From Streptosporangium brasiliense (GTDB lineage: Bacteria > Actinomycetota > Actinomycetes > Streptosporangiales > Streptosporangiaceae), in the NCBI RefSeq assembly GCF_030811595.1, contig NZ_JAUSRB010000002.1:2170001-2234000 (forward strand): a stretch of DNA of 64,000 nucleotides. Reading direction: 5' to 3'. The position numbers and the translations under genes were made by a program. Below are positions 1 to 64,000 of the stretch, piece by piece; position 1 is the first letter of the stretch; every line of letters starts with the position of its first letter. A model generated the notes under the pieces. That model was not told the DNA's origin, searched no databases, and saw nothing but the letters and a program-made list of their open reading frames with translations.

Positions 1-2
1 GC

Positions 3-176
3 ATGCGGCGCTTCATGTCCGCCGGGCAGCTGGAGGAGCTGGCCGCCGCCTACCCGCTGGGCCGCATCGGCCGGCCCGACGACGTCGCACAGGCCGTGCT
101 GTATCTCGCCTCCGACGCGTCGTCCTGGGTGACCGGGGTGACGCTCGACCTGACCGGCGGGCGGGTGATCGCGTGA
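3..176 (+). CDS. SDR family oxidoreductase, C-terminal fragment (5' end outside window)
   Basis: Only the last 57 residues are visible. They read [20 protein letters not shown] followed by a V-T-G-x-x-L-D-L-T-G-G ending. This is the usual C-terminal signature of classical short-chain dehydrogenases/reductases, which are soluble NAD(P)-dependent oxidoreductases of about 250 residues. The catalytic Tyr-x-x-x-Lys lies upstream, outside the window, so the substrate cannot be inferred. The stop overlaps the GTG start of the next gene (GTGA), so it is the upstream gene of a coupled four-gene operon. The first two bases of the window belong to the preceding codon. Confidence 0.85.
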
Positions 177-913
177 CGGGCTCGGAGAACACCCGGCCCC
201 AGAGGAACGCCGGGCCGCCGCTCGGGATCCTCGCCGTGGTCTTCACGGCGCTGTTCCTCGGCGGGATCGCCGTCAGCACGGCCATGGCGGGCGGTGCCAC
301 CTTCCCGTCGCCCTTCGGCTCCCCGGCCGAGATCCTCGCGTATTTCCACGACAACCAGGACGCCGTACGGGTGAGCGCGTTCCTGCAGTTCGCGGCCTCC
401 GTGCCGATGGCGGTCTACGCCGCCACCGCTTCCGTACGGCTGCGCGATCTCGGCATCCGCGCGCCGGGAGCCACCATCGCCCTGGCCGGCGGCCTGCTGG
501 CCGCCGCCATGCTGGCCCTGTCCGCGCTGTTCGTGTGGACGGTGTCCCGGCCGGAGGTGCTTGCCGAGCCCGTCGTGGTCCGCGCGCTGCAGAACCTCGC
601 GTTCGCCGCCGGCGGTACCGGACACGTCGTCTTCCTCGGGCTGCTCGTGGCGGGCATCGCCGTACCGGGATGGCTGGCCGGGCTGCTGCCGCGCCCGCTC
701 GCGTTCGCCGGCCTGGCCGTCGCCGCCGTCGCGGAGCTGTCCACGCTGACATTGCTGGTCCCCGGGGCGGCCCTCCTGCTGCCCGTGGCCCGCTTCACGG
801 CCCTGGCCTGGCTCATCGCCGTGGGCTTCCTGCTGCCCCGCACCCGTACCAAGAGGACCGCTCCGAGCCGCGATCGATCGACCACGCCAGAAGACCGGAA
901 GGAAGCCGCGTGA
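173..913 (+). CDS. Integral membrane protein of unknown function
   Basis: This 246-residue protein has about six hydrophobic segments: one after a short polar N-terminus ([18 protein letters not shown]), then around residues 65-85, 97-120, 140-165, 170-190 and 195-215. A charged tail rich in Arg, Thr and Asp follows. The pattern resembles small DUF4386-like actinobacterial membrane proteins, but that family assignment is only a guess. The GTG start at 173 overlaps the upstream stop, and its own stop overlaps the GTG of the following hydrolase gene, so translation is probably coupled. No catalytic motif is recognisable. Confidence 0.8.
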
Positions 914-1734
914 ACACCGCACTGACCGAACGACTCATCCGGTTCCAGCACCCGCAGAAGGTCCTGGGCTATCTCGGCAGGCTCGACGACGACCGCGTCG
1001 CCGCCCTGTTCGGACTTGACGTCGGCTCCTACCGCCAGATGCGTCAAGCGCATGACGAGCAGGCGCGCCGCGCCGCGCTGGATCTGCTGGCAGAACCCGG
1101 ATTCGCGGAGAAGGTGGACCGGCTGCCCTTCCAGCCGGGCCGGCGTGTCGTGGCCGTCGGGGAGAGCACGACGGGCGACCTGCTGTCGTGGTTCGAGATC
1201 CTGCGCCACCTTGTCGAGCTGCGGCGTCCCGCCGACGACATCAGCCTCGTCAACATGGCGGTCACCGGCCAGACGACCACCCAGGCACTGGCCGCGCTGC
1301 CCGGCCTGTCCTTCCAGCGCCCGGACTGGGTGCTGTGCATGCTGGGCGCCAACGACGTCCAGCGTCTCGGGTCGGCCGACGGGCCGACCCTGGTCAGCCT
1401 CACGGAGACCGAACGCAACCTGCGCGCCCTGCGCGATCTCGCGGCGCGGCGCACCACGGCGCGATGGGTGTGGCTCACACCTCCCGGGGTGGACGAGGAG
1501 CGCGTCGCGGCCTACCAGCCCTTCCAGCAAGCGGGGATCACCTGGACCAATCGCGACATCGACGCGGTCGGGAAGATCCTGAACGCACTGCCCGACAGCA
1601 CAGTCGACATCCGGTCCGTCATCGCCGGGCAGACGGCAGAGCCGTCCCATCTCGACGACGGGGTGCATCTGTCCCTCGCCGGCCAGCGGGCGCTGGCCGC
1701 CGCCCTGGTCGACGCGCTCGCCGGCGTGTCATGA
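910..1734 (+). CDS. SGNH/GDSL-type hydrolase
   Basis: This 274-residue protein carries the SGNH hydrolase blocks. VAVGESTTGD is block I, with GES in place of the usual GDS. NMAVTGQTT matches block II, MLGANDV is the G-x-N-D block III, and DDGVHLS supplies the D-x-x-H of block V. Such enzymes are esterases or lipases with a Ser-Asp-His triad. No signal peptide is visible, so it is probably cytoplasmic. About 75 residues precede block I, more than usual. The GTG start (GTGA overlap) and the ATGA overlap with the next gene place it in the middle of a coupled operon. The substrate is unknown. Confidence 0.85.
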   Translation: MNTALTERLIRFQHPQKVLGYLGRLDDDRVAALFGLDVGSYRQMRQAHDEQARRAALDLLAEPGFAEKVDRLPFQPGRRVVAVGESTTGDLLSWFEILRHLVELRRPADDISLVNMAVTGQTTTQALAALPGLSFQRPDWVLCMLGANDVQRLGSADGPTLVSLTETERNLRALRDLAARRTTARWVWLTPPGVDEERVAAYQPFQQAGITWTNRDIDAVGKILNALPDSTVDIRSVIAGQTAEPSHLDDGVHLSLAGQRALAAALVDALAGVS

Positions 1735-2369
1735 AGCTGCTCGTCTTCGGCGCCACCGGGGGCACCGGTGCACGGCTGCTGACCCAGGCCCTCGACGCCG
1801 GGCACGATGTCACCGTCGTCGCCCGTGCCCCGGACGGGATCCCGGAGAAGGACCGTGCCCGTTCGGCCGTCATCCGCGGGGACGTGTTGGAACCCCGGAC
1901 GTGGAGCGCCGCGACCGGCGGTCACGACGCCGTCCTGTCCTGCCTGGGCAGCCGTGATCGTAAGCACCCCACCACCGTCTACTCCCAGGGCACGGCGAAG
2001 ATCATCGAAGCGATGCGCCGCGCCGGGGTGCGGCGCCTGGTGTGCCTGTCCTCCGCGGGTCTGGAGATCCCTCCCGGCACGCCGCTGCCGCAGCGGCTCG
2101 TCACCAGATATCTCATCCAGCGTCTCTACCGTCACGGCTACGCCGACATGGCCACCATGGAGGGCATCGTCAGGGCCAGCACCCTCGACTGGACGGTCAT
2201 CCGCCCGCCGATGCTCACCGATCGGCCGCTCACCGGCCGATATCGGGCGGCAGCGGGTCACCACCTGCCGGACCCGAAGAGCATCTCGCGGGCGGATCTC
2301 GCCCACTACATGCTCAGTCACATCGAGGATCGCGAGACCTGGGAGAAAATCGTGGAGATCTCCTCGTGA
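1731..2369 (+). CDS. NAD(P)-binding oxidoreductase (atypical SDR, NmrA/BLVRB-like)
   Basis: This 212-residue protein opens with MKLLVFGATGGTGARLL, a G-x-x-G-x-x-G dinucleotide-binding loop on the first beta strand. It continues with VTVVAR, a GDVLEP segment and a RRLVCLSSAG strand, followed by WTVIRPPMLTD. This is the pattern of atypical SDRs of the NmrA or biliverdin-reductase-B type. It lacks a clear Tyr-x-x-x-Lys pair, as many of that group do. The start overlaps the hydrolase stop (ATGA). It is the last gene of the operon and faces the MMPL gene, with 57 bp between the two stops. Confidence 0.85.
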   Translation: MKLLVFGATGGTGARLLTQALDAGHDVTVVARAPDGIPEKDRARSAVIRGDVLEPRTWSAATGGHDAVLSCLGSRDRKHPTTVYSQGTAKIIEAMRRAGVRRLVCLSSAGLEIPPGTPLPQRLVTRYLIQRLYRHGYADMATMEGIVRASTLDWTVIRPPMLTDRPLTGRYRAAAGHHLPDPKSISRADLAHYMLSHIEDRETWEKIVEISS

Positions 2370-2426
2370 ACCCCGGCCTGACGATCGGTGAGGCGTGGAC
2401 CCGCGGTAACCGCTCGCTCCCGGGTG

Positions 2427-4520
2427 TCACCTCGACGCCCCGGTCAGGCCCCGGGACGCCTGCCGTACCTCGGACCGGCCCAGGCGGCTGGGCCACCAAG
2501 CCCGCGCGCCCAGATCCCGTACCAGCGCCGGGACCAGCAGGGACCGCACCACCAAGGTGTCGAGCAGGACGCCGAAGGCGACGATGAAGGCTGTCTGCAC
2601 GAGGAAGGCGAGGGGGATCACCACCAGCGCGGCGAAGGTGGCGGCGAGCACGACGCCCGCCGAAGTGATCACCCCGCCGGTGGTGACCAGCCCGCGCAGC
2701 ACGCCCTCCCGCGCCCCGTGGCGCGCGGTCTCCTCGCGCACCCTGGACATGAGGAAGATGTTGTAGTCCACACCCAGCGCGACCAGGAAGACGAAGCCGT
2801 ACAGCGGCACGGACGCGTCGCTGCCGGTGAATCCGAGCACGTGCGTGAAGACCAGCGTGGAGACGCCGAGGGTGGCCAGGAAGTTCAGTGCCACGGTGAC
2901 CACCAGGAGCACGGGCGTCACCAGCGAGCGCAGCAGGACGATCAGGATGAGCAGGATGATCGCCAGGACGACCGGGACGATGAGCAGCGTGTCGTTCTCG
3001 GCGGTCTCTGTCGTGTCGTACCGCTGGGCGCTGTATCCGCCGATCATGACGCCGTTCTCGGAGGCGAGCGCGGCGCGCAGGCGCTTGACCGTGTCCTGGG
3101 CGGCGTCGCTGTCCGGCGCGTCGCGCAACGTCGCCTCCACCAGCACGAGTCCATCGACGACCTTGGGGGCGTCGCCCGGCCGTCCGTTCCGGGTCACCGC
3201 CGAGGCGTCGGACACGCCCTCCACGCCGGCGGCCGCCTTCTCCACGGCCGCGGCACGCTCGGCGGGGGCGACGATGACCGCGGGCTGCCCCGAGCCCCCG
3301 GGGAAGTGCTCGCTCAGCGTCGCCTGTGCCGCCACCGACGGCGCGTCGTTCACGAACGTCTCGTCCAGCGGCACCCCTCTGGCGTTCAGCTGCGGCACGA
3401 AGAGGGCGAGGCCGATGAGGGGCAGGACGGTCACGATCCAGAGGCGGCGCGGACGGCGGTCGACCAGGGCGGCCACCCGTCCCCAGATCCCGCGGGCCTT
3501 GGCGTCGGCCGGATGCGGTTTCGCCGGCCACAGGGCGGCGCGGCCCAGCAGGACGAGAACCGCGGGCAGGAAGGTGAGCGCGCTGAGGGCGGCGCACGCG
3601 ATGCCGATGGCGCCCACCGGGCCGAGCGCGCGGTTGTTGGTCAGGCTGCTGAGCAGCAGCGCGAGCAGAGCCAGGGCCACCGTGGCGGCACTGGCGACGA
3701 TCGGCTCGAACGAGCGCCGCAGCGCGACGCGGCCCGCGGCGAAGCGGTCGCCGGTCGTGGCCAGCTCCTCCCGGAAACGGGCGGTCAGCAGCAACGCGTA
3801 GTCGGTGGCCGCGCCGATGACCAGGATGAACAGGATGCCCTGCACCTGGCCGTCGACCCGGACGACACCGCGGTCGGCCAGGAAGTACACCACGGCGCAT
3901 GCCAGGCCCAGGGCGAAGACCGCGCCGATGATGATGACGAGAGGCAGCAGCACGCTCCGGTACACCGCCAGCAGAATGACGAACACGGTGATCAGCGCCA
4001 CCCCGAGCAGCAGGCCGTCGATCCCGGCGAAAGCGCCGGACAGGTCGGCCCGGGTGGCCGCCGGCCCCGCCAGTTGAGCCCGCAGGCCGTCGACCGCCAC
4101 CGCCGAGCCGATCCGGTCCAGGGTCTCCCCGAGCGAGTCCTCGACGTCGGGGCTGAGCTGGACCACACCCTGCAGCGCCCGGCCGTCGTCCGATCCGAGG
4201 GCGGGTGTGGGCGTCCCGGCGACGCCCGCCGTGCCGCGCAGCGAGGCGAGCGTCCGGGTCGCCGCGGCGCTCTGCCCGGGAGTGATGTCCTTCCCGCCCG
4301 CGGTCCACACCACGATGAGCGGCTGCGTCTCACCCTGGCGGAAACCCTCCTGAACCTCCAGCACGCGCGTCGACTCCGCGCTCTGCGGCAGGAACGCGGC
4401 CTGGTCGTTGGTGGACACCTCGGTGAGCTTGCCGGCGAACGGCCCCAACCCTCCGCCGACGGCCAGCCAGACCAGCACCAGCAGCGTCGGGACGAGCCAG
4501 CGGATCGGTTGTCGCGCCAT
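2427..4520 (-). CDS. MMPL-family (RND superfamily) exporter
   Basis: This 697-residue transporter has the two-fold RND layout: an N-terminal helix, an extracytoplasmic loop and about five helices, then the same again. Each half carries the expected Asp-Tyr proton-relay motif, GAATDYALLL in the first half and GVDYNIFLMS in the second. In-frame ATGs lie further upstream, but the ATG at 4520 has a purine-rich ribosome site (GGAAAGG) about 8 bases away and is preferred. MMPL proteins export lipids, siderophores or drugs by proton antiport. The divergent MarR gene and the twin palindromes between them suggest ligand-inducible expression. The substrate is not evident. Confidence 0.93.
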   Translation of the reverse strand: MARQPIRWLVPTLLVLVWLAVGGGLGPFAGKLTEVSTNDQAAFLPQSAESTRVLEVQEGFRQGETQPLIVVWTAGGKDITPGQSAAATRTLASLRGTAGVAGTPTPALGSDDGRALQGVVQLSPDVEDSLGETLDRIGSAVAVDGLRAQLAGPAATRADLSGAFAGIDGLLLGVALITVFVILLAVYRSVLLPLVIIIGAVFALGLACAVVYFLADRGVVRVDGQVQGILFILVIGAATDYALLLTARFREELATTGDRFAAGRVALRRSFEPIVASAATVALALLALLLSSLTNNRALGPVGAIGIACAALSALTFLPAVLVLLGRAALWPAKPHPADAKARGIWGRVAALVDRRPRRLWIVTVLPLIGLALFVPQLNARGVPLDETFVNDAPSVAAQATLSEHFPGGSGQPAVIVAPAERAAAVEKAAAGVEGVSDASAVTRNGRPGDAPKVVDGLVLVEATLRDAPDSDAAQDTVKRLRAALASENGVMIGGYSAQRYDTTETAENDTLLIVPVVLAIILLILIVLLRSLVTPVLLVVTVALNFLATLGVSTLVFTHVLGFTGSDASVPLYGFVFLVALGVDYNIFLMSRVREETARHGAREGVLRGLVTTGGVITSAGVVLAATFAALVVIPLAFLVQTAFIVAFGVLLDTLVVRSLLVPALVRDLGARAWWPSRLGRSEVRQASRGLTGASR

Positions 4521-4546
4521 GAGGTCGCCTTTCCGTGATGCCATGT

Positions 4547-4579
4547 AACTCAATAATTGAGATACTCAATCGTTGAGTT
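4547..4579. promoter_or_regulatory. Twin palindromic MarR operator
   Basis: Two 13-bp palindromes sit side by side, CTCAATAATTGAG (4549-4561) and CTCAATCGTTGAG (4565-4577), 16 bp centre to centre. The outer bases extend them into one larger inverted repeat. They lie between the divergent starts of the exporter (4520) and the MarR gene (4596), where they would cover both promoters. MarR dimers bind such palindromes, so autoregulation and exporter repression are inferred. Binding itself is not shown by the sequence. Confidence 0.85.
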
Positions 4580-4595
4580 AATGTAGCATGACGGC

Positions 4596-5066
4596 ATGAA
4601 CGGCGATAGCGAGGAGGGCGTCGACCTGCAGTCCTTCGCGGTACGACTGCGCCGGATGACCGCCGAGTTCAACCGCATCGCCCACGAGTTCGCCCACGAG
4701 CACGGGCTGCACACCACCGACGTCCAAGCCCTCATCAAGATCTTCGACGCTCCGTCGCCGATCACTCCCGGCCGGTTGCGGGAGGAGCTGAACCTCACGT
4801 CGGGTGCCATCACCGCCTGCCTCGACAGGCTGGAGCGGGCCGGGCACATCCGCCGGGTCCGTGACGCGCACGACCGGCGCGTGGTCCACCTGCACTACCT
4901 CGACGCGGCGAAGGAGTTCGCCGCCGCCTTCTTCCGCCCGCTCGGCCGTGGCACGGACAACGCCCTACGGCGTTTCAGCCCGGAGGAGTTGCGCACCGTG
5001 GCCGCCTTTCTCGACGCGATGAACGAGGAACTCGACGTGTTGCGAGCCACGCCGCGTTCTCCCTGA
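4596..5066 (+). CDS. MarR-family transcriptional regulator
   Basis: This 156-residue protein is the size of a typical MarR regulator. The winged-helix core spans about residues 35-105. LTSGAITACLDRLERAGHI is the recognition helix and its follow-on, and VRDAHDRRVVHL is the D-x-R-x-x wing that contacts the minor groove. Flanking helices form the dimer interface. It diverges from an MMPL exporter gene across a pair of palindromes, so repression of that exporter and of itself is the natural inference. The ligand is unknown. ATG 4596 lies 17 bp after the second palindrome, which would allow steric repression. Confidence 0.93.
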   Translation: MNGDSEEGVDLQSFAVRLRRMTAEFNRIAHEFAHEHGLHTTDVQALIKIFDAPSPITPGRLREELNLTSGAITACLDRLERAGHIRRVRDAHDRRVVHLHYLDAAKEFAAAFFRPLGRGTDNALRRFSPEELRTVAAFLDAMNEELDVLRATPRSP

Positions 5067-5211
5067 CCTTGCCTTCGAGCGGGCGGGCGGAACGGTTGCA
5101 TACCGGCGTCGAGTCCTCCCGTTCACCGCGTACCGCCCGCTCTCCGGTGACGGCGGCGTCCCGCGCCGCCTGCCCGGAGCGGCGGCCGGCGCCGCTCCGG
5201 GCAGGGCCGGC

Positions 5212-5310
5212 GTTCAGCTCGGGGCAGGGCGGACGTTCAGGTCGGAGCAGGGCGGACGTTCAGCTCGGAGCAGGGCGGACGTTCAGCTCGGGGTGAGGCG
5301 GACGTTCAGC
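5212..5310. repeat. 23-bp tandem repeat, four copies plus a partial
   Basis: Copies start at 5212, 5235, 5258, 5281 and 5304, each beginning GTTCAG and most ending GGGCGGAC. Copies two and three differ at only one position. The last partial copy runs into the final codons of the minus-strand reductase gene, whose stop lies at 5306-5308. The array occupies the gap between two convergent genes. No palindrome or coding function is evident. Confidence 0.9.
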
Positions 5311-6262
5311 GGAACAGGTGGGCGTTCTCGGCCGCCCAGTCGTCGAAGCCGCGCGGCGGGCGGCCGATGATCTCGCGTACGGCCGGCCGCTGGTCGAGCG
5401 TCCACCGGGTGAGCTCGGCGAGCCGCGCGCCGTACTCCTCCAGGGCGTACAGCGTCACGTCGATGCCGCTGTCGGGCCAGCCGCGACGCTGCCAGGTCGC
5501 GCGGCTGTCGTCGGGCGTCACTTCGATAGCGGCGATGTCGCGGCCGATGGCTCTGGCGATGCTCGCCACGCGCGACCGGGTGCTGATCGGCAGTCCGACG
5601 GCCTCGAGAACGGTGCCGACATAGCCGTCGGCGCGGAGCGCCGCCACCGCGACGGCGGCGAGGTCGTCCTCGTGGACGAAGGGATAGTGGCCGCCGTCCA
5701 GGAAGGCCTCCCGTACGACACGCTCGCCCCTGACCGTGTCCGGCCAGTCCGACCCCGTGGCCGGATAGGTGCCTTCGATCACCGCCCCCATCACCGCCGA
5801 CGGGCGGATGTGCGTCCACTCCATCCCCGAGCGCTCGACGGCCCGCTCGACGGCCAGCCAGAACCACGTCTCCGGCGGATAGGCCTCCTCGTACTCCGGC
5901 CCGTGCGAGGACAGCACGACGATCCGCCGCACACCGGCACCCCGGGCGACCTCCAGCGCATCCCGCACCGTCGCCGGCACGGCTCCGGCGAGAAAGACGC
6001 CGTCAACGCCGGCGAAGACCTCGGCGCACTCCAGCGGCCGGGTGATGGACCCCTCGACGACCTCGGCCCCGCCGGGCCAGCCGTCCATCTGGCCGGGCTC
6101 GGCGAGGACGCGCACCCGATCCCCGGCCTCCAGCAGCTGCCGCGCCAGGCTCCGCCCGACGATCCCTGTGGGGCTGCTGCCCGCGTCCTTCCTGGCGCTG
6201 ACGGCGGTCAGCAGGCGCAGACGGGCCTGCGACGCATCCGTGACCCGATTGATTCCACCCAT
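5306..6262 (-). CDS. NAD(P)H-binding protein, NmrA-like reductase
   Basis: This 318-residue protein contains IVGRSLARQLLEAGDRVRVL, then VEGSITRP, DGVFLAG, RIVVLSSHG and a WTHIRPSAVM segment. This is the layout of NmrA-like or atypical SDR proteins. The expected glycine-rich loop near the N-terminus is poorly conserved: the strand reads LLTAVSARKDAGSSPTG in place of a TGATG-type motif. Cofactor binding may be altered, or the first residues may be disrupted. The ATG at 6262 has a strong ribosome site (GGAGGG about 7 bases upstream), so it is preferred to longer versions. The 3' end overlaps a 23-bp tandem repeat. The substrate is unknown. Confidence 0.8.
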   Translation of the reverse strand: MGGINRVTDASQARLRLLTAVSARKDAGSSPTGIVGRSLARQLLEAGDRVRVLAEPGQMDGWPGGAEVVEGSITRPLECAEVFAGVDGVFLAGAVPATVRDALEVARGAGVRRIVVLSSHGPEYEEAYPPETWFWLAVERAVERSGMEWTHIRPSAVMGAVIEGTYPATGSDWPDTVRGERVVREAFLDGGHYPFVHEDDLAAVAVAALRADGYVGTVLEAVGLPISTRSRVASIARAIGRDIAAIEVTPDDSRATWQRRGWPDSGIDVTLYALEEYGARLAELTRWTLDQRPAVREIIGRPPRGFDDWAAENAHLFR

Positions 6263-6548
6263 GGCAAGGCCCTCCGACGTGAAGTGGAGATCTTGCGCCA
6301 CCCCGGCGACCGGGGGAGGTTGCGGATCCGAGATCATCAACGCTACCAGCCCCGCGAGCCGGCCGGCACCGGCTCCGGAGCGTGCGGTCCGGCGGAGGTG
6401 TCGGCGGCTCGGCTGCGCGGACGCCCCGGGACGGTCGTCTCGGGGCGTCCGCTCAGGTGACCTCCCTGGCCGAGACGCCGACCGGCCGGCTGCGGTCATC
6501 GGGTGCGACGGCCGCCCCGTCCGGGGGCCGGGAAGATCGCCGGATCCG

Positions 6549-6764
6549 CTACCGGTGGTCGCAGGCCACGGTGATGTTCTTCCACCGGAAGGTGAAGTCG
6601 GCTGTCGCCAGCAAGGACCTCAGTCTGACGACCAGGTGGCGGAGGACCCTCCGGATCTTCCTGATGAGCATCAGCAGGGCCAGGGCCGTGATGGAGAGCG
6701 TGAGGCAGTCGGGGTTGTCGGCCATTGTCTCCAGGACAAGGGACAGCGGGGCCTGTCGGTTCAT
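6549..6764 (-). CDS. Small single-pass membrane protein, unknown
   Basis: This is a 71-residue reading frame with one hydrophobic segment (LTLSITALALLMLIRK) followed by a basic stretch (RKIRRVLRHLVVRLR), as in a short inner-membrane protein. A near-perfect ribosome site (AGGAGG, 6 bases before ATG 6764) supports real translation. No family is recognised. It stands alone between the reductase gene and an apparently empty AT-richer stretch. Confidence 0.5.
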   Translation of the reverse strand: MNRQAPLSLVLETMADNPDCLTLSITALALLMLIRKIRRVLRHLVVRLRSLLATADFTFRWKNITVACDHR

Positions 6765-7240
6765 GATGCCTCCTATCGGAGGCCGGGGCCGCCCTGCCTG
6801 CCTACAGTTCTCTCGTCACGCGCGCCAGGCGTGCGTACTGTAGCCGTGTTTGCTGATTCACGAGGCCGACCTCGGCCTGTTGAGTTGGTGTGGACGCCTT
6901 CGCCGGAGGGCTGTCCGGCGGCATCGGCGTCGGTATTCCGTCGTCGGGAATGGCGCGCAGGTTTCAAAGACATCTGATCGCTCGATGCCCCGCCGTGTCT
7001 GCTCGCTACCTGTCTGATCTCCGGGGCGTCCGCTGCCGCGTGGATCGTGGCAGCGCGATCGCCGTTTGGTAACGGACGGTGAGACTGATACGTCCGGTAA
7101 CCAAATGATAGCTCTATGGATACTTGCTTTCTATAGGCAACCTGTCGGGAATCTAAGTTTCTCTCCGCCTCGCGAGTCGGCGACGAATTTCCAGCTCATT
7201 AGGTGTCTACTTGAGTCTCTAATCAGCCTCCAGCAATGAG
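6765..7240. other. Intergenic stretch with no supported gene, unusually AT-rich at its end
   Basis: No reading frame with a convincing ribosome site or codon bias is visible here. From about 7070 the base composition falls well below that of the rest of the window, with stretches such as AACCAAATGATAGCTC. This could be a degenerate mobile remnant or promoter-type DNA, but nothing diagnostic is present. A terminator hairpin follows at 7241. Confidence 0.5.
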
Positions 7241-7273
7241 AAAACGCGCCAAGTGACCCTCTTGGCGCGTTTT
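7241..7273 (-). terminator. Perfect 13-bp terminator hairpin
   Basis: The arms AAAACGCGCCAAG (7241-7253) and CTTGGCGCGTTTT (7261-7273) pair perfectly around a 7-base loop. A-tract and T-tract ends make it a classical intrinsic terminator in either direction. It lies 67 bp beyond the stop of the leftward amidohydrolase gene, which it most likely terminates. Confidence 0.92.
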
Positions 7274-7340
7274 GTGGGATTTAAGGCTCTATGGAGCTTT
7301 TGTCAAAATTAATGGGGGCTCATCCCTGGTGAGGGCCAGG

Positions 7341-8555
7341 TCAGGGCGCCCGGTAGTAGGGGTCGGCGACCTCGCCCTCGCCCCTGTCCGCCGAGAAACT
7401 GTAGACCTCGCGGCCCTGGATGAACACCCGCAGCGCGCGGCTCATGACGTCGAGCGGGTCGCCCGACCAGATGACGACATCGCCGTCCAGCCCCGGCCTC
7501 AGCGCTCCGACCCGGTCGTCCAGGCCCATGATCCTGGCCGGGTTCAGCGTGATCGAGCGCAGCGCGACCACGGGGTCCAGGCCCTCCTTGACCGCGAGCG
7601 TCGCCTGGTGCACGAGGAAGTGGATCGGCACGACCGGGTGGTCGGTGGTGATCGCCAGCTCGACGCCGGCACGGGCCAGGATGCCGGGATTGCGCAGCGA
7701 CCGCTGGCGCAGCTCCACCTTCGACCTGCTGGTGAACAGCGGGCCGACGATCACCGGGATGTTCTTCTCGGCGAGCGTGTCGGCCAGCAGGTATCCCTCG
7801 GTGCCGTGATTGATCACCACGCGGTAGCCGAACTCGTCGGCCAGCCTGAGGGCGGTGGCGATGTCGTCGGCCCGGTGCGTGTGCTGGCACCACGGCAGCT
7901 CGCCGTCGAGCACCCGGACGAGGATCTCCAGCGTGCCGTCGCGGTCGAACGGCTTGCCCTCGGCCTCGGCGTGCTCCCGCTTGGCCCGGTAGTCCTGCGC
8001 CCTGGTGAACGCGTCACGGATCACCGCGGCCACGCCCTGCCGGGTGGAGGGCAGCTTCTTCTGGTCGCCGTAGACCCGCTTGGGGTTCTCGCCCAGCGCG
8101 CTCTTCACGCTCACCGGCTCACGGACCAGCATGTCGTCGACCGTACGGCCCCAGCACTTGACGGCGACCGTCTGCCCGCCGATGGGGTTGCCCGAACCGG
8201 GCTTGATGACGGCGGTGGTGACGCCGCCGGACAGGGCGTCGGCGAAGCCGAGGTCGGCCGGGTTGATCGCGTCGAGGGCGCGCAGCCGGGCGCCGTTGGG
8301 GTCGGTCATCTCATTGGTGTCCTGGCCGGCCCAGCCCTCGGCCTCCTCGTGGACGCCGAGGTGGCCGTGTGCCTCCACGAAGCCGGGCAGCACCCACGAG
8401 CCGCCCGCGTCGACCGTCGTGACACCGGCGGGCACGCTGACCTCGGCGTCGGGGCCGACCGCCACGATCTTGCCGTCCTGGATCAGGACGGTGCCGCCGT
8501 CGATCGGATCACCCTCCACCGGTACGACAAATCCACTGATGATGGCAATGTCCAT
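7341..8555 (-). CDS. Amidohydrolase family protein (imidazolonepropionase-like)
   Basis: This 404-residue protein has the metal ligands of the amidohydrolase superfamily in order: HGHLG after the first strand, VIKPG with a possible bridging Lys, HTHRADD, NHGTEG and ITTDHP with the catalytic Asp. An N-terminal beta subdomain (IISGFVVPV and following) and the closing GDVVIWSGDPLD complete the composite fold. The imidazolonepropionase-like group acts on cyclic amides or dipeptides, and no signal peptide is seen, so it is probably cytoplasmic. The start at 8555 has no strong ribosome site and may be read from a leaderless or near-leaderless transcript. The divergent neighbour is an AraC-type regulator 71 bp away, a possible regulator. 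Confidence 0.9.
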   Translation of the reverse strand: MDIAIISGFVVPVEGDPIDGGTVLIQDGKIVAVGPDAEVSVPAGVTTVDAGGSWVLPGFVEAHGHLGVHEEAEGWAGQDTNEMTDPNGARLRALDAINPADLGFADALSGGVTTAVIKPGSGNPIGGQTVAVKCWGRTVDDMLVREPVSVKSALGENPKRVYGDQKKLPSTRQGVAAVIRDAFTRAQDYRAKREHAEAEGKPFDRDGTLEILVRVLDGELPWCQHTHRADDIATALRLADEFGYRVVINHGTEGYLLADTLAEKNIPVIVGPLFTSRSKVELRQRSLRNPGILARAGVELAITTDHPVVPIHFLVHQATLAVKEGLDPVVALRSITLNPARIMGLDDRVGALRPGLDGDVVIWSGDPLDVMSRALRVFIQGREVYSFSADRGEGEVADPYYRAP

Positions 8556-8626
8556 GGAGGGAACCTACCGGCACCCCGTCCGGCCGCCGGAGGGCGATCG
8601 CCGGGGCGGGGCCGTAACCTGGGCGG

Positions 8627-9463
8627 ATGGAGGAGCCGCCGGAGTACGGTCAGTGCCGGCCCGCGCCGGTGCTGCGCCGTTCCGTGTCCAGATACACCGG
8701 TTACCGCATAACCGGTCCGCCGGGGCTGCACCACGGCCTGCCGTCGGGGCACCTGACCCTCATCGTGTGCCTGTCCGGCACGCTCGACGTGGTCGCGATG
8801 CCCGACCGGGCCCGCCCGCCGGTCTCCTCCGTCTCGATGGTCGCCGGACTGCACGACGCCCCGGCCGTGATCTCTCATGACGGCCGGCAGTACGGTGTGC
8901 AGCTGGACCTGACCTGGCAGGGGGCCCGGACGCTGTTCGGCGTGCCCGCGGGGGAGCTCGTCGGCGACGTGGTCGACCTGGCGGCCCTGCTCGGCCGCCG
9001 CGCCGGAGAGCTGGCCGACCGGCTGGCCGGCGCGGCGGGCTGGCGGCAGCGGTTCGACGTGCTCGACCACGTCCTGGCCGGGCTCGCCGACGACCGTCGC
9101 GCCGAGCCCCCGGCGGAGGTGACCCGGGCCTGGCGGCGGCTGGCGGCGACGGGCGGGCGGTTGCCGGTCGGCGAGCTGGCCCGGGAGCTGGGGTGGAGCC
9201 GGCGGCACCTCGGTGAGCGGTTCCGCCGCGAGGTCGGCCTGTCCCCGAAGACGGCGGCCCGGGTGATCCGCTTCGAGCGGGCCTGCCGGCGGATGCGGTC
9301 CGCGGCCCGCCCGCCGCTGGCCGAGGTGGCCGCCGAATGCGGCTACTTCGACCAGGCCCACCTGGCCCGGGAGTTCCGCGCCCTGGCCGGCACCACCGCG
9401 ACCGGATGGCTGGCGGAGTTCCCATCCGTCCAAGACCAGGGGGGCGGCCCGGCTCCAGGATGA
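8627..9463 (+). CDS. AraC-family transcriptional regulator
   Basis: This 278-residue protein has an N-terminal cupin-like sensing region (about residues 1-140) and a C-terminal double helix-turn-helix of AraC type. The first HTH includes LPVGELARELGWSRRHLGER. The second includes LAEVAAECGYFDQAHLAREF and the usual F-R-x-L-x-G-T-T-P-like end. Such proteins respond to a small molecule and usually control an adjacent gene. Candidates are the VOC protein gene that follows after 4 bp and the divergent amidohydrolase gene. Confidence 0.92.
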   Translation: MEEPPEYGQCRPAPVLRRSVSRYTGYRITGPPGLHHGLPSGHLTLIVCLSGTLDVVAMPDRARPPVSSVSMVAGLHDAPAVISHDGRQYGVQLDLTWQGARTLFGVPAGELVGDVVDLAALLGRRAGELADRLAGAAGWRQRFDVLDHVLAGLADDRRAEPPAEVTRAWRRLAATGGRLPVGELARELGWSRRHLGERFRREVGLSPKTAARVIRFERACRRMRSAARPPLAEVAAECGYFDQAHLAREFRALAGTTATGWLAEFPSVQDQGGGPAPG

Positions 9464-9467
9464 GTCC

Positions 9468-9884
9468 ATGACACAGACCAACAGCGCCGGCGCCCACGCG
9501 GCCACCGGCACCCCCTCGGTGTGGACCTGCCTGACCTATCGCGACGTGCGGGCCGCGTCCGCCTTCCTCGTCGAGGCGTTCGGCTTCGTCGAGCGGGCCA
9601 GCTACGGCGACAGCGAGACCGTGCGCCACGCCGAGCTCGTCTGGCCGGCCGGGAACGGCGGGGTCATGCTCGGACCGGCCGGAGCCGGCAACGAGTGCGG
9701 TCAGCCGGTGGGCACCGGCTCGACCTACGTGGTGGTCGACGAGCTCGACGCCCTGTTCGCCCGGGCCACCGCAGCCGGTGCGCGGGTAGTGCGGGGCATC
9801 AGGGACGAGGATTACGGCGGCCGCGGCTTCACCGTGCGCGACCCCGAGGGCGCCCTGTGGAGCTTCGGCACCTATCAGGGCTGA
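9468..9884 (+). CDS. VOC (glyoxalase/bleomycin-resistance fold) protein
   Basis: This 138-residue protein is a single VOC-fold unit: paired beta-alpha-beta-beta-beta modules with DVRAASAFLVEAFGF at the first helix and FTVRDPEGALWSFGTY at the end. VOC proteins are metal-dependent lyases, dioxygenases or ligand-sequestering resistance proteins. The end resembles the metal-binding D-P-x-G-x-x-W/F strand, but a full ligand set cannot be assigned. It follows the AraC gene after only 4 bp, so the two are probably co-transcribed. Confidence 0.88.
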   Translation: MTQTNSAGAHAATGTPSVWTCLTYRDVRAASAFLVEAFGFVERASYGDSETVRHAELVWPAGNGGVMLGPAGAGNECGQPVGTGSTYVVVDELDALFARATAAGARVVRGIRDEDYGGRGFTVRDPEGALWSFGTYQG

Positions 9885-9932
9885 CCCCCGTGCCCGGGTC
9901 CTGAGCCCGCCGTCCGGGCGGCGGAGCGGAGA

Positions 9933-9959
9933 CGCCCCGGCCCGATCACGGCCGGGGCG
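9933..9959. terminator. GC-rich hairpin between convergent genes
   Basis: CGCCCCGGCC (9933-9942) pairs with GGCCGGGGCG (9950-9959) around a 7-base loop. It lies between the stop of the VOC gene and the end of the convergent serine hydrolase gene, overlapping the latter's last codons. There is no T-tract, as is common in high-GC actinomycetes. Confidence 0.65.
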
Positions 9960-11442
9960 GGACGGCGGGCGGGACATCGGACGGCCGGCGGCCTGCTCTG
10001 ATCAGGTGGAAGCCGCGCGCCGCGATCACCACGGCGCCCGCCAGGGCGGCCGTCCCGAGCCAGACGTAGAGGGGCAGCCACAGGTAGGTGATCTGCTCCA
10101 TGGTGCCGGCCCGGTTGTAGAGGAAGCCGAAGATCGAGGCGAGCGAGGCGAAGATCACCAAGGGGAGAGCGTACGGCGACAGCCGCAGGACGGTCCGCCA
10201 CAGGGGGTGCCCCGCCCTCCGCCGGGCCCAGCGCTGTGAGCGGAGGGCGCCGCGCGCGCCGAGCGCGAGGGCGAGGATCGTGAGGCCCGCGAGAACGAGG
10301 TCGGCGGTCATGGTGAAGGGCGCGGTGGGTTCCGGGGTCCTGCCCTGGGCCAGGTCCACCAGGCCCCGCGCGATGAGCACGCTGTCGTCGTCGGGGCTCA
10401 TCCCGGTGTTGGCGACGACGGCGACGCCGTAGCCTTCGTCGGGGACCAGGATCTGCACGGAGTTGTGGGTGAGCAGCCAGCCGGTGTGCTGGACCCACGT
10501 GGAGCCGTGCTCAGGACCGCCGCGCCGCCAGCCCATCCCGTAGGTGCCCCCCTTGGGAGGGGTCCACATGGTCTCGATGCTCCGGTCGGAGACGACCTGT
10601 CGGCCGTCGGCGGTCCGCCCCCCGCTGTTCTGTGTGATCAGCCAGCGGGACAGGTCGGTGGCCGTGGTGACGACGCCGTGGCCCCCGTTGGTGAACCAGC
10701 GGGGATGGGCGCGCGGGATCACCTGGCCGTAGGCGCGGATGTATCCCCTGGCGGCGCCCGGCATCTCCGCGGTGCTGTCGACGGTGGTGGTGTCCGCCAT
10801 GCCGATCGGCCCGAACACCTCGGCGGACATGTATTCGGCGAACGGGACCCCGGCCACGACCTCGACCAGCCGCGCCGCGACGAAGTAGTTGGGGTTGTGG
10901 TAGCTCATCCTGGTCCCCGGTGCGGTGGCCAGCTCCGCGCCGCGCATCCGGGCGACGGCGCCGGTCAGCGTGTCCGGCTGCGGCAGGGTCAGGTCGGGGA
11001 AGGCGGAGTCGGCCATGCCGGAGGTCTGGTTCAGCAGCTGCCGTACGGTGATCCTGGCGGCCCGCGGGTCGGCCAGCCGGAACTCGGGCAGATACCGGCG
11101 GACCGGCGCGTCCAGGTCCACCCTGCCCGCCTCGACCAGTCGCATGACGGCCAGGGCGGTGAAGGACTTGGAGAGCGAGGCCACCGGCATCGGCGTCCGC
11201 GCCGTGACGGCCCTGCCGTCCGCGCCGTGCCCGTAACCGGCGGCACGTACGACCTGGTCGCCCCTGGTGACCGCGACCATGGCACCGGGGAGGCCGGTCC
11301 GCCGCAGATAGTCGTTCACATAACGGTCGACGGCAGCCGCGTCGAGGGCGCCGCCGGGCGGGGCGGCGGCCGCGGCGGGGGTCAGGGCCGCCGGTATCAG
11401 GACCGCGGCCACCAGTCCGGCACATGCCACCAGCTTCTTCAC
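9946..11442 (-). CDS. Serine hydrolase, beta-lactamase/PBP4 class C fold, with C-terminal membrane domain
   Basis: This 498-residue protein starts with a cleavable-type signal peptide (KKLVACAGLVAAVLIPAA, then A-A-A-A-P). The beta-lactamase-like domain follows: SLSK is the S-x-x-K catalytic pair, SYHN supplies Y-x-N, and HTGWLLTHN sits near the third motif. After residue 370, about four membrane segments follow (LVLAGLTILALALG and others). GTG 11442 is preferred to longer starts because GGAG lies 8 bases upstream and the signal peptide then sits at the very N-terminus. The family includes D-Ala carboxypeptidase-like and esterase members. The extracytoplasmic domain probably acts on the cell surface. 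Confidence 0.88.
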   Translation of the reverse strand: MKKLVACAGLVAAVLIPAALTPAAAAAPPGGALDAAAVDRYVNDYLRRTGLPGAMVAVTRGDQVVRAAGYGHGADGRAVTARTPMPVASLSKSFTALAVMRLVEAGRVDLDAPVRRYLPEFRLADPRAARITVRQLLNQTSGMADSAFPDLTLPQPDTLTGAVARMRGAELATAPGTRMSYHNPNYFVAARLVEVVAGVPFAEYMSAEVFGPIGMADTTTVDSTAEMPGAARGYIRAYGQVIPRAHPRWFTNGGHGVVTTATDLSRWLITQNSGGRTADGRQVVSDRSIETMWTPPKGGTYGMGWRRGGPEHGSTWVQHTGWLLTHNSVQILVPDEGYGVAVVANTGMSPDDDSVLIARGLVDLAQGRTPEPTAPFTMTADLVLAGLTILALALGARGALRSQRWARRRAGHPLWRTVLRLSPYALPLVIFASLASIFGFLYNRAGTMEQITYLWLPLYVWLGTAALAGAVVIAARGFHLIRAGRRPSDVPPAVPPRP

Positions 11443-11523
11443 GATGCACTCCGTCACTGCTCTGTATGGGACTCCGAGGACCATAAGGAGCAGGGGAGGG
11501 CGGCCGTATCGCACGATCGGCGC

Positions 11524-11555
11524 CGCCCACCCCTGACTTTCGTCAGGGGTGGGCG
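11524..11555 (-). terminator. Strong 14-bp hairpin
   Basis: CGCCCACCCCTGAC (11524-11537) pairs perfectly with GTCAGGGGTGGGCG (11542-11555) around the tetraloop TTTC. It lies about 140 bp beyond the PhoX-family gene stop and upstream of the serine hydrolase start, so it probably ends the PhoX transcript. There is no long T-tract. Confidence 0.75.
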
Positions 11556-11697
11556 CGAGGGGGCGGCCGGCCGTGACCGTCATCCGGGGGCGCGGCGCCC
11601 CGCGGTCATGCGGTGGCTTCCGCGTCAGCGACGGCGCCCGCGGTCACGTGAAGGTGACCCGGCGGTCATGCGGTGGCGCCCCGCGGTCATGCGGCCG

Positions 11698-13122
11698 TCA
11701 GCCGTGCTGGCCTCCGTCGCCGTTGCCGGGCCGGCCCCAGGGGCCGGTGATCGCGAACACGTAGCCGGGGGACTGGATGTTGGCGAACAGGATCCTCCCG
11801 TCCGCGCTGAAGGTCGGGCCGGTGAACTCGCTGTCGTTGAGCTCGTTGCGGGCCATCGGGTAGGCCTTCCCCTGCTTGGTGACGCCGACCAGGTGCGAGA
11901 GGCCCTCGCCGTCCTCGGCCAGGATGATCCCGCCGTACGGGGAGACCGTGATGTTGTCCGGGCCGTCGTAGTCGGTGTCCTGCTCGGGGTCCGGGTTGAC
12001 CCCGAAGATGGTCCTGAGGGTGACCGTCTCCGACCTGGGGTCGTAGAACCACACCTGCCCGTCGTGCTCGTTGACGCTGCCGTCGTCGGTGCGGGCGTAG
12101 CTGGAGACGAAGTAGGCGCCGCCGTCGGCCCACCAGGCGCCCTCAAGCTTGCGGCTCCGGGTGACCTGGCCGTCGGCGAACTGCTTGCGCACCGAGACCG
12201 TCGCGGCGTCGCGGTCCGGCACGTCGATCCACTCCACCCTGTAGCGGGTGCCCGGCTGGGTGGCCTCGGACAGGTCGGCGATGTGCCTGCTCCCCTTGAA
12301 GCAGCTCATGGCCTGCAGGGTGCCGGCGGTGTCGCCGCCCTCACCGAGCGCGAGCGCCCGGAGCGCGCCCTTGCCGCCCCGGAAGTGCCTGGGCGGGGTC
12401 CAGCGGAAGTACAGGCCGTTCGGCCCGCCCGCGTCCTCGGTCTCGTAGATCGCGGAGGTGTGCGGGTCGACCGCGACGGCCTCGTGCGAGAACCTGCCCA
12501 GGAACTTCAGCGGGACCGGGTCGAGGTTGGCGTCGCGGTCGAACGGGTCCACCTCGAAGACGTACCCGTGGTTCTTCTGGAAGACCCCGCCGGCGCGCTG
12601 CTCGGTCTCCTCGCACGTCAGCCAGGTGCTCCAGGGGGTGATGCCGCCCGCGCAGTTGTTGTGCGTGCCGGCCACGCTGACGTACTCGCGGATCCGGTTC
12701 CCCTGGCCGTCGACCTCGATGTTGGTGGTGCCACCGCGTGCGCCGGGGTCGTAGGTCAGGCCCGGCAGGGCCGGCACGGGGTAGGGCTCGTTCCCGCCGA
12801 TCTCGTGGTTGTTGACCAGGACGGAGCCGTTGCGTCCCCGGAAGAACCCGGTGCCGTCGGCGTCGCTCGGAGTCGGCTCGCCCGTCTCCAGGAGCGTCTT
12901 GCCGGCCTGGGCGACGATCTTGTAGGAGAAGCCGCGCGGCAGTGCGAGCAGGCCGGCCGGGTCGGCGACGACGGGGCCGTAGCCCACCGCCTTGAGGCCG
13001 GCCTGGGCGGTCTGGGCGGCGGCGGGGCCGGCGATGGCGTCGACGCTGCCGATGATGGCGATGCCCAGGCCACCCGCGGCCCCGGAACGTAGCAGGTCGC
13101 GGCGCGAGATCGGGGGAGTCAT
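11698..13122 (-). CDS. PhoX-family (DUF839) Tat-exported phosphatase-like protein
   Basis: This 474-residue protein begins with a twin-arginine signal (SRRDLLRSGAAGGLGIAIIG), so it should be exported folded. The body shows PhoX/DUF839 features: NHEIGGN, THNNCAGGITPWSTWLTCEE, an FSHEAVAVDP segment, DGPDNITVSPYGG near the C-terminus and repeated beta-propeller-like strands. PhoX alkaline phosphatases bind Ca and Fe, and the conserved Cys in NCAGG and the E-E pair fit that. ATG 13122 is chosen because it puts the RR motif next to the N-terminus. An ATG 21 bases upstream has no ribosome site. No PHO box was identified. Confidence 0.88.
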   Translation of the reverse strand: MTPPISRRDLLRSGAAGGLGIAIIGSVDAIAGPAAAQTAQAGLKAVGYGPVVADPAGLLALPRGFSYKIVAQAGKTLLETGEPTPSDADGTGFFRGRNGSVLVNNHEIGGNEPYPVPALPGLTYDPGARGGTTNIEVDGQGNRIREYVSVAGTHNNCAGGITPWSTWLTCEETEQRAGGVFQKNHGYVFEVDPFDRDANLDPVPLKFLGRFSHEAVAVDPHTSAIYETEDAGGPNGLYFRWTPPRHFRGGKGALRALALGEGGDTAGTLQAMSCFKGSRHIADLSEATQPGTRYRVEWIDVPDRDAATVSVRKQFADGQVTRSRKLEGAWWADGGAYFVSSYARTDDGSVNEHDGQVWFYDPRSETVTLRTIFGVNPDPEQDTDYDGPDNITVSPYGGIILAEDGEGLSHLVGVTKQGKAYPMARNELNDSEFTGPTFSADGRILFANIQSPGYVFAITGPWGRPGNGDGGQHG

Positions 13123-13143
13123 AGAAGTACCTTTTTCATCCAT

Positions 13144-13610
13144 TTTGGTAGGTATGACGGGACTCAAGTCCCCCAGGCTGAACGCTTCTTTCCCCGATGC
13201 GGTCACCGTGGTGAACGGACGGCGAACGATCGGCCGCGGCGTCGGACGGCGCCCCGTGGGCCATCGGTCCGGCGCACGGCGGGCTCCCCGCTCCGGCGGC
13301 GGTGGGCTCCCCGCGCCGCGGCGACCTCCGTCGACCTTGACCGCGGCCAGGGAGACCTCCGTCGACCTTGACCGCGGCCGGGGCGATACGCGGGGACCCG
13401 GCTCCTGACACCCTTCTCGGCGCGCCGGGAGAAAACGATGTTTTCGTGATCATAAAGAGACCGGGGGCGGGTGAGGCGTGGGGTGCGGACCCGGCTTGAC
13501 CGGATTCTCCGTGACGTTCTTGATACGGGCGGCGTTAACGCGAATTCGGTGAGTTATCAGGCTCGGGCATTGCCTCTCATATCAGGTCATATCGCGCCTG
13601 TGAACATTGG
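13144..13610. other. Intergenic stretch with a 26-bp direct repeat, no supported gene
   Basis: This gap separates the PhoX gene start from the regulator gene stop. It holds two exact copies of a 26-bp segment (13323-13348 and 13354-13379) and an AT-richer stretch near 13440 that may be promoter DNA for a leftward gene. No reading frame here has a ribosome site or codon bias to support it. Confidence 0.6.
13323..13379. repeat. 26-bp direct repeat, two exact copies with period 31
   Basis: The segment starting GACCTCCGTCGACC and ending CGCGGCC occurs at 13323-13348 and again at 13354-13379. Five bases (AGGGA) separate the copies. Its function is unknown. Confidence 0.9.
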
Positions 13611-15428
13611 TCAGGCCCGCGGGTCGAGGGCGAACAGCCGGACCAGCTCGTCGAGGCGGTAGTGGAACTGCCCGGCCTGGCCGTTGTCGACCACCGAGGC
13701 GGAGCGGGTCTCGACCAGGGCGCCGAGGTGCCGCCCGGCGGAGTCGTGGTCCAGGCCGCAGACGGCGGCGACGGTGCCGATCGTGAAGTCGACGGGCCCC
13801 AGCCGGGCCAGCCGGGCCAGCGTCTGCTGGACCTCCTCGTTCATCCGCGAGTAGCTGTGCCGCAGGCCGTCCCGTACGGTCAGGTCCGCGATGCTCAGCT
13901 CGTCCAGGCGGCCACGCTCGTCACGGAGCAGGGCGGCGAGGGCGGCGAGCGGCCAGCGCGGGCGGGCGGCGAGCCGGGCGCCGCAGATGCGCACCGCCAG
14001 GGGCAGCCCGCCGCACAGCCGGACCAGCTCGGCCGCGGCGTCAGGCTCGGCGATGACCCGTTCGTGCCCGGCGACGGCCGCCAGGAGCTGGATGGCGTGG
14101 TCGGTGTCGAACCCGTCGAGATCCACGAACTTGGCGCCGCTGACGCCCACCAGCCGGGACCGGCTGGTGACCAGGACCGAGCACGCCGAGGAGGCGGGGA
14201 GCAGCGGCCTCACCTGCGCCTCTCCCACGGCGTCGTCCAGCACGACCAGGATGCGGCGGCCGTTCATGAGGCTGCGGTACAGGGCCATGCGCTCGGCCAG
14301 GTCGTCCGGGACGGCGGCCTTGCCGACCCCGAGCGCCCGCAGGAACCGTCCGAGCACGCGGGCCGGGGACTCGGGAGCGTTCCCGGTGCCGCGCAGGTCG
14401 GCGTAGAGCTGGCCGTCCATGTACATCGGCGCCAGCCGGTGCGCGACGTGCACGGCCAGGGTGGTCTTGCCGGCCCCGGCCGGGCCGGTGACGCCCGCGA
14501 TCAGCGGGGCCGGCCACGCCGGGTCGTTCAGCAGCCCACCCAGGTGGTCGAGGAGCACGGCGATCGCCTTGTCGCGCCCCAGGAAGTCGGCGGTGTCGGC
14601 GGGGACCTGGTGAGGCACGATCGTGCGTCCCCATCCCGCGCCGTGGACCCGTTCGAACCCGCCGAGCGGGTCCTGGTCGAGCACGGTGAGGTAGGCGCGC
14701 TGGGCATCCGCGCTGGGCGCGACGCCCAGCTCGTCGGCGAGCCGGGATCTCAGCCGCTCGTACTCCATGAGCGCCTCGGCGGGGCGGCCGCAGGCGGCGT
14801 ACAGCTCGATCAGGCGCGTGTGCAGCGGCTCGTCGAACGGCCGGGCCCGGGCCAGGGCGCGGGTCCTGGGCAGCAGCAGCTCGGGGGCCTGCACCGAGAT
14901 GGCGAGCGCGGCCAGCCGCTGCAGGCACATGGCGTGGTCGTCGTCCAGGGCCCGTACCGCGGGGTCCTCCCGCACCCCGTCGGGGGCGCCGTCCAGCACG
15001 GAGCCGTACCACTGTTCGAGCGCGCCCATCAGGGAGGACAGGCGCTGGTGGGGATCGAGGCCGGCGGTGTCGGAGTCGGCGGCCAGCGCGGCGCGGAACC
15101 GAGCGGCGTCGATGAACCGGGGCGGCAGCCGCAGCCGGTAGCCGCTGTCGACGTGCTCGATGGAGGCGACCGCGCCGGCCTTGTCGCGCAGCCAGGAGCG
15201 CAGCCGCGACACGGCGGTGCGCAGGGCGATCGTGCTGCCCGAGCCGTGGCCCCACACCTGCTCCAGCAGCCGTCTCTCGGCGACGACCTCGCCGTTGTGC
15301 AGCAGCAGCACGGCCAGCAGCATGCGGGGATGCCGCGCCGGCAGCGCCACCGTGATCCCGTCCCGGCAGACCCGGAACGGTCCGAGAATCTGGAAGTCGT
15401 AGGTGGGAACAGCCCTGTCGACGATCAT
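13611..15428 (-). CDS. SARP/AfsR-type transcriptional regulator (OmpR-like HTH, BTAD, NB-ARC)
   Basis: This 605-residue protein has three regions. An N-terminal OmpR-type winged helix includes ILGPFRV and the SRLRSWLRDKAG helix. A bacterial transcriptional activation domain follows to about residue 255, with FDEPLHTRLIELYAACGRPA and DELGV. An NB-ARC ATPase has Walker A (GPAGAGKTTLA, near residue 316), RILVVLDD as Walker B and GGLPLAVRICG. It lacks the long TPR tail of full AfsR. ATG 15428 has GGAGGA 7 bases upstream and is preferred to a start 20 codons earlier. SARP proteins activate antibiotic clusters. It lies divergently next to the NRPS-PKS operon and is the obvious candidate activator. 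Confidence 0.92.
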   Translation of the reverse strand: MIVDRAVPTYDFQILGPFRVCRDGITVALPARHPRMLLAVLLLHNGEVVAERRLLEQVWGHGSGSTIALRTAVSRLRSWLRDKAGAVASIEHVDSGYRLRLPPRFIDAARFRAALAADSDTAGLDPHQRLSSLMGALEQWYGSVLDGAPDGVREDPAVRALDDDHAMCLQRLAALAISVQAPELLLPRTRALARARPFDEPLHTRLIELYAACGRPAEALMEYERLRSRLADELGVAPSADAQRAYLTVLDQDPLGGFERVHGAGWGRTIVPHQVPADTADFLGRDKAIAVLLDHLGGLLNDPAWPAPLIAGVTGPAGAGKTTLAVHVAHRLAPMYMDGQLYADLRGTGNAPESPARVLGRFLRALGVGKAAVPDDLAERMALYRSLMNGRRILVVLDDAVGEAQVRPLLPASSACSVLVTSRSRLVGVSGAKFVDLDGFDTDHAIQLLAAVAGHERVIAEPDAAAELVRLCGGLPLAVRICGARLAARPRWPLAALAALLRDERGRLDELSIADLTVRDGLRHSYSRMNEEVQQTLARLARLGPVDFTIGTVAAVCGLDHDSAGRHLGALVETRSASVVDNGQAGQFHYRLDELVRLFALDPRA

Positions 15429-15642
15429 GCCTGTTCCTCCGCCTGGGCCCCTCACGCTCCGTTGCGGAAGGACACCCCTAAGCCGCATTTACCTCGTTTG
15501 CGGACATAGCAATCTTACGGCTAATGATCGGCAATGTCCGGCCTTTAACGTTCCATGTGGCAGATGCCGCAAGTCGTACCTAACGGCGTAACACGGGGTA
15601 ACGGCGGATCTAGATGGTGAACAACATGCGGGAATTCCGGTA
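15429..15642. promoter_or_regulatory. Divergent promoter region of regulator and NRPS-PKS operon, with repeated TAACGGCG elements
   Basis: TAACGGCG occurs at 15581-15588 and 15599-15606, with the related TAACACGG between them at 15589-15596. Separately, CGGACAT (15501-15507) and ATGTCCG (15534-15540) form an inverted repeat. SARP activators bind short direct repeats close to the promoter of their target, so the first set is a candidate operator. The spacing of 8 and 10 bp is not the classic 11 bp, so this is tentative. Confidence 0.45.
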
Positions 15643-18600
15643 ATGCAACAGATGGTAGTCGGCCGATTCCTCGACGTCGTTAACAGCAATTCTGACCGCG
15701 TTGCGGTGTATTCGGTTGATGCTTCAATCACTTACGGTGAGCTCGCCGCCGCGGCCGGTGGGATCCAGCGCCTCGTCACCGAGGCCGGCGGCCGTCCGGG
15801 AGGGCGGGTCGGCCTCCTGACCGGTCACGACGCGACGGTCATCGCCGCCATCCTGGGGACCCTGCTCTCCGGCTGCGTCTACGTCCCGCTGGACCCCTCG
15901 TATCCGGTGCCGCGGCTGGCGTACATGGTCGACGACGCCGATGTGAGCGTGCTGGTCACCACCCGCAGGCACGAGGCGCTCGCCCGGACCCTCCTCGGCG
16001 AGCGGTCCTGCGCCGTGGTCCTCGTCGAGGACGCGACCCCGGCGGCGCCGGTGGCCCCCGAGACGGTCGAGCCGGACAGCGTGGCCTACCTGCGCTACAC
16101 CTCCGGATCCACTGGCGTGCCCAAGGGGGTGGCCCAGAGCCACCGGAACCTGGCGCACTGCGTCGGCAACCAGATCGAGAGCCTGTCGATCACCTCCGAG
16201 GACCGGCTCAGCCTGCTCGCCTCGGTCAGCTTCGACGCCTCCATCCCGGACATCTACCCCGCGCTGCTGAGCGGCGCGGCCGTGGTGCCGATCGACGTCC
16301 GCGCGCTCGGGCCGGGCGAGCTGGTGCGCCGCCTGGCCGACCTGGGCGTGACCGTCTACCACTCCACCCCGACGCTCTACCGCTACGTGCTCGACGCGCT
16401 GGGGCCGGCCGGCCGGCTGCCCTCGGTCCGCGCCGTGCTGCTCGGCGGCGAGCGGGTGACCGGCTCCGACGTGGCCGCCGGCCGGGGGCGTTTCGCCGAC
16501 CGCTGCCGGTTCGTCAACGGGTACGGGGCCACCGAGGCCACCTTCGTGGCCCACCACCGGATCTCCTTCGACCCCTCGGAGGCCGGGCCGGAGCCGGGTC
16601 CCCTGGTGCCGATCGGCCGTGCGCTGCCGGGCTACGAGGTGGTCCTGCTGGACGCCGACGGCGGCGAGGGCGAGATCGCCATCCGCAGCCCGTATCTGGC
16701 CCTGGGATATTGGCGGGACCCCGAGCGCACCGCCGCGCGATTCACCACCGACGGCGACGGCAGGCGGGTCTACCGCACCGGAGACCTGGGACGCGAGCTG
16801 CCCGACGGCACGCTGGTCTGCCTGGGCAGACTGGACCGGCAGATCAAGGTGCGCGGGTTCCGCGTCGAGCCGGCCGAGGTGGAGACGCACCTGGCCGGAC
16901 AGCCCGGAGTGGCCAGGGCCGTGGTCACGCTCGCCGGGGACCGGCTCGTCGCCCACGTACAGCCCGCCCCCGGCGCCGTGCTCGATCCGGCCGCGATGCG
17001 GCGGAGCGCCGCCGAGGTCCTCCCGGACTACCTGGTCCCCGCGGCGATCATGGTGCTCGACGCGCTGCCGCTCACCCCGACCGGCAAGGTGGACGCCCGG
17101 GCCCTGCCCGCTCCGGGCCCCGTCCGCGACGGCGAGCGGCCGGCCACCCCCGCCGAGGCCACCGTGCACGACGCCTGGTGCGAGGTGCTCGGCGTGGCGC
17201 GGATCGGCGTGACCGAGCCGTTCTTCGACGCCGGCGGCCACTCCCTGCTCCTGGGACGGCTCCAGCAGCGCCTGTCCGAGACGTTCGGGACTCCGGTGCC
17301 GATGGTGACGCTGTTCGAGCACACCACGGTGCGGGCCCAGGCCCGGGCCCTGTCCGCCCCGGCCGACACGCCGCCCCCGCCGCCGCCGGCCGCGGTCCCC
17401 TCCGCCGCCGACGGCTTCGACGACCTCGACGACCTCGACGGCCACATCGCGGTGGTCGGCCTGGCCTGCCGCTTCCCCGGCGCGCCCGACCCGGCCGCGT
17501 TCTGGTCCGTGCTGTCCGACGGAGTGGACGCCATCTGGGACTACCCGGAATCGGAGCTGCGCGAGCTGGGCGTCGGGGCGGGGCTGCTGGCCGACCCCGC
17601 GCACGTGAGGGCCGGCGGGAAGCTGGACGGGGTGGCGGACTTCGACGCGGAGTTCTTCGGGTTCACCGCCGAGGAGGCCGCCCGCACCGATCCGCAGCAC
17701 CGCCTGTTCCTGGAGACGGCCTGGGAGGCCCTGGAGGACGCGGGATACGACCCGGGCCGCTTCGACGGCCAGATCGGCGTGTACGCCTCCACCTCGGCCA
17801 ACCGCTACTTCCTGTTCCACCTGTTCGGCAACCCCGCCGCCGGCGCCCCGGACGACCCCGACGACTGGGAGGGGCGGCTCCTGCCCCACCAGCGCGCCGA
17901 CCACCTGCCCGGGCAGGTCGCCTACCGGCTCGGGCTGACCGGACCGGCGGTCGCGGTGCAGACCGCCTGCTCCAGCTCCCTGGTCGCGGTGTGCATGGCC
18001 GCCCAGAACCTCGCCGACCACCGCTGCGACCTCGCGCTCGCGGGCGGGGTCAGCGTCACCTGGCCCCGCTACCGGCACACCCCCGGCGGGATGGTCTCCC
18101 CGGACGGGCGGTGCCGCGCCTTCGACGCCGCGGCCAACGGCTCGGGATTCTCCAGCGGGAGCGGCGTGGTGGCGCTCAAGCGGCTCGCCGACGCCATGGC
18201 CGACGGCGACCACGTGTACGCCGTGATCCCCGGCTGGGCGGTCGGCAACGACGGCGCCGCCCGGGCCGGCTTCGCCGTACCGGGTCTGAGCGGCCAGGTG
18301 GCCGCGGTGACCGAGGCCCTCGGCGACGCGGGGATCTCCCCCGACGAGATCGGCATGGTGGAGGCGCACGGCAGCGGCACGCCGCTGGGCGACGCCATCG
18401 AGGTGGAGGCGCTGACCCGTGCCTTCCGGGCGGCCGGCGCGCGGGACACCGGTCACTGCGCGCTGGGCGCGGTCAAGACCAACATCGGCCACACCGACGC
18501 CGCCTCCGGGATCGCGGGGTTCATCAAGGCGGTCCTGTCGGTACGGCACGGGCAGATCCCCGGCAACCTGCACCTCGACTCCCCCAACCCGCAGCTCGAC

Positions 18601-19101
18601 CTGGAGCGCGGGCCGTTCTACCTGCCCGCCAAGACGGTGCACTGGCCCGAGGGCCGCCGGCGGGTGGCCGGGGTCAGCGCGATCGGCATCGGCGGCACCG
18701 GGGCCCACGTCCTGGTGGCCGAGGCGCCGCAGCCGCAGGCCACGGTGCCCGCCTCCGGGGGCCGGTATCTGCTCCCGATCTCCGCCCGCTCTCCCGAGGC
18801 CCTCCGCGCCGCGATCGTACGGCTGCGCGAGCACCTCGCCGCCAACCCGCACCTGTCACCGGCCGACGTGGCGCACACCCTGACGGCCGGACGCCGTTCC
18901 TTCGCCCACCGGGCCGTCGTGGAGTGCGGCAGCCTCGCCGAGGCGATCGCGGCCCTCGACCCCGACCGGCTGATGTCCCAGGCCGGCGCGCCGGAGACGC
19001 TGCCTTCCGGCTCCGCCGTCCCAGGGCGGCGGGTACCGCTGCCGACCTATCCCTTCCAACGACAGCGCTACTGGATCGACCCGCCGGGAGGCACCCGATG
19101 A
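15643..19101 (+). CDS. Hybrid NRPS-PKS protein A-T-KS lacking the acyltransferase domain
   Basis: This 1152-residue protein is the first of the operon. An adenylation domain spans about residues 10-500: YTSGSTGVPKG (A3), SFDASIPD (A4), NGYGATEATF (A5), RQIKVRGFRVEP (A8) and TPTGKVDAR with the A10 Lys. A carrier domain follows (FFDAGGHSLLL, Ser534 for phosphopantetheine). A ketosynthase spans about 602-1025 with Cys776 (QTACSSSL), His909 (EAHGSGT) and His950 (NIGHT). After the KS-AT linker (VAHTLTAGRRSFAHRA) the sequence jumps to the post-AT linker (VPLPTYPFQRQRYWI) and stops, so the AT domain is missing. The pocket code by eye is D-A-P-H-L-G-G-F-V, of unknown substrate. It presumably primes with an amino acid and extends with a malonyl unit supplied in trans. 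ATG 15652 is an alternative start. Confidence 0.93.
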   Translation: MQQMVVGRFLDVVNSNSDRVAVYSVDASITYGELAAAAGGIQRLVTEAGGRPGGRVGLLTGHDATVIAAILGTLLSGCVYVPLDPSYPVPRLAYMVDDADVSVLVTTRRHEALARTLLGERSCAVVLVEDATPAAPVAPETVEPDSVAYLRYTSGSTGVPKGVAQSHRNLAHCVGNQIESLSITSEDRLSLLASVSFDASIPDIYPALLSGAAVVPIDVRALGPGELVRRLADLGVTVYHSTPTLYRYVLDALGPAGRLPSVRAVLLGGERVTGSDVAAGRGRFADRCRFVNGYGATEATFVAHHRISFDPSEAGPEPGPLVPIGRALPGYEVVLLDADGGEGEIAIRSPYLALGYWRDPERTAARFTTDGDGRRVYRTGDLGRELPDGTLVCLGRLDRQIKVRGFRVEPAEVETHLAGQPGVARAVVTLAGDRLVAHVQPAPGAVLDPAAMRRSAAEVLPDYLVPAAIMVLDALPLTPTGKVDARALPAPGPVRDGERPATPAEATVHDAWCEVLGVARIGVTEPFFDAGGHSLLLGRLQQRLSETFGTPVPMVTLFEHTTVRAQARALSAPADTPPPPPPAAVPSAADGFDDLDDLDGHIAVVGLACRFPGAPDPAAFWSVLSDGVDAIWDYPESELRELGVGAGLLADPAHVRAGGKLDGVADFDAEFFGFTAEEAARTDPQHRLFLETAWEALEDAGYDPGRFDGQIGVYASTSANRYFLFHLFGNPAAGAPDDPDDWEGRLLPHQRADHLPGQVAYRLGLTGPAVAVQTACSSSLVAVCMAAQNLADHRCDLALAGGVSVTWPRYRHTPGGMVSPDGRCRAFDAAANGSGFSSGSGVVALKRLADAMADGDHVYAVIPGWAVGNDGAARAGFAVPGLSGQVAAVTEALGDAGISPDEIGMVEAHGSGTPLGDAIEVEALTRAFRAAGARDTGHCALGAVKTNIGHTDAASGIAGFIKAVLSVRHGQIPGNLHLDSPNPQLDLERGPFYLPAKTVHWPEGRRRVAGVSAIGIGGTGAHVLVAEAPQPQATVPASGGRYLLPISARSPEALRAAIVRLREHLAANPHLSPADVAHTLTAGRRSFAHRAVVECGSLAEAIAALDPDRLMSQAGAPETLPSGSAVPGRRVPLPTYPFQRQRYWIDPPGGTR

Positions 19102-19865
19102 CCACCCTGACGGCCCGCTGGTTCCGGTGCGCGCGGCCCCTGCCGCACGCGCCGCTCCGGCTGTTCTGCCTGCCGTACGCCGGCGCGGGCGCGGGCGTGT
19201 TCCACCCCTGGCCGGCCGCCCTCGCCCCCGACGTGGAGGTGGTGGGCGTCCAGCTACCGGGCAGGGAGAACCGGATCGTCGAGCCGCCCGAGATCGACCT
19301 GGCCGAGCTGGCCGACGCGGTCGCCGACGCCGTGACCGCCGACAGCCGCCCCTACGCGCTGTACGGGCACTCGCTGGGCGCGCGGCTGGCGTTCGAGGTG
19401 ACCCGGCGGCTGGACCGTGCCGACGCGCCGCTGCCGGTCCGGCTGTATGTGGGCGCCGCCCGCGCACCGCATCTGCACGCCTCCGCCGACACCTTCGACG
19501 GGCTCTCCCGCGTCTCCGACGACGAGCTGGTGACCCGGGTGGTGGCCGGGGGCGGCGTGCCCGAGGCGGTCGCCGCCGAGCCGGAGCTGCTGGAGCTGCT
19601 GCTGCCGACGCTGCGGGCGGACTTCGCCTGGCTGGACGACTACGTCTACCAGCCCGGACCGGCGCTGCCGGTGCCGATCACGGCCTTCGCCGGCACGCTC
19701 GACCGGGCCGTCTCGATGGAGCAGGTGGCCGCCTGGGAGCAGCACACCGCCGCGGGCTTCGCCCTGCACCGCCTCGACGGCGGTCACTTCTTCCTCCAGG
19801 ACAGGCTGGCGGACCTGACCACCCTGCTGTCGGCGGACCTCAGGGCCGCGGGCGGTGGGCTGTGA
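19098..19865 (+). CDS. Type II thioesterase
   Basis: This 255-residue alpha/beta hydrolase belongs to the type II TE family that removes mis-primed acyl groups from carrier domains. It shows FCLPYAGAGAGVFHPW, YGHSLGARLAFEV with the nucleophile Ser92, FAGTLDRAVS with the likely catalytic Asp region, and GGHFFLQD with His230. It is coupled to the A-T-KS gene by an ATGA overlap and to the LanB-like gene by a GTGA overlap. Its last codons lie in a 15-bp segment repeated exactly 2280 bp downstream. Confidence 0.94.
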   Translation: MTTLTARWFRCARPLPHAPLRLFCLPYAGAGAGVFHPWPAALAPDVEVVGVQLPGRENRIVEPPEIDLAELADAVADAVTADSRPYALYGHSLGARLAFEVTRRLDRADAPLPVRLYVGAARAPHLHASADTFDGLSRVSDDELVTRVVAGGGVPEAVAAEPELLELLLPTLRADFAWLDDYVYQPGPALPVPITAFAGTLDRAVSMEQVAAWEQHTAAGFALHRLDGGHFFLQDRLADLTTLLSADLRAAGGGL

Positions 19866-20677
19866 CGAAGGTGAGACTGGGAGACAGCGGCTGGTCGGTG
19901 TGGCCGGACGCGTTGCTGCGCACGACGGGGTTCCCCGCCGACGGGCTGGACGCCTTCGCGGCGCCCGCGGCCGCCGCCGCGGCCGACGATCTGCTCGCCG
20001 GTAACGGTGATGCGGAGATGTTCGACAAGACGCTGGCCGAGGCGGTCGCGGCGGGTGCTCGCAAGATCTGTGAGATCGCCGCTGATCCGCTGTTCCGTGA
20101 GGCGGTGACCTGGCAGAACCCGGGTGTGCTGGTCGCCTTGGACGGCTTGGTGGCCGGTGGTCCGGAGGCGAGCCGTAATGTGCGGCGGCGGGACCGGGAG
20201 CGGGCGGTGATCCGTTACTGGCAGCGTTACTGCGCCAAGAACGAGACCATCGGGTTCTTCGGCCCGGTCTGCTGGATCGACGTCGAGCGGTCCGAGCAGG
20301 CGCTGAGCGTCCGGACCGGCCCGGGCCTGCTCCGCCACCGACGGGTGTTCTTCGAGGGCTGGGCGATGACCGCCTACGCCGATCATCTGGCCGGGGATCC
20401 GCTGGTCCGCCGCTGGTGGCCGCCCGCGCTGCTGCCCCATCTCACCGTGCAGGAGCGGTCGCTGCTGCGACCGATGCAGCCGCCGCTGGCGCTGTCGCCG
20501 GTGGAGGCGGCGGTGCTGGCCCGCTGTGACGGACGGACCCCGGCGGTGGAGGTCGTCGCCGGGCTGGACCGGCCGGAGGACGGCTACCTGCTGCTGGAGC
20601 GGCTGGTCGAGCGGGAGTTGATCACCTGGGACGCGGCGCTGCCGATCGGCCGCGACGCCGAGGACGTGCCTGCGTGA
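19862..20677 (+). CDS. LanB-like dehydratase domain, N-terminal part (frameshifted gene)
   Basis: This 271-residue piece matches the N-terminal region of lantibiotic-dehydratase (LanB) proteins, which use aminoacyl-tRNA as co-substrate. It has RYCAKNETIGFFGPV, the counterpart of the R-x-x-x-R-x-T-P-F-G-x-F-A-G segment, and a winged region ending LLLERLVERELITWD. The GTG start overlaps the thioesterase stop (GTGA). The frame ends at 20677, but the protein plainly continues in another frame: skipping one base near 20666 gives D-C-L-R-E-R-I-A-S-I-G-D, the expected continuation. Codons here end in T more often than in neighbouring genes. The gene may be inactive, rescued by +1 frameshifting, or affected by a sequencing error. 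Confidence 0.8.
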   Translation: MTKVRLGDSGWSVWPDALLRTTGFPADGLDAFAAPAAAAAADDLLAGNGDAEMFDKTLAEAVAAGARKICEIAADPLFREAVTWQNPGVLVALDGLVAGGPEASRNVRRRDRERAVIRYWQRYCAKNETIGFFGPVCWIDVERSEQALSVRTGPGLLRHRRVFFEGWAMTAYADHLAGDPLVRRWWPPALLPHLTVQERSLLRPMQPPLALSPVEAAVLARCDGRTPAVEVVAGLDRPEDGYLLLERLVERELITWDAALPIGRDAEDVPA

Positions 20678-20680
20678 GCG
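20660..20680 (+). other. Apparent one-base frameshift site in the LanB-like gene
   Basis: Reading GAC-GTG-CCT-GCG-TGA terminates the first frame at 20675-20677. Omitting one base at about 20666 gives GAC-TGC-CTG-CGT-GAG-CGG, which runs on through the rest of the domain. Protein similarity is continuous across this point. No slippery heptamer with a strong downstream structure was recognised. Confidence 0.75.
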
Positions 20681-20720
20681 GATCGCCTCGATCGGGGACG
20701 CCGAGCTGCGCGAGCGGGCG

Positions 20721-22145
20721 GTGGCGGGGCTGGCGCGGTTGTGCGCGGCCCGTGACGCGGTGGCCGCCGCCGCGGGTGACCCGGTGGGGTTGAAGGAGGC
20801 GCTGGCTGGGCTGGACGCGGAGTTCACCGCGGTCACCGGTGCCGCGCCGCGGCGGCGGGACGGGCAGATGTACGCCGGTCGCACGCTGTGTTACGAGGAC
20901 ACCACCCGGGACGTCGACGTCACCGTCGGCTCCTCCCTCCTCGACGACCTCGCACCACCTCTCGCGCTCATCCTGGCCACCGCCCACTGGCTCACCCACG
21001 CGATCAGCTCGGCCTGCCGGGACGTCCTGCGGGAGCTCCACGACGAGCTGCGGGACGGCTCCGACGCCCCGGTGCGCCTGGCCGACCTGTGGTATCTCGC
21101 CCAGGGGCTGCTGTTCACCGGCGGCGACAACCCGTTCCGCACGGTGGCCGACGACTTCGCCCGGCGGTGGGCCGAGCTGATCGGCGTGCCGGCCGGCCTC
21201 GGGAGCGGCGCGCGCGTCCAGCTCTCGGCCGCCGAGCTGGCCGAGCCGCTGGCGCGGCTGTTCCCCGCCGGGCGGCCCGGCTGGGCGGCGGCCCGGCTGC
21301 ACAGCCCCGACCTGCAGATCTGCGCCCCCGACGTCGACGCCGTCAACCGCGGCGACTACCAGGCGGTCCTCGGTGAGCTGCACGCGGCCTGGCCGACGTT
21401 CGACTGCGACCTCTTCACCGTCTGGCACCCCGAGGTCGACCGGCTCCGGGACGAGCTGACCGCCGACCTCGGGCCGGACCGGGTCCGGCTGCTCCACCCC
21501 GACACCTGGCCCCGGCACACCGGGCGGGTCGCGCCGTCGCTGACCGGCACCACCGACCGGCTGCTGGGGTTCGCCGCGGCACCGGGCGCCGACCCGGAGC
21601 GGCTGCTGCCGGCCACCTCGGTCATCGTCTCCGACGACGACGGCACCCTGATCGCCACCGCCCCCGACGGACACCGGTGGCCGCTCATCGAGATGTTCGC
21701 CGGCATGCTCAACGGCCTCGCCGTCGACGCCTTCAAGCTCACCTCGCCCGCGCCGCACGTGCCCCGGATCACCATCGACCGGCTGGTCATCGCCCGCGAG
21801 ACCTGGCGCACCACCGTCACCGAGACCGGACTGGCCGACATCACCAACGAACGCGAACGCTACCTGGCCACCCGCGCCTGGCGACAGCGCCTCAACCTGC
21901 CCGACCAGATCTTCGTCAAGATCGGCACCGAAGTGAAACCCTGCTACTTCGACCTCACCAGCCCCCACTACGTCGGCGTGCTGTGCACCATGCTCCGCAC
22001 CGCCGGCCCCGAGGTCTCCGTCGTGATCAGCGAGGCCCTGCCCACCCCCGACCAGGCCTGGGTCCCCGACCACCAGGGCAACCGCTACTTCAGCGAACTG
22101 CGCCTGCAGATCACCGACCCCGTCACCGCGGGCGGTGGGCGATGA
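20721..22145 (+). CDS. LanB-like dehydratase domain, C-terminal part (frameshifted gene)
   Basis: This is the continuation of the LanB-like protein. GTG 20721 gives 474 residues, but homologous sequence starts earlier (R-E-R-I-A-S-I-G-D from about 20673), so independent translation would lose part of a helix. Typical features are AARDAVAAAAGDP, GRTLCYEDTTRDVDVT, a hydrophobic helix with LILATAHWL, and WRQRLNLPDQIFVKIGTE near the end. With the first part the total is about 750 residues, the size of the glutamylation (tRNA-dependent) domain alone. The C-terminal elimination domain of full LanB enzymes is absent. This fits split LanB proteins or peptide aminoacyl-tRNA ligases. The stop overlaps the next NRPS start (ATGA). 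Confidence 0.8.
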   Translation: MAGLARLCAARDAVAAAAGDPVGLKEALAGLDAEFTAVTGAAPRRRDGQMYAGRTLCYEDTTRDVDVTVGSSLLDDLAPPLALILATAHWLTHAISSACRDVLRELHDELRDGSDAPVRLADLWYLAQGLLFTGGDNPFRTVADDFARRWAELIGVPAGLGSGARVQLSAAELAEPLARLFPAGRPGWAAARLHSPDLQICAPDVDAVNRGDYQAVLGELHAAWPTFDCDLFTVWHPEVDRLRDELTADLGPDRVRLLHPDTWPRHTGRVAPSLTGTTDRLLGFAAAPGADPERLLPATSVIVSDDDGTLIATAPDGHRWPLIEMFAGMLNGLAVDAFKLTSPAPHVPRITIDRLVIARETWRTTVTETGLADITNERERYLATRAWRQRLNLPDQIFVKIGTEVKPCYFDLTSPHYVGVLCTMLRTAGPEVSVVISEALPTPDQAWVPDHQGNRYFSELRLQITDPVTAGGGR

Positions 22146-25100
22146 GCGACCGTCTGTCCCAGCCGGAGGCGGACCGCGTGGGGGCGGACCACCCGGAGAC
22201 GGAGCACCTGGAAACGGACCACCTGGAGGCGGACCGCATGGAGGCCGATCAGACGCTCTCCTCGGAGCGGACCGTCTCTTCGGGGCGGACCGTCGCCGAC
22301 CTCGTCGTGGCGCGGGCCCGCGCCGTGCCGGACGCGCTCGCGGTCGCCCAGTGGGACGAGGAGATCACCTACCGGGAGCTGGCCGGCCGCGCCGCCGCGC
22401 TCGCGGCCCGGCTCGGCGCGCTCGGCGTCGGGCCGGAGACCAGGGTCGGGATCTGCATGGAGCGGCGGCCCGCGCTGCTGGTCGCGATCTACGGCGTGCT
22501 GCTGGCCGGCGGCTGCTACGTGCCGCTGGACCCGGCCGGCCCCCGGCTGCGGCTGCGGGACATGGCCGTCGACGCCGGTCTGGAGGTCGTGGTGGCCGAC
22601 CGGGCGGGCGCGGAGGCGGCCGGCGAGGCGGGCCTGCGGTGCGTCGCCGTACCCGGCCCGGCCGAGTCCGTCGACCTGGCCGCGGTGCCGGACTGCCCGG
22701 CCGCGCCGGACAACCTCGCCTACGTGCTGTACACCTCCGGCTCCACCGGCCGGCCCAAGGGCGTGCTCGTCACCCACCACAACCTGGCCGACTTCGTCCT
22801 CGGAACCATCGAGACCGTCGGGGCCGGACCGGACACCCGCGCGCTGGGCTTCTCCTCCCTCAGCTTCGACGCCTCCGCCCTCGACCTGTTCGTCCCGCTG
22901 ATCGTGGGCGGGTCGGTGCACATCGCCGGCGACGCCGACCGCTCCGACCCGACCAGGCTGCAGCGGTTCGTCGCCGAGCACCGGATCACCTGGGGGTTCG
23001 TCACCCCCGCCGTGCTGGCCCTGCTCGACCCGGCCACGCTGCCCGACTGGCAGGTGGTGATGGCCGGCGGCGAGGCGGTGCCGGCCGAGCTGGTCAACCG
23101 GTGGCCGGGCCGCCGGTTCGTCAACGTCTACGGGCCCACCGAGGCGACGGTGTCGGCCGCCACCGCCGAGCTGGCCGCCCCGCAGGCCACGCCGGTGCCG
23201 ATCGGCCACCCGACGCCCGGCCACCGCTGCTACGTCGTCGACGACCACTTCCGCCTGGTCGAGCCCGGCGCCGAGGGCGAGCTGCTGATCGGCGGCCCCG
23301 GCGTGACCCGCGGCTACCTGAACAGGCCCGCGCTGACCGCCGCGGCGTTCGTGCCCGACCCGTTCTCCGGCGAGGCGGGCGCGCGGCTCTACCGGACCGG
23401 GGACATGGCGCGCTACGCCGACGACGGACAGCTCGTCTACCTGGGCCGCCGCGACGGACAGGTCAAGATCCGCGGCCAGCGGATCGAGCTGGGCGAGATC
23501 GTCACCGTCCTGCAGGAGCACCCGGCGGTGGCGCAGGCGGCGGTGGAGGCGGTGCCGCGGCCCGGCGGCGGCCTGGAGCTGGTCGCCTTCCTCACGCCGG
23601 AGGACGCCCCGGCCGACGCCGGATACGCCGCCTCGCGGCTGACCGTGGCGATGCTGCCGGGACGCGTGCTGCGCCTGCCCGAGCTGCCGCTCAACTCCTC
23701 CGGCAAAGTGGACCGGTCCCGGCTGCGGGAGCTGGCCGCCGAGGAACGCCCGGCCGACGACTCGCCGGAAGGGGGGACGGCCACCGAACGGGCGCTCGCG
23801 GCGGTGTGGCGGCGCCTCGGCGTCGGCGCCGACTTCTTCGCCGGCGGAGGCGACTCGATCACCGCGATGCGGCTGGTCGCCGCCGCCCGCAGCGAGCTGG
23901 GCCTGGACGTGACGGTGGACGACGTGTTCGCCGGCCGCACCCTGCCGGAGATCGCCGCCCGGTTCGACGGGGCCGCCCGGCTGGCGGGGCCGGAGCTCAC
24001 CCTCGGCCATCCGCCGACCCTGGCCCCGCCGCAGCGCCGTCTGTGGTTCCTGGACCAGCTCGCGCCCGAGGCCGCGCCGTACAACATCGCCCTGGCCGAG
24101 AGGCTGCGCGGCCCCCTGGAGGTGACGGCGCTGCGGACGGCGCTGCGGACCGTCGCCGAGCGGCACGACGTGCTGCGCTGGCGGATCCGGCAGCGGGCCG
24201 GCGTGCCGTACGCCGTCTGCGAGCCGCCCTCCGACGTGGACCTGACCGTGGTCGACCTGAGCGGGTACGGCCAGGCGCAGCGGGAGGCGCAGCTGCGCAC
24301 CCGGCTGGCGGCCGGCGCGTCCGCGCCGTTCGACCTGGCGGGCGGCTCCCCCTGGCGGGCGTGGCTGTACGTGCTGGCCCCCGACGAGCACGTGCTGGCG
24401 CTGACCCTGCACCACGCGGTGTTCGACGGCTGGTCCCGGGACACGCTCTACACCGACCTGTCGGCCGCCTACACGGCCGCCGTCACCGGCCGGGCGGTGG
24501 ACCTGCCGCCGCTGCGGGCCTCCTACGCCGACTACGCGGTCTGGCGGGCCGAGCGGGACAGCCGCACCGGCGAGGCGGACCTGGCCTGGTGGGCCGGGCA
24601 CCTGAGCGGGGCGCCCACCGTGCTGGACCTGCCCCGCGACCGGCCCCGCCCGGCCGTGCAGACCTACCGGGGCGCCGAGGCCCGCGTGGCCCTGCCGCCC
24701 GGGACCGACGCCGCGGTCCGCGCGCTGGCCGCCGACCTCGGGGCGACCCCGGCGGGGGTGCTGCTGGCGGGGCTCGGCCGGCTGCTCCACCGGCTCACCG
24801 GCGCCGCCGACCACGTGGTCGGCGCGGTCGTCGCCGACCGGCGGGTGGCCGCCTTCGACGACCTGGTCGGGTTCTTCATCGACATGGTCCCGCTGCGGCT
24901 GCGGTCGGACGACCGCACCGACTTCGCCACCCACGTACGGCGCTGCACCCGCGAGCTGCTGGACGTCGCCGCGCACCCGGCCGCGCCGCTGGAGCGCGTG
25001 GTCGAGGAGCTCGACATCCGCCGGGACACCTCCCGCGCCCCGCTGGTGCAGGTCATGTTCAACGTGCTGAACCTGACCGAGCCCCGGCTGGAGCTGCCCG

Positions 25101-25774
25101 GCGTGCGCGGCGAGACGATCGAGGTCGACAAGCCGGGCTCGCCGTTCGACCTGACCGTGTACGTGGCGGAGCGGGACGGCGGATTCTCCGTCGAGGTCGT
25201 CTACAACCCCGACCTGTTCGACGCCGCCAGGATCGACGCGATGCTCGCCGACTACGTGAACGTGGTCGGCGCGCTGGCCGCCGACCCGGCCACCCCGATG
25301 GGCGCGGTCGCGCTGCCCGGCCGGGTCTCACCGGAGGCGGCGCCCGGCGCCATGCGGGTCGCCGACCCGGTGGCCGTGGCGCCGTCGGCGGGCCAGGGGA
25401 CCGGGTCGACCGCCACCGAGGAGCTGATCGCCACGATCTGGCGTGAGGTTCTGGAGCGGGACGGCGTCGGCCCCGACGACAACTTCTTCGACATCGGCGG
25501 TCACTCGCTGGCGCTCGCCGCCGTGCACGCCCGCCTGTGCGTCCAGCTCGACCGTGAACTGCGGATGGTGGACCTGTTCCGCTACCCCAACATCCGATCC
25601 CTCGCCGCCTATCTCGACGCCGAAAGCCCGGCGGGCGGCTCCGCCGGGCACCCCCAGGCCGGCAATCCCGAACTCGCCCGCGCGGCCTCCCGGGCCGAGG
25701 CGCGGCGCAACCGCACGCGACGCCCACGACGCGTCCACAGCACCACCGGACAGGAGAACGACCATGACCAGTGA
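22142..25774 (+). CDS. Nonribosomal peptide synthetase A-T-C-T
   Basis: This 1210-residue protein starts with an odd acidic pentapeptide repeat (residues 11-36). An adenylation domain follows (A3 YTSGSTGRPKG near residue 197, SFDASALD, NVYGPTEATV, DGQVKIRGQRIELGE, NSSGKVDR). The first carrier has Ser572 (FFAGGGDSITAM). The condensation domain has the intact H-H-x-x-x-D-G motif (HHAVFDGW, His757-His758). The second carrier has Ser1122 (FFDIGGHSLAL), and a basic tail ends the protein. The pocket code by eye is D-A-L-F-M-G-V-V-S, probably a hydrophobic residue but not a code I can assign. No adenylation domain serves the second carrier in cis, so loading must come in trans. ATG 22142 overlaps the upstream stop, and its end overlaps the PKS start by 11 bp. 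Confidence 0.94.
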   Translation: MSDRLSQPEADRVGADHPETEHLETDHLEADRMEADQTLSSERTVSSGRTVADLVVARARAVPDALAVAQWDEEITYRELAGRAAALAARLGALGVGPETRVGICMERRPALLVAIYGVLLAGGCYVPLDPAGPRLRLRDMAVDAGLEVVVADRAGAEAAGEAGLRCVAVPGPAESVDLAAVPDCPAAPDNLAYVLYTSGSTGRPKGVLVTHHNLADFVLGTIETVGAGPDTRALGFSSLSFDASALDLFVPLIVGGSVHIAGDADRSDPTRLQRFVAEHRITWGFVTPAVLALLDPATLPDWQVVMAGGEAVPAELVNRWPGRRFVNVYGPTEATVSAATAELAAPQATPVPIGHPTPGHRCYVVDDHFRLVEPGAEGELLIGGPGVTRGYLNRPALTAAAFVPDPFSGEAGARLYRTGDMARYADDGQLVYLGRRDGQVKIRGQRIELGEIVTVLQEHPAVAQAAVEAVPRPGGGLELVAFLTPEDAPADAGYAASRLTVAMLPGRVLRLPELPLNSSGKVDRSRLRELAAEERPADDSPEGGTATERALAAVWRRLGVGADFFAGGGDSITAMRLVAAARSELGLDVTVDDVFAGRTLPEIAARFDGAARLAGPELTLGHPPTLAPPQRRLWFLDQLAPEAAPYNIALAERLRGPLEVTALRTALRTVAERHDVLRWRIRQRAGVPYAVCEPPSDVDLTVVDLSGYGQAQREAQLRTRLAAGASAPFDLAGGSPWRAWLYVLAPDEHVLALTLHHAVFDGWSRDTLYTDLSAAYTAAVTGRAVDLPPLRASYADYAVWRAERDSRTGEADLAWWAGHLSGAPTVLDLPRDRPRPAVQTYRGAEARVALPPGTDAAVRALAADLGATPAGVLLAGLGRLLHRLTGAADHVVGAVVADRRVAAFDDLVGFFIDMVPLRLRSDDRTDFATHVRRCTRELLDVAAHPAAPLERVVEELDIRRDTSRAPLVQVMFNVLNLTEPRLELPGVRGETIEVDKPGSPFDLTVYVAERDGGFSVEVVYNPDLFDAARIDAMLADYVNVVGALAADPATPMGAVALPGRVSPEAAPGAMRVADPVAVAPSAGQGTGSTATEELIATIWREVLERDGVGPDDNFFDIGGHSLALAAVHARLCVQLDRELRMVDLFRYPNIRSLAAYLDAESPAGGSAGHPQAGNPELARAASRAEARRNRTRRPRRVHSTTGQENDHDQ
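22172..22252 (+). repeat. 15-bp coding minisatellite, pentapeptide repeat
   Basis: Five copies and a partial of a 15-bp unit encode pentapeptides of the form (D/E)-(H/R)-x-(E/G)-(A/T), such as DHLEA and DRMEA. The array lies in the N-terminal extension of the A-T-C-T protein, before the adenylation domain. It would form a highly acidic, possibly helical leader. Confidence 0.85.
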
Positions 25775-28700
25775 CGTCACCGACGAGGGCGTCGAACCGA
25801 TCGCCATCGTGGGGATGGCCGCCCGCGTGCCGGGCGCCTCCGACATCGACGAGTTCTGGCGGAACCTGGTCGACGGCGTGGAATCGATCACCACCTTCAC
25901 CCGCGAGGAGCAGGTGGCCAGGGGCGTGTCCGAGGAGGACGTCGACGACCCGAGCTGGGTGTCGAAGGCGCCCTACGTCGAGGGGTACGACCAGTTCGAC
26001 GCCGGCCTGTTCGGCCTCACCGCGCGCGAGGCGGAGATCCTCAACCCGCAGCACCGGCTGTTCCTGGAGACCTGCTACTCGGCGTTGAACGACGCCGGGA
26101 CCGACCCGGCGCGCTACGACGGCGCCATCGGCGTCTACGCGGGCACCGGCGGCAACCAGTACCTGTGGGAGAACCTGGCCCGCAACAAGCGGGTGTGGGA
26201 CACCCGGCACGGCATCGGGCTCGCCACCGCCAACTCGCCGAACTACGTGGCCACCACCGTGTCCTACCGGCTGGACCTGCGCGGGCCCAGCTTCACCATC
26301 CACACCGCCTGCTCCACGTCGCTGGTCGCGCTCCACCTGGCCTGCGAGGCGCTGCGCGGCGGCGAGTGCGACATGGCCCTGGCGGGCGGCGTCAACGTGG
26401 AGCACCCGCCCGCGACCGGATACATCGGCGTGGAGGGGTTCACCTCCCCCGACGGCCACTGCCGGCCGTTCGACGCCGACGCCAACGGCACCGTCTGGGG
26501 CAGCGGCGTCGGCGTCGCGGTGCTCAAGCGGCTTGAGGACGCCATCGCCGACGGCGACCACATCCACGCCGTGGTGCGGGGCAACGCGATCAACAACGAC
26601 GGCGCGGGCAAGGTCGGTTTCTCCGCCCCCAGCGTCGACGGGCAGGCCGCCGCGGTCGCGCAGGCGGTCGGGCTCGCCGGGATCGACCCGCGCACGATCG
26701 GCTACGTCGAGGCGCACGGCACCGGCACCGCGCTGGGCGACCCGATCGAGGTGGCCGCCCTGACCTCGGTGTACACGCAGGCCACGGAGGACCGCGGCTG
26801 GTGCGGCATCGGCTCGGTGAAGTCCAACATCGGCCACCTCAGCCAGGCCGCGGGCATCATCAGCGTGATCAAGGCGGTGCTGGCGCTGAAGCACGGGCTG
26901 ATCCCGCCGACGATCAACTACGAGCGGCCCAACCCGGCGATCGACTTCGCCGACACCCCGTTCTACGTGGCGTCCACGCTCAGCAAGTGGGAGACGGACG
27001 GCGGCCCCCGGCGCGCCGGGGTGAGCTCCTTCGGCATCGGCGGCACCAACGCGCACGTCGTGCTGGAGGAGGCGCCGCCCGTCGAGGCGGACCCGCTCCC
27101 CCCGCGGCCCGCGCACCTGCTGCAGGTCTCCGCCAAGACCGCCACCGCGCTGGACGCGGCGGTGGAGCGGCTGGCCGGGCACCTGGAGTCGCACGGGGAC
27201 CTCGCGCTGGCCGACGTGGCCCACACGCTGCGGGTGGGCCGGCAGGAGTACTCCCACCGGGCCGCCGTGGTGGCCACCGACCGCGCCGACGCGGTCACCG
27301 CGCTGCGCGAGCGCAAGCGCCGCCGCAAGGGCGAGGCCGGCCCCACCCCGCCGGCCGTGGCCTTCCTGTTCTCCGGGCAGGGCGCGCAGTACGCGGGCAT
27401 GGGCGCGGAGCTGTACCGGGCCGAACCGGTGTTCGCCGCCGCCGTCGACGAGTGCGCCGACCTGCTCACCGAGCACCTCGGTCTCGACCTGCGCGACCTG
27501 ATGTTCGGCACCGCGCCCGACGCCGAGGAGACGCTCCGGCAGACGCGCTACACCCAGCCGGCGCTGTTCACCGTGGAGTACGCGCTGGCCCGGCTCTGGC
27601 GGAGCTGGGGAGTACGGCCGGCCGCGATGATCGGCCACTCCATCGGCGAATACGTCGCCGCGACCGTCGCCGGGGTGTTCACCCTGGCCGACGCGGTCCG
27701 CCTGGTCGCCGCCCGCGGCGCGCTGATGCAGTCGATGCCGGCGGGCGCGATGCTCGCCGTCCAGCGGGACGAGTCGGAGCTGGCCGGCCGGCTGCCGGAC
27801 GGGGTGTCGGTGGCGACCGTCAACGGCCCCGGCACCTGCGTGGTGGCCGGCCCCACGGAGGCGATCGAGGCGTTCGCCGAGACGCTGAAGGCCGAGAAGG
27901 TGGGCTGCAAGGCCCTGCGCACCTCGCACGCCTTCCACTCGGCGATGATGGAGCCGATCCTCGCGGAGTTCACCGCGCTGGTCGCCTCGGTGCCGCGGCG
28001 GGCCCCGAGCCTGCCGTTCTGGTCCAACGTCACCGGCGAGCCCATCACCGCCGAGCAGGCGACGGACCCGGCCTACTGGGCCGGCCACCTGCGGCAGCCG
28101 GTCAGGTTCGGCGCCTGCGTCGCCGGGCTGTTCGCCGCGCACGGTGACACGCCGCCGATGCTGGTGGAGTGCGGGCCGGGCCGGCAGCTGGCCGGGCTGG
28201 CCAGGATGCAGCTGCCCAAGGGCGCGCCCGCGCCGCTGCCCAGCCTGCCCGGGCCCGGGGAGCGGACCGGCGACGCCGCCACCGTCTACGACGCGGCGGG
28301 CACGCTGTGGGCCGCCGGGGTGCCGCTGACCGCGGGCTCCGGGACGGCCCGCCGGGTGCCGCTGCCGGTCTACCCGTTCGAGCGCCGGCGCTACTGGATC
28401 GACGCCGACCCGGTCGACCAGACCGCCTCCGCCGCCCCGGCCCGGCGCCGCGGCCCGCTGCCGCTGGCCGACTGGTTCGCGGTGCCCACCTGGCGCCAGG
28501 CCGCCCCCGACCCCCGCCGGACCGAGCTCGGCGACTGCCTGGTGCTGGCCGACGGGCCCCGCGGGCAGGAGCTCGTCGCCGAGCTGCGCGCCCGGGGCGC
28601 CGCCGTGCGGGTGGCCGGTCCCGGCGACCACGAGACGCTGCTGGCCGGCGGTGTCCCGGCCAGGATCGTGCACGCGCTGGCGCTGGACGGCCTGCCGGCC

Positions 28701-31151
28701 GGCGGCGAGATCGCCGCCACCTGGCAGGCGCAGGAGCGCGGCTTCTTCGACCTGCTGAGCCTGGTCCAGGCCCTGGCCGGCGCGGGGGTGGCCGACGGGG
28801 TCCACCTTGACGTGGTGTCGTCGGGCACCTCGGACGCGCAGGGCGATCTGCCCCGCCCCGAGCACGCCACCCTCGCCGGCATCGCCAGGGTGGTCCCGCT
28901 GGAGCTGCCCGGCCTGACCGTCCGCCACATCGACGCCGACCCGGAGGCGGGCGCCGCGCAGACGGCCGACCTCGTCGCCGAGCTGCTGCGGCCCGCCGAC
29001 GAGGCGGAGGTGGCGCTGCGCGCCGGCCGCCGCTGGGTCACCGACTACGCTCAGGTGCCCCTGGGCGAGGAGGTCTCCGAGGCCACGGTCGTCCGCGACG
29101 GGGGCCGGTACCTGATCACCGGCGGCATCGGCGGCATCGGCATCACCCTCGCCGAGGACTTCGCGCGGCGGGCCCGCGCGCGGCTGGCGCTGCTCAGCCG
29201 CAACGGCCTGCCGCCGCGTGAGGAGTGGGACACCCACCTGGCGGTGCACGGCGGCGCGGACCGCACGGGCCGCGCCATCCTCGCGATCCGTCGGATGGAG
29301 CAGGCGGGCGCCCAGGTGCTGGTGCTGGCCGCCGACGTCACCGACCCGGCCGGACTGAGCGCGGTGCGCGAGCGGATCGACGCCGAGTTCGGCGGGCTGG
29401 ACGGCATCGTGCACGCCGCCGGCCTGCCCGGTGGCGGCATGGCCGAGGTGAAGGACCGCGCCACGGCCACCGCCGTACTGGCCCCCAAGATCGCCGGAAC
29501 CCTCGCCCTGGCGCAGGTCTTCGGCGACCTCCCGCTCGACTGGGTGGCCCTGTGCTCCTCGGTGACCTCCGTGGTCGGCGGCTTCGGGCAGGTCGACTAC
29601 TGCGCGGCCAACAACTTCCTCGACGCCTACGCCCGCAGCGCCCACGGCTGGCGCGCGCCGGTCGTCTCGCAGAACTGGGGCGGCTGGACCGAGGTCGGCA
29701 TGGCCGTCGAGGTGTCGGCGCCCGAGGGGTTCCGCGCCGCCCGCGGCGGGGTCGCCGGGGCGGTGGACCACCCGGTCCTGTCCACCCGGGTGACCGGCCA
29801 GGACGGGGAGGCCGAGGCCCACGGGCTGGTCTCCGCCGCCACGCACTGGCTGCTCGACGAGCACCGCATCGGCCAGGTGCCGGTGGTCCCCGGCACCGGC
29901 CACCTGGAGTCGGTGCGGGCCGCGGTGGCCGCGTGCCTGCCCGCCCCGGACGCCGACCACGTCGTGGAGCTGCGGGACGTGGCGTTCCTGGAGCCGTTCT
30001 CCGTCCCCGACGGGGGCACCGCCCAGTACCGGGTGGAGCTGACCCCCTCGGCGGACGGCGTCGACTTCCAGGTGACGAGCCGTACGGCGGGCCGCTCCGC
30101 CACGCACGTGCGCGGCTCGGCCGGGTGGGTCCGCCCCGAGCCGGCCGCGGAGGCGGACGCCGGGTCGATCGTGGCCCGCTGCCGGCCGCGCCAGGCCGCG
30201 GGTGAGACCGCGGGCGAGGCCGGACGGACCAGCATGCTCACCTTCGGCCCCCGCTGGGAAGCGCTGGGCGAGCACCACGTGGGCCCGGACGAGGAGCTCG
30301 CCAGGATCGTCGCGCCCGAGGCCGCCCTGGCCGACCTGGAGCGCTGGGTGCTGCACCCGGCGCTGCTGGATGTGGCCACCGCCTTCGGCGAGGGACGCGG
30401 GGAGGGCAGCTACCTGCCGCTCTCCTACGGCCGGGTGCTGGTGCGCAGGCCGCTGCCCGCGCGGTTCTGGAGCCACCTGCGCTACGCCGACGGCGGTGAC
30501 GACGTGGTCTCGGCGGACCTGACGCTGTTCGACGAGGACGGCCGGGTGCTGGTGGAGATCGGCGACTTCGTGCTGCGCCGGGTGGACCGCGACGCCGTCA
30601 CCGGCGACCTGGCCGCCCCCGGCGGCCCGGCCGGATCGGCGCCCGCCGCGCCGGCCGGCGACGGGATCGCTCCCGTGGACGGCGCCGAGGCGTTCCGCCG
30701 GGTGCTGGCCGCGCGGCTCGGCCCCCAGGTCGTGATCAACCCGCTGCCGGTGGCCGAGCTCGCCGAACGGGCCAGGGCCCGGACCACCGACAGCATCGCC
30801 GGCGACGCCGGGGCCGAGGAGAGCTCCGGGCAGGCGGCGGAGGGCGACGACCACGCCCTGCCCCGCACCGAGCTGGAGGCGACCATCGCACGGGTGTGGA
30901 GCGACGGCCTCGGCGTGCCGCGGGTCGGCATCGATGACGACTTCTTCGCGCTGGGCGGCAACTCCCTGATCGCGGTGCAGCTCATCGCCTCCCTGCGCAA
31001 GGCCGTCGGCGTGAAGCTGCCGATGCGCAGCCTGTTCGAGTCACCGACCGTGGCCGAGCTCGCGGTCGTCGTCGAACGGCTCCGGGCCGCCGACGGCGAG
31101 GCCGAGCAGGCCCGTCCGGCCACCACCATCCCCAAGCTGGACCGTAAATGA
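25764..31151 (+). CDS. Type I polyketide synthase KS-AT-KR-DH-ACP
   Basis: This 1795-residue module starts with a ketosynthase (residues 12-430) with Cys183 (HTACSTSL), EAHGTGT and [10 protein letters not shown]. The acyltransferase has GHSIGEY with Ser626. HAFHS at about 722-726 is the usual malonyl-CoA signature. After the post-AT linker come a structural subdomain and a ketoreductase ([11 protein letters not shown] near 1115, catalytic CSSVTS and DYCAANN). A dehydratase-like double hot-dog follows it (about 1350-1620): [15 protein letters not shown] holds the His, and LHPALLD the Asp. The acyl carrier has Ser1734 (FFALGGNSL). KR before DH is the reverse of the usual order. The module should add one malonyl unit and reduce, possibly dehydrate, it. 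The start overlaps the upstream stop by 11 bp. Confidence 0.94.
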
Positions 31152-31165
31152 ACGAGGCAGGAACC

Positions 31166-31351
31166 ATGACCGACGACCACTACCTGGTCGTGCGTAACGA
31201 CGAGGAGCAGTACTCGATCTGGCCGGCGGGCCGCACACTCCCCGCCGGGTGGCACGAGACCGGCTTCAGTGGAGCCAAGCAGGACTGCTTGGACCACATC
31301 GAGACGGTGTGGACCGACATGCGCCCGCTCAGCCTGCGCCAGGGCGGGTGA
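31166..31351 (+). CDS. mbtH: MbtH-like protein
   Basis: This 61-residue protein has the family signature: [18 protein letters not shown], then [17 protein letters not shown]. MbtH-like proteins bind adenylation domains and are needed for solubility or activity of many of them. ATG 31166, with a GAGG/AGGA-rich leader, gives the standard length. An alternative ATG at 31148 would overlap the PKS stop (ATGA) and add six residues. The stop lies 4 bp before the next NRPS gene, so it is clearly part of the operon. Confidence 0.95.
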
Positions 31352-31355
31352 CACG

Positions 31356-40038
<8,683 letters not shown>

Positions 40039-40042
<4 letters not shown>

Positions 40043-41013
40043 CGGGTGTCATTCCCACCGACCTGGCCCAGCTCGGCCCGGTCACCGGACGGCTGGACGG
40101 CAACGACCACACCACCATCGTGGTCTACGCTCTCGGGCCGGACATGACCGATCACCTCGACTGGGTGACGGCCCACCGTGACCGGCTCCGGGCCGGCCTG
40201 GCCGAGCACGGCGCGGTGCTGCTGCGCGACCTGCCGGCCGACCTCGGGCTGTTCGACCAGATCGTCAGGGCCGTCGGCGGCGAGCCGCTGCGCTACACCG
40301 AACGCTCCACCCCGCGCACGTCCGTCACCGAGTCGATCTACACCTCCACCGAGTATCCGGCCGACCAGCCGCTGCCGATGCACAACGAGAACTCCTACTC
40401 CGATACCTGGCCGGGGCACCTGTTCTTCTACTGCGACACCGCCGCGGCCACCGGCGGGGCCACCCCGATCGCCGACAGCCGCGCGGTGTTCCGGCTGATC
40501 CCCGAAGAGGTGCGGGACAGGTTCGCCGACGGCGTCGTGTACGCCAGGGCGTTCCGGGAGGGGCTCGGCCTCTCCTGGCAGGAGTCGTTCCAGACCGACG
40601 ACCCGGCGGCGGTCGAGGAGTACTGCGCGCGGCACGGGCAGACGTTCGAGTGGGTCGAGGACGGCCTGCGCACCAGGCACCACCGGCCCTCCCACCAGAT
40701 CGAGCCGGGCACCGGGGAGCGGGTCTGGTTCAACCAGGCGAACCTGTTCCATGTGACCAGCCTGGACGAGGAGGTCCGTGAGGCCCTGCTGTCGCTCTAC
40801 GACGAGGCCGACCTGCCGCGCAACGCCTACTTGGCCGACGGCAGCCCGATCGACCCGGCCGACCTCGACGCCGTCAAGGCCGCCTACGACGAGGTCTCCT
40901 TCGGCTTCCCCTGGCGCCAGGGCGACCTGATGATCATCAACAACATGCTGTGCGCGCACGGCCGGGAGCCGTTCACCGGCGCCCGCCGGATCCTGGTCGC
41001 CATGACGGCCTGA
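40039..41013 (+). CDS. TauD/TfdA-like Fe(II)/2-oxoglutarate dioxygenase (SyrP/AsnO-like hydroxylase)
   Basis: This 324-residue protein has the iron-binding facial triad: His115-x-Glu117 in PMHNENSYSD and the distal His307 in NNMLCAHGREPF, followed by ARRILVAM with the Arg that usually holds 2-oxoglutarate. Related enzymes in NRPS clusters beta-hydroxylate amino acids, either free or carrier-bound, for example Asn by AsnO or Asp by SyrP. The predicted Asn module of this cluster is the obvious substrate source, but this is inference. ATG 40039 overlaps the NRPS-MFS stop (ATGA). It is the last gene of the operon and is followed by a strong hairpin. Confidence 0.92.
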
Positions 41014-41039
41014 CCACCGATCCCACCACCAGGAACGGG

Positions 41040-41079
41040 CTGAGGGCCTGACCGCCGAGGACGGCGGTCAGGCCCTCAG
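41040..41079 (+). terminator. Perfect 18-bp hairpin ending the NRPS-PKS operon
   Basis: CTGAGGGCCTGACCGCCG (41040-41057) pairs perfectly with 41062-41079 around the loop AGGA. It begins 27 bp after the dioxygenase stop. A T-tract is absent, but the stem is very stable. Confidence 0.9.
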
Positions 41080-41267
41080 TCGTGCCGGCCCCGCCGGATT
41101 CCGGCGATCGCCGTGCGATGACCTCCGCCGGGCCGCGGCGATCTCCTCGCCCGTCCGGCGGACCGCCGGTGAGGTGCCGGTGCGGTCCTTATATGAATGA
41201 GATGACCGGCATTTCCGGCATTCCGAAGAGTCCGCGTGGAATGGCCGTGCCGGCATGCCTTGAGCAG

Positions 41268-41306
41268 GGGAGCCTCCGGTGCCTTTTACGGCCACCGGAG
41301 GCTCCC
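41268..41306 (+). terminator. Second terminator hairpin, 14-bp stem with T-rich tail
   Basis: GGGAGCCTCCGGTG (41268-41281) pairs with CACCGGAGGCTCCC (41293-41306) around an 11-base loop. TTTC follows directly. It backs up the first hairpin and insulates the sigma factor gene. Confidence 0.85.
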
Positions 41307-41930
41307 TTTCATTCCTGCCGAGGTTTACGTTACCTGATCGCGGGGCCGCGTTTCCCGGTTATCGGAATTACGGATGGTGTTCTCCGGCAGGGGAGGGGGA
41401 CGGCCGTCGTGGGGCCCGTGGGCGGCCGCCCCGCCCGTCGGCCGAGGCTGGGGGTGGTCGTCGGCACCCCGGTGGCATCTGGGAGGCCGTCCGCCATCGC
41501 CGCGCGCCCGCCGATTCCCGTCGCGGACGGCTTCTCGCGGAAGGCCGTTTCCGCGTGGGATCTCTCCGGGGTGTGGAGGCTCCTGCGTGGAAACAGATAT
41601 GCGCCACAAAAGCCGTTCTGATCACTATTTAATGCCTTTTATGCGTCATGTGATCGATGGAGGCGTCACCGGCGTCCCACCCCGCGACTGACCCGTCCGG
41701 CATGGCGGCTTCTCTCCTTTCCTCCACCTTCCTCCACGGTGTTCCTCCGTGGCACCCGGGGCGTTCCTCCGCGGCGCCCGCCGGTGTCCGCCGCCCGGGG
41801 GCGGTGGGGCGGTGGGGAGAGGTGTGGGGAGGTATCCAGAGGACCTGTGACAAAAGGGCCTGTAACAATGGGGCGGCCCCGACCACTTCCCGATGTCAGA
41901 AGAACACACCCGGACGGAGGGGACGGGGCG

Positions 41931-42452
41931 GTGACGGACGATTCACACCGGTTCACCAGCATGTACGACGGATGCCGGCAGCGCGTGTGGGCCTACGTGG
42001 TCAGTCGCGCGGGGCGGCAGGTGGCGGACGAGGTGGTGAGCGAGACGTTCGCGATCGCCTGGCGGCGGCTGGACGACGTGCCGGAGCCGGCTCTGCCATG
42101 GCTCCTCGGAGTGGCCCGCAACGTGCTGCGCGACAACATCCGGGCGGAGATCCGCCGGGAGTCGCTCGGCGCCGAGCTGCGGGCCTGGGTCGAGGAGGAC
42201 GTCGCCGAGCAGGTCGCCGAGCGGCTCGGCGTGCTCAAGGCGCTGACCGAGCTGCCCGACGGCGACCGGGAGATCCTGATCCTGACCGCCTGGCAGGGGC
42301 TGTCCCCTCGCGAGGCGGCCGGCGTCGTCGGCTGCTCCCAGGCCGCCTTCCGCGTACGGCTGCACCGCGCGCGCAGGCGGCTCAAGCAGGAGATGGAGAC
42401 CGCCACGCGGTCCCGGCCCCGGGTGAGGAATCTCAGCGAGGAGTGGTCATGA
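41931..42452 (+). CDS. ECF-type RNA polymerase sigma factor
   Basis: This 173-residue protein has sigma region 2 (VADEVVSETFAIAWRRLDDV, then PWLLGVARNVLRD) and region 4 (LPDGDREILILTAWQGLSPR, then a helix-turn-helix with CSQAAFRVRLHRARRRL). GTG 41931 is chosen because GGAGGGG lies upstream and the product then starts near region 2. Its stop overlaps the start of the next gene (ATGA), a membrane protein likely to act as partner or anti-sigma factor. The target promoter is not identified. Confidence 0.92.
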   Translation: MTDDSHRFTSMYDGCRQRVWAYVVSRAGRQVADEVVSETFAIAWRRLDDVPEPALPWLLGVARNVLRDNIRAEIRRESLGAELRAWVEEDVAEQVAERLGVLKALTELPDGDREILILTAWQGLSPREAAGVVGCSQAAFRVRLHRARRRLKQEMETATRSRPRVRNLSEEWS

Positions 42453-43627
42453 ACCCCATCGATCAGCTGCGGGCCGCACGCCCCGCGCACCTGGGCGACA
42501 CCCCGGTCGACGAGCGCACCAGGGCCGCCGAGCTCTCCTACGCCATGGCGCAGGCCCGGCCGGCGCGCAGCAGGCGCAGGGCCGTACGGCCGCTGTGGAG
42601 TTTCAGCCTCGCCGGGGCGGCCGCGGCCGTGACCGCCGTGGCCGTCATGGTCTCCGGGACCGGCGGGACGGCTCCGCGCGCGCCCGCCCCCGCCGCGCCG
42701 GAGACCACCTGGGAGGCCGGCGCCCCGGCGACCCCGGAGCGGCAGATCCGGCTCTCCGCGCGAGACGTCCTGCTGGCCGCCGCCCACGGGGCGGCCCGCC
42801 AGCCGGACAGGGCGGGCGCCTACTGGCACACGGTGTCGGTGAGCCGGACCCTGTTCAAGGCCGCGGACGCGGACTACGTCGTCATGGACCGGCAGCGGAT
42901 CGAGGGCTGGACCCCGTCCGCGACCGGCGAGGACCAGTGGAGCCGGACGCAGTCCCTCGGGGCACGGCCCGCGGGCCCGCAGGACGAGGCGGCCTGGAGG
43001 CAGGCAGGCTCCCCCGCGGAGATCCCCGTCACGGTGCCGGGCAAGCTGAGGGCCAAGCTGGCCCTGCAGACCAAGCCGGGGAAGGTGGAGGACGGCCACG
43101 CCCCCCTGGTCGATGGGGACAAGGTGTTCTGGCTGGGCCGGAACGTCACCATGAAGGACCTGCGCGGTCTGCCGTCGGAGCCGGGCGACCTCAAGGCCTG
43201 GCTGCTGCGCTCCTACAGCGGGCACGACACCGAGTCGGACGCCCCGATGTCGTCGGACGCCTGGCTGTTCGCCGTCACCGTCGGGCTGATCATGGACATG
43301 CCGGTCACCCCGCAGGTGCGCGGCGCGGCCTTCCGGATGCTCGCCGACCTCGAGAGCATCGAGGTCGTCGGTGACGTCACCGACGCGGAGGGGCGCACCG
43401 GCACCGCTGTCGCGATCGAGGAGCGGACCGAGGTGAAGGGGGACAGCGAGGAGGACGGCGCGATCCTGCAGCGGCGCCTGATCTTCGACGAGGCGACCGG
43501 GCGGGCGCTGGCCAGCGAGAACATCGTGGTCCGGCCGGGCGGTCACCAGGCCGGCTTCGCGCCGGGCACCAGGTGGAACTCCCAGGTCGTCCTGGAGACC
43601 GGCTGGACCGACGGCAAGCCCGCCTGA
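42449..43627 (+). CDS. CU044_5270-like membrane protein, candidate partner of the ECF sigma factor
   Basis: This 392-residue protein has a short N-terminal cytoplasmic part (MNPIDQLRAARPAHLGDTPV), one membrane helix at about residues 50-70 (SLAGAAAAVTAVAVMVSG) and a long extracytoplasmic domain without Cys. Proteins of this actinobacterial type commonly follow ECF sigma genes and may act as anti-sigma or sensor proteins, but no zinc anti-sigma motif is visible. The ATGA overlap with the sigma gene supports joint function. Confidence 0.8.
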   Translation: MNPIDQLRAARPAHLGDTPVDERTRAAELSYAMAQARPARSRRRAVRPLWSFSLAGAAAAVTAVAVMVSGTGGTAPRAPAPAAPETTWEAGAPATPERQIRLSARDVLLAAAHGAARQPDRAGAYWHTVSVSRTLFKAADADYVVMDRQRIEGWTPSATGEDQWSRTQSLGARPAGPQDEAAWRQAGSPAEIPVTVPGKLRAKLALQTKPGKVEDGHAPLVDGDKVFWLGRNVTMKDLRGLPSEPGDLKAWLLRSYSGHDTESDAPMSSDAWLFAVTVGLIMDMPVTPQVRGAAFRMLADLESIEVVGDVTDAEGRTGTAVAIEERTEVKGDSEEDGAILQRRLIFDEATGRALASENIVVRPGGHQAGFAPGTRWNSQVVLETGWTDGKPA

Positions 43628-44088
43628 ACACCCGAACGTCCGGACCCTGCCCGGACACCTGAACCCTTGACCGGACGCCTGAACCGCGCCTCCGCGGCGG
43701 CTCCGGCGGCGCGCCGCCACGGCCGCCGCGGGGCCGTCGCGGGGGCGTGGCCGGCACATCCGGGGCCGACCACGCGCCGGGGGCCGGGTGGTCGGCCCCG
43801 GGTGGCCGGCCCACGGGCGGTGGCGTGCGGGGAGTGGCCGTGTGGTGAGCGGTCGTGCGGGCCGCCCCATGCCGGGGCCGGGGGCGGCCCACGGGCGGTG
43901 GCGTGCGGGGAGCGGTCGCACGGGGAGCGGTCGTGCGGGCCGCCCGTGCCGGGCTCGGTGGTCCCGGCGTATTCATCGGGCCACGGCAGCTCCATTTTCA
44001 GGTGATTTTCATGTCCCGCAGAGCTTTGGCTGAGACGCCGTGGCCAATCTGGAGGCGACCGGCAAGACTCCAGACTGGACGGATCAAA
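43628..44088. other. Intergenic stretch with a 78-bp tandem duplication, no supported gene
   Basis: Apart from the tandem repeat at 43808-43963, this gap shows only G/C-rich sequence open in several frames. An AT-richer patch at 43983-44010 (TTTTCAGGTGATTTTC) may hold the promoter of the lipoprotein gene. No coding region with a ribosome site is seen. Confidence 0.55.
43808..43963. repeat. 78-bp imperfect tandem duplication
   Basis: An exact 27-bp block beginning GGCCCACGGGCGGTGG occurs at 43808-43834 and 43886-43912. The following bases are also similar (both contain AGCGGTCGTGCGGGCCGCC), giving two head-to-tail copies of about 78 bp. Its function is unknown. Confidence 0.85.
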
Positions 44089-44472
44089 GTGAGACCAGCG
44101 ACAACGAAGTCGGCTCTGGCGGCACTGGCCGCCTTCGCCGCGCTCACCGCCTGCGGCGGATCACCGTCGGAGCAGGCGTCCCAGACGTCCGCCCCGGCCA
44201 CCGCGACGAGCCCCGCGACGAGCCCCACCACGGCCGCCGGCGGCCGGCCCCGGACCGAGAAGGTCTCGGCGAACACCGCGAGCAAGGACGAGATCATCGC
44301 CGCGCTCAGAGCCGCCGGCGTCTCCAACCCCGAAAGGTGGGCGGAGGAGGTCATCGAATACCGGCCCTACGCCGCCGATGACGCCGACCTCACCTCACTC
44401 CGCGAGAACCTCGCCAAATACAACCCGGGGCAGGAGACGGTCGACAAGATCGTCTCGGCGCTGAAGCCGTGA
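44089..44472 (+). CDS. Small lipoprotein with helix-hairpin-helix-like domain
   Basis: This 127-residue protein has a lipoprotein signal (KSALAALAAFAALTAC, lipobox L-T-A-C), a Thr/Ser/Ala-rich linker and a C-terminal domain. The domain starts NTASKDEIIAALRAAGVSNP and ends YNPGQETVDKIVSALKP. That repeated pattern (N-T-A-S-x-x-E-L-x-x-A-L) resembles ComEA-type helix-hairpin-helix units. The protein should be anchored outside the membrane. GTG 44089 places the signal at the N-terminus, and longer frames upstream are unlikely. It overlaps the next gene by GTGA. Confidence 0.75.
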   Translation: MRPATTKSALAALAAFAALTACGGSPSEQASQTSAPATATSPATSPTTAAGGRPRTEKVSANTASKDEIIAALRAAGVSNPERWAEEVIEYRPYAADDADLTSLRENLAKYNPGQETVDKIVSALKP

Positions 44473-44963
44473 ACGCCGGCCACACGCTGTTGCGCCGCGG
44501 TCTCATCGGCCTGTCCGCGCTGAGCGTCCTCGGCACTGCCTTCGAGCTGGCCACCGAACGGCACTGGCACACCTGGCAGCAGCTACTCCCCTGGGGGGCG
44601 CTGGCCCTTCTCGCGGTCGCGGTGACACTCCTCGCCCTCCGGGGGCCCGCGGAAGCGGTCACCGTGGCCCGGGTGCTCGCGTCGGTCGTCCTGCCGGTGG
44701 CGCTGTTCGGCGTCTACGTCCACGTGGCCGCCAACTACGAGGCGGGCTTCCTCGACCAGCGGTACGCCGGCGCCTGGGAGACCCTCCCCTCCGTCACCCG
44801 CTGGTGGTACGCCCTCACCAAGACGGTGGGCCCCACGCCGCCCCTCGCGCCCGGCATGCTCGCCCAGGCCGCGTTCCTGGTACTGCTGGCCGGCTTCGCC
44901 CGCCGTCCGGGAGAGGGGAACGGGTCCGTCCCGGACCGGCCCCGGGCGCTGCGGCGCCACTGA
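44469..44963 (+). CDS. Four-helix integral membrane protein, unknown
   Basis: This 164-residue protein has about four hydrophobic helices: LIGLSALSVLGTAFEL, LLPWGALALLAVAVTLLAL, VLASVVLPVALFGVYVHV and MLAQAAFLVLLAGFA. No motif or family was recognised. The GTG start overlaps the stop of the HHH-like lipoprotein gene, so the pair is probably co-expressed and may work together at the membrane. Confidence 0.75.
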   Translation: MNAGHTLLRRGLIGLSALSVLGTAFELATERHWHTWQQLLPWGALALLAVAVTLLALRGPAEAVTVARVLASVVLPVALFGVYVHVAANYEAGFLDQRYAGAWETLPSVTRWWYALTKTVGPTPPLAPGMLAQAAFLVLLAGFARRPGEGNGSVPDRPRALRRH

Positions 44964-45109
44964 CGCCCGCCGTGCCCTCCACCCGCGCGGATGGAGGGCC
45001 CGCGCGGGTGGAGGGCGCGCGATCGGCCCTCCCGCCTGGCAGGGAACGCCCGGCCAGGCCGGACCTGCCCGAGCCGGACCGGCCGGCCCTCCCGCCGCGC
45101 GGGGAGCGC

Positions 45110-45757
45110 TCAGCGCTTGCGGGCGAGCGTGACGCCGTCGCGCACGGGCAGCATCACCGAGTCGACGCGGTCGTCGGCGACGACGAGGTCGTTCACCCGG
45201 CGCATGGTCACGTCAGCCTCGTCCTGGACGGCCGGGTCGAGCACGCGGCCGGCGCGCAGCACGTTGTCGAGGACGATCAGGCCGCCGGGGCGCAGCCGTA
45301 CGACCAGTTCCTCGTAGTAGAGGGGGTAGCCGACCTTGTCCGCGTCGATGAACGCGAAGTCGATGACCGGATCGGCCGGCAGCGCCCGCAGGGTCTCGAT
45401 CGCCGGGGCGATCCGCAGGTCGATCCGGTCGGTGAGCCCGGCCCGCTCCCAGTAACGCCGGGCGATCGAGGTCCACTCCTCGCTGACGTCGCACGCGAGG
45501 AGACGGCCGTCCTTGGGCAGGCCCCGGGCGATGCAGATCGACGAGTATCCGGTGAACACCCCCACCTCGACGGCCTGCCGCGCGCCCACCAGCCGGACCA
45601 GCATGGTGAGGAACTCGCCCTCGTCGTGGGAGATCTGCATGCCCGCGGAGCCGGGGAACGCCTCCCGCGTCTCGACGGCCAGTTCGCGCAGCAGGTCGTC
45701 GGCGGGCGTGCAGTGGGAGAGCAGGTAGTCGCTCACGGCGGGGTCGATGATATCCAT
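45110..45757 (-). CDS. SAM-dependent O-methyltransferase, class I (CCoAOMT-like)
   Basis: This 215-residue protein has motif I AVEVGVFTGYSSICIA, the acidic strand DVSEEW, FAFIDADKVGYPLYYEEL and LRPGGLIVLDNVLRAG. This is the caffeoyl-CoA O-methyltransferase-like family, which usually binds a divalent metal through D-A-D-K and D-N residues, present here. Soluble. ATG 45757 has AAGGAG about 7 bases upstream and is preferred to a longer start. The substrate is unknown. It is not close enough to the NRPS-PKS operon to assign it there. Confidence 0.92.
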   Translation of the reverse strand: MDIIDPAVSDYLLSHCTPADDLLRELAVETREAFPGSAGMQISHDEGEFLTMLVRLVGARQAVEVGVFTGYSSICIARGLPKDGRLLACDVSEEWTSIARRYWERAGLTDRIDLRIAPAIETLRALPADPVIDFAFIDADKVGYPLYYEELVVRLRPGGLIVLDNVLRAGRVLDPAVQDEADVTMRRVNDLVVADDRVDSVMLPVRDGVTLARKR

Positions 45758-46170
45758 GTGATCTCCTTCGGATGTCGTTGTCGCGGCGGCCGGCGGGGGC
45801 CGGGCACCGGGCGACGGACTGCCCGGATCATCTGATACTGCACTCACCGCCGCGAGTTCAAGCCGGCCGGGCGTCCCACACGGCGGCGGACATCGCGGCC
45901 GGGCGCCGTCCGCCCGGGTGGCGGACCCCGGCGGTCCGCTTCCATGCTTTTTATGCTGTCAAATACTCATATATAGGTGAGCATAAAACTCGCGACTGTC
46001 TCCGGCGAGTTACGGTGCTCCGAAAAGGGCGGGCGAAAATCCGCTGTCCCCCGCACTCGGGGAATATGGCTATTAGGATTTAACGTGATTCCAGGGACGA
46101 GGGACGGCCGCATCTCGTCCCCGCCCCTGCCGGATTCCTCGTCGAGATCGTCGAACGGGCGGTGGTTCCC
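45758..46170. other. Divergent intergenic stretch with an AT-rich centre
   Basis: The gap between the divergent methyltransferase and vWA genes holds an AT-rich stretch at about 45940-45995 (TACTCATATATAGGTGAGC and around) that is likely promoter DNA. No gene or RNA could be supported. Confidence 0.5.
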
Positions 46171-48183
46171 ATGTCCGCCTCCTCCCCGCCGGGCGGAGAC
46201 CCGCAGGGACCGGACAGGGATCCGCCCGGCGTCACTCCCGCGAGACTCCGGGAGATCGCGGCCCACTCCCTGATCGGCGGCGGCGTCACGGCCCTGTTCA
46301 CGGTGCTGGTGGAGGGGGCGCGGGCGCTGGGCGCGGGGCTCACCCTGCTCGGCTGCGCGGTGGCCGGCCTGGCCGGGGCCGTCTTCCTGGCCCTGGGAGA
46401 CTCCGCCGGGTCGCTCCGCCGGCTGCCGGCGCCGGTGAAACGGCTCGTCCCGCGCCGCCGCGCCGCGAGAAGCCCGCGGCCCGGCCGCCGGGACCGGCCG
46501 CCGGGCCGGGGGCGGCAGTGGCTGGAGAGGTCCGTGCTGAAACTGTCGGCCGGTTATGTCGGGGTCCTCATCGGGGCGGCCCTCGTCATGGTCCCCTGGG
46601 GGGTGGTCCGGGGCGGAACGTGGCTGAGTGACAGGATCTGGCCCCCCGACTGCGCGCGGCCGCTCGAACTGCGGGTCATCACCGCCCCGGAGAACGTCCT
46701 CGCTCTGCGCGAGAGCGCCGCCCTGTTCGTCCGGGGCAGGCTGGTGGACGGCTGCGCGCCGTACGCGATCTCGGTGGGGGTCGCGCCGTCGATCGGCGAG
46801 CTCGCCTACGCGTTCGGCGACAACTGGTACCGCGACGACGTGCGGCAGGAGGGGGACGAGCCGTTCCGCCGCCTCTACGGCCCGCGGGCCGACGCCTGGG
46901 TCGCCACCAGCACCGGTGAGGCCGGGCTCGTCTCCGGCGACGCGAAGGCGGGCGGCGCCACGCTCCACATCGGCCCGTCGGTCGCCTCCGACCGCCTGGT
47001 GATCGGCATGATCAGCGGGCGTGCCGAGGCGCTCAGGGAGAGGCTCCCCGCCCAGCGGCCCGGCGACCACAGTCTCCAGAGCCTGTGGGAGGCCATCCGC
47101 TCGGGCTTCGGCATGTCGGTGAGCTACCCGCAGCCCGAACTCTCCACCGCCGGGCTCGTCGCGGTCGCCGACCTGCGATCCTTCGACGACGTGGTGGACC
47201 GGGAGCGGCCGGGGATCGTCGCCGAGAGCGTCAGCTCCCTGCTCTGCCAGTTCAAGAGCGCCGGTCACGGCCCCGGGGGCGAGGATCTCGCCCAGCGCAC
47301 GGCCCTGCTGGTCCCGCTGCACAGCCTGACGGACTACAACAGCGGAAGGCTGAACGGCACCGGCTGCCCGGAGAGCGCGTCGAGCGGCCGGGACAAGCTC
47401 CGCGAGTTCTCCTCTCCCGGCCTCTCCAGGCTGGACTACCCGTTCGTCACGATCGACTGGCCGGACGAGCGGAGCGACGAGCGCGCGGCGGCGCTCGCCC
47501 TGCTGCGCGACTGGCTGGTCGCCCACCCGCTGTTCGGCGAGGGGGCCGCAGGCGGCCCGGCGTCCGGGCCGGCGGTGCGCGATCCGGGGCAGTTGAGACA
47601 GGCCCAGAACCGGTTCTTCGACCTCCTCCCCCGCCTCGACGTCGAGATCGCCCTCGACGTGTCCGGGTCGATGGCCGCCCCGCCCCGCTCCCTGCTCGTA
47701 CGGCTGCGCGAGACCTTCCCCGACGTCAAGCCGGTGATCACCCCGCGCGACGACCTCACGCTGAGCGCCTTCTCCCGGGTCGGCGGCAGGACCCGGATCA
47801 GGGAGCTCCGGTCGTCGGTGAGCCGTGCGGAGTTCGACCAGCTCACCAAGAGTGTCATCGGCACGGTGGGGCGCGGCTCGGACGCCCCCGTATCGGACAT
47901 GATCATGGATCTTGACAGGCGGGCCGGATCACCCGGGCGGGCCCTCGTCGTCGTGACCGACGGGGGCGTCTTCGACAACGAGCGGCCCGGGGAGAGCATC
48001 GGCAGGACGCTCGCCCGCGCGCCCCACGTCACCGCCCTCCACGTCCTGGCCCTCGGCGACAACGGCTGCGACCGTTCCCCGCCGCGGCGCGGGAAATACC
48101 ACGACTGCGTCGAGGCGGGATCCGACATGCGGCAGGCGCTGAGGCATCTGATCTCCAGCATGCGGGGGAGGGGGCGGGAATGA
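46171..48183 (+). CDS. Membrane-anchored substrate-binding-like protein with C-terminal vWA domain
   Basis: This 670-residue protein has two N-terminal hydrophobic helices (LTLLGCAVAGLAGAVFLAL and SAGYVGVLIGAALVMVPWG). A periplasmic-binding-like region follows from about residue 165 (ELRVITAPENVLALRESAAL). A von Willebrand A domain starts near residue 490, with the MIDAS motif DVSGSM and VVVTDGGVF further on. vWA domains bind metal and protein partners. GTG 46162 is an alternative start. The stop overlaps the next gene, a solute-binding protein (ATGA), so the two probably act as an extracytoplasmic complex. No permease gene is nearby. Confidence 0.85.
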   Translation: MSASSPPGGDPQGPDRDPPGVTPARLREIAAHSLIGGGVTALFTVLVEGARALGAGLTLLGCAVAGLAGAVFLALGDSAGSLRRLPAPVKRLVPRRRAARSPRPGRRDRPPGRGRQWLERSVLKLSAGYVGVLIGAALVMVPWGVVRGGTWLSDRIWPPDCARPLELRVITAPENVLALRESAALFVRGRLVDGCAPYAISVGVAPSIGELAYAFGDNWYRDDVRQEGDEPFRRLYGPRADAWVATSTGEAGLVSGDAKAGGATLHIGPSVASDRLVIGMISGRAEALRERLPAQRPGDHSLQSLWEAIRSGFGMSVSYPQPELSTAGLVAVADLRSFDDVVDRERPGIVAESVSSLLCQFKSAGHGPGGEDLAQRTALLVPLHSLTDYNSGRLNGTGCPESASSGRDKLREFSSPGLSRLDYPFVTIDWPDERSDERAAALALLRDWLVAHPLFGEGAAGGPASGPAVRDPGQLRQAQNRFFDLLPRLDVEIALDVSGSMAAPPRSLLVRLRETFPDVKPVITPRDDLTLSAFSRVGGRTRIRELRSSVSRAEFDQLTKSVIGTVGRGSDAPVSDMIMDLDRRAGSPGRALVVVTDGGVFDNERPGESIGRTLARAPHVTALHVLALGDNGCDRSPPRRGKYHDCVEAGSDMRQALRHLISSMRGRGRE

Positions 48184-49706
48184 CGGTGACCCGGCGGCTG
48201 GGCGACCCGCTGGGCCGGCTGAACCCGGCCCAGCGCCGCTGGGGCGGCGCCGGGCTGGTGACGGGGGTGGTCCTGGCGTCGGTGCTCGTCGCCCTCACCG
48301 GGAAGGGCCCCGCGCCGCCCGTCTCCTCCTTCACCGGCTGCGGAGGGCCGGACCGGCTCACCGTGGCGACCGGCGCCGACATCACCGCCGGGAGCTTCCG
48401 CCGCGACCTCATCGAGGAGTGGAACCGCACGCACACCACCCAGGTCACCCTGGTGGAGGTGGCCGACCGCACCGACGAGGAGCGGGCCGAGATGGCGGGC
48501 CGGGCCCGGCTGGGGAGCTGCGCCTACGACGTGTTCTCGGTGGACGTCGCGTGGATGGCCGAGTTCGCCCGCAGCGGCTATCTCCGCCCCTATCCCCTCG
48601 ATCCACAGGACGCCGAGCCCTTCGTGGACAACGTCCTGCAGGCCGGTCAGGTGGACGGCGTCCAGTACGCGGTGCCCTACGTCACCGATGTGCCCCTGCT
48701 CTTCCACCGCCGCGGCGTGTCCGTGCCCACCACGGTGGAGCAGCTGTGGAGATACGCCGGGGAGAAGGGCGGATACGCCGTGCAGCTCGGCGACTACGAG
48801 GGAGGGACGGTCAACCTGCTGGAGGCGGTCCGGTCCGAGGGCGGAAGGGTCACCGACGGCGAACGGATCGTGCTGGACGACGGAGACTCCGGGCCGCGGG
48901 TGCGCCGGGCGCTGTCCCGCTGGCACGAGATGCTGCGCGCGGGGACCCTGGCGCGTGGGGCGGAGAACTTCTCCAAGGAAGACACCTTCAACACCTTCCG
49001 GGACGGATTCCTGGTGCGGGGGTCGAAGAACTCCGTGGAGGAGAGCAGTCTCCAGGCGTTCCGCGACGACGACGTGGCCTACATGCGCAACTGGCCGTTC
49101 GCCTTCCACCGCCTGGCCACCGACCGCTCGATGTACGACGACCAGGGGCGCCTGCGCTTCGGCATGGCGGCCCTGCCCGGGGTCGGCATCCTCGGCGGGT
49201 TCAACCTGGCGATCTCCGCGCACTCCGACAACCCCGGCAAGGCCCGCACGCTCATCGACTTCCTGACCGGGCACGACGCGCAGCTGAAGCTGTTCGCCTG
49301 CAGCGGGTATCCCCCCGTGCTCGAATCCGTCTACGAGGAATACCGAAGGAATCCGCGGACCTGCGCCCAGCTGCTGGCCGCTCCCGGGGAGGGGACGGGG
49401 AAGGGCTCCATGCCCTCCGGCGAGGACACCGAGATCACCGCCCCGATGCTCCAGGATCTGGCCGAGAAGATCTACCAGGGCCTGCGGAAGGCCGAGTCGC
49501 GTCCCAAATATTCCTACTACTCCGTTTTCAGTGAGGTGTTCCGCGCGTGTGCCCGCGCGGTGGTCACCGGTGACCTGCTCGCCAAGGAGCTGGATCTCGG
49601 CCGGCTGGCCGACGCCCTGCGCGACGCGCGGCGGGGCAGGGCTCCCGATGACACGGTCGGCACGCTGGCCCACTGCGGGAAGCCCGAAGGCGGGCAGGGG
49701 CAGTAG
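48180..49706 (+). CDS. Extracellular solute-binding protein (family 1 type)
   Basis: This 508-residue protein has an N-terminal membrane helix (GLVTGVVLASVLVALTG), so it is probably anchored and not released. The body resembles family 1 substrate-binding proteins: YDVFSVDVAWMAEFARSGYL, PYVTDVPLLFHRR, DVAYMRNWPFAFHRL and GGFNLAISAHSDNPGKA, the last being a common C-lobe signature. ABC permease and ATPase genes are missing here. Coupling to the upstream vWA protein (ATGA) suggests a sensing or scaffold role. The ligand could be a sugar, but this is a guess. Confidence 0.85.
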   Translation: MTVTRRLGDPLGRLNPAQRRWGGAGLVTGVVLASVLVALTGKGPAPPVSSFTGCGGPDRLTVATGADITAGSFRRDLIEEWNRTHTTQVTLVEVADRTDEERAEMAGRARLGSCAYDVFSVDVAWMAEFARSGYLRPYPLDPQDAEPFVDNVLQAGQVDGVQYAVPYVTDVPLLFHRRGVSVPTTVEQLWRYAGEKGGYAVQLGDYEGGTVNLLEAVRSEGGRVTDGERIVLDDGDSGPRVRRALSRWHEMLRAGTLARGAENFSKEDTFNTFRDGFLVRGSKNSVEESSLQAFRDDDVAYMRNWPFAFHRLATDRSMYDDQGRLRFGMAALPGVGILGGFNLAISAHSDNPGKARTLIDFLTGHDAQLKLFACSGYPPVLESVYEEYRRNPRTCAQLLAAPGEGTGKGSMPSGEDTEITAPMLQDLAEKIYQGLRKAESRPKYSYYSVFSEVFRACARAVVTGDLLAKELDLGRLADALRDARRGRAPDDTVGTLAHCGKPEGGQGQ

Positions 49707-49791
49707 GCGCGGGGCCGGACAGACCGGCCCTGACCAGGACGTTCATTCCCGCGCCGACCGGGAACGCTAGCCGGTCAGAGGGGGGATCGAT

Positions 49792-50166
49792 GTGGAGCAC
49801 AAGGAGTTGATCCAGACGGTGACGGAGCGTGCCGGTCTGTCGCGGGAGGAGGCGGCCGACCTCACCCGCGCGACACTCGAAACGCTGGGGGACCGGCTGA
49901 GCGCCGGAGAGGCCCGCCGTTTCGCCCTGCAGCTGCCCGAGCCGCTGCGGGAGTCGCTCTCCGTACGGGACAGGATCGAGCAGTTCGGCCTCCACGACTT
50001 CGTCGCGCGGGTGAGCAGGCGGACCGGGCTGACCATGCAGGAGACCGAGCGCGGTGTCCGGGCCGTCCTCACGACGCTGCGCGAGGCGATTCCCGGAGAC
50101 GTCTTCGACAACGCCATGTCACAGCTCCCCGCCGAGCTTCAGGAGATGGCCGAACCGATGGCCTGA
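49792..50166 (+). CDS. DUF2267-type protein
   Basis: This 124-residue soluble protein is built of two similar helical halves. Each contains a segment like the first, R-A-G-L-S-R-E-E-A-A-D-L-T-R-A-T-L, paired with RTGLTMQETERGVRAVLTTL in the second, and L-P-x-x-L-R/Q ends. This is the pattern of DUF2267 proteins, whose function is unknown, although many lie among stress genes. GTG 49792 has a purine-rich ribosome site (AGAGGGGGG). It precedes the GH15 gene but is separated by 266 bp. Confidence 0.85.
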   Translation: MEHKELIQTVTERAGLSREEAADLTRATLETLGDRLSAGEARRFALQLPEPLRESLSVRDRIEQFGLHDFVARVSRRTGLTMQETERGVRAVLTTLREAIPGDVFDNAMSQLPAELQEMAEPMA

Positions 50167-50432
50167 CGGGGCCGCGGGCTGTCCCGGACATATGTTCCGA
50201 ACCGAGAACACGGCCGCTTACAGTCGATAGTAGGACAGTCACCATCGGTATCACCGGTGGGGAGCGCCGGACCGCCGCGGTCCACGGGCCGCACGGGCGG
50301 GTGCCCCGTACCGGCCGGCCACGCGCCGTGGCCCGCGCTCACGGCGGGTGCCCGTGCTCACGGCAGGTGATCGAGGGCGATCTGATCATCGACGGGACCT
50401 GAACGAGGTTCCCGGGGAGAGCAGGTGATCAC

Positions 50433-52352
50433 ATGACGGTGGATCCACCGATGGGCGCGTGCTGTGATGCCTCCCCCTTCCCGCCCATCGCGGACTACGG
50501 TTTCCTGTCCGACTGCGAGGCCACCGCTCTGGTCGCGCCGAGCGGGAACGTCGAGTGGCTGTGCCTGCCCCGGATGGACTCCCCCAGCGTGTTCGCCGCC
50601 ATCCTGGACCGGGACGCCGGGGGGTTCCGGCTCGGCCCCGCCGACATCAGGGTGCCGGCCGCGCGCCGCTACCTTCCGGGCACCATGGTGCTGGAGACGA
50701 GCTGGGGCACGCCGACCGGCTGGATCATCGTCCGTGACCTGCTGATCATCGGCCCCTGGCATCACGACGAGGAGCTGTCCAACACCCACCGCAGAGCGCC
50801 GACCGACTACGACGCCAGCCACGTGCTGCTGCGCACGGTGCGCTGCGTCAGCGGGGAGATGCAGATCACCCTCGACTGCGAGCCGGTGTTCGACTACGGC
50901 CGCAGGCCGGCCCACTGGGCCTACACGGACCGCAGCTACCACCAGGGCGTCGCCCGGGGAGACGGGGTGAACCTGGAGCTCAAGCTCACCACCGACATGC
51001 GGCTGGGGTTCGAGGGGTCGCGGGCGACGGCGCGGACCCTGCTGAGGGAGGGGGAATCCCGCTTCTGCGCGCTGTCCTGGACCGCCCACGAACCGCCCTA
51101 CACCTTCAAGGAGGCATACGACCGGCTCGTGTGGACGGCCCACCATTGGCAGCACTGGCTGGCCCGGGGCGACTTCCCCGACCATCCCTGGCGCAGATTC
51201 CTGGAGCGCAGCGCCCTCACCCTCAAAGGCCTCACCTTCGCCCCGTCCGGAGCGCTGATCGCGGCGGCGACCACCTCCCTGCCCGAGACGCCGGGCGGGG
51301 ACCGCAACTGGGACTACCGCTACAGCTGGATCCGTGACTCGACCTTCGCCCTGTGGGGCCTGTACACGCTCGGATTCGACTGGGAGGCCGACGACTTCTT
51401 CTGGTTCATCGCCGACGTCGCCGAGCGGGACAAGGAGCTCCAGGTCATGTACGGCGTCGACGGCGAGCGCGACCTGGAGGAACACATCCTCGAATACCTG
51501 GAGGGCTACGAGGGGGCCAGGCCCGTCCGGGTCGGCAACGCCGCCTACCGGCACCATCAGCATGACGTCTGGGGGGCGGTCCTCGACTCCTTCTTCATCC
51601 ACACCCGTTCCCGGGACCGCCTGGACGAGCGGATCTGGCCCATCCTGAAGCGCCAGGTCGAAGAGGCCATCAAGCACTGGCGGGAGTCCGACCGCGGCAT
51701 CTGGGAGGTGCGCGGCCAGCCCAAGCACTTCACCTCGTCGAAGGTCATGTGCTGGGTGGCGGCCGACCGGGGGGCGCGGCTCGCCCGGCTCCGCCAGGAC
51801 TTCGACCTGGCCACCCGCTGGCAGGCCGCCGCCGACGAGATCCACGCCGACGTCTGCACCAACGGGGTCACCGAGCGGGGGATCTTCAAGCAGCACTACG
51901 ACAGCGACGCCCTCGACGCCTCGCTGCTGCTCATCCCGCTGGTGCACTTCCTGCCGCCCAGCGACCCCAGGATCCGCAACACCGTCCTGGCCGTCGCCGA
52001 CGAGCTGACCGTCGACGACCTGGTCCTGCGCTACCTGCCGAAGGAGACCGACGACGGCCAGGCCGGCGAGGAGGGGACCTTCACGATCTGCTCGTTCTGG
52101 CTCGTCTCGGCGCTCACGGAGATCGGGGAGCAGAACCGCGCCCGCAGGCTCTGTGAGAAGGTCCTCTCCTTCGCCAGTCCCCTCGGCCTCTACGCCGAGG
52201 AGATCGACCCCGTCACCGGGCGCCATCTGGGCAACTTCCCCCAGGCCTTCACCCACCTGGCCCTCATCAACGCGGTCATCCACATCATCCGGGCGGAACG
52301 CGGCTCGCTGACCGAGAAGACATGGCGAACATCCGTGACGGGATCACTGTGA
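50433..52352 (+). CDS. Glycoside hydrolase family 15 protein (glucoamylase/trehalase-like)
   Basis: This 639-residue cytoplasmic protein has the GH15 layout. The N-terminal beta-sandwich includes IADYGFLSDCEATALVAPSG and VEWLCLPRMDSPSVF. The (alpha/alpha)6 barrel includes NWDYRYSWIRDSTF, GIWEVRG with the likely acid Glu, and YAEEIDPVTGRHLGNFPQAF with the likely base Glu. Actinobacterial members include trehalases and glucoamylases, and the substrate cannot be told apart here. No signal peptide is seen. Its last 68 bp overlap the 3' end of the convergent universal stress gene. Confidence 0.93.
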   Translation: MTVDPPMGACCDASPFPPIADYGFLSDCEATALVAPSGNVEWLCLPRMDSPSVFAAILDRDAGGFRLGPADIRVPAARRYLPGTMVLETSWGTPTGWIIVRDLLIIGPWHHDEELSNTHRRAPTDYDASHVLLRTVRCVSGEMQITLDCEPVFDYGRRPAHWAYTDRSYHQGVARGDGVNLELKLTTDMRLGFEGSRATARTLLREGESRFCALSWTAHEPPYTFKEAYDRLVWTAHHWQHWLARGDFPDHPWRRFLERSALTLKGLTFAPSGALIAAATTSLPETPGGDRNWDYRYSWIRDSTFALWGLYTLGFDWEADDFFWFIADVAERDKELQVMYGVDGERDLEEHILEYLEGYEGARPVRVGNAAYRHHQHDVWGAVLDSFFIHTRSRDRLDERIWPILKRQVEEAIKHWRESDRGIWEVRGQPKHFTSSKVMCWVAADRGARLARLRQDFDLATRWQAAADEIHADVCTNGVTERGIFKQHYDSDALDASLLLIPLVHFLPPSDPRIRNTVLAVADELTVDDLVLRYLPKETDDGQAGEEGTFTICSFWLVSALTEIGEQNRARRLCEKVLSFASPLGLYAEEIDPVTGRHLGNFPQAFTHLALINAVIHIIRAERGSLTEKTWRTSVTGSL

Positions 52353-53154
52353 CCGGGCACGACGCTCCGCGCAGCAGCGACTGGGCGGTCGGGCCGAGCG
52401 GGAGCTCAGCCGGGTCGTCGTGCCCGCGGTCATTGATCACCACCAGGTCGGCGTGGTCGGCCGCGCCGTGCAGCACCGTCGTGTGGGGCCGCGTCTCGAC
52501 CATGGTCTCCACCGTCACCTGGGGATACTTCTCCTCCCACACCGAGACGGTGCTGTAGAAGCGGGTCGCCAGCTGCCGGGTGTCGTCCAGGTCCTCGGGG
52601 CACAGGCAGATCGCCGTCAGCACCGCGTGCCGCAGCTTGGCCTCCTCGAACGCCATCCCGAGCCCCGAGCGCTCCGGATCGGCGCCCTCCACGCCGACCA
52701 CCACGCGGCCCGCGGCGGGCCGGCCGCTCTCCCGGACGACGGCCACCGGGCAGTACGCGTGCGCGGCGAGCTGGGCCGCGGTCGAGCCGAGCTGCAGTTC
52801 CGGGAAGCCGCCCGCGCCACGCGGGCCGACCGCGACCAGGTCCGCGGTGGACGACTCGCCCACCAGGACCACTGCCGACGACCCCGTGACCAGCCGTCCC
52901 TGCACCTCCAGCCGGGGGGCCAGGCCACGGGCCAGGTTCACCCCCATGTCGAGCACGTGCTGGCCCATCAGCCGTACGGCCTCCAGCGCCTCGTCGGAGA
53001 CGGGGGGCATGGGATAGGGCCACTGCCAGGCGTGGCAGACGACCAGGGGGATGAACCGCATGCGGGCCTCGTTCACGGCCCACCGGAGAGCCTGCTGGCT
53101 CGCTTTCGAACCGTCGTAGCCGGCGACCACCGGCCGCGCGTCGTCTGTCTGCAT
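52285..53154 (-). CDS. Universal stress protein, tandem Usp domains
   Basis: This 289-residue protein carries two Usp domains. The first starts VVAGYDGSKASQQALRWAV and ends with the ATP-loop pattern G-x-x-G-x(9)-G-S (GAGGFPELQLGST) and CPVAVV. The second starts VVVGVEGADPERSG and ends GASCPVTVIPSRMF. Such proteins bind ATP or AMP and accumulate under stress. ATG 53154 has AGAGG upstream and is preferred to a longer start. The 3' end overlaps the GH15 gene on the other strand. Confidence 0.93.
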   Translation of the reverse strand: MQTDDARPVVAGYDGSKASQQALRWAVNEARMRFIPLVVCHAWQWPYPMPPVSDEALEAVRLMGQHVLDMGVNLARGLAPRLEVQGRLVTGSSAVVLVGESSTADLVAVGPRGAGGFPELQLGSTAAQLAAHAYCPVAVVRESGRPAAGRVVVGVEGADPERSGLGMAFEEAKLRHAVLTAICLCPEDLDDTRQLATRFYSTVSVWEEKYPQVTVETMVETRPHTTVLHGAADHADLVVINDRGHDDPAELPLGPTAQSLLRGASCPVTVIPSRMFAMSSRSASRVPPG

Positions 53155-53253
53155 GGCGACCTCTTCCCCCTGCTTCCCCCGGTGCCCCTCACCTCCATAC
53201 TTGTCCTGTTCCTCGGCGATGGCGAGCGCCACGCCAGGTCAGAGCACTTCCTT

Positions 53254-53299
53254 TGGTGTCGGGGGAGGCGGTGCGGTGGTGTCAGGGGAGGCGGTGCGG
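53254..53299. repeat. 23-bp tandem repeat, two near-identical copies
   Basis: Copies at 53254-53276 and 53277-53299 start TGGTGTC and end GAGGCGGTGCGG, differing at one base. They lie between the Usp gene and the signal peptidase stop. Confidence 0.85.
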
Positions 53300-53303
53300 C
53301 CGG

Positions 53304-54113
53304 TCAGGTCCGCTTCAGGATCCGGCGGCGGCGCCAGAGCACCAGGGGCACCGCGCCGGTGACCCCGAGCAGGAGCGGGGCCTGGGCGCCGACCGCTCCG
53401 GCGGCCCGCAGCGCGGGCTGGGAGAAGGTGTCGGGGATCGGGAGCGTGGTCGCGCGGGAGAACGGCCACACGATCACGAAGGCCCGACCGATCACCTGTT
53501 CGGCCGGGATCGTGCCGCCCCCCGGGTCGCCCTGGTGCATGCGGGAGTCGTAGGACACCCCGCGGTGGTCGCCCATCACCCAGAGCCGGCCCGGCGGCAC
53601 CTTGATCTCGAACGTGCTGGCCGACGGCTTGTCGCCGGGGTAGAGGTAGTCCTCCTCGTCGAGCGGGACCCCGTTGACCGTGACGCGGCCCTTCGCGTCG
53701 CAGCACTTCACGGTGTCACCCGGCACGCCGATGACCCGCTTGATGTAGTCCTTCTCGCCGGGGACGACGCCGAAGACGGTGCCGGCCCAGTGGAAGAAGG
53801 CCGCGATCGGGTTGGACGGCTCGGTGATCTCGACCTCGCCCTTCCACGAGTCGACCCCGGAGAAGACCACCACGTCGCCACGCTCGATGTCGCGGGTGTG
53901 GTAGACGAGCTTGTTGACCAGGACCCGGTCGTTGACCAGGAGCGTGTTCTCCATCGACTCCGACGGGATGTAGAACGCCTGGACGACGAAGCTCTTGATC
54001 AGCAGCGCCAGTAGGAGGGAGATTCCGACCAGGAGCGGGAACTCCACCCAGAACGAACGCTTCTTCTTGCCGCTCTTGGCCGACTGCTCGATGTCTTCGG
54101 CGACCACGTGCAC
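53304..54113 (-). CDS. lepB: Signal peptidase I
   Basis: This 269-residue membrane enzyme removes signal peptides from exported proteins. One N-terminal helix (LLVGISLLLALLIKSFVV) is followed by box B with the catalytic Ser (YIPSESMENTL), the Lys in DYIKRVIGVPGD and box E GDHRGVSYDSR, all typical of family S26A. A second hydrophobic segment lies at the C-terminus (APLLLGVTGAVPLVLW), followed by a basic tail. GTG 54113 is chosen and has GAGG 10 to 12 bases before it. It stands alone, not in a tandem set. Confidence 0.95.
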   Translation of the reverse strand: MHVVAEDIEQSAKSGKKKRSFWVEFPLLVGISLLLALLIKSFVVQAFYIPSESMENTLLVNDRVLVNKLVYHTRDIERGDVVVFSGVDSWKGEVEITEPSNPIAAFFHWAGTVFGVVPGEKDYIKRVIGVPGDTVKCCDAKGRVTVNGVPLDEEDYLYPGDKPSASTFEIKVPPGRLWVMGDHRGVSYDSRMHQGDPGGGTIPAEQVIGRAFVIVWPFSRATTLPIPDTFSQPALRAAGAVGAQAPLLLGVTGAVPLVLWRRRRILKRT

Positions 54114-54328
54114 CTCGTCCTCGGTGGGGCGGCCTACGCCGTAGCCCGGTCTTCGCTAGTCAACGCTGATGAGCCTAAATCATTGTCGTCACCGCTACCC
54201 CACGTTGAGGTGGCCGGACACCGTGACGGCCGTCGTCTTCCGCCGGGAGGAGGGGGCACGGACCGGCCGGGGACCGGACGCCACGCGTGCGGCCGCCTCA
54301 CCGGCGGCCTGTCGCTAGGCTCCGAGAC

Positions 54329-54421
54329 ATGAATCGTCGGGTCGTCGCCATAGTGGTGCTCATCGGACTGATCGGGACGAGCGGTCTCGCGGTGGTCGCG
54401 TCGTGGGGGCTGTCGGGCTGA
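54329..54421 (+). CDS. Possible 30-residue hydrophobic peptide
   Basis: The frame from ATG 54329 encodes Met-Asn-Arg-Arg followed by VVAIVVLIGLIGTSGLAVV and a short WGLSG end, like a single-helix small membrane protein. A TAGGCT sequence about 8 bases before the ATG fits an actinobacterial -10 box for a leaderless transcript. There is no ribosome site and no recognised homologue, so the call is tentative. Confidence 0.35.
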   Translation: MNRRVVAIVVLIGLIGTSGLAVVASWGLSG

Positions 54422-54464
54422 GCCCGCGCCGGTGGCGCCGTGGCGGACCGGGCTGGAGCCGGGC

Positions 54465-54549
54465 CGGGCGGAGCCGCCGGGGCCGCGCGGGATGCCGGGC
54501 GGGACGCCGTGGCCGGGTGCCGGGTCGGGCGGAGCCGCCGGGGCCGCGC
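54465..54549. repeat. 24-bp direct repeat, 61 bp apart
   Basis: CGGGCGGAGCCGCCGG followed by GGCCGCGC occurs at 54465-54488 and 54526-54549. Both copies lie between the short frame at 54329 and the convergent small gene at 54628. Confidence 0.8.
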
Positions 54550-54604
54550 CGGGGTGCCGGGCCGGGTGGGTGCCGTGGCGGCCCACCCGGCTGCCGGGCC
54601 CCTG

Positions 54605-54641
54605 GACCTTCGCCCTAGACCTTCGCCCTAGACCTTCGCCA
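54605..54641. repeat. 13-bp tandem repeat spanning a stop codon
   Basis: GACCTTCGCCCTA occurs at 54605-54617 and 54618-54630, and a partial third copy starts at 54631. On the minus strand the CTA of each copy is a TAG in the frame of the small Cys-containing gene, so its stop is duplicated. Confidence 0.85.
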
Positions 54642-54867
54642 TCGCGCTCTGTCCGGTGGGGAGCCGCTCCGGCTGGGGCTGCGGCTGGTACGGCTGCTGC
54701 TGCTGGGGCATGCGCGCCTCGGGCTCCGCGGCGGTCTCCATGGCCGGCGGGCAGCTGCAGTATCCGTTGGTCACGATCAGGCGCCCTCGCTGCGGCGTGT
54801 ATGTGCGGGAGTCGGCGGCGAGGAGAACACCTGTGCATGTATGGCAGACGATGGGCTGGGGATCCAT
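54628..54867 (-). CDS. Small Cys-containing hypothetical protein
   Basis: This 79-residue protein has a C-H-T-C pair near the N-terminus and C-S-C about 30 residues later, which could bind zinc like a small ribbon. A Gln/Pro-rich tail follows (QQQQPYQPQPQPERLP). The ATG at 54867 has GGAAG about 8 bases upstream, which supports real translation. Its 3' end lies in a 13-bp tandem repeat. No family was recognised. Confidence 0.65.
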   Translation of the reverse strand: MDPQPIVCHTCTGVLLAADSRTYTPQRGRLIVTNGYCSCPPAMETAAEPEARMPQQQQPYQPQPQPERLPTGQSAMAKV

Positions 54868-55305
54868 GGACGGCTTCCTTTCTGAGGGTAGCCGTCGAAC
54901 ACCGCTGGGTCCGGCCGGCTGGCTGCTCCTGCCCTAGTGGGAAGACGTCAATCTGCCCACGGGGTTTTTATCTTACTTTGTGACATTTGGTATTCATTCA
55001 ATTGCATTTGGTGACGCGGCGTATCGGCTTGCAGCTCCGAATGTAGCTCGCTCCGGGGCGCGCATGATCTGAAACTGGATAGGAAGTGGAGGAAAACACT
55101 TTTCTCCCTGCCGGTCCGGGCATGGTGCTTGTTTTCCTCGGCGCCGCCCTCCGGGCCCCGCGTCCGCTCGGTCTCTCCCTCCGCGCTCCGGGTCCTCCCC
55201 GGCGCCGTCGTGCCTTCCCCCCGGCGTCCTCCCTCGCGCCCCACGTCTCCCCGGCATCGCTCTGATGCCTTCCGGTTTCAGCATAAAGCGAACTACAGTT
55301 CGCAT
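54868..55305. other. Intergenic stretch, promoter of isochorismatase-like gene at its end
   Basis: No supported gene is visible. AT-rich DNA near 54955-55020 probably contains leftward promoter elements for the small Cys-containing gene or for an unseen transcript. At the right end a palindrome (55288-55303) precedes the isochorismatase-like start. Confidence 0.5.
55288..55303. promoter_or_regulatory. Palindrome at the start of the isochorismatase-like gene
   Basis: GCGAAC (55288-55293) and GTTCGC (55298-55303) form an inverted repeat around TACA. It ends 2 bp before ATG 55306, where a bound protein would block expression. The regulator is unknown. Confidence 0.6.
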
Positions 55306-55815
55306 ATGAACCGGGCCCTGATTCTCATCGACGTCCAGCGCAACATGCTCCTGCCCCCGGAGCCGGTGCCCGGCGCGCGCGAGGTCTCCTCCGCGATCGC
55401 GACACTGCTGGAGCGTGCCCGCGCGGGCGGGGTGCCCGTCGTCTTCGTGCGCAACAACGGCGGGGAGGCCGACCCCGACTTCCCGGGGACCCCGGGCTGG
55501 GAGCTGGTCCACGAGGTGCTCCCGGGAGAGCACGTGGTCGACAAGCGCACCCCCGACTCCTTCCTCGACACCGGCCTCGCCTCGGTCCTGCCGCCCTCGG
55601 CGGCCCTCGTCGTGGCCGGGATGCAGAGCGAGTGGTGCGTCCGGGAGACCTCCCTGGCCGCCCTCGGGCGGGGGCACGCGGTCACCCTCGTACGGGGTGC
55701 CCACGCGACCTACGACGGGGACGAGACCGCCGCGGCCGTCTCCCGGGAGGTAGAGCGGGAGCTGGCCGCGGCGGGGGCCGAGGTGGTGGATCTCGACGAG
55801 GTCGTCATGCCGTGA
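55306..55815 (+). CDS. Isochorismatase-family cysteine hydrolase
   Basis: This 169-residue protein has the catalytic triad of the family: Asp in ALILIDVQRNM, Lys in VVDKRTPDSF and Cys in MQSEWCVRETSLAA, with VVAGMQSEWCV typical of the nucleophile elbow. The family includes nicotinamidases and other amide hydrolases. Longer frames upstream lack support. ATG 55306 begins right after a palindrome. The 3' end overlaps the convergent PAP2 gene by 11 bp. Confidence 0.92.
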   Translation: MNRALILIDVQRNMLLPPEPVPGAREVSSAIATLLERARAGGVPVVFVRNNGGEADPDFPGTPGWELVHEVLPGEHVVDKRTPDSFLDTGLASVLPPSAALVVAGMQSEWCVRETSLAALGRGHAVTLVRGAHATYDGDETAAAVSREVERELAAAGAEVVDLDEVVMP

Positions 55816-56509
55816 CCTGGTCCCGCACCACGGGCCGGTCGGCGGCCATGGGCCTGCGCAGCAGCAGCGCGTTGGCGGCCACCGCGACGCAGGCCAGGCC
55901 GAGCAGGAAGCCCCAGCTCACGTCGGTCAGGTGGTGCATGCCGCGATACATCCGGGAGTAGGCGATCCCCACCGGGATCCCCAGGCCGACCGCCCACCAC
56001 AGCAGGTTGAGGATCTTGTAGCGGTGGGTGTGCAGGGTCAGCACCAGCGCGACGCCGCAGTAGAAGGCGACGGCGGCGCTGGTGTGCCCCGAGGGGAAGC
56101 TGGAGGTGGGCGGCGCCGGATCGAGGTGCTCGACCGTGGGCCGCTTGCGCTCGGCGAAGACGGTCGCCAGCAGGAAGATCGCCGACTGGGAGAAGACCGC
56201 CAGCGCCAGGAAGATCGACTCGTTCCAGCGTCTGAACACCAGCAGGAAGACCACGAAGAGCAGCGCGGTGCCCGTGATGATCACCGGGGTGTCCGACAGG
56301 TTGGACACCACGTCCGTGACGGAGGTCCAGAAGGTCGTCCGGCCCTTGACCATCTGGGCGTTCACCCCCTCGTCGTTCGCGATGAGGGTGGTCGTCTGGA
56401 GGACTTTGGTGATCAGGAGCCCGACGCCGAGTGTCAGGGCGGTCATCACGGCCAATGGCAGCAGGATGAGACGGGCCACGCCCTTGAAGTCGACCGACAG
56501 TTTAGGCAT
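55805..56509 (-). CDS. PAP2-family phosphatase (membrane)
   Basis: This 234-residue protein has about six membrane helices and the three PAP2 phosphatase motifs: AERKRPTVEHLD (K-x-x-x-x-x-R-P-like), SFPSGHTSAA, and SRMYRGMHHLTDV. Such enzymes dephosphorylate lipid phosphates, such as phosphatidic acid or isoprenyl diphosphates, at the outer face of the membrane. A second PAP2 gene lies immediately upstream on the same strand (28-bp gap), so the two are probably co-transcribed. Confidence 0.92.
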   Translation of the reverse strand: MPKLSVDFKGVARLILLPLAVMTALTLGVGLLITKVLQTTTLIANDEGVNAQMVKGRTTFWTSVTDVVSNLSDTPVIITGTALLFVVFLLVFRRWNESIFLALAVFSQSAIFLLATVFAERKRPTVEHLDPAPPTSSFPSGHTSAAVAFYCGVALVLTLHTHRYKILNLLWWAVGLGIPVGIAYSRMYRGMHHLTDVSWGFLLGLACVAVAANALLLRRPMAADRPVVRDQVTA

Positions 56510-56537
56510 GGGGCGCGAGCTACCCTGAATTTTACCT

Positions 56538-57278
56538 TCAGAACGCCTCGGGCTCGACGCCTTCCTTGAGCGGTTCGACCGGTCTGCGCCCCTCGTCCCG
56601 GCGCCAGCTCTCGAACCCGGCGGCGGTCCCGGCGACCACCACCACGCCCAGCGCGACCCCGGCGACCACGTCGCTGAACCAGTGCACGCCGAGCGCGACC
56701 CGGCTGTAGGCGACGAAGACCGTGATGACCGCCGCGACGGCCCACAGGGCGAGCCGAGAGAGCCGGCCCTTCAGGTAGGGCAGCAGGAGCAGCACCAGGA
56801 CGCAGGTGCCCGTCGCCGCGCCCATCGCGTGCCCGGAGGGGAAGGAGGCGCCCGGGGCCCACGACACCGGGTCGGGCAGCACCGGCCGCGCCCGGTCGAC
56901 GATCCCCTTGACCGCCAGGTTGAGCAGGCCGCTGGCGGTGATCGTGACGACCGCCCAGATCGCCGGGCGCCGCGCTCCCCGCAGCCAGAGCCAGACCGCG
57001 GCCAGCGCCACCAGGACGCGCCACGTCGTGGGGCCGAACACCTCCGTCGCCACGTTGAGGAAGCGCGTGTAGCCGGGGTCGGCCAGGACGTAGGCGTGGA
57101 ACTGCCGGGCCACGCTCTCGTCGAGGTCGTTCAGCGGCGCGAAGGAGGACAGCACGAACACCAGCAGCAGGACGAACGGGATCGAGAACAGCGCGACCGC
57201 CACCGTGGCGACCGTCAGCCGCACGCCCAGACGACGGTCCGAATCATGATGATCGTGATGATCGAGTAGCCTGACCAT
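56538..57278 (-). CDS. PAP2-family phosphatase (membrane)
   Basis: This 246-residue protein has an odd His/Asp-rich N-terminus (LLDHHDHHDSDRR), then about six helices with the PAP2 motifs KGIVDRARPVLPD, SFPSGHAMGA and SRVALGVHWFSDV. It differs clearly in sequence from the neighbouring PAP2 protein, so the two are not a recent duplication. The substrate is probably a lipid phosphate or undecaprenyl diphosphate, by analogy. Both genes read leftward and are probably one transcript. Confidence 0.92.
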   Translation of the reverse strand: MVRLLDHHDHHDSDRRLGVRLTVATVAVALFSIPFVLLLVFVLSSFAPLNDLDESVARQFHAYVLADPGYTRFLNVATEVFGPTTWRVLVALAAVWLWLRGARRPAIWAVVTITASGLLNLAVKGIVDRARPVLPDPVSWAPGASFPSGHAMGAATGTCVLVLLLLPYLKGRLSRLALWAVAAVITVFVAYSRVALGVHWFSDVVAGVALGVVVVAGTAAGFESWRRDEGRRPVEPLKEGVEPEAF

Positions 57279-57329
57279 CGTTCATGGCTACCCGATGACA
57301 GGCGGATATGCCTAGGACCGCCGACAGTC

Positions 57330-57713
57330 TCAGGCGGCGTGGCGCCCCTCGCGCCGGGTGGTCCAGCGCAGCACGTCGCAGTGGCGCCGCTCGGCCTCGG
57401 CGAGGGCGGACTCGTCGGTGTAGGAGTCGAGCACGGCCCGAAGGTGCGGCATCTGCCCGGCGACGTCGGCCCACGCCTGCGTGGGGTCGTCGGAGCCGAG
57501 CTCGATCAGCGCGTCCAGGTGCGCGGCGTAGGCCGTCCACCACTGGCGGCTCAGCTCGGCGAGGAACCCGTCCAGGCCGCCGAACTCCCGCTGGATCTCG
57601 GACTCCCACCATGGCGGTACCGTGGTGTCGCCGGTCTCCGCCATATCGCGGAGCACGACATGCACCAGTGTGCGACGCCGACGGACGATGGCGGAACGTG
57701 ACAAGCTGTTCAT
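57330..57713 (-). CDS. Hypothetical protein, 127 residues
   Basis: This soluble protein has a basic N-terminus (SLSRSAIVRRRRTLVHVVLR), then a Trp-rich middle (PPWWESEIQREFGGLDGFLA, QWWTAYAAHLDALIEL) and a helical end. No motif or family was recognised. ATG 57713 has AAGGTGG about 7 bases upstream. It reads toward the PAP2 genes but is separated from them by 51 bp. Confidence 0.75.
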   Translation of the reverse strand: MNSLSRSAIVRRRRTLVHVVLRDMAETGDTTVPPWWESEIQREFGGLDGFLAELSRQWWTAYAAHLDALIELGSDDPTQAWADVAGQMPHLRAVLDSYTDESALAEAERRHCDVLRWTTRREGRHAA

Positions 57714-57896
57714 GTTCCCACCTTGTCGGTCCCTGCTTGCGGAACGCTTAACGATCTATTGACGGCAATGTAAGGCCGTGACGCTATAAGCGAGAGCGGG
57801 AACCGCTTGGCCGTAGTCATCGCACACCACTAGTCTTCAAAGCGCAGTTCATTCCGCCTTGCGTCCGCGGAGCTACCTCAACGCGGAGGAAGCCTC

Positions 57897-58367
57897 ATGG
57901 CCCAAGGTGTCGAATTCCCCACGGTCGTCGACCGCACCCTGAACGCTCTCGCGGACGCTCTGGGCGCCGACGGCGCGGCCCTGATGCTGATCGACGATCA
58001 CGACCGGTTACGCGCGGTCGCCGGCTCCGACGACGACGGCCGGCGGCTGGAGCTGGCGCAGGAGCGGACCGGCTCCGGGCCGGCGGTGGAGAGCCTCGCC
58101 CATGGCGCGGACGTCGCGGTGAACGACCTCCGCGCCGCCCGCCCCTCCGGCTTCCCCGGTCTGGCCCCCCATGCCTCCGGGATCCGCGCCGTGCTGTCGG
58201 TGCCGTTGCGCGCGGACGGCCGGCTGATCGGCACCCTGAATTTCTACGACCGGGTCAGCCATGAATGGCAGCCCGCGAAAGTCCGGACGGGCGAACGCCT
58301 CGGCGAGCTCATGGTGATGGTCCTGCAGACCCTCGCTCATAAATCACCTACTTCCGGGCAGTCGTAG
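57897..58367 (+). CDS. GAF-domain protein
   Basis: This 156-residue protein is a single GAF domain: LADALGADGAALMLIDDHDR, SGIRAVLSVPLRADGRLIG and TLNFYDR near the end. There is no effector domain. GAF units bind small ligands or haem. It is followed after 45 bp by a GAF-ANTAR gene on the same strand, so it could sense in trans for that protein. Confidence 0.88.
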   Translation: MAQGVEFPTVVDRTLNALADALGADGAALMLIDDHDRLRAVAGSDDDGRRLELAQERTGSGPAVESLAHGADVAVNDLRAARPSGFPGLAPHASGIRAVLSVPLRADGRLIGTLNFYDRVSHEWQPAKVRTGERLGELMVMVLQTLAHKSPTSGQS

Positions 58368-58412
58368 TGAGCAAGTCAAGTAACCAGGCCGACGCTGAAA
58401 GGCGCCACACAT

Positions 58413-59120
58413 ATGACGCACATTGACCCGGAAGCGCTGGTCGCCAGCTTGAGACGGCTCCGGACGACCTCTCCCGCGACGGGCATAGTCCACCAGTTGG
58501 AGCGGGCCGTGGATGTCGTTGACACGCTTTTCGGCTATTCGGGGGCGGGTCTGATGTTTGCGGAGGAGAGCAAGGATCTGCGCTATTTGGTCGCCACCGA
58601 CGACCGGGGGCGCAGTCTTGAGGGCGCCCAGCTCCATCTGGGCCAGGGACCATGTGTGTCCGCCTACGAGGAGAACACCGCGGTGACCTCCTCCGACGTG
58701 CACGCGGACCCGCGCTGGCCGCAGCTCGCCGACCGGCTCCACCCCGAGGTGCGGGCGGTCGCCGGAGTGCCGGTACGGCTTGGCGGGGCTCCGGTGGGCA
58801 CCTTGAACGTCTACCAGTCCGAGCCTTATGACTGGGACGAGTCGGATATCCAGGCACTCAAGGCGTATGCCGACGTGATCGAGCAGTTGCTCACCGCGGC
58901 GATGGCCGCCGAGGAGAAGAGCGCCCTGGCCGACCAGCTCCAGTACGCCCTCGACTACCGGGTGGTCATCGAGCGGGCCGTCGGCTACCTGATGGGCAAG
59001 CACGACCTCACCGCGGCCCAGGCGTTCACCGGTCTGCGCAAGCAGGCCAGGGACAGCCGCCGCCGGGTGGCCGACCTCGCGGCGGAGGTGCTCGGCGAGG
59101 GAGCCGGCGGACTGCGGTGA
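58413..59120 (+). CDS. GAF and ANTAR domain protein (RNA-binding antiterminator)
   Basis: This 235-residue protein has an N-terminal GAF domain (about residues 15-160, LFGYSGAGLMFAE, LGQGPCVSAYEENTAV, VRLGGAPVGTLNVY) and a C-terminal ANTAR domain (about 165-225, LQYALDYRVVIERAVGYLMG, then AFTGLRKQARDSRRRV). ANTAR domains bind two-hairpin RNA and prevent termination. The target RNA is unknown and no matching hairpin pair was identified in the window. It pairs with the upstream GAF gene. Confidence 0.93.
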   Translation: MTHIDPEALVASLRRLRTTSPATGIVHQLERAVDVVDTLFGYSGAGLMFAEESKDLRYLVATDDRGRSLEGAQLHLGQGPCVSAYEENTAVTSSDVHADPRWPQLADRLHPEVRAVAGVPVRLGGAPVGTLNVYQSEPYDWDESDIQALKAYADVIEQLLTAAMAAEEKSALADQLQYALDYRVVIERAVGYLMGKHDLTAAQAFTGLRKQARDSRRRVADLAAEVLGEGAGGLR

Positions 59121-59188
59121 TCGCGGAGGGCGCCCCATGGCGCGGCCGGGGCGTGCCCCGCCCCGCGGGGGGACTAACCTGATCGGTG

Positions 59189-60256
59189 ATGTATCGATTC
59201 GTGTTCACGCAGGTCCTCAGCCGCTTCGACCCGGAGGCCGCGCACCACCTGACGCTCGGCGCGCTCCGCCTCCTGTCGGTGACGCCGGTGGTCAAGCGGC
59301 TGGTCCACCGCCGTCTCGCACCGCGCGACCCCGCCCTGCGCGTGCAGGCCTTCGGCGTGCACTTCCCCGGCCCGTTCGGGCTGGCGGCGGGCTTCGACAA
59401 GGACGCCGGCTGCGTGGAGGCCATGTCCGCGCTCGGCTTCGGCCATGTCGAGGTCGGTACGGTCACCGCGCACGCCCAGCCGGGCAACGCCAGGCCCCGG
59501 CTGTTCCGGCTGGTCCGGGACCGGGCGATCATCAACCGGATGGGCTTCAACAACGCCGGCGCGAGCGCCGCGGCCCGGGCGCTGAGCAGGCCCCGCGGCG
59601 TCCCGGCGATCGTCGGCGTCAACATCGGCAAGACCAAGGTCGTGCCCGAGTCCGAGGCCGTCCACGACTACGTGGCCAGCGCCAAGGAGCTGGCCCCGCT
59701 GGCCGACTACCTGGTCGTCAACGTCAGCTCGCCGAACACCCCCGGCCTGCGCGACCTCCAGGCCGTCGAGCTGCTGCGCCCGCTGCTCCAGGCGGTCAAG
59801 GAGGTCGCCGACGGCACCCCCAGGCGCACCCCGCTGCTGGTCAAGATCGCCCCCGACCTGGCCGACGGCGACGTGGACGCGGTCGCCGACCTGGCCCTGG
59901 AGCTCGGGCTCGACGGCATCATCGCGACCAACACCACGATCAGCCGCGAGGGCGTCTCCAGCACCGAGACCGGCGGCCTGTCCGGCCGTCCGCTGAAGGC
60001 CCGCTCGCTGGAGGTGCTGCGCCGGCTGCGCGCCCGGGTGGGCGACCGTCTGGTGCTCGTCTCCGTCGGCGGCGTCGAGGACGTGGACGACGTCTGGGAG
60101 CGCCTGCTCGCCGGGGCCACCCTGGTCCAGGGCTACAGCGCGATGATCTACGAGGGGCCCCTCTGGGCCCACCGCATCCATCGTGGGCTCTCCCGCCGGC
60201 TCCGCCGCCATGGCGTCGGCGACCTGCGTGAAATCATCGGCCGCACCGCGGGCTGA
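59189..60256 (+). CDS. pyrD: Dihydroorotate dehydrogenase (quinone), class 2
   Basis: This 355-residue protein catalyses the oxidation of dihydroorotate to orotate in pyrimidine synthesis, with FMN and quinone. The N-terminal extension ([20 protein letters not shown]) is typical of the membrane-associated class 2. It also shows [38 protein letters not shown] with the catalytic Ser, [15 protein letters not shown] and [13 protein letters not shown] 59189 is chosen over GTG 59186. A TAACCT about 9 bases upstream fits a leaderless promoter -10 box. Confidence 0.96.
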
Positions 60257-60260
60257 GTAA

Positions 60261-60275
60261 TACCCTGGGTGGGTA
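60261..60275. promoter_or_regulatory. CsoR-like copper operator before the copper chaperone gene
   Basis: TACCCTGGGTGGGTA is an inverted repeat TACCC-N5-GGGTA. It lies 22 bp before the start of the copper chaperone gene. CsoR repressors of actinobacteria recognise G/C-rich palindromes of this kind, so copper-responsive control is inferred. Confidence 0.65.
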
Positions 60276-60297
60276 ACTCCCGGACATTGGAGGCGCG

Positions 60298-60501
60298 ATG
60301 AGCGTGAGCACATATACCGTCACCGGCATGACCTGCGGCCACTGCGTCAGCTCGGTCAAGGAGGAGGTCGGCGAGGTCCCCGGCGTCACCGGGGTCGAGG
60401 TCGACCTGGGGAGCGGCCGGGTGGACGTCTCCGGCGACTCCCTCGACGACGCCGCGATCCGCGCCGCCATCGAGGAGGCCGGCTACCAGGTGGCCGGCTG
60501 A
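60298..60501 (+). CDS. copZ: Copper chaperone, HMA domain (CopZ-like)
   Basis: This 67-residue protein is a single heavy-metal-associated domain with GMTCGHCVSSVKEEV, the C-x-x-C copper site, and the beta-alpha-beta-beta-alpha-beta pattern ending EEAGYQVAG. It binds Cu(I) and hands it to a P-type ATPase. The ATPase gene is not in the window. GGAGG lies about 7 bases before ATG 60298. The CsoR-like operator upstream fits copper induction. Confidence 0.93.
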   Translation: MSVSTYTVTGMTCGHCVSSVKEEVGEVPGVTGVEVDLGSGRVDVSGDSLDDAAIRAAIEEAGYQVAG

Positions 60502-60611
60502 CCGTGCGGGGCCGCGGCGTCCGGAGGCCGGGACCCCGCGTCCCGGCCGCAGGACGCCCCTGACGGCCCACTCCCGTACGGAGTGCTGCCCCGGACCCCT
60601 CCAAGGGCCTT

Positions 60612-60688
60612 CTCCCGTACGGCTCCCGCACGGCTCCCGTACGGCTCCCGCACGGCTCCCGCACGGCTCCCGTACGGCTCCCGCACGG
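60612..60688. repeat. 11-bp tandem repeat, seven copies
   Basis: Units start at 60612, 60623, 60634, 60645, 60656, 60667 and 60678 and read CTCCCGTACGG or CTCCCGCACGG. One further copy lies at 60571-60581. The array lies between the convergent copZ and hexosaminidase genes. The period is close to one DNA turn. Confidence 0.9.
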
Positions 60689-60716
60689 CGCCGCCTGTGA
60701 CGGGCGGGCCGTACGG

Positions 60717-62354
60717 TCACATGCTCGGCCGGGTGGAGTCCGCGAGGTGGGTCAGCTCCTCCAGGCGCTTCATGACCTCCTCCACCTTGACGGCCCCCGG
60801 GCGGTGCCGGCGGTGGCCGGCCCCGCCGAGCTGCCAGGGGCGCGGGCCGGTCAGCGGGCGATACTCGACCCCCAGCGCGTCCAGCCGGCCCAGGTGCCTT
60901 TCGAGCCGCGCGGCGAACCCGGGGCCGGCCGCGCCGGACCAGGCGACCTCGGCCAGCGCGCAGCCCCGGGGCCAGGCCCGGTAGTCCACCGCCCGCCCGT
61001 CGGGCAGGCGCTCGGTCCACAGCTGGAACTGCGCCCCGACGACACGCTCCCGCTGCCCGGCCGTCCACGACTCCGGCGCCGGGTCGAAGGCCGCGACGTC
61101 CGAGACGGTGATCGCCTCACCGATGGCGAGCGGCTCCTCCTCGGAGGCGGCCTCGGCGTAGTCGAAGTAGAGCGGGAAGACCGGTGTCTGCACCACGTCG
61201 TGCCCGGCCTCGGCGGCGCGCCGGGCCACTCCCGGCCCGCGCCACGGCATCACGATCGTGTCGGGCCGCAGCATGCCGCTGACGAACGCCTCGTCCCAGA
61301 CGACCGCCCGGCTGCCCCGCTCGGCCAGCAGGTCCGCCAGCCTGCGCAGGAACCAGGCGTGCAGGTCGCTCAGGCTCTCCAGGCCGAGCTCCCGCCGGTA
61401 GGCGACGATCTCCGGCGCGGCGGCCCAGTCGTCGAGCACGCACTCGTCCCCGCCGACGTGCACGTAGGGCGTCTCGCCCAGCGCGCCGAGCATCTCGTCG
61501 ATCACCGCGATCAGGAAGTCGACCGTCGGCGGGAGGGGGGACAGGATCGCGGGGGAGATGCCCCACCGGTCCAGCACGGTGAAGGGCTCGGGCTCCCGGC
61601 CGTCCGTGGCCCGCGCGTCGAGCGCGGGATAGGCCGCGAGGATCGCCGAGGCGTGTCCCGGCACGTCGATCTCGGGCACGATCGTCACGGCCCGCGCCCG
61701 GGCGTAGGAGGCGATCTCCGCGAGGTCGTCCAGCGTGTAGTAGCCGCCGTGCGGCACCTCGTCGAAGGCGGGCCCGTCCTCGCGCCGGCCGGTGGCCGTG
61801 CGCGGCCGGTGCGAGGCCACCTCGTGCAGCCTGGGGGCGATCCGGCTCTCGACCCGCCACCCCTGGTCGTCCACCAGGTGCAGGTGGAGCCGGTTCAGCT
61901 TGTGCGCCGCCATGAGGTCGACCATGCGGAGCACCTCGCGCTTGGGCATGAAGTGCCGTGCCACGTCGAGGTGGACCCCCCGCCAGGAGAACCGGGGCGC
62001 GTCCTCCACCCGGCAGGACGGAACGGTCCAGCCGGCCTGGGCGACGGTCCGGAACGCCGCGTCGGGCAGGAGCTGCCGCAGCGTCTGGCCCGCGTAGAAC
62101 GCCCCCGCGCGGTCTCCGGCCGCGATCCTCACCTCCGCGGCCGTCACCTCCAGCCGGTAGGCCTCCGCGCCCAGCGACGCGTCCCGCTCCACCACGACGG
62201 CCCCCGCCTCCGCGGGGCGCAGGTCCAGTACGGCGAGCGCCGACCGCAGCCCGTCCACCAGCTCGGCGGGGCCGGAGACGGAGGTGCCGGGAGAGAGCGC
62301 GAAGGAGCCGGACGCGGGCTCGAAGACGGCAGGGAGCGGCAGGAGGTCAGTCAT
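60717..62354 (-). CDS. Beta-N-acetylhexosaminidase, GH20
   Basis: This 545-residue protein has the GH20b N-terminal domain (about residues 1-115), then the (beta/alpha)8 barrel with WRGVHLDVARHF, LHLHLVDDQGWR, PEIDVPGHASA and YVHVGGDECVLDDW, where D-E is the catalytic pair of the substrate-assisted mechanism. It releases terminal GlcNAc or GalNAc. No signal peptide is seen, so it may process imported chito-oligosaccharides in the cytoplasm. A DasR-like element precedes it. ATG 62354. Confidence 0.95.
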   Translation of the reverse strand: MTDLLPLPAVFEPASGSFALSPGTSVSGPAELVDGLRSALAVLDLRPAEAGAVVVERDASLGAEAYRLEVTAAEVRIAAGDRAGAFYAGQTLRQLLPDAAFRTVAQAGWTVPSCRVEDAPRFSWRGVHLDVARHFMPKREVLRMVDLMAAHKLNRLHLHLVDDQGWRVESRIAPRLHEVASHRPRTATGRREDGPAFDEVPHGGYYTLDDLAEIASYARARAVTIVPEIDVPGHASAILAAYPALDARATDGREPEPFTVLDRWGISPAILSPLPPTVDFLIAVIDEMLGALGETPYVHVGGDECVLDDWAAAPEIVAYRRELGLESLSDLHAWFLRRLADLLAERGSRAVVWDEAFVSGMLRPDTIVMPWRGPGVARRAAEAGHDVVQTPVFPLYFDYAEAASEEEPLAIGEAITVSDVAAFDPAPESWTAGQRERVVGAQFQLWTERLPDGRAVDYRAWPRGCALAEVAWSGAAGPGFAARLERHLGRLDALGVEYRPLTGPRPWQLGGAGHRRHRPGAVKVEEVMKRLEELTHLADSTRPSM

Positions 62355-62373
62355 GCCTCAGATCATGCCAAGT

Positions 62374-62385
62374 TGGCCTAGACCA
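62374..62385. promoter_or_regulatory. DasR-responsive element (dre) before the hexosaminidase gene
   Basis: TGGCCTAGACCA differs from the core dre palindrome TGGTCTAGACCA at one base. It lies 20 bp before the hexosaminidase start, between it and the upstream amidase gene. DasR is the GntR-type regulator of GlcNAc and chitin use in actinomycetes, so this site suggests membership in that regulon. Confidence 0.75.
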
Positions 62386-62389
62386 CGCA

Positions 62390-63253
62390 TTACTTGAGGT
62401 AGTTCTGCAGCCCGTCGGCGAGGGAGAGCGCCATCTTCTGCCGGAACGCCGGGTTCTGGAACTTGGCCGCGTCACCCGAGTTCCGCATGTTGCCGCACTC
62501 GACGAAGATCTTGGGAACCGTGGAGAGGTTCAGGCCGCCGAGGTCGTTGCGGAAGCTCAGGGCCTTGCTGCCGATGTAGGTGGAGTAGGGCATGCCGGCG
62601 ACGGACTTGATGGAGTCGCGCACGTCGAGACCGAGCTCCCTGGAGGCGCCCACCACCGGGTCCACCGGACCGTTGATCTTCTTCGGGATGATCACGTGGA
62701 AGCCGTGGCCGGCCGGGGCCGCCCCGTCGGCGTGGACCGAGATCGCCGCGTCCGCCTTGGCCTTGTTACCGATCGCCGCCCGCTCGGTGATGCACGGGCC
62801 CACGCCGGAGTTGTTCGGGCGGGTCAGCTTCACCGTCGCGCCGCGCTCCCGGAGGATCTTGGCCAGGCGCTGGGAGACGTCCCAGGTGAAGGCGGCCTCG
62901 CTGTAGCCGTTGTTGGTGGCGGTGCCGGTGGTGTCGCAGGCCTTCCACTGGGTCAGGACGTTGACCTGCTTGTTGATCTTCGCGGGGAACTTGTAGTTGA
63001 GCCCGTTGTGGCCCGGGTCGACGACCACGACCTTGCCGCTCAGCGGCTTGGCCGGGGCCTTCCCACCCGCCGTGGTGACCGCGGCGGCCGGGGCCGCCTC
63101 GGTGGCCCGGGACACCGTCCGGGAGGTGGGCTCGCCGTTCCCCGCCGAGCCCGCGGTGGCGCCGCTGACGGTGCCGGCGGTGCCGCCGCAGGCGGCGGCG
63201 CTCAGGCCGCACAGGACAAGGGCCGCCGCGAATGCTTTGGTGGTCACGTTCAT
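62390..63253 (-). CDS. N-acetylmuramoyl-L-alanine amidase, lipoprotein (Amidase_3)
   Basis: This 287-residue protein has a lipoprotein signal (TKAFAAALVLCGLSAAAC, lipobox ending A-A-A-C), a low-complexity linker to about residue 70, then an Amidase_3 domain. The domain has the zinc ligands VVVDPGHNG, the Glu in GYSEAAF and SVHADG, and the catalytic Glu in IFVECGNMRN. It cleaves the amide between MurNAc and L-Ala at the cell wall. ATG 63253 has GAGGGGG immediately upstream, and a longer frame was rejected because it would bury the signal. Confidence 0.93.
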   Translation of the reverse strand: MNVTTKAFAAALVLCGLSAAACGGTAGTVSGATAGSAGNGEPTSRTVSRATEAAPAAAVTTAGGKAPAKPLSGKVVVVDPGHNGLNYKFPAKINKQVNVLTQWKACDTTGTATNNGYSEAAFTWDVSQRLAKILRERGATVKLTRPNNSGVGPCITERAAIGNKAKADAAISVHADGAAPAGHGFHVIIPKKINGPVDPVVGASRELGLDVRDSIKSVAGMPYSTYIGSKALSFRNDLGGLNLSTVPKIFVECGNMRNSGDAAKFQNPAFRQKMALSLADGLQNYLK

Positions 63254-63317
63254 CCCCCTCGAAGGAAACCCGTCAACCATCCAACTTACGCGGCCCGGCG
63301 CCGTGGCCCGGCCGCAG

Positions 63318-63566
63318 TCACCAGACGTGTTCGCCGGCCTCCTGCTTCTGCAGCAGCGAGGCGAGCTCCCTGGCGTCCTCGGCGTCCAGTCCCAGGACCA
63401 CGCGCGGACGCCCCCATGGATGGTCGATCGAATGGGCCACGTAACTCGCCACGGACTCGGCTCCGGCGTCGCCGTTCCGGCCTCGGGCGGCCCGCCAGTG
63501 CGCCCAGGCCCGCTCAAGCTCGGCCGCCGCGCGCTGAGCGCATGACACAAGTTCCGGATCACGCAT
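63318..63566 (-). CDS. Conserved small hypothetical protein
   Basis: This 82-residue soluble protein begins MRDPELVSCAQRAAAELERA and has SYVAHSIDHPWGRPRVVLGL and a helical end with ASLLQKQEA. The pattern is familiar from small hypothetical proteins of actinomycetes, but no function is known. ATG 63566 has GAGGGGG about 9 bases upstream. It reads leftward toward the amidase gene. Confidence 0.75.
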   Translation of the reverse strand: MRDPELVSCAQRAAAELERAWAHWRAARGRNGDAGAESVASYVAHSIDHPWGRPRVVLGLDAEDARELASLLQKQEAGEHVW

Positions 63567-63649
63567 TGTTACCCCCTCTCGTCACATCTGAGTCAACACC
63601 AGGGCTCCGCCGCCACTTCGATGCTTGACCTGAACTTGACGAGGTCCTA

Positions 63650-63691
63650 GGGCCCGCCTGGGCGTGCTGCAACGCTCCAGGCGGGCCCTTT
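63650..63691 (-). terminator. Terminator hairpin after the LacI-type gene
   Basis: GGGCCCGCCTGG (63650-63661) pairs with CCAGGCGGGCCC (63677-63688). The loop contains a further GCGT/ACGC pairing. It lies beyond the stop of the leftward LacI-type gene, for which it would be the terminator. It is followed by TTT only on the plus strand, so it may also act rightward. Confidence 0.75.
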
Positions 63692-64000
63692 ACCCCTGGA
63701 CGGGGCCCGTGCTGCGCCGTACGACGAGCCGGGGGGTGACCTGGCGCAGGCGCGAGGTCTTGCCCGGGTCGCCGATCCGGTCACTGAGCAGCGTCGCCGC
63801 CGAGCGGCCCATGGCGCGGCGGGGCTGGTCGACGGTGGTCAGCGAGATCGGCTGGGCCGCCGCGAGCTGGATGTTGTCGTAGCCGACCACGGAGAGGTCC
63901 TCGGGCACCCGCAGGCCCAGCTCGGCCGCGGCGGAGAGCACGCCCATGGCGACGGCGTCGTTGGCGGCGAAGATCGCGGTGGGCCGGGGGTCGCGGGTGA
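63690..64000 (-). CDS. LacI-family transcriptional regulator, C-terminal fragment
   Basis: The last 100 or so residues of a LacI/GalR-type regulator are visible: PTAIFAANDAVAMGVLSAAA, LRVPEDLSVVGYDNIQLA, ISLTTVDQPRRAMGRSAATL and VTPRLVVRRST. These match the C-lobe of the periplasmic-binding-like effector domain. The DNA-binding N-terminus lies outside the window, so the 5' end is cut off. The effector, probably a sugar, and the target genes are unknown. Confidence 0.9.
   Translation of the reverse strand, partial: TRDPRPTAIFAANDAVAMGVLSAAAELGLRVPEDLSVVGYDNIQLAAAQPISLTTVDQPRRAMGRSAATLLSDRIGDPGKTSRLRQVTPRLVVRRSTGPVQG

Follow-up and report, generated by a model that had tools for sequence, protein, structure and literature searches.

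We consider it reasonably probable that the gene at 19862–22145 belongs to a PEARL-type family built into NRPS-PKS clusters, that this family extends a thioesterase-freed acid from aminoacyl-tRNA, and that the copy in the window (the whole stretch of DNA analysed, 64,000 nucleotides) is probably an inactive recombinant. The modules that Pfam places around it (A-T-KS, A-T-C-T, KS-AT-KR-DH-T and C-A-T) agree with a preliminary description of this DNA, which had put the domain inside an NRPS-PKS operon. The features of the region are as follows.

13611–15488, reverse strand: SARP/AfsR-type regulator (BTAD and NB-ARC; Pfam), kept beside the cluster in G001, G006 and G011
15643–19101, forward strand: NRPS-PKS protein A-T-KS (Pfam), 83–88% identical in Streptosporangium relatives
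19098–19865, forward strand: type II-like thioesterase (PF00975, 1.3e-38)
19862–20677, forward strand: PEARL-like (LanB glutamylation-type) enzyme, first frame (PF04738, E 6.5e-13)
20640–20720, forward strand: one-position reading-frame change (homology reading, third-position GC)
20721–22145, forward strand: PEARL-like enzyme, second frame, with ATP-site residues HSPD, GELH and SELR (PF04738, E 2.6e-12)
21364–21384, forward strand: chimera crossover, from the last copy-1-like site (21364) to the next copy-2-like site (21384)
22142–25774, forward strand: NRPS A-T-C-T, the second T lacking an A domain of its own (Pfam); its C motif, LHHAVFDG, is not of the ureido kind
25764–31151, forward strand: PKS KS-AT-KR-DH-T (Pfam)
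31148–31351, forward strand: MbtH-like protein (PF03621, 8.8e-21)
31356–34520, forward strand: NRPS C-A-T (Pfam)
34517–40042, forward strand: NRPS C-A-T-TE fused to an MFS transporter (Pfam), TE motif GHCGVG (sequence)
40039–41013, forward strand: TauD-family oxygenase (PF02668, 4.4e-46)

Family, fold, residues, gene order, fusions, tandem copies and the chimera were all obtained by computation. We take the TauD-family oxygenase to be SyrP-like. On specificity codes read by hand, the C-A-T protein is presumably Asn-like and the C-A-T-TE protein Ser-like; the code of the A domain in A-T-C-T, likewise hand-read, is presumably hydrophobic. No named compound was found.

The proposal of a lantibiotic-dehydratase glutamylation domain across two adjacent frames, for which a Lant_dehydr_N profile search had been suggested, is borne out by PF04738 matches above the cut-off of 28 bits in both frames: 48.2 bits over profile positions 1–127 in the first (271 aa) and 46.2 bits, with the best stretch at positions 572–648, in the second (474 aa). 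With NCBIfam, the first frame had no match, the second had one unrelated, sub-threshold match, and none of 21 intact homologues had any. The two frames are offset by one position. The homologous reading of the second frame extends upstream of its GTG at 20721 and third-position GC switches between the frames at approximately 20,640–20,720, thus indicating one gene in two frames. Intact copies in related clusters, which the preliminary description had recommended seeking, do exist: unbroken stand-alone homologues of 758–807 aa occur in Streptosporangium and Microtetraspora clusters with the same gene order. Programmed frameshifting was rejected because these relatives read through in one frame.

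For the alignment, 21 intact copies were chosen from the homologue loci, with cut or frame-odd copies left out. PF04738 is the sole Pfam family in all 21 at E ≤ 0.01 and PF14028, the elimination domain, is in none of them, so the family has the LanB glutamylation-type domain without an elimination domain that is characteristic of PEARLs. An intact homologue modelled with AlphaFold2 (pLDDT 87.5) had 11 matches in the PDB at E ≤ 0.001, every one of them to TbtB, MibB, MadB, GodF or NisB. The structural comparison envisaged earlier put TbtB (6ec8) at the top (E 8.5e-23, TM 0.63, 18% identity); a search of solved structures by sequence profile alone returned no solved LanB at E ≤ 10.

TglB Asp542, Glu564 with the His next to it, Glu801 and Arg803 have equivalents in 21/21 aligned copies and in 33/33 copies of the family and its divergent relatives, the window included; equivalence was set by residue spacing relative to TglB and by alignment confined to our own family set. 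On that basis the family has the ATP-site equivalents of Asp542, Glu801 and Arg803 that mark PEARLs, and its residue spacing (490–512 and 752–754) matches that of TglB (542–564 and 801–803). The Asp, Glu and Arg of the PEARL ATP site and its Glu-x-His pattern are described in PMC11117183 and PMC11962472. Among 20 alignable LanBs from the same bacterial family, the Arg and Glu-x-His are each found in 0/20, the Glu in 17/20, and Glu-x-Arg, the PEARL ATP-site pattern, in 0/20. This set came from 24 of 30 loci tried, which gave 23 segments, three of them (L086, L091 and L092) out of frame; the segments begin after the Asp position, and the comparison covers Glu-x-His, Glu and Arg. The enzyme is predicted to have a fold like that of the TbtB glutamylation domain, but the ATP-site residues of PEARLs. 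The family of the frame-broken gene most likely ligates tRNA-borne amino acids to carboxylic acids, and the first option of the preliminary description, addition of an amino acid from tRNA, is favoured by the PEARL-type residues together with PEARL precedent.

A true (split) lantibiotic dehydratase, which would glutamylate Ser and work with an elimination partner, is highly improbable. The Pfam family name and the LanB-like fold point towards it, but class I lantibiotic dehydratases and split LanBs have PF14028, fused or separate, and this domain has no match in the genome of the window at E ≤ 1e-3, nor in the cluster-carrying relatives G001, G004 and G006 at E ≤ 1e-15. At the latter threshold, E ≤ 1e-15, the same model detects PF14028 in 135 of the 250 genomes of the family, and there are one and two matches in the cluster-carrying genomes G007 and G011, respectively. 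The PEARL ATP-site residues also argue against this reading, as does the tight packing of the operon: between 15643 and 41013 each gene either overlaps the next or is separated from it by 4 bases, and so a precursor gene would not fit inside. The earlier remarks that an elimination domain and a clear precursor peptide are missing agree with this, the latter within the operon. Lantibiotic dehydration was rejected on the absence of PF14028 and the PEARL active-site residues, and the suggested dehydration of Ser with a partner is not supported, given that absence in this genome and the three relatives and the PEARL residues that the alignable LanBs lack.

Close relatives usually have two or three tandem PEARL copies of two types. 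Some clusters have only one (L008/G130 and, more distantly related, G109, G039, G248 and G263), so a second addition is not required. The window holds a single copy, a chimera with a broken frame, composed of two adjacent copies that are intact in close relatives. At 86 diagnostic sites, 38 of the first 39 are copy-1-like and the following 47 of 47 are copy-2-like. The chimera is supported by a comparison using 13 copies from seven relatives and by segment trees of 58 sequences plus the window, built after removal of entries of ≤700 aa and of at most four that were duplicates or truncated. The preliminary description had correctly recognized a LanB glutamylation-type gene inside an NRPS-PKS operon, but had missed that it is a chimera of tandem paralogues.

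As assembled, the window copy is probably inactive or mis-assembled; a loss of function would follow from the chimera with its frame change. The chance that chimera and frame change, in the window copy only, are an assembly or sequencing artefact of an intact tandem pair falls just short of even. Copies within one genome are nearly identical over the 5′ kilobase and the 3′ end (100% over both in G001), which would invite collapse but would equally favour real recombination. Other assemblies break at the same spot (an N run in L004; contig starts in L005 and L007), and 3 of 133 family-invariant sites differ in the window copy, compared with 0–4 in most intact copies and 23 in one outlier, so that no long decay is visible. 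Against an artefact, the assembly comprises 5 contigs for 10.49 Mb, and the remaining cluster genes (approximately 25 kb coding) have full-length frames.

The thioesterase gene overlaps the PEARL gene by 4 bases. In 10 loci the two form a single unbroken reading frame, and in most loci they are separate genes. A mechanism is proposed where the PEARL would phosphorylate a free carboxylate using ATP, the amino group of aminoacyl-tRNA would attack the phosphorylated carboxylate, and hydrolysis of the tRNA ester would leave the substrate one residue longer. The neighbouring thioesterase, fused in some relatives, would most likely unload a carrier-bound intermediate to provide the free carboxylate, and each tandem paralogue of close relatives would add one residue. 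We infer the ATP/tRNA chemistry from PEARL precedent, and likewise infer the acid source, sequential addition and loss of function. As a possible, tentative extension, the thioesterase and PEARLs could form an off-loading relay, where the chain, once freed by the thioesterase, would receive a tRNA-made tail stepwise from between one and three PEARLs belonging to two old, distinct types; this tail would evolve by copy gain, loss and recombination, the window copy then being one such recombinant.

The thioesterase could alternatively be an ordinary proofreading enzyme. It could also shuttle aminoacyl groups between T domains, as does LgnA (PMC8748450).

Action in the middle of the pathway is rather unlikely. 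Here an intermediate released early by the thioesterase, such as that on A-T-KS, would be extended by the PEARL, and the product would be re-activated by an A domain or would itself serve as a separate acceptor; a carrier-bound or side-chain carboxylate could also be the substrate of the PEARL. Barbamide offers a precedent for TEII hydrolysis followed by reloading (PMC8748450). The gene order A-T-KS, thioesterase, PEARL, A-T-C-T is consistent with this route, and the reduced related cluster of G263 retains the thioesterase, PEARL, A-T-C-T, KS-AT-KR-DH-T and an A-T-like protein. However, the window A domains retain the Asp expected for α-amino acids and, as read by hand, none looks like a peptide-acid loader. 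It is very unlikely that the PEARL extends a carboxylate released by ureido-type chain reversal, as SnaE does. The enzyme kind, MbtH, thioesterase and KS-AT module are common to the sna cluster (PMC11212132), and in G003, of the same genus, a divergent PEARL adjoins a C domain with EHHMVHDG. Against this, none of the C motifs in the window (LHHAVFDG, VHHAVFDA and THHIVGDG) is ureido-type, and EHHxxHDG is in 0/11 family regions, compared with 3/16 regions of divergent PEARLs; a C motif is visible in 10 of the 11, but with regions of mostly approximately 20 kb a C domain farther away could escape. The window thus has the PEARL-like gene in an NRPS-PKS cluster of SnaE-type systems but not their ureido-forming C domain, and ureido chain reversal was rejected on these counts (0/3 and 0/11).

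There is precedent for PEARL-like enzymes within NRPS-PKS clusters. SnaE, reported in 2024 for threopeptin from Stackebrandtia nassauensis, adds Thr in an NRPS-PKS pathway by extending the carboxylate that a ureido-forming C domain sets free, and genes labelled lantibiotic dehydratase occur in approximately two thousand NRPS/PKS clusters (PMC11212132). The initial reading of a probably tRNA-using LanB-type domain in an NRPS-PKS operon holds, but this published precedent had been overlooked. A literature search of titles and abstract openings found no other characterized NRPS-linked PEARL beyond the sna work. The present family shows the SnaE kind of enzyme without a ureido-forming C domain, beside or fused to a thioesterase and often duplicated, which makes chain reversal unlikely as the general reason for NRPS-linked PEARLs. 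If the relay is true, assembly-line products may carry residues that are invisible to A-domain prediction.

Compared by published description, SnaE is likewise PEARL-like and annotated as a lantibiotic dehydratase, and its NRPS-PKS cluster also encodes MbtH and a thioesterase (PMC11212132). It has no elimination domain and no precursor peptide; here the former is likewise missing, and no gene for the latter fits inside the operon. SnaE follows a ureido-forming C domain with EHHxxHDG, none of which was found in the present cluster, whereas here the thioesterase and PEARL genes overlap, or in some relatives are fused, and tandem PEARLs occur in most close relatives. The PEARLs TglB, BhaB7 and AmmB, as described in PMC11117183 and PMC11962472, also lack an elimination domain and have the ATP-site Asp, Glu, Arg and Glu-x-His, but their substrate is a carrier peptide of ribosomal origin, for whose gene the present operon has no room. 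TbtB, a split LanB glutamylation domain, has the closest solved fold but glutamylates Ser, and split LanBs differ further in having Tyr and Leu at two PEARL-specific positions (PMC11117183). The livipeptin L/F-transferase and its C-minus NRPS resemble the present system in that a tRNA-using enzyme cooperates with an NRPS, but that enzyme belongs to an unrelated family, the leucyl/phenylalanyl transferases (PMC10548850).

The LanB-like gene lies within a run of cluster genes that overlap or are separated by 4 bases, with a SARP-type regulator upstream on the opposite strand.

Genes of the cluster (window coordinates, strand)
15643–19101, +, A-T-KS protein
19098–19865, +, thioesterase (TE)
19862–22145, +, LanB-like gene (PF04738)
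22142–25774, +, A-T-C-T protein
25764–31151, +, KS-AT-KR-DH-T PKS
31148–31351, +, MbtH
31356–34520, +, C-A-T NRPS
34517–40042, +, C-A-T-TE fused to an MFS transporter
40039–41013, +, TauD-type oxygenase

The preliminary description had placed a LanB-type domain at 19862–22145, and a Pfam profile search with Lant_dehydr_N (PF04738) bears this out, as both frames exceed the cut-off of 28 (19862–20677, 48.2 bits; 20721–22145, 46.2 bits). Their matches fall at the beginning and the end of the profile (649 positions), the pattern that one gene read in two frames should give, and the frame that carries the coding signal changes between roughly 20,640 and 20,720. No further PF04738 match was found in the whole 10.49 Mb genome at E≤0.001.

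The structure predicted for an intact copy of 767 aa (pLDDT 87.5) matched 11 PDB entries at E≤0.001, every one TbtB, MibB, MadB, GodF or NisB, the best being TbtB 6ec8 (E 8.5e-23, TM 0.63, 18% identity). A sequence profile of the family alone found no LanB among solved structures, and no NCBIfam model matched the family. In the literature, peptide aminoacyl-tRNA ligases (PEARLs) are told apart from dehydratases by ATP-site residues equivalent to TglB Asp542, Glu801 and Arg803, the first and last of which are Tyr and Leu in split LanBs (PMC11117183, PMC11962472). Residues Asp490, Glu512-x-His514 and Glu752-x-Arg754 of the family match the TglB spacing and are invariant in 21/21 aligned copies; the PEARL ATP-site residues occur in all 33 family and divergent copies, including that of the window. 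The other sites were compared with 20 LanBs of this bacterial family that could be aligned; the Arg and the Glu-x-His are each found in 0/20 and the Glu in 17/20. The aligned intact copies carry PF04738 in 21/21 cases and the elimination domain PF14028 in none; PF14028 was not found in the window's genome or, at the stricter E≤1e-15, in cluster carriers G001, G004 and G006, and it occurs in the genomes of carriers G007 (one match) and G011 (two). The predicted fold, the ATP-site residues and the PF14028 data point to an enzyme that forms amides with the help of tRNA rather than to a dehydratase. The original observation is confirmed and its reading was right in part: joining of an amino acid from tRNA is retained as most likely, while dehydration of a Ser with a partner enzyme is not supported, given that PF14028 was not found in this genome and that the family has the PEARL ATP-site residues.

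The window copy is a chimera of two tandem paralogues. At 86 diagnostic sites that separate copy 1 from copy 2 in three two-copy relatives, it has the copy-1 state at 38 of the first 39 and the copy-2 state throughout the last 47, switching between 21364 and 21384, downstream of the frame change. Sliding identity and segment trees concur, placing residues 338–440 with copy 1 and 485–640 with copy 2. Paralogues of one genome are near-identical at both ends and divergent in the middle, with identities over four segments of 100, 83, 80 and 100% (G001), 93, 81, 78 and 99% (G006) and 96, 84, 80 and 99% (G011); the pattern is weaker in Microtetraspora fusca (90, 77, 71 and 85%). It looks as though gene conversion has homogenized the ends while the middle was held apart, as would be expected if the middle sets specificity. 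Both segment trees, which carry no printed support values, also place the copy-1 type with the second copy of Micromonospora, so the split between the two types seems to predate the genera. Near-identical ends favor both recombination and mis-assembly as sources of the chimera and frame change, and the window copy is probably dead or mis-assembled.

Intact copies, which the preliminary description had proposed seeking in related clusters, do exist: the reading frame is unbroken in close relatives that have the whole gene. A single scan across GTDB genomes yielded 18 loci, and 55/297 genomes of the same bacterial family had matches at E≤1e-30. S. minutum has three copies, and S. canum, whose array contains a run of N, has at least two. 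Two copies occur in G001, G006, G011, M. fusca and six Micromonospora loci (L009–L013 and L015). M. glauca (L008), the loci of Actinomadura and Phytohabitans, and the clusters G109, G039, G248 and G263, which are more distantly related, have one each. The TE and PEARL-like enzyme share one unbroken frame at 10 loci (the six Micromonospora loci, G011, L044 in G109, L046 in G039 and L048 in G248) and are two separate genes elsewhere. These intact relatives, rather than the window copy, are the worthwhile objects of study.

The same genes make up the cluster in G001, G006 and G011, three genomes of the window's genus, and the set recurs within contig reach in Streptosporangium, Microtetraspora and Micromonospora. 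Two further genomes of the window's genus, G007 and G004, give hits that match those of S. minutum (L003) and S. canum (L004), which makes Streptosporangium the most likely genus. A reduced relative of the cluster (G263:C1:7344000-7383999; L096, L097) keeps the TE, PEARL, A-T-C-T and KS-AT-KR-DH-T together with an A-T-like protein, but lacks the Asn and Ser modules downstream of the latter. The second T of the A-T-C-T protein has no A domain, an arrangement conserved across relatives, and the DH of the PKS follows its KR. The C-A-T-TE-MFS fusion is kept as a single protein of 1831–1845 aa in three relatives; its TE motif, GHCGVG, has Cys in place of the usual Ser, which presumably recalls β-lactone or β-lactam forming TEs.

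We consider it most likely that the thioesterase would unload a carrier-bound acid, and that the PEARL would activate the released acid with ATP and join to it an amino acid from tRNA, an addition that a second PEARL may repeat. The analysis shows the fold, the residues, the fusions and the gene order; the ATP/tRNA chemistry is ascribed to the family by precedent, and we infer the acceptor, the amino acid and the sequence of events. A mid-pathway relay involving the PEARL is a rival explanation, as is transfer from T to T by the thioesterase, for which LgnA would be the analogy (PMC8748450). At Actinomadura L017, the family member is surrounded by non-modular genes, among them those for a KAS III enzyme and an acyl-CoA ligase, so its acceptors may be small carboxylic acids. 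The neighborhood of this PEARL-like gene of A. oligospora (L017:5208-6041 and neighbors) also includes an HK97/phage-capsid-fold gene (encapsulin-like?), an asparagine-synthase-like amidotransferase and a sulfotransferase-like gene.

A PEARL-like enzyme in an NRPS-PKS cluster is of a kind already known, and fusions have been noticed previously (PMC11212132). In the NRPS-PKS pathway described there, SnaE (Yu and van der Donk 2024) adds Thr to the carboxylate that a ureido-forming C domain with the motif EHHxxHDG leaves behind; beyond this work and its preprint, no literature on threopeptin was found. Whereas SnaE follows such a domain, 0/3 C domains in the window have the motif (LHHAVFDG, VHHAVFDA and THHIVGDG). 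We surveyed C motifs in 27 regions, the window included. EHHxxHDG occurs in 0/11 regions with the family, and among the 16 regions of divergent PEARLs three have it, namely G003, G291 and G029; no C motif of any sort was seen in five regions (divergent G076, G097, G052 and G266; family G255). The positive regions, one of which is from the window's genus, demonstrate that this search was able to detect the motif. At the G003 locus (G003:C1:163000-202999; L098, L099), in that genus, a divergent PEARL lies beside an NRPS with EHHMVHDG, and the locus is likely a SnaE-type cluster. Two tandem divergent PEARL-like genes at G076:C8:1202433-1207259 (L102) are each listed with one internal TAA, although the region survey matched both without interruption; no NRPS C motif was seen nearby. 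Since the motif is absent from the other 13/16 divergent regions within the 12–20 kb read, the chain reversal exemplified by SnaE looks like one use of PEARLs among several.
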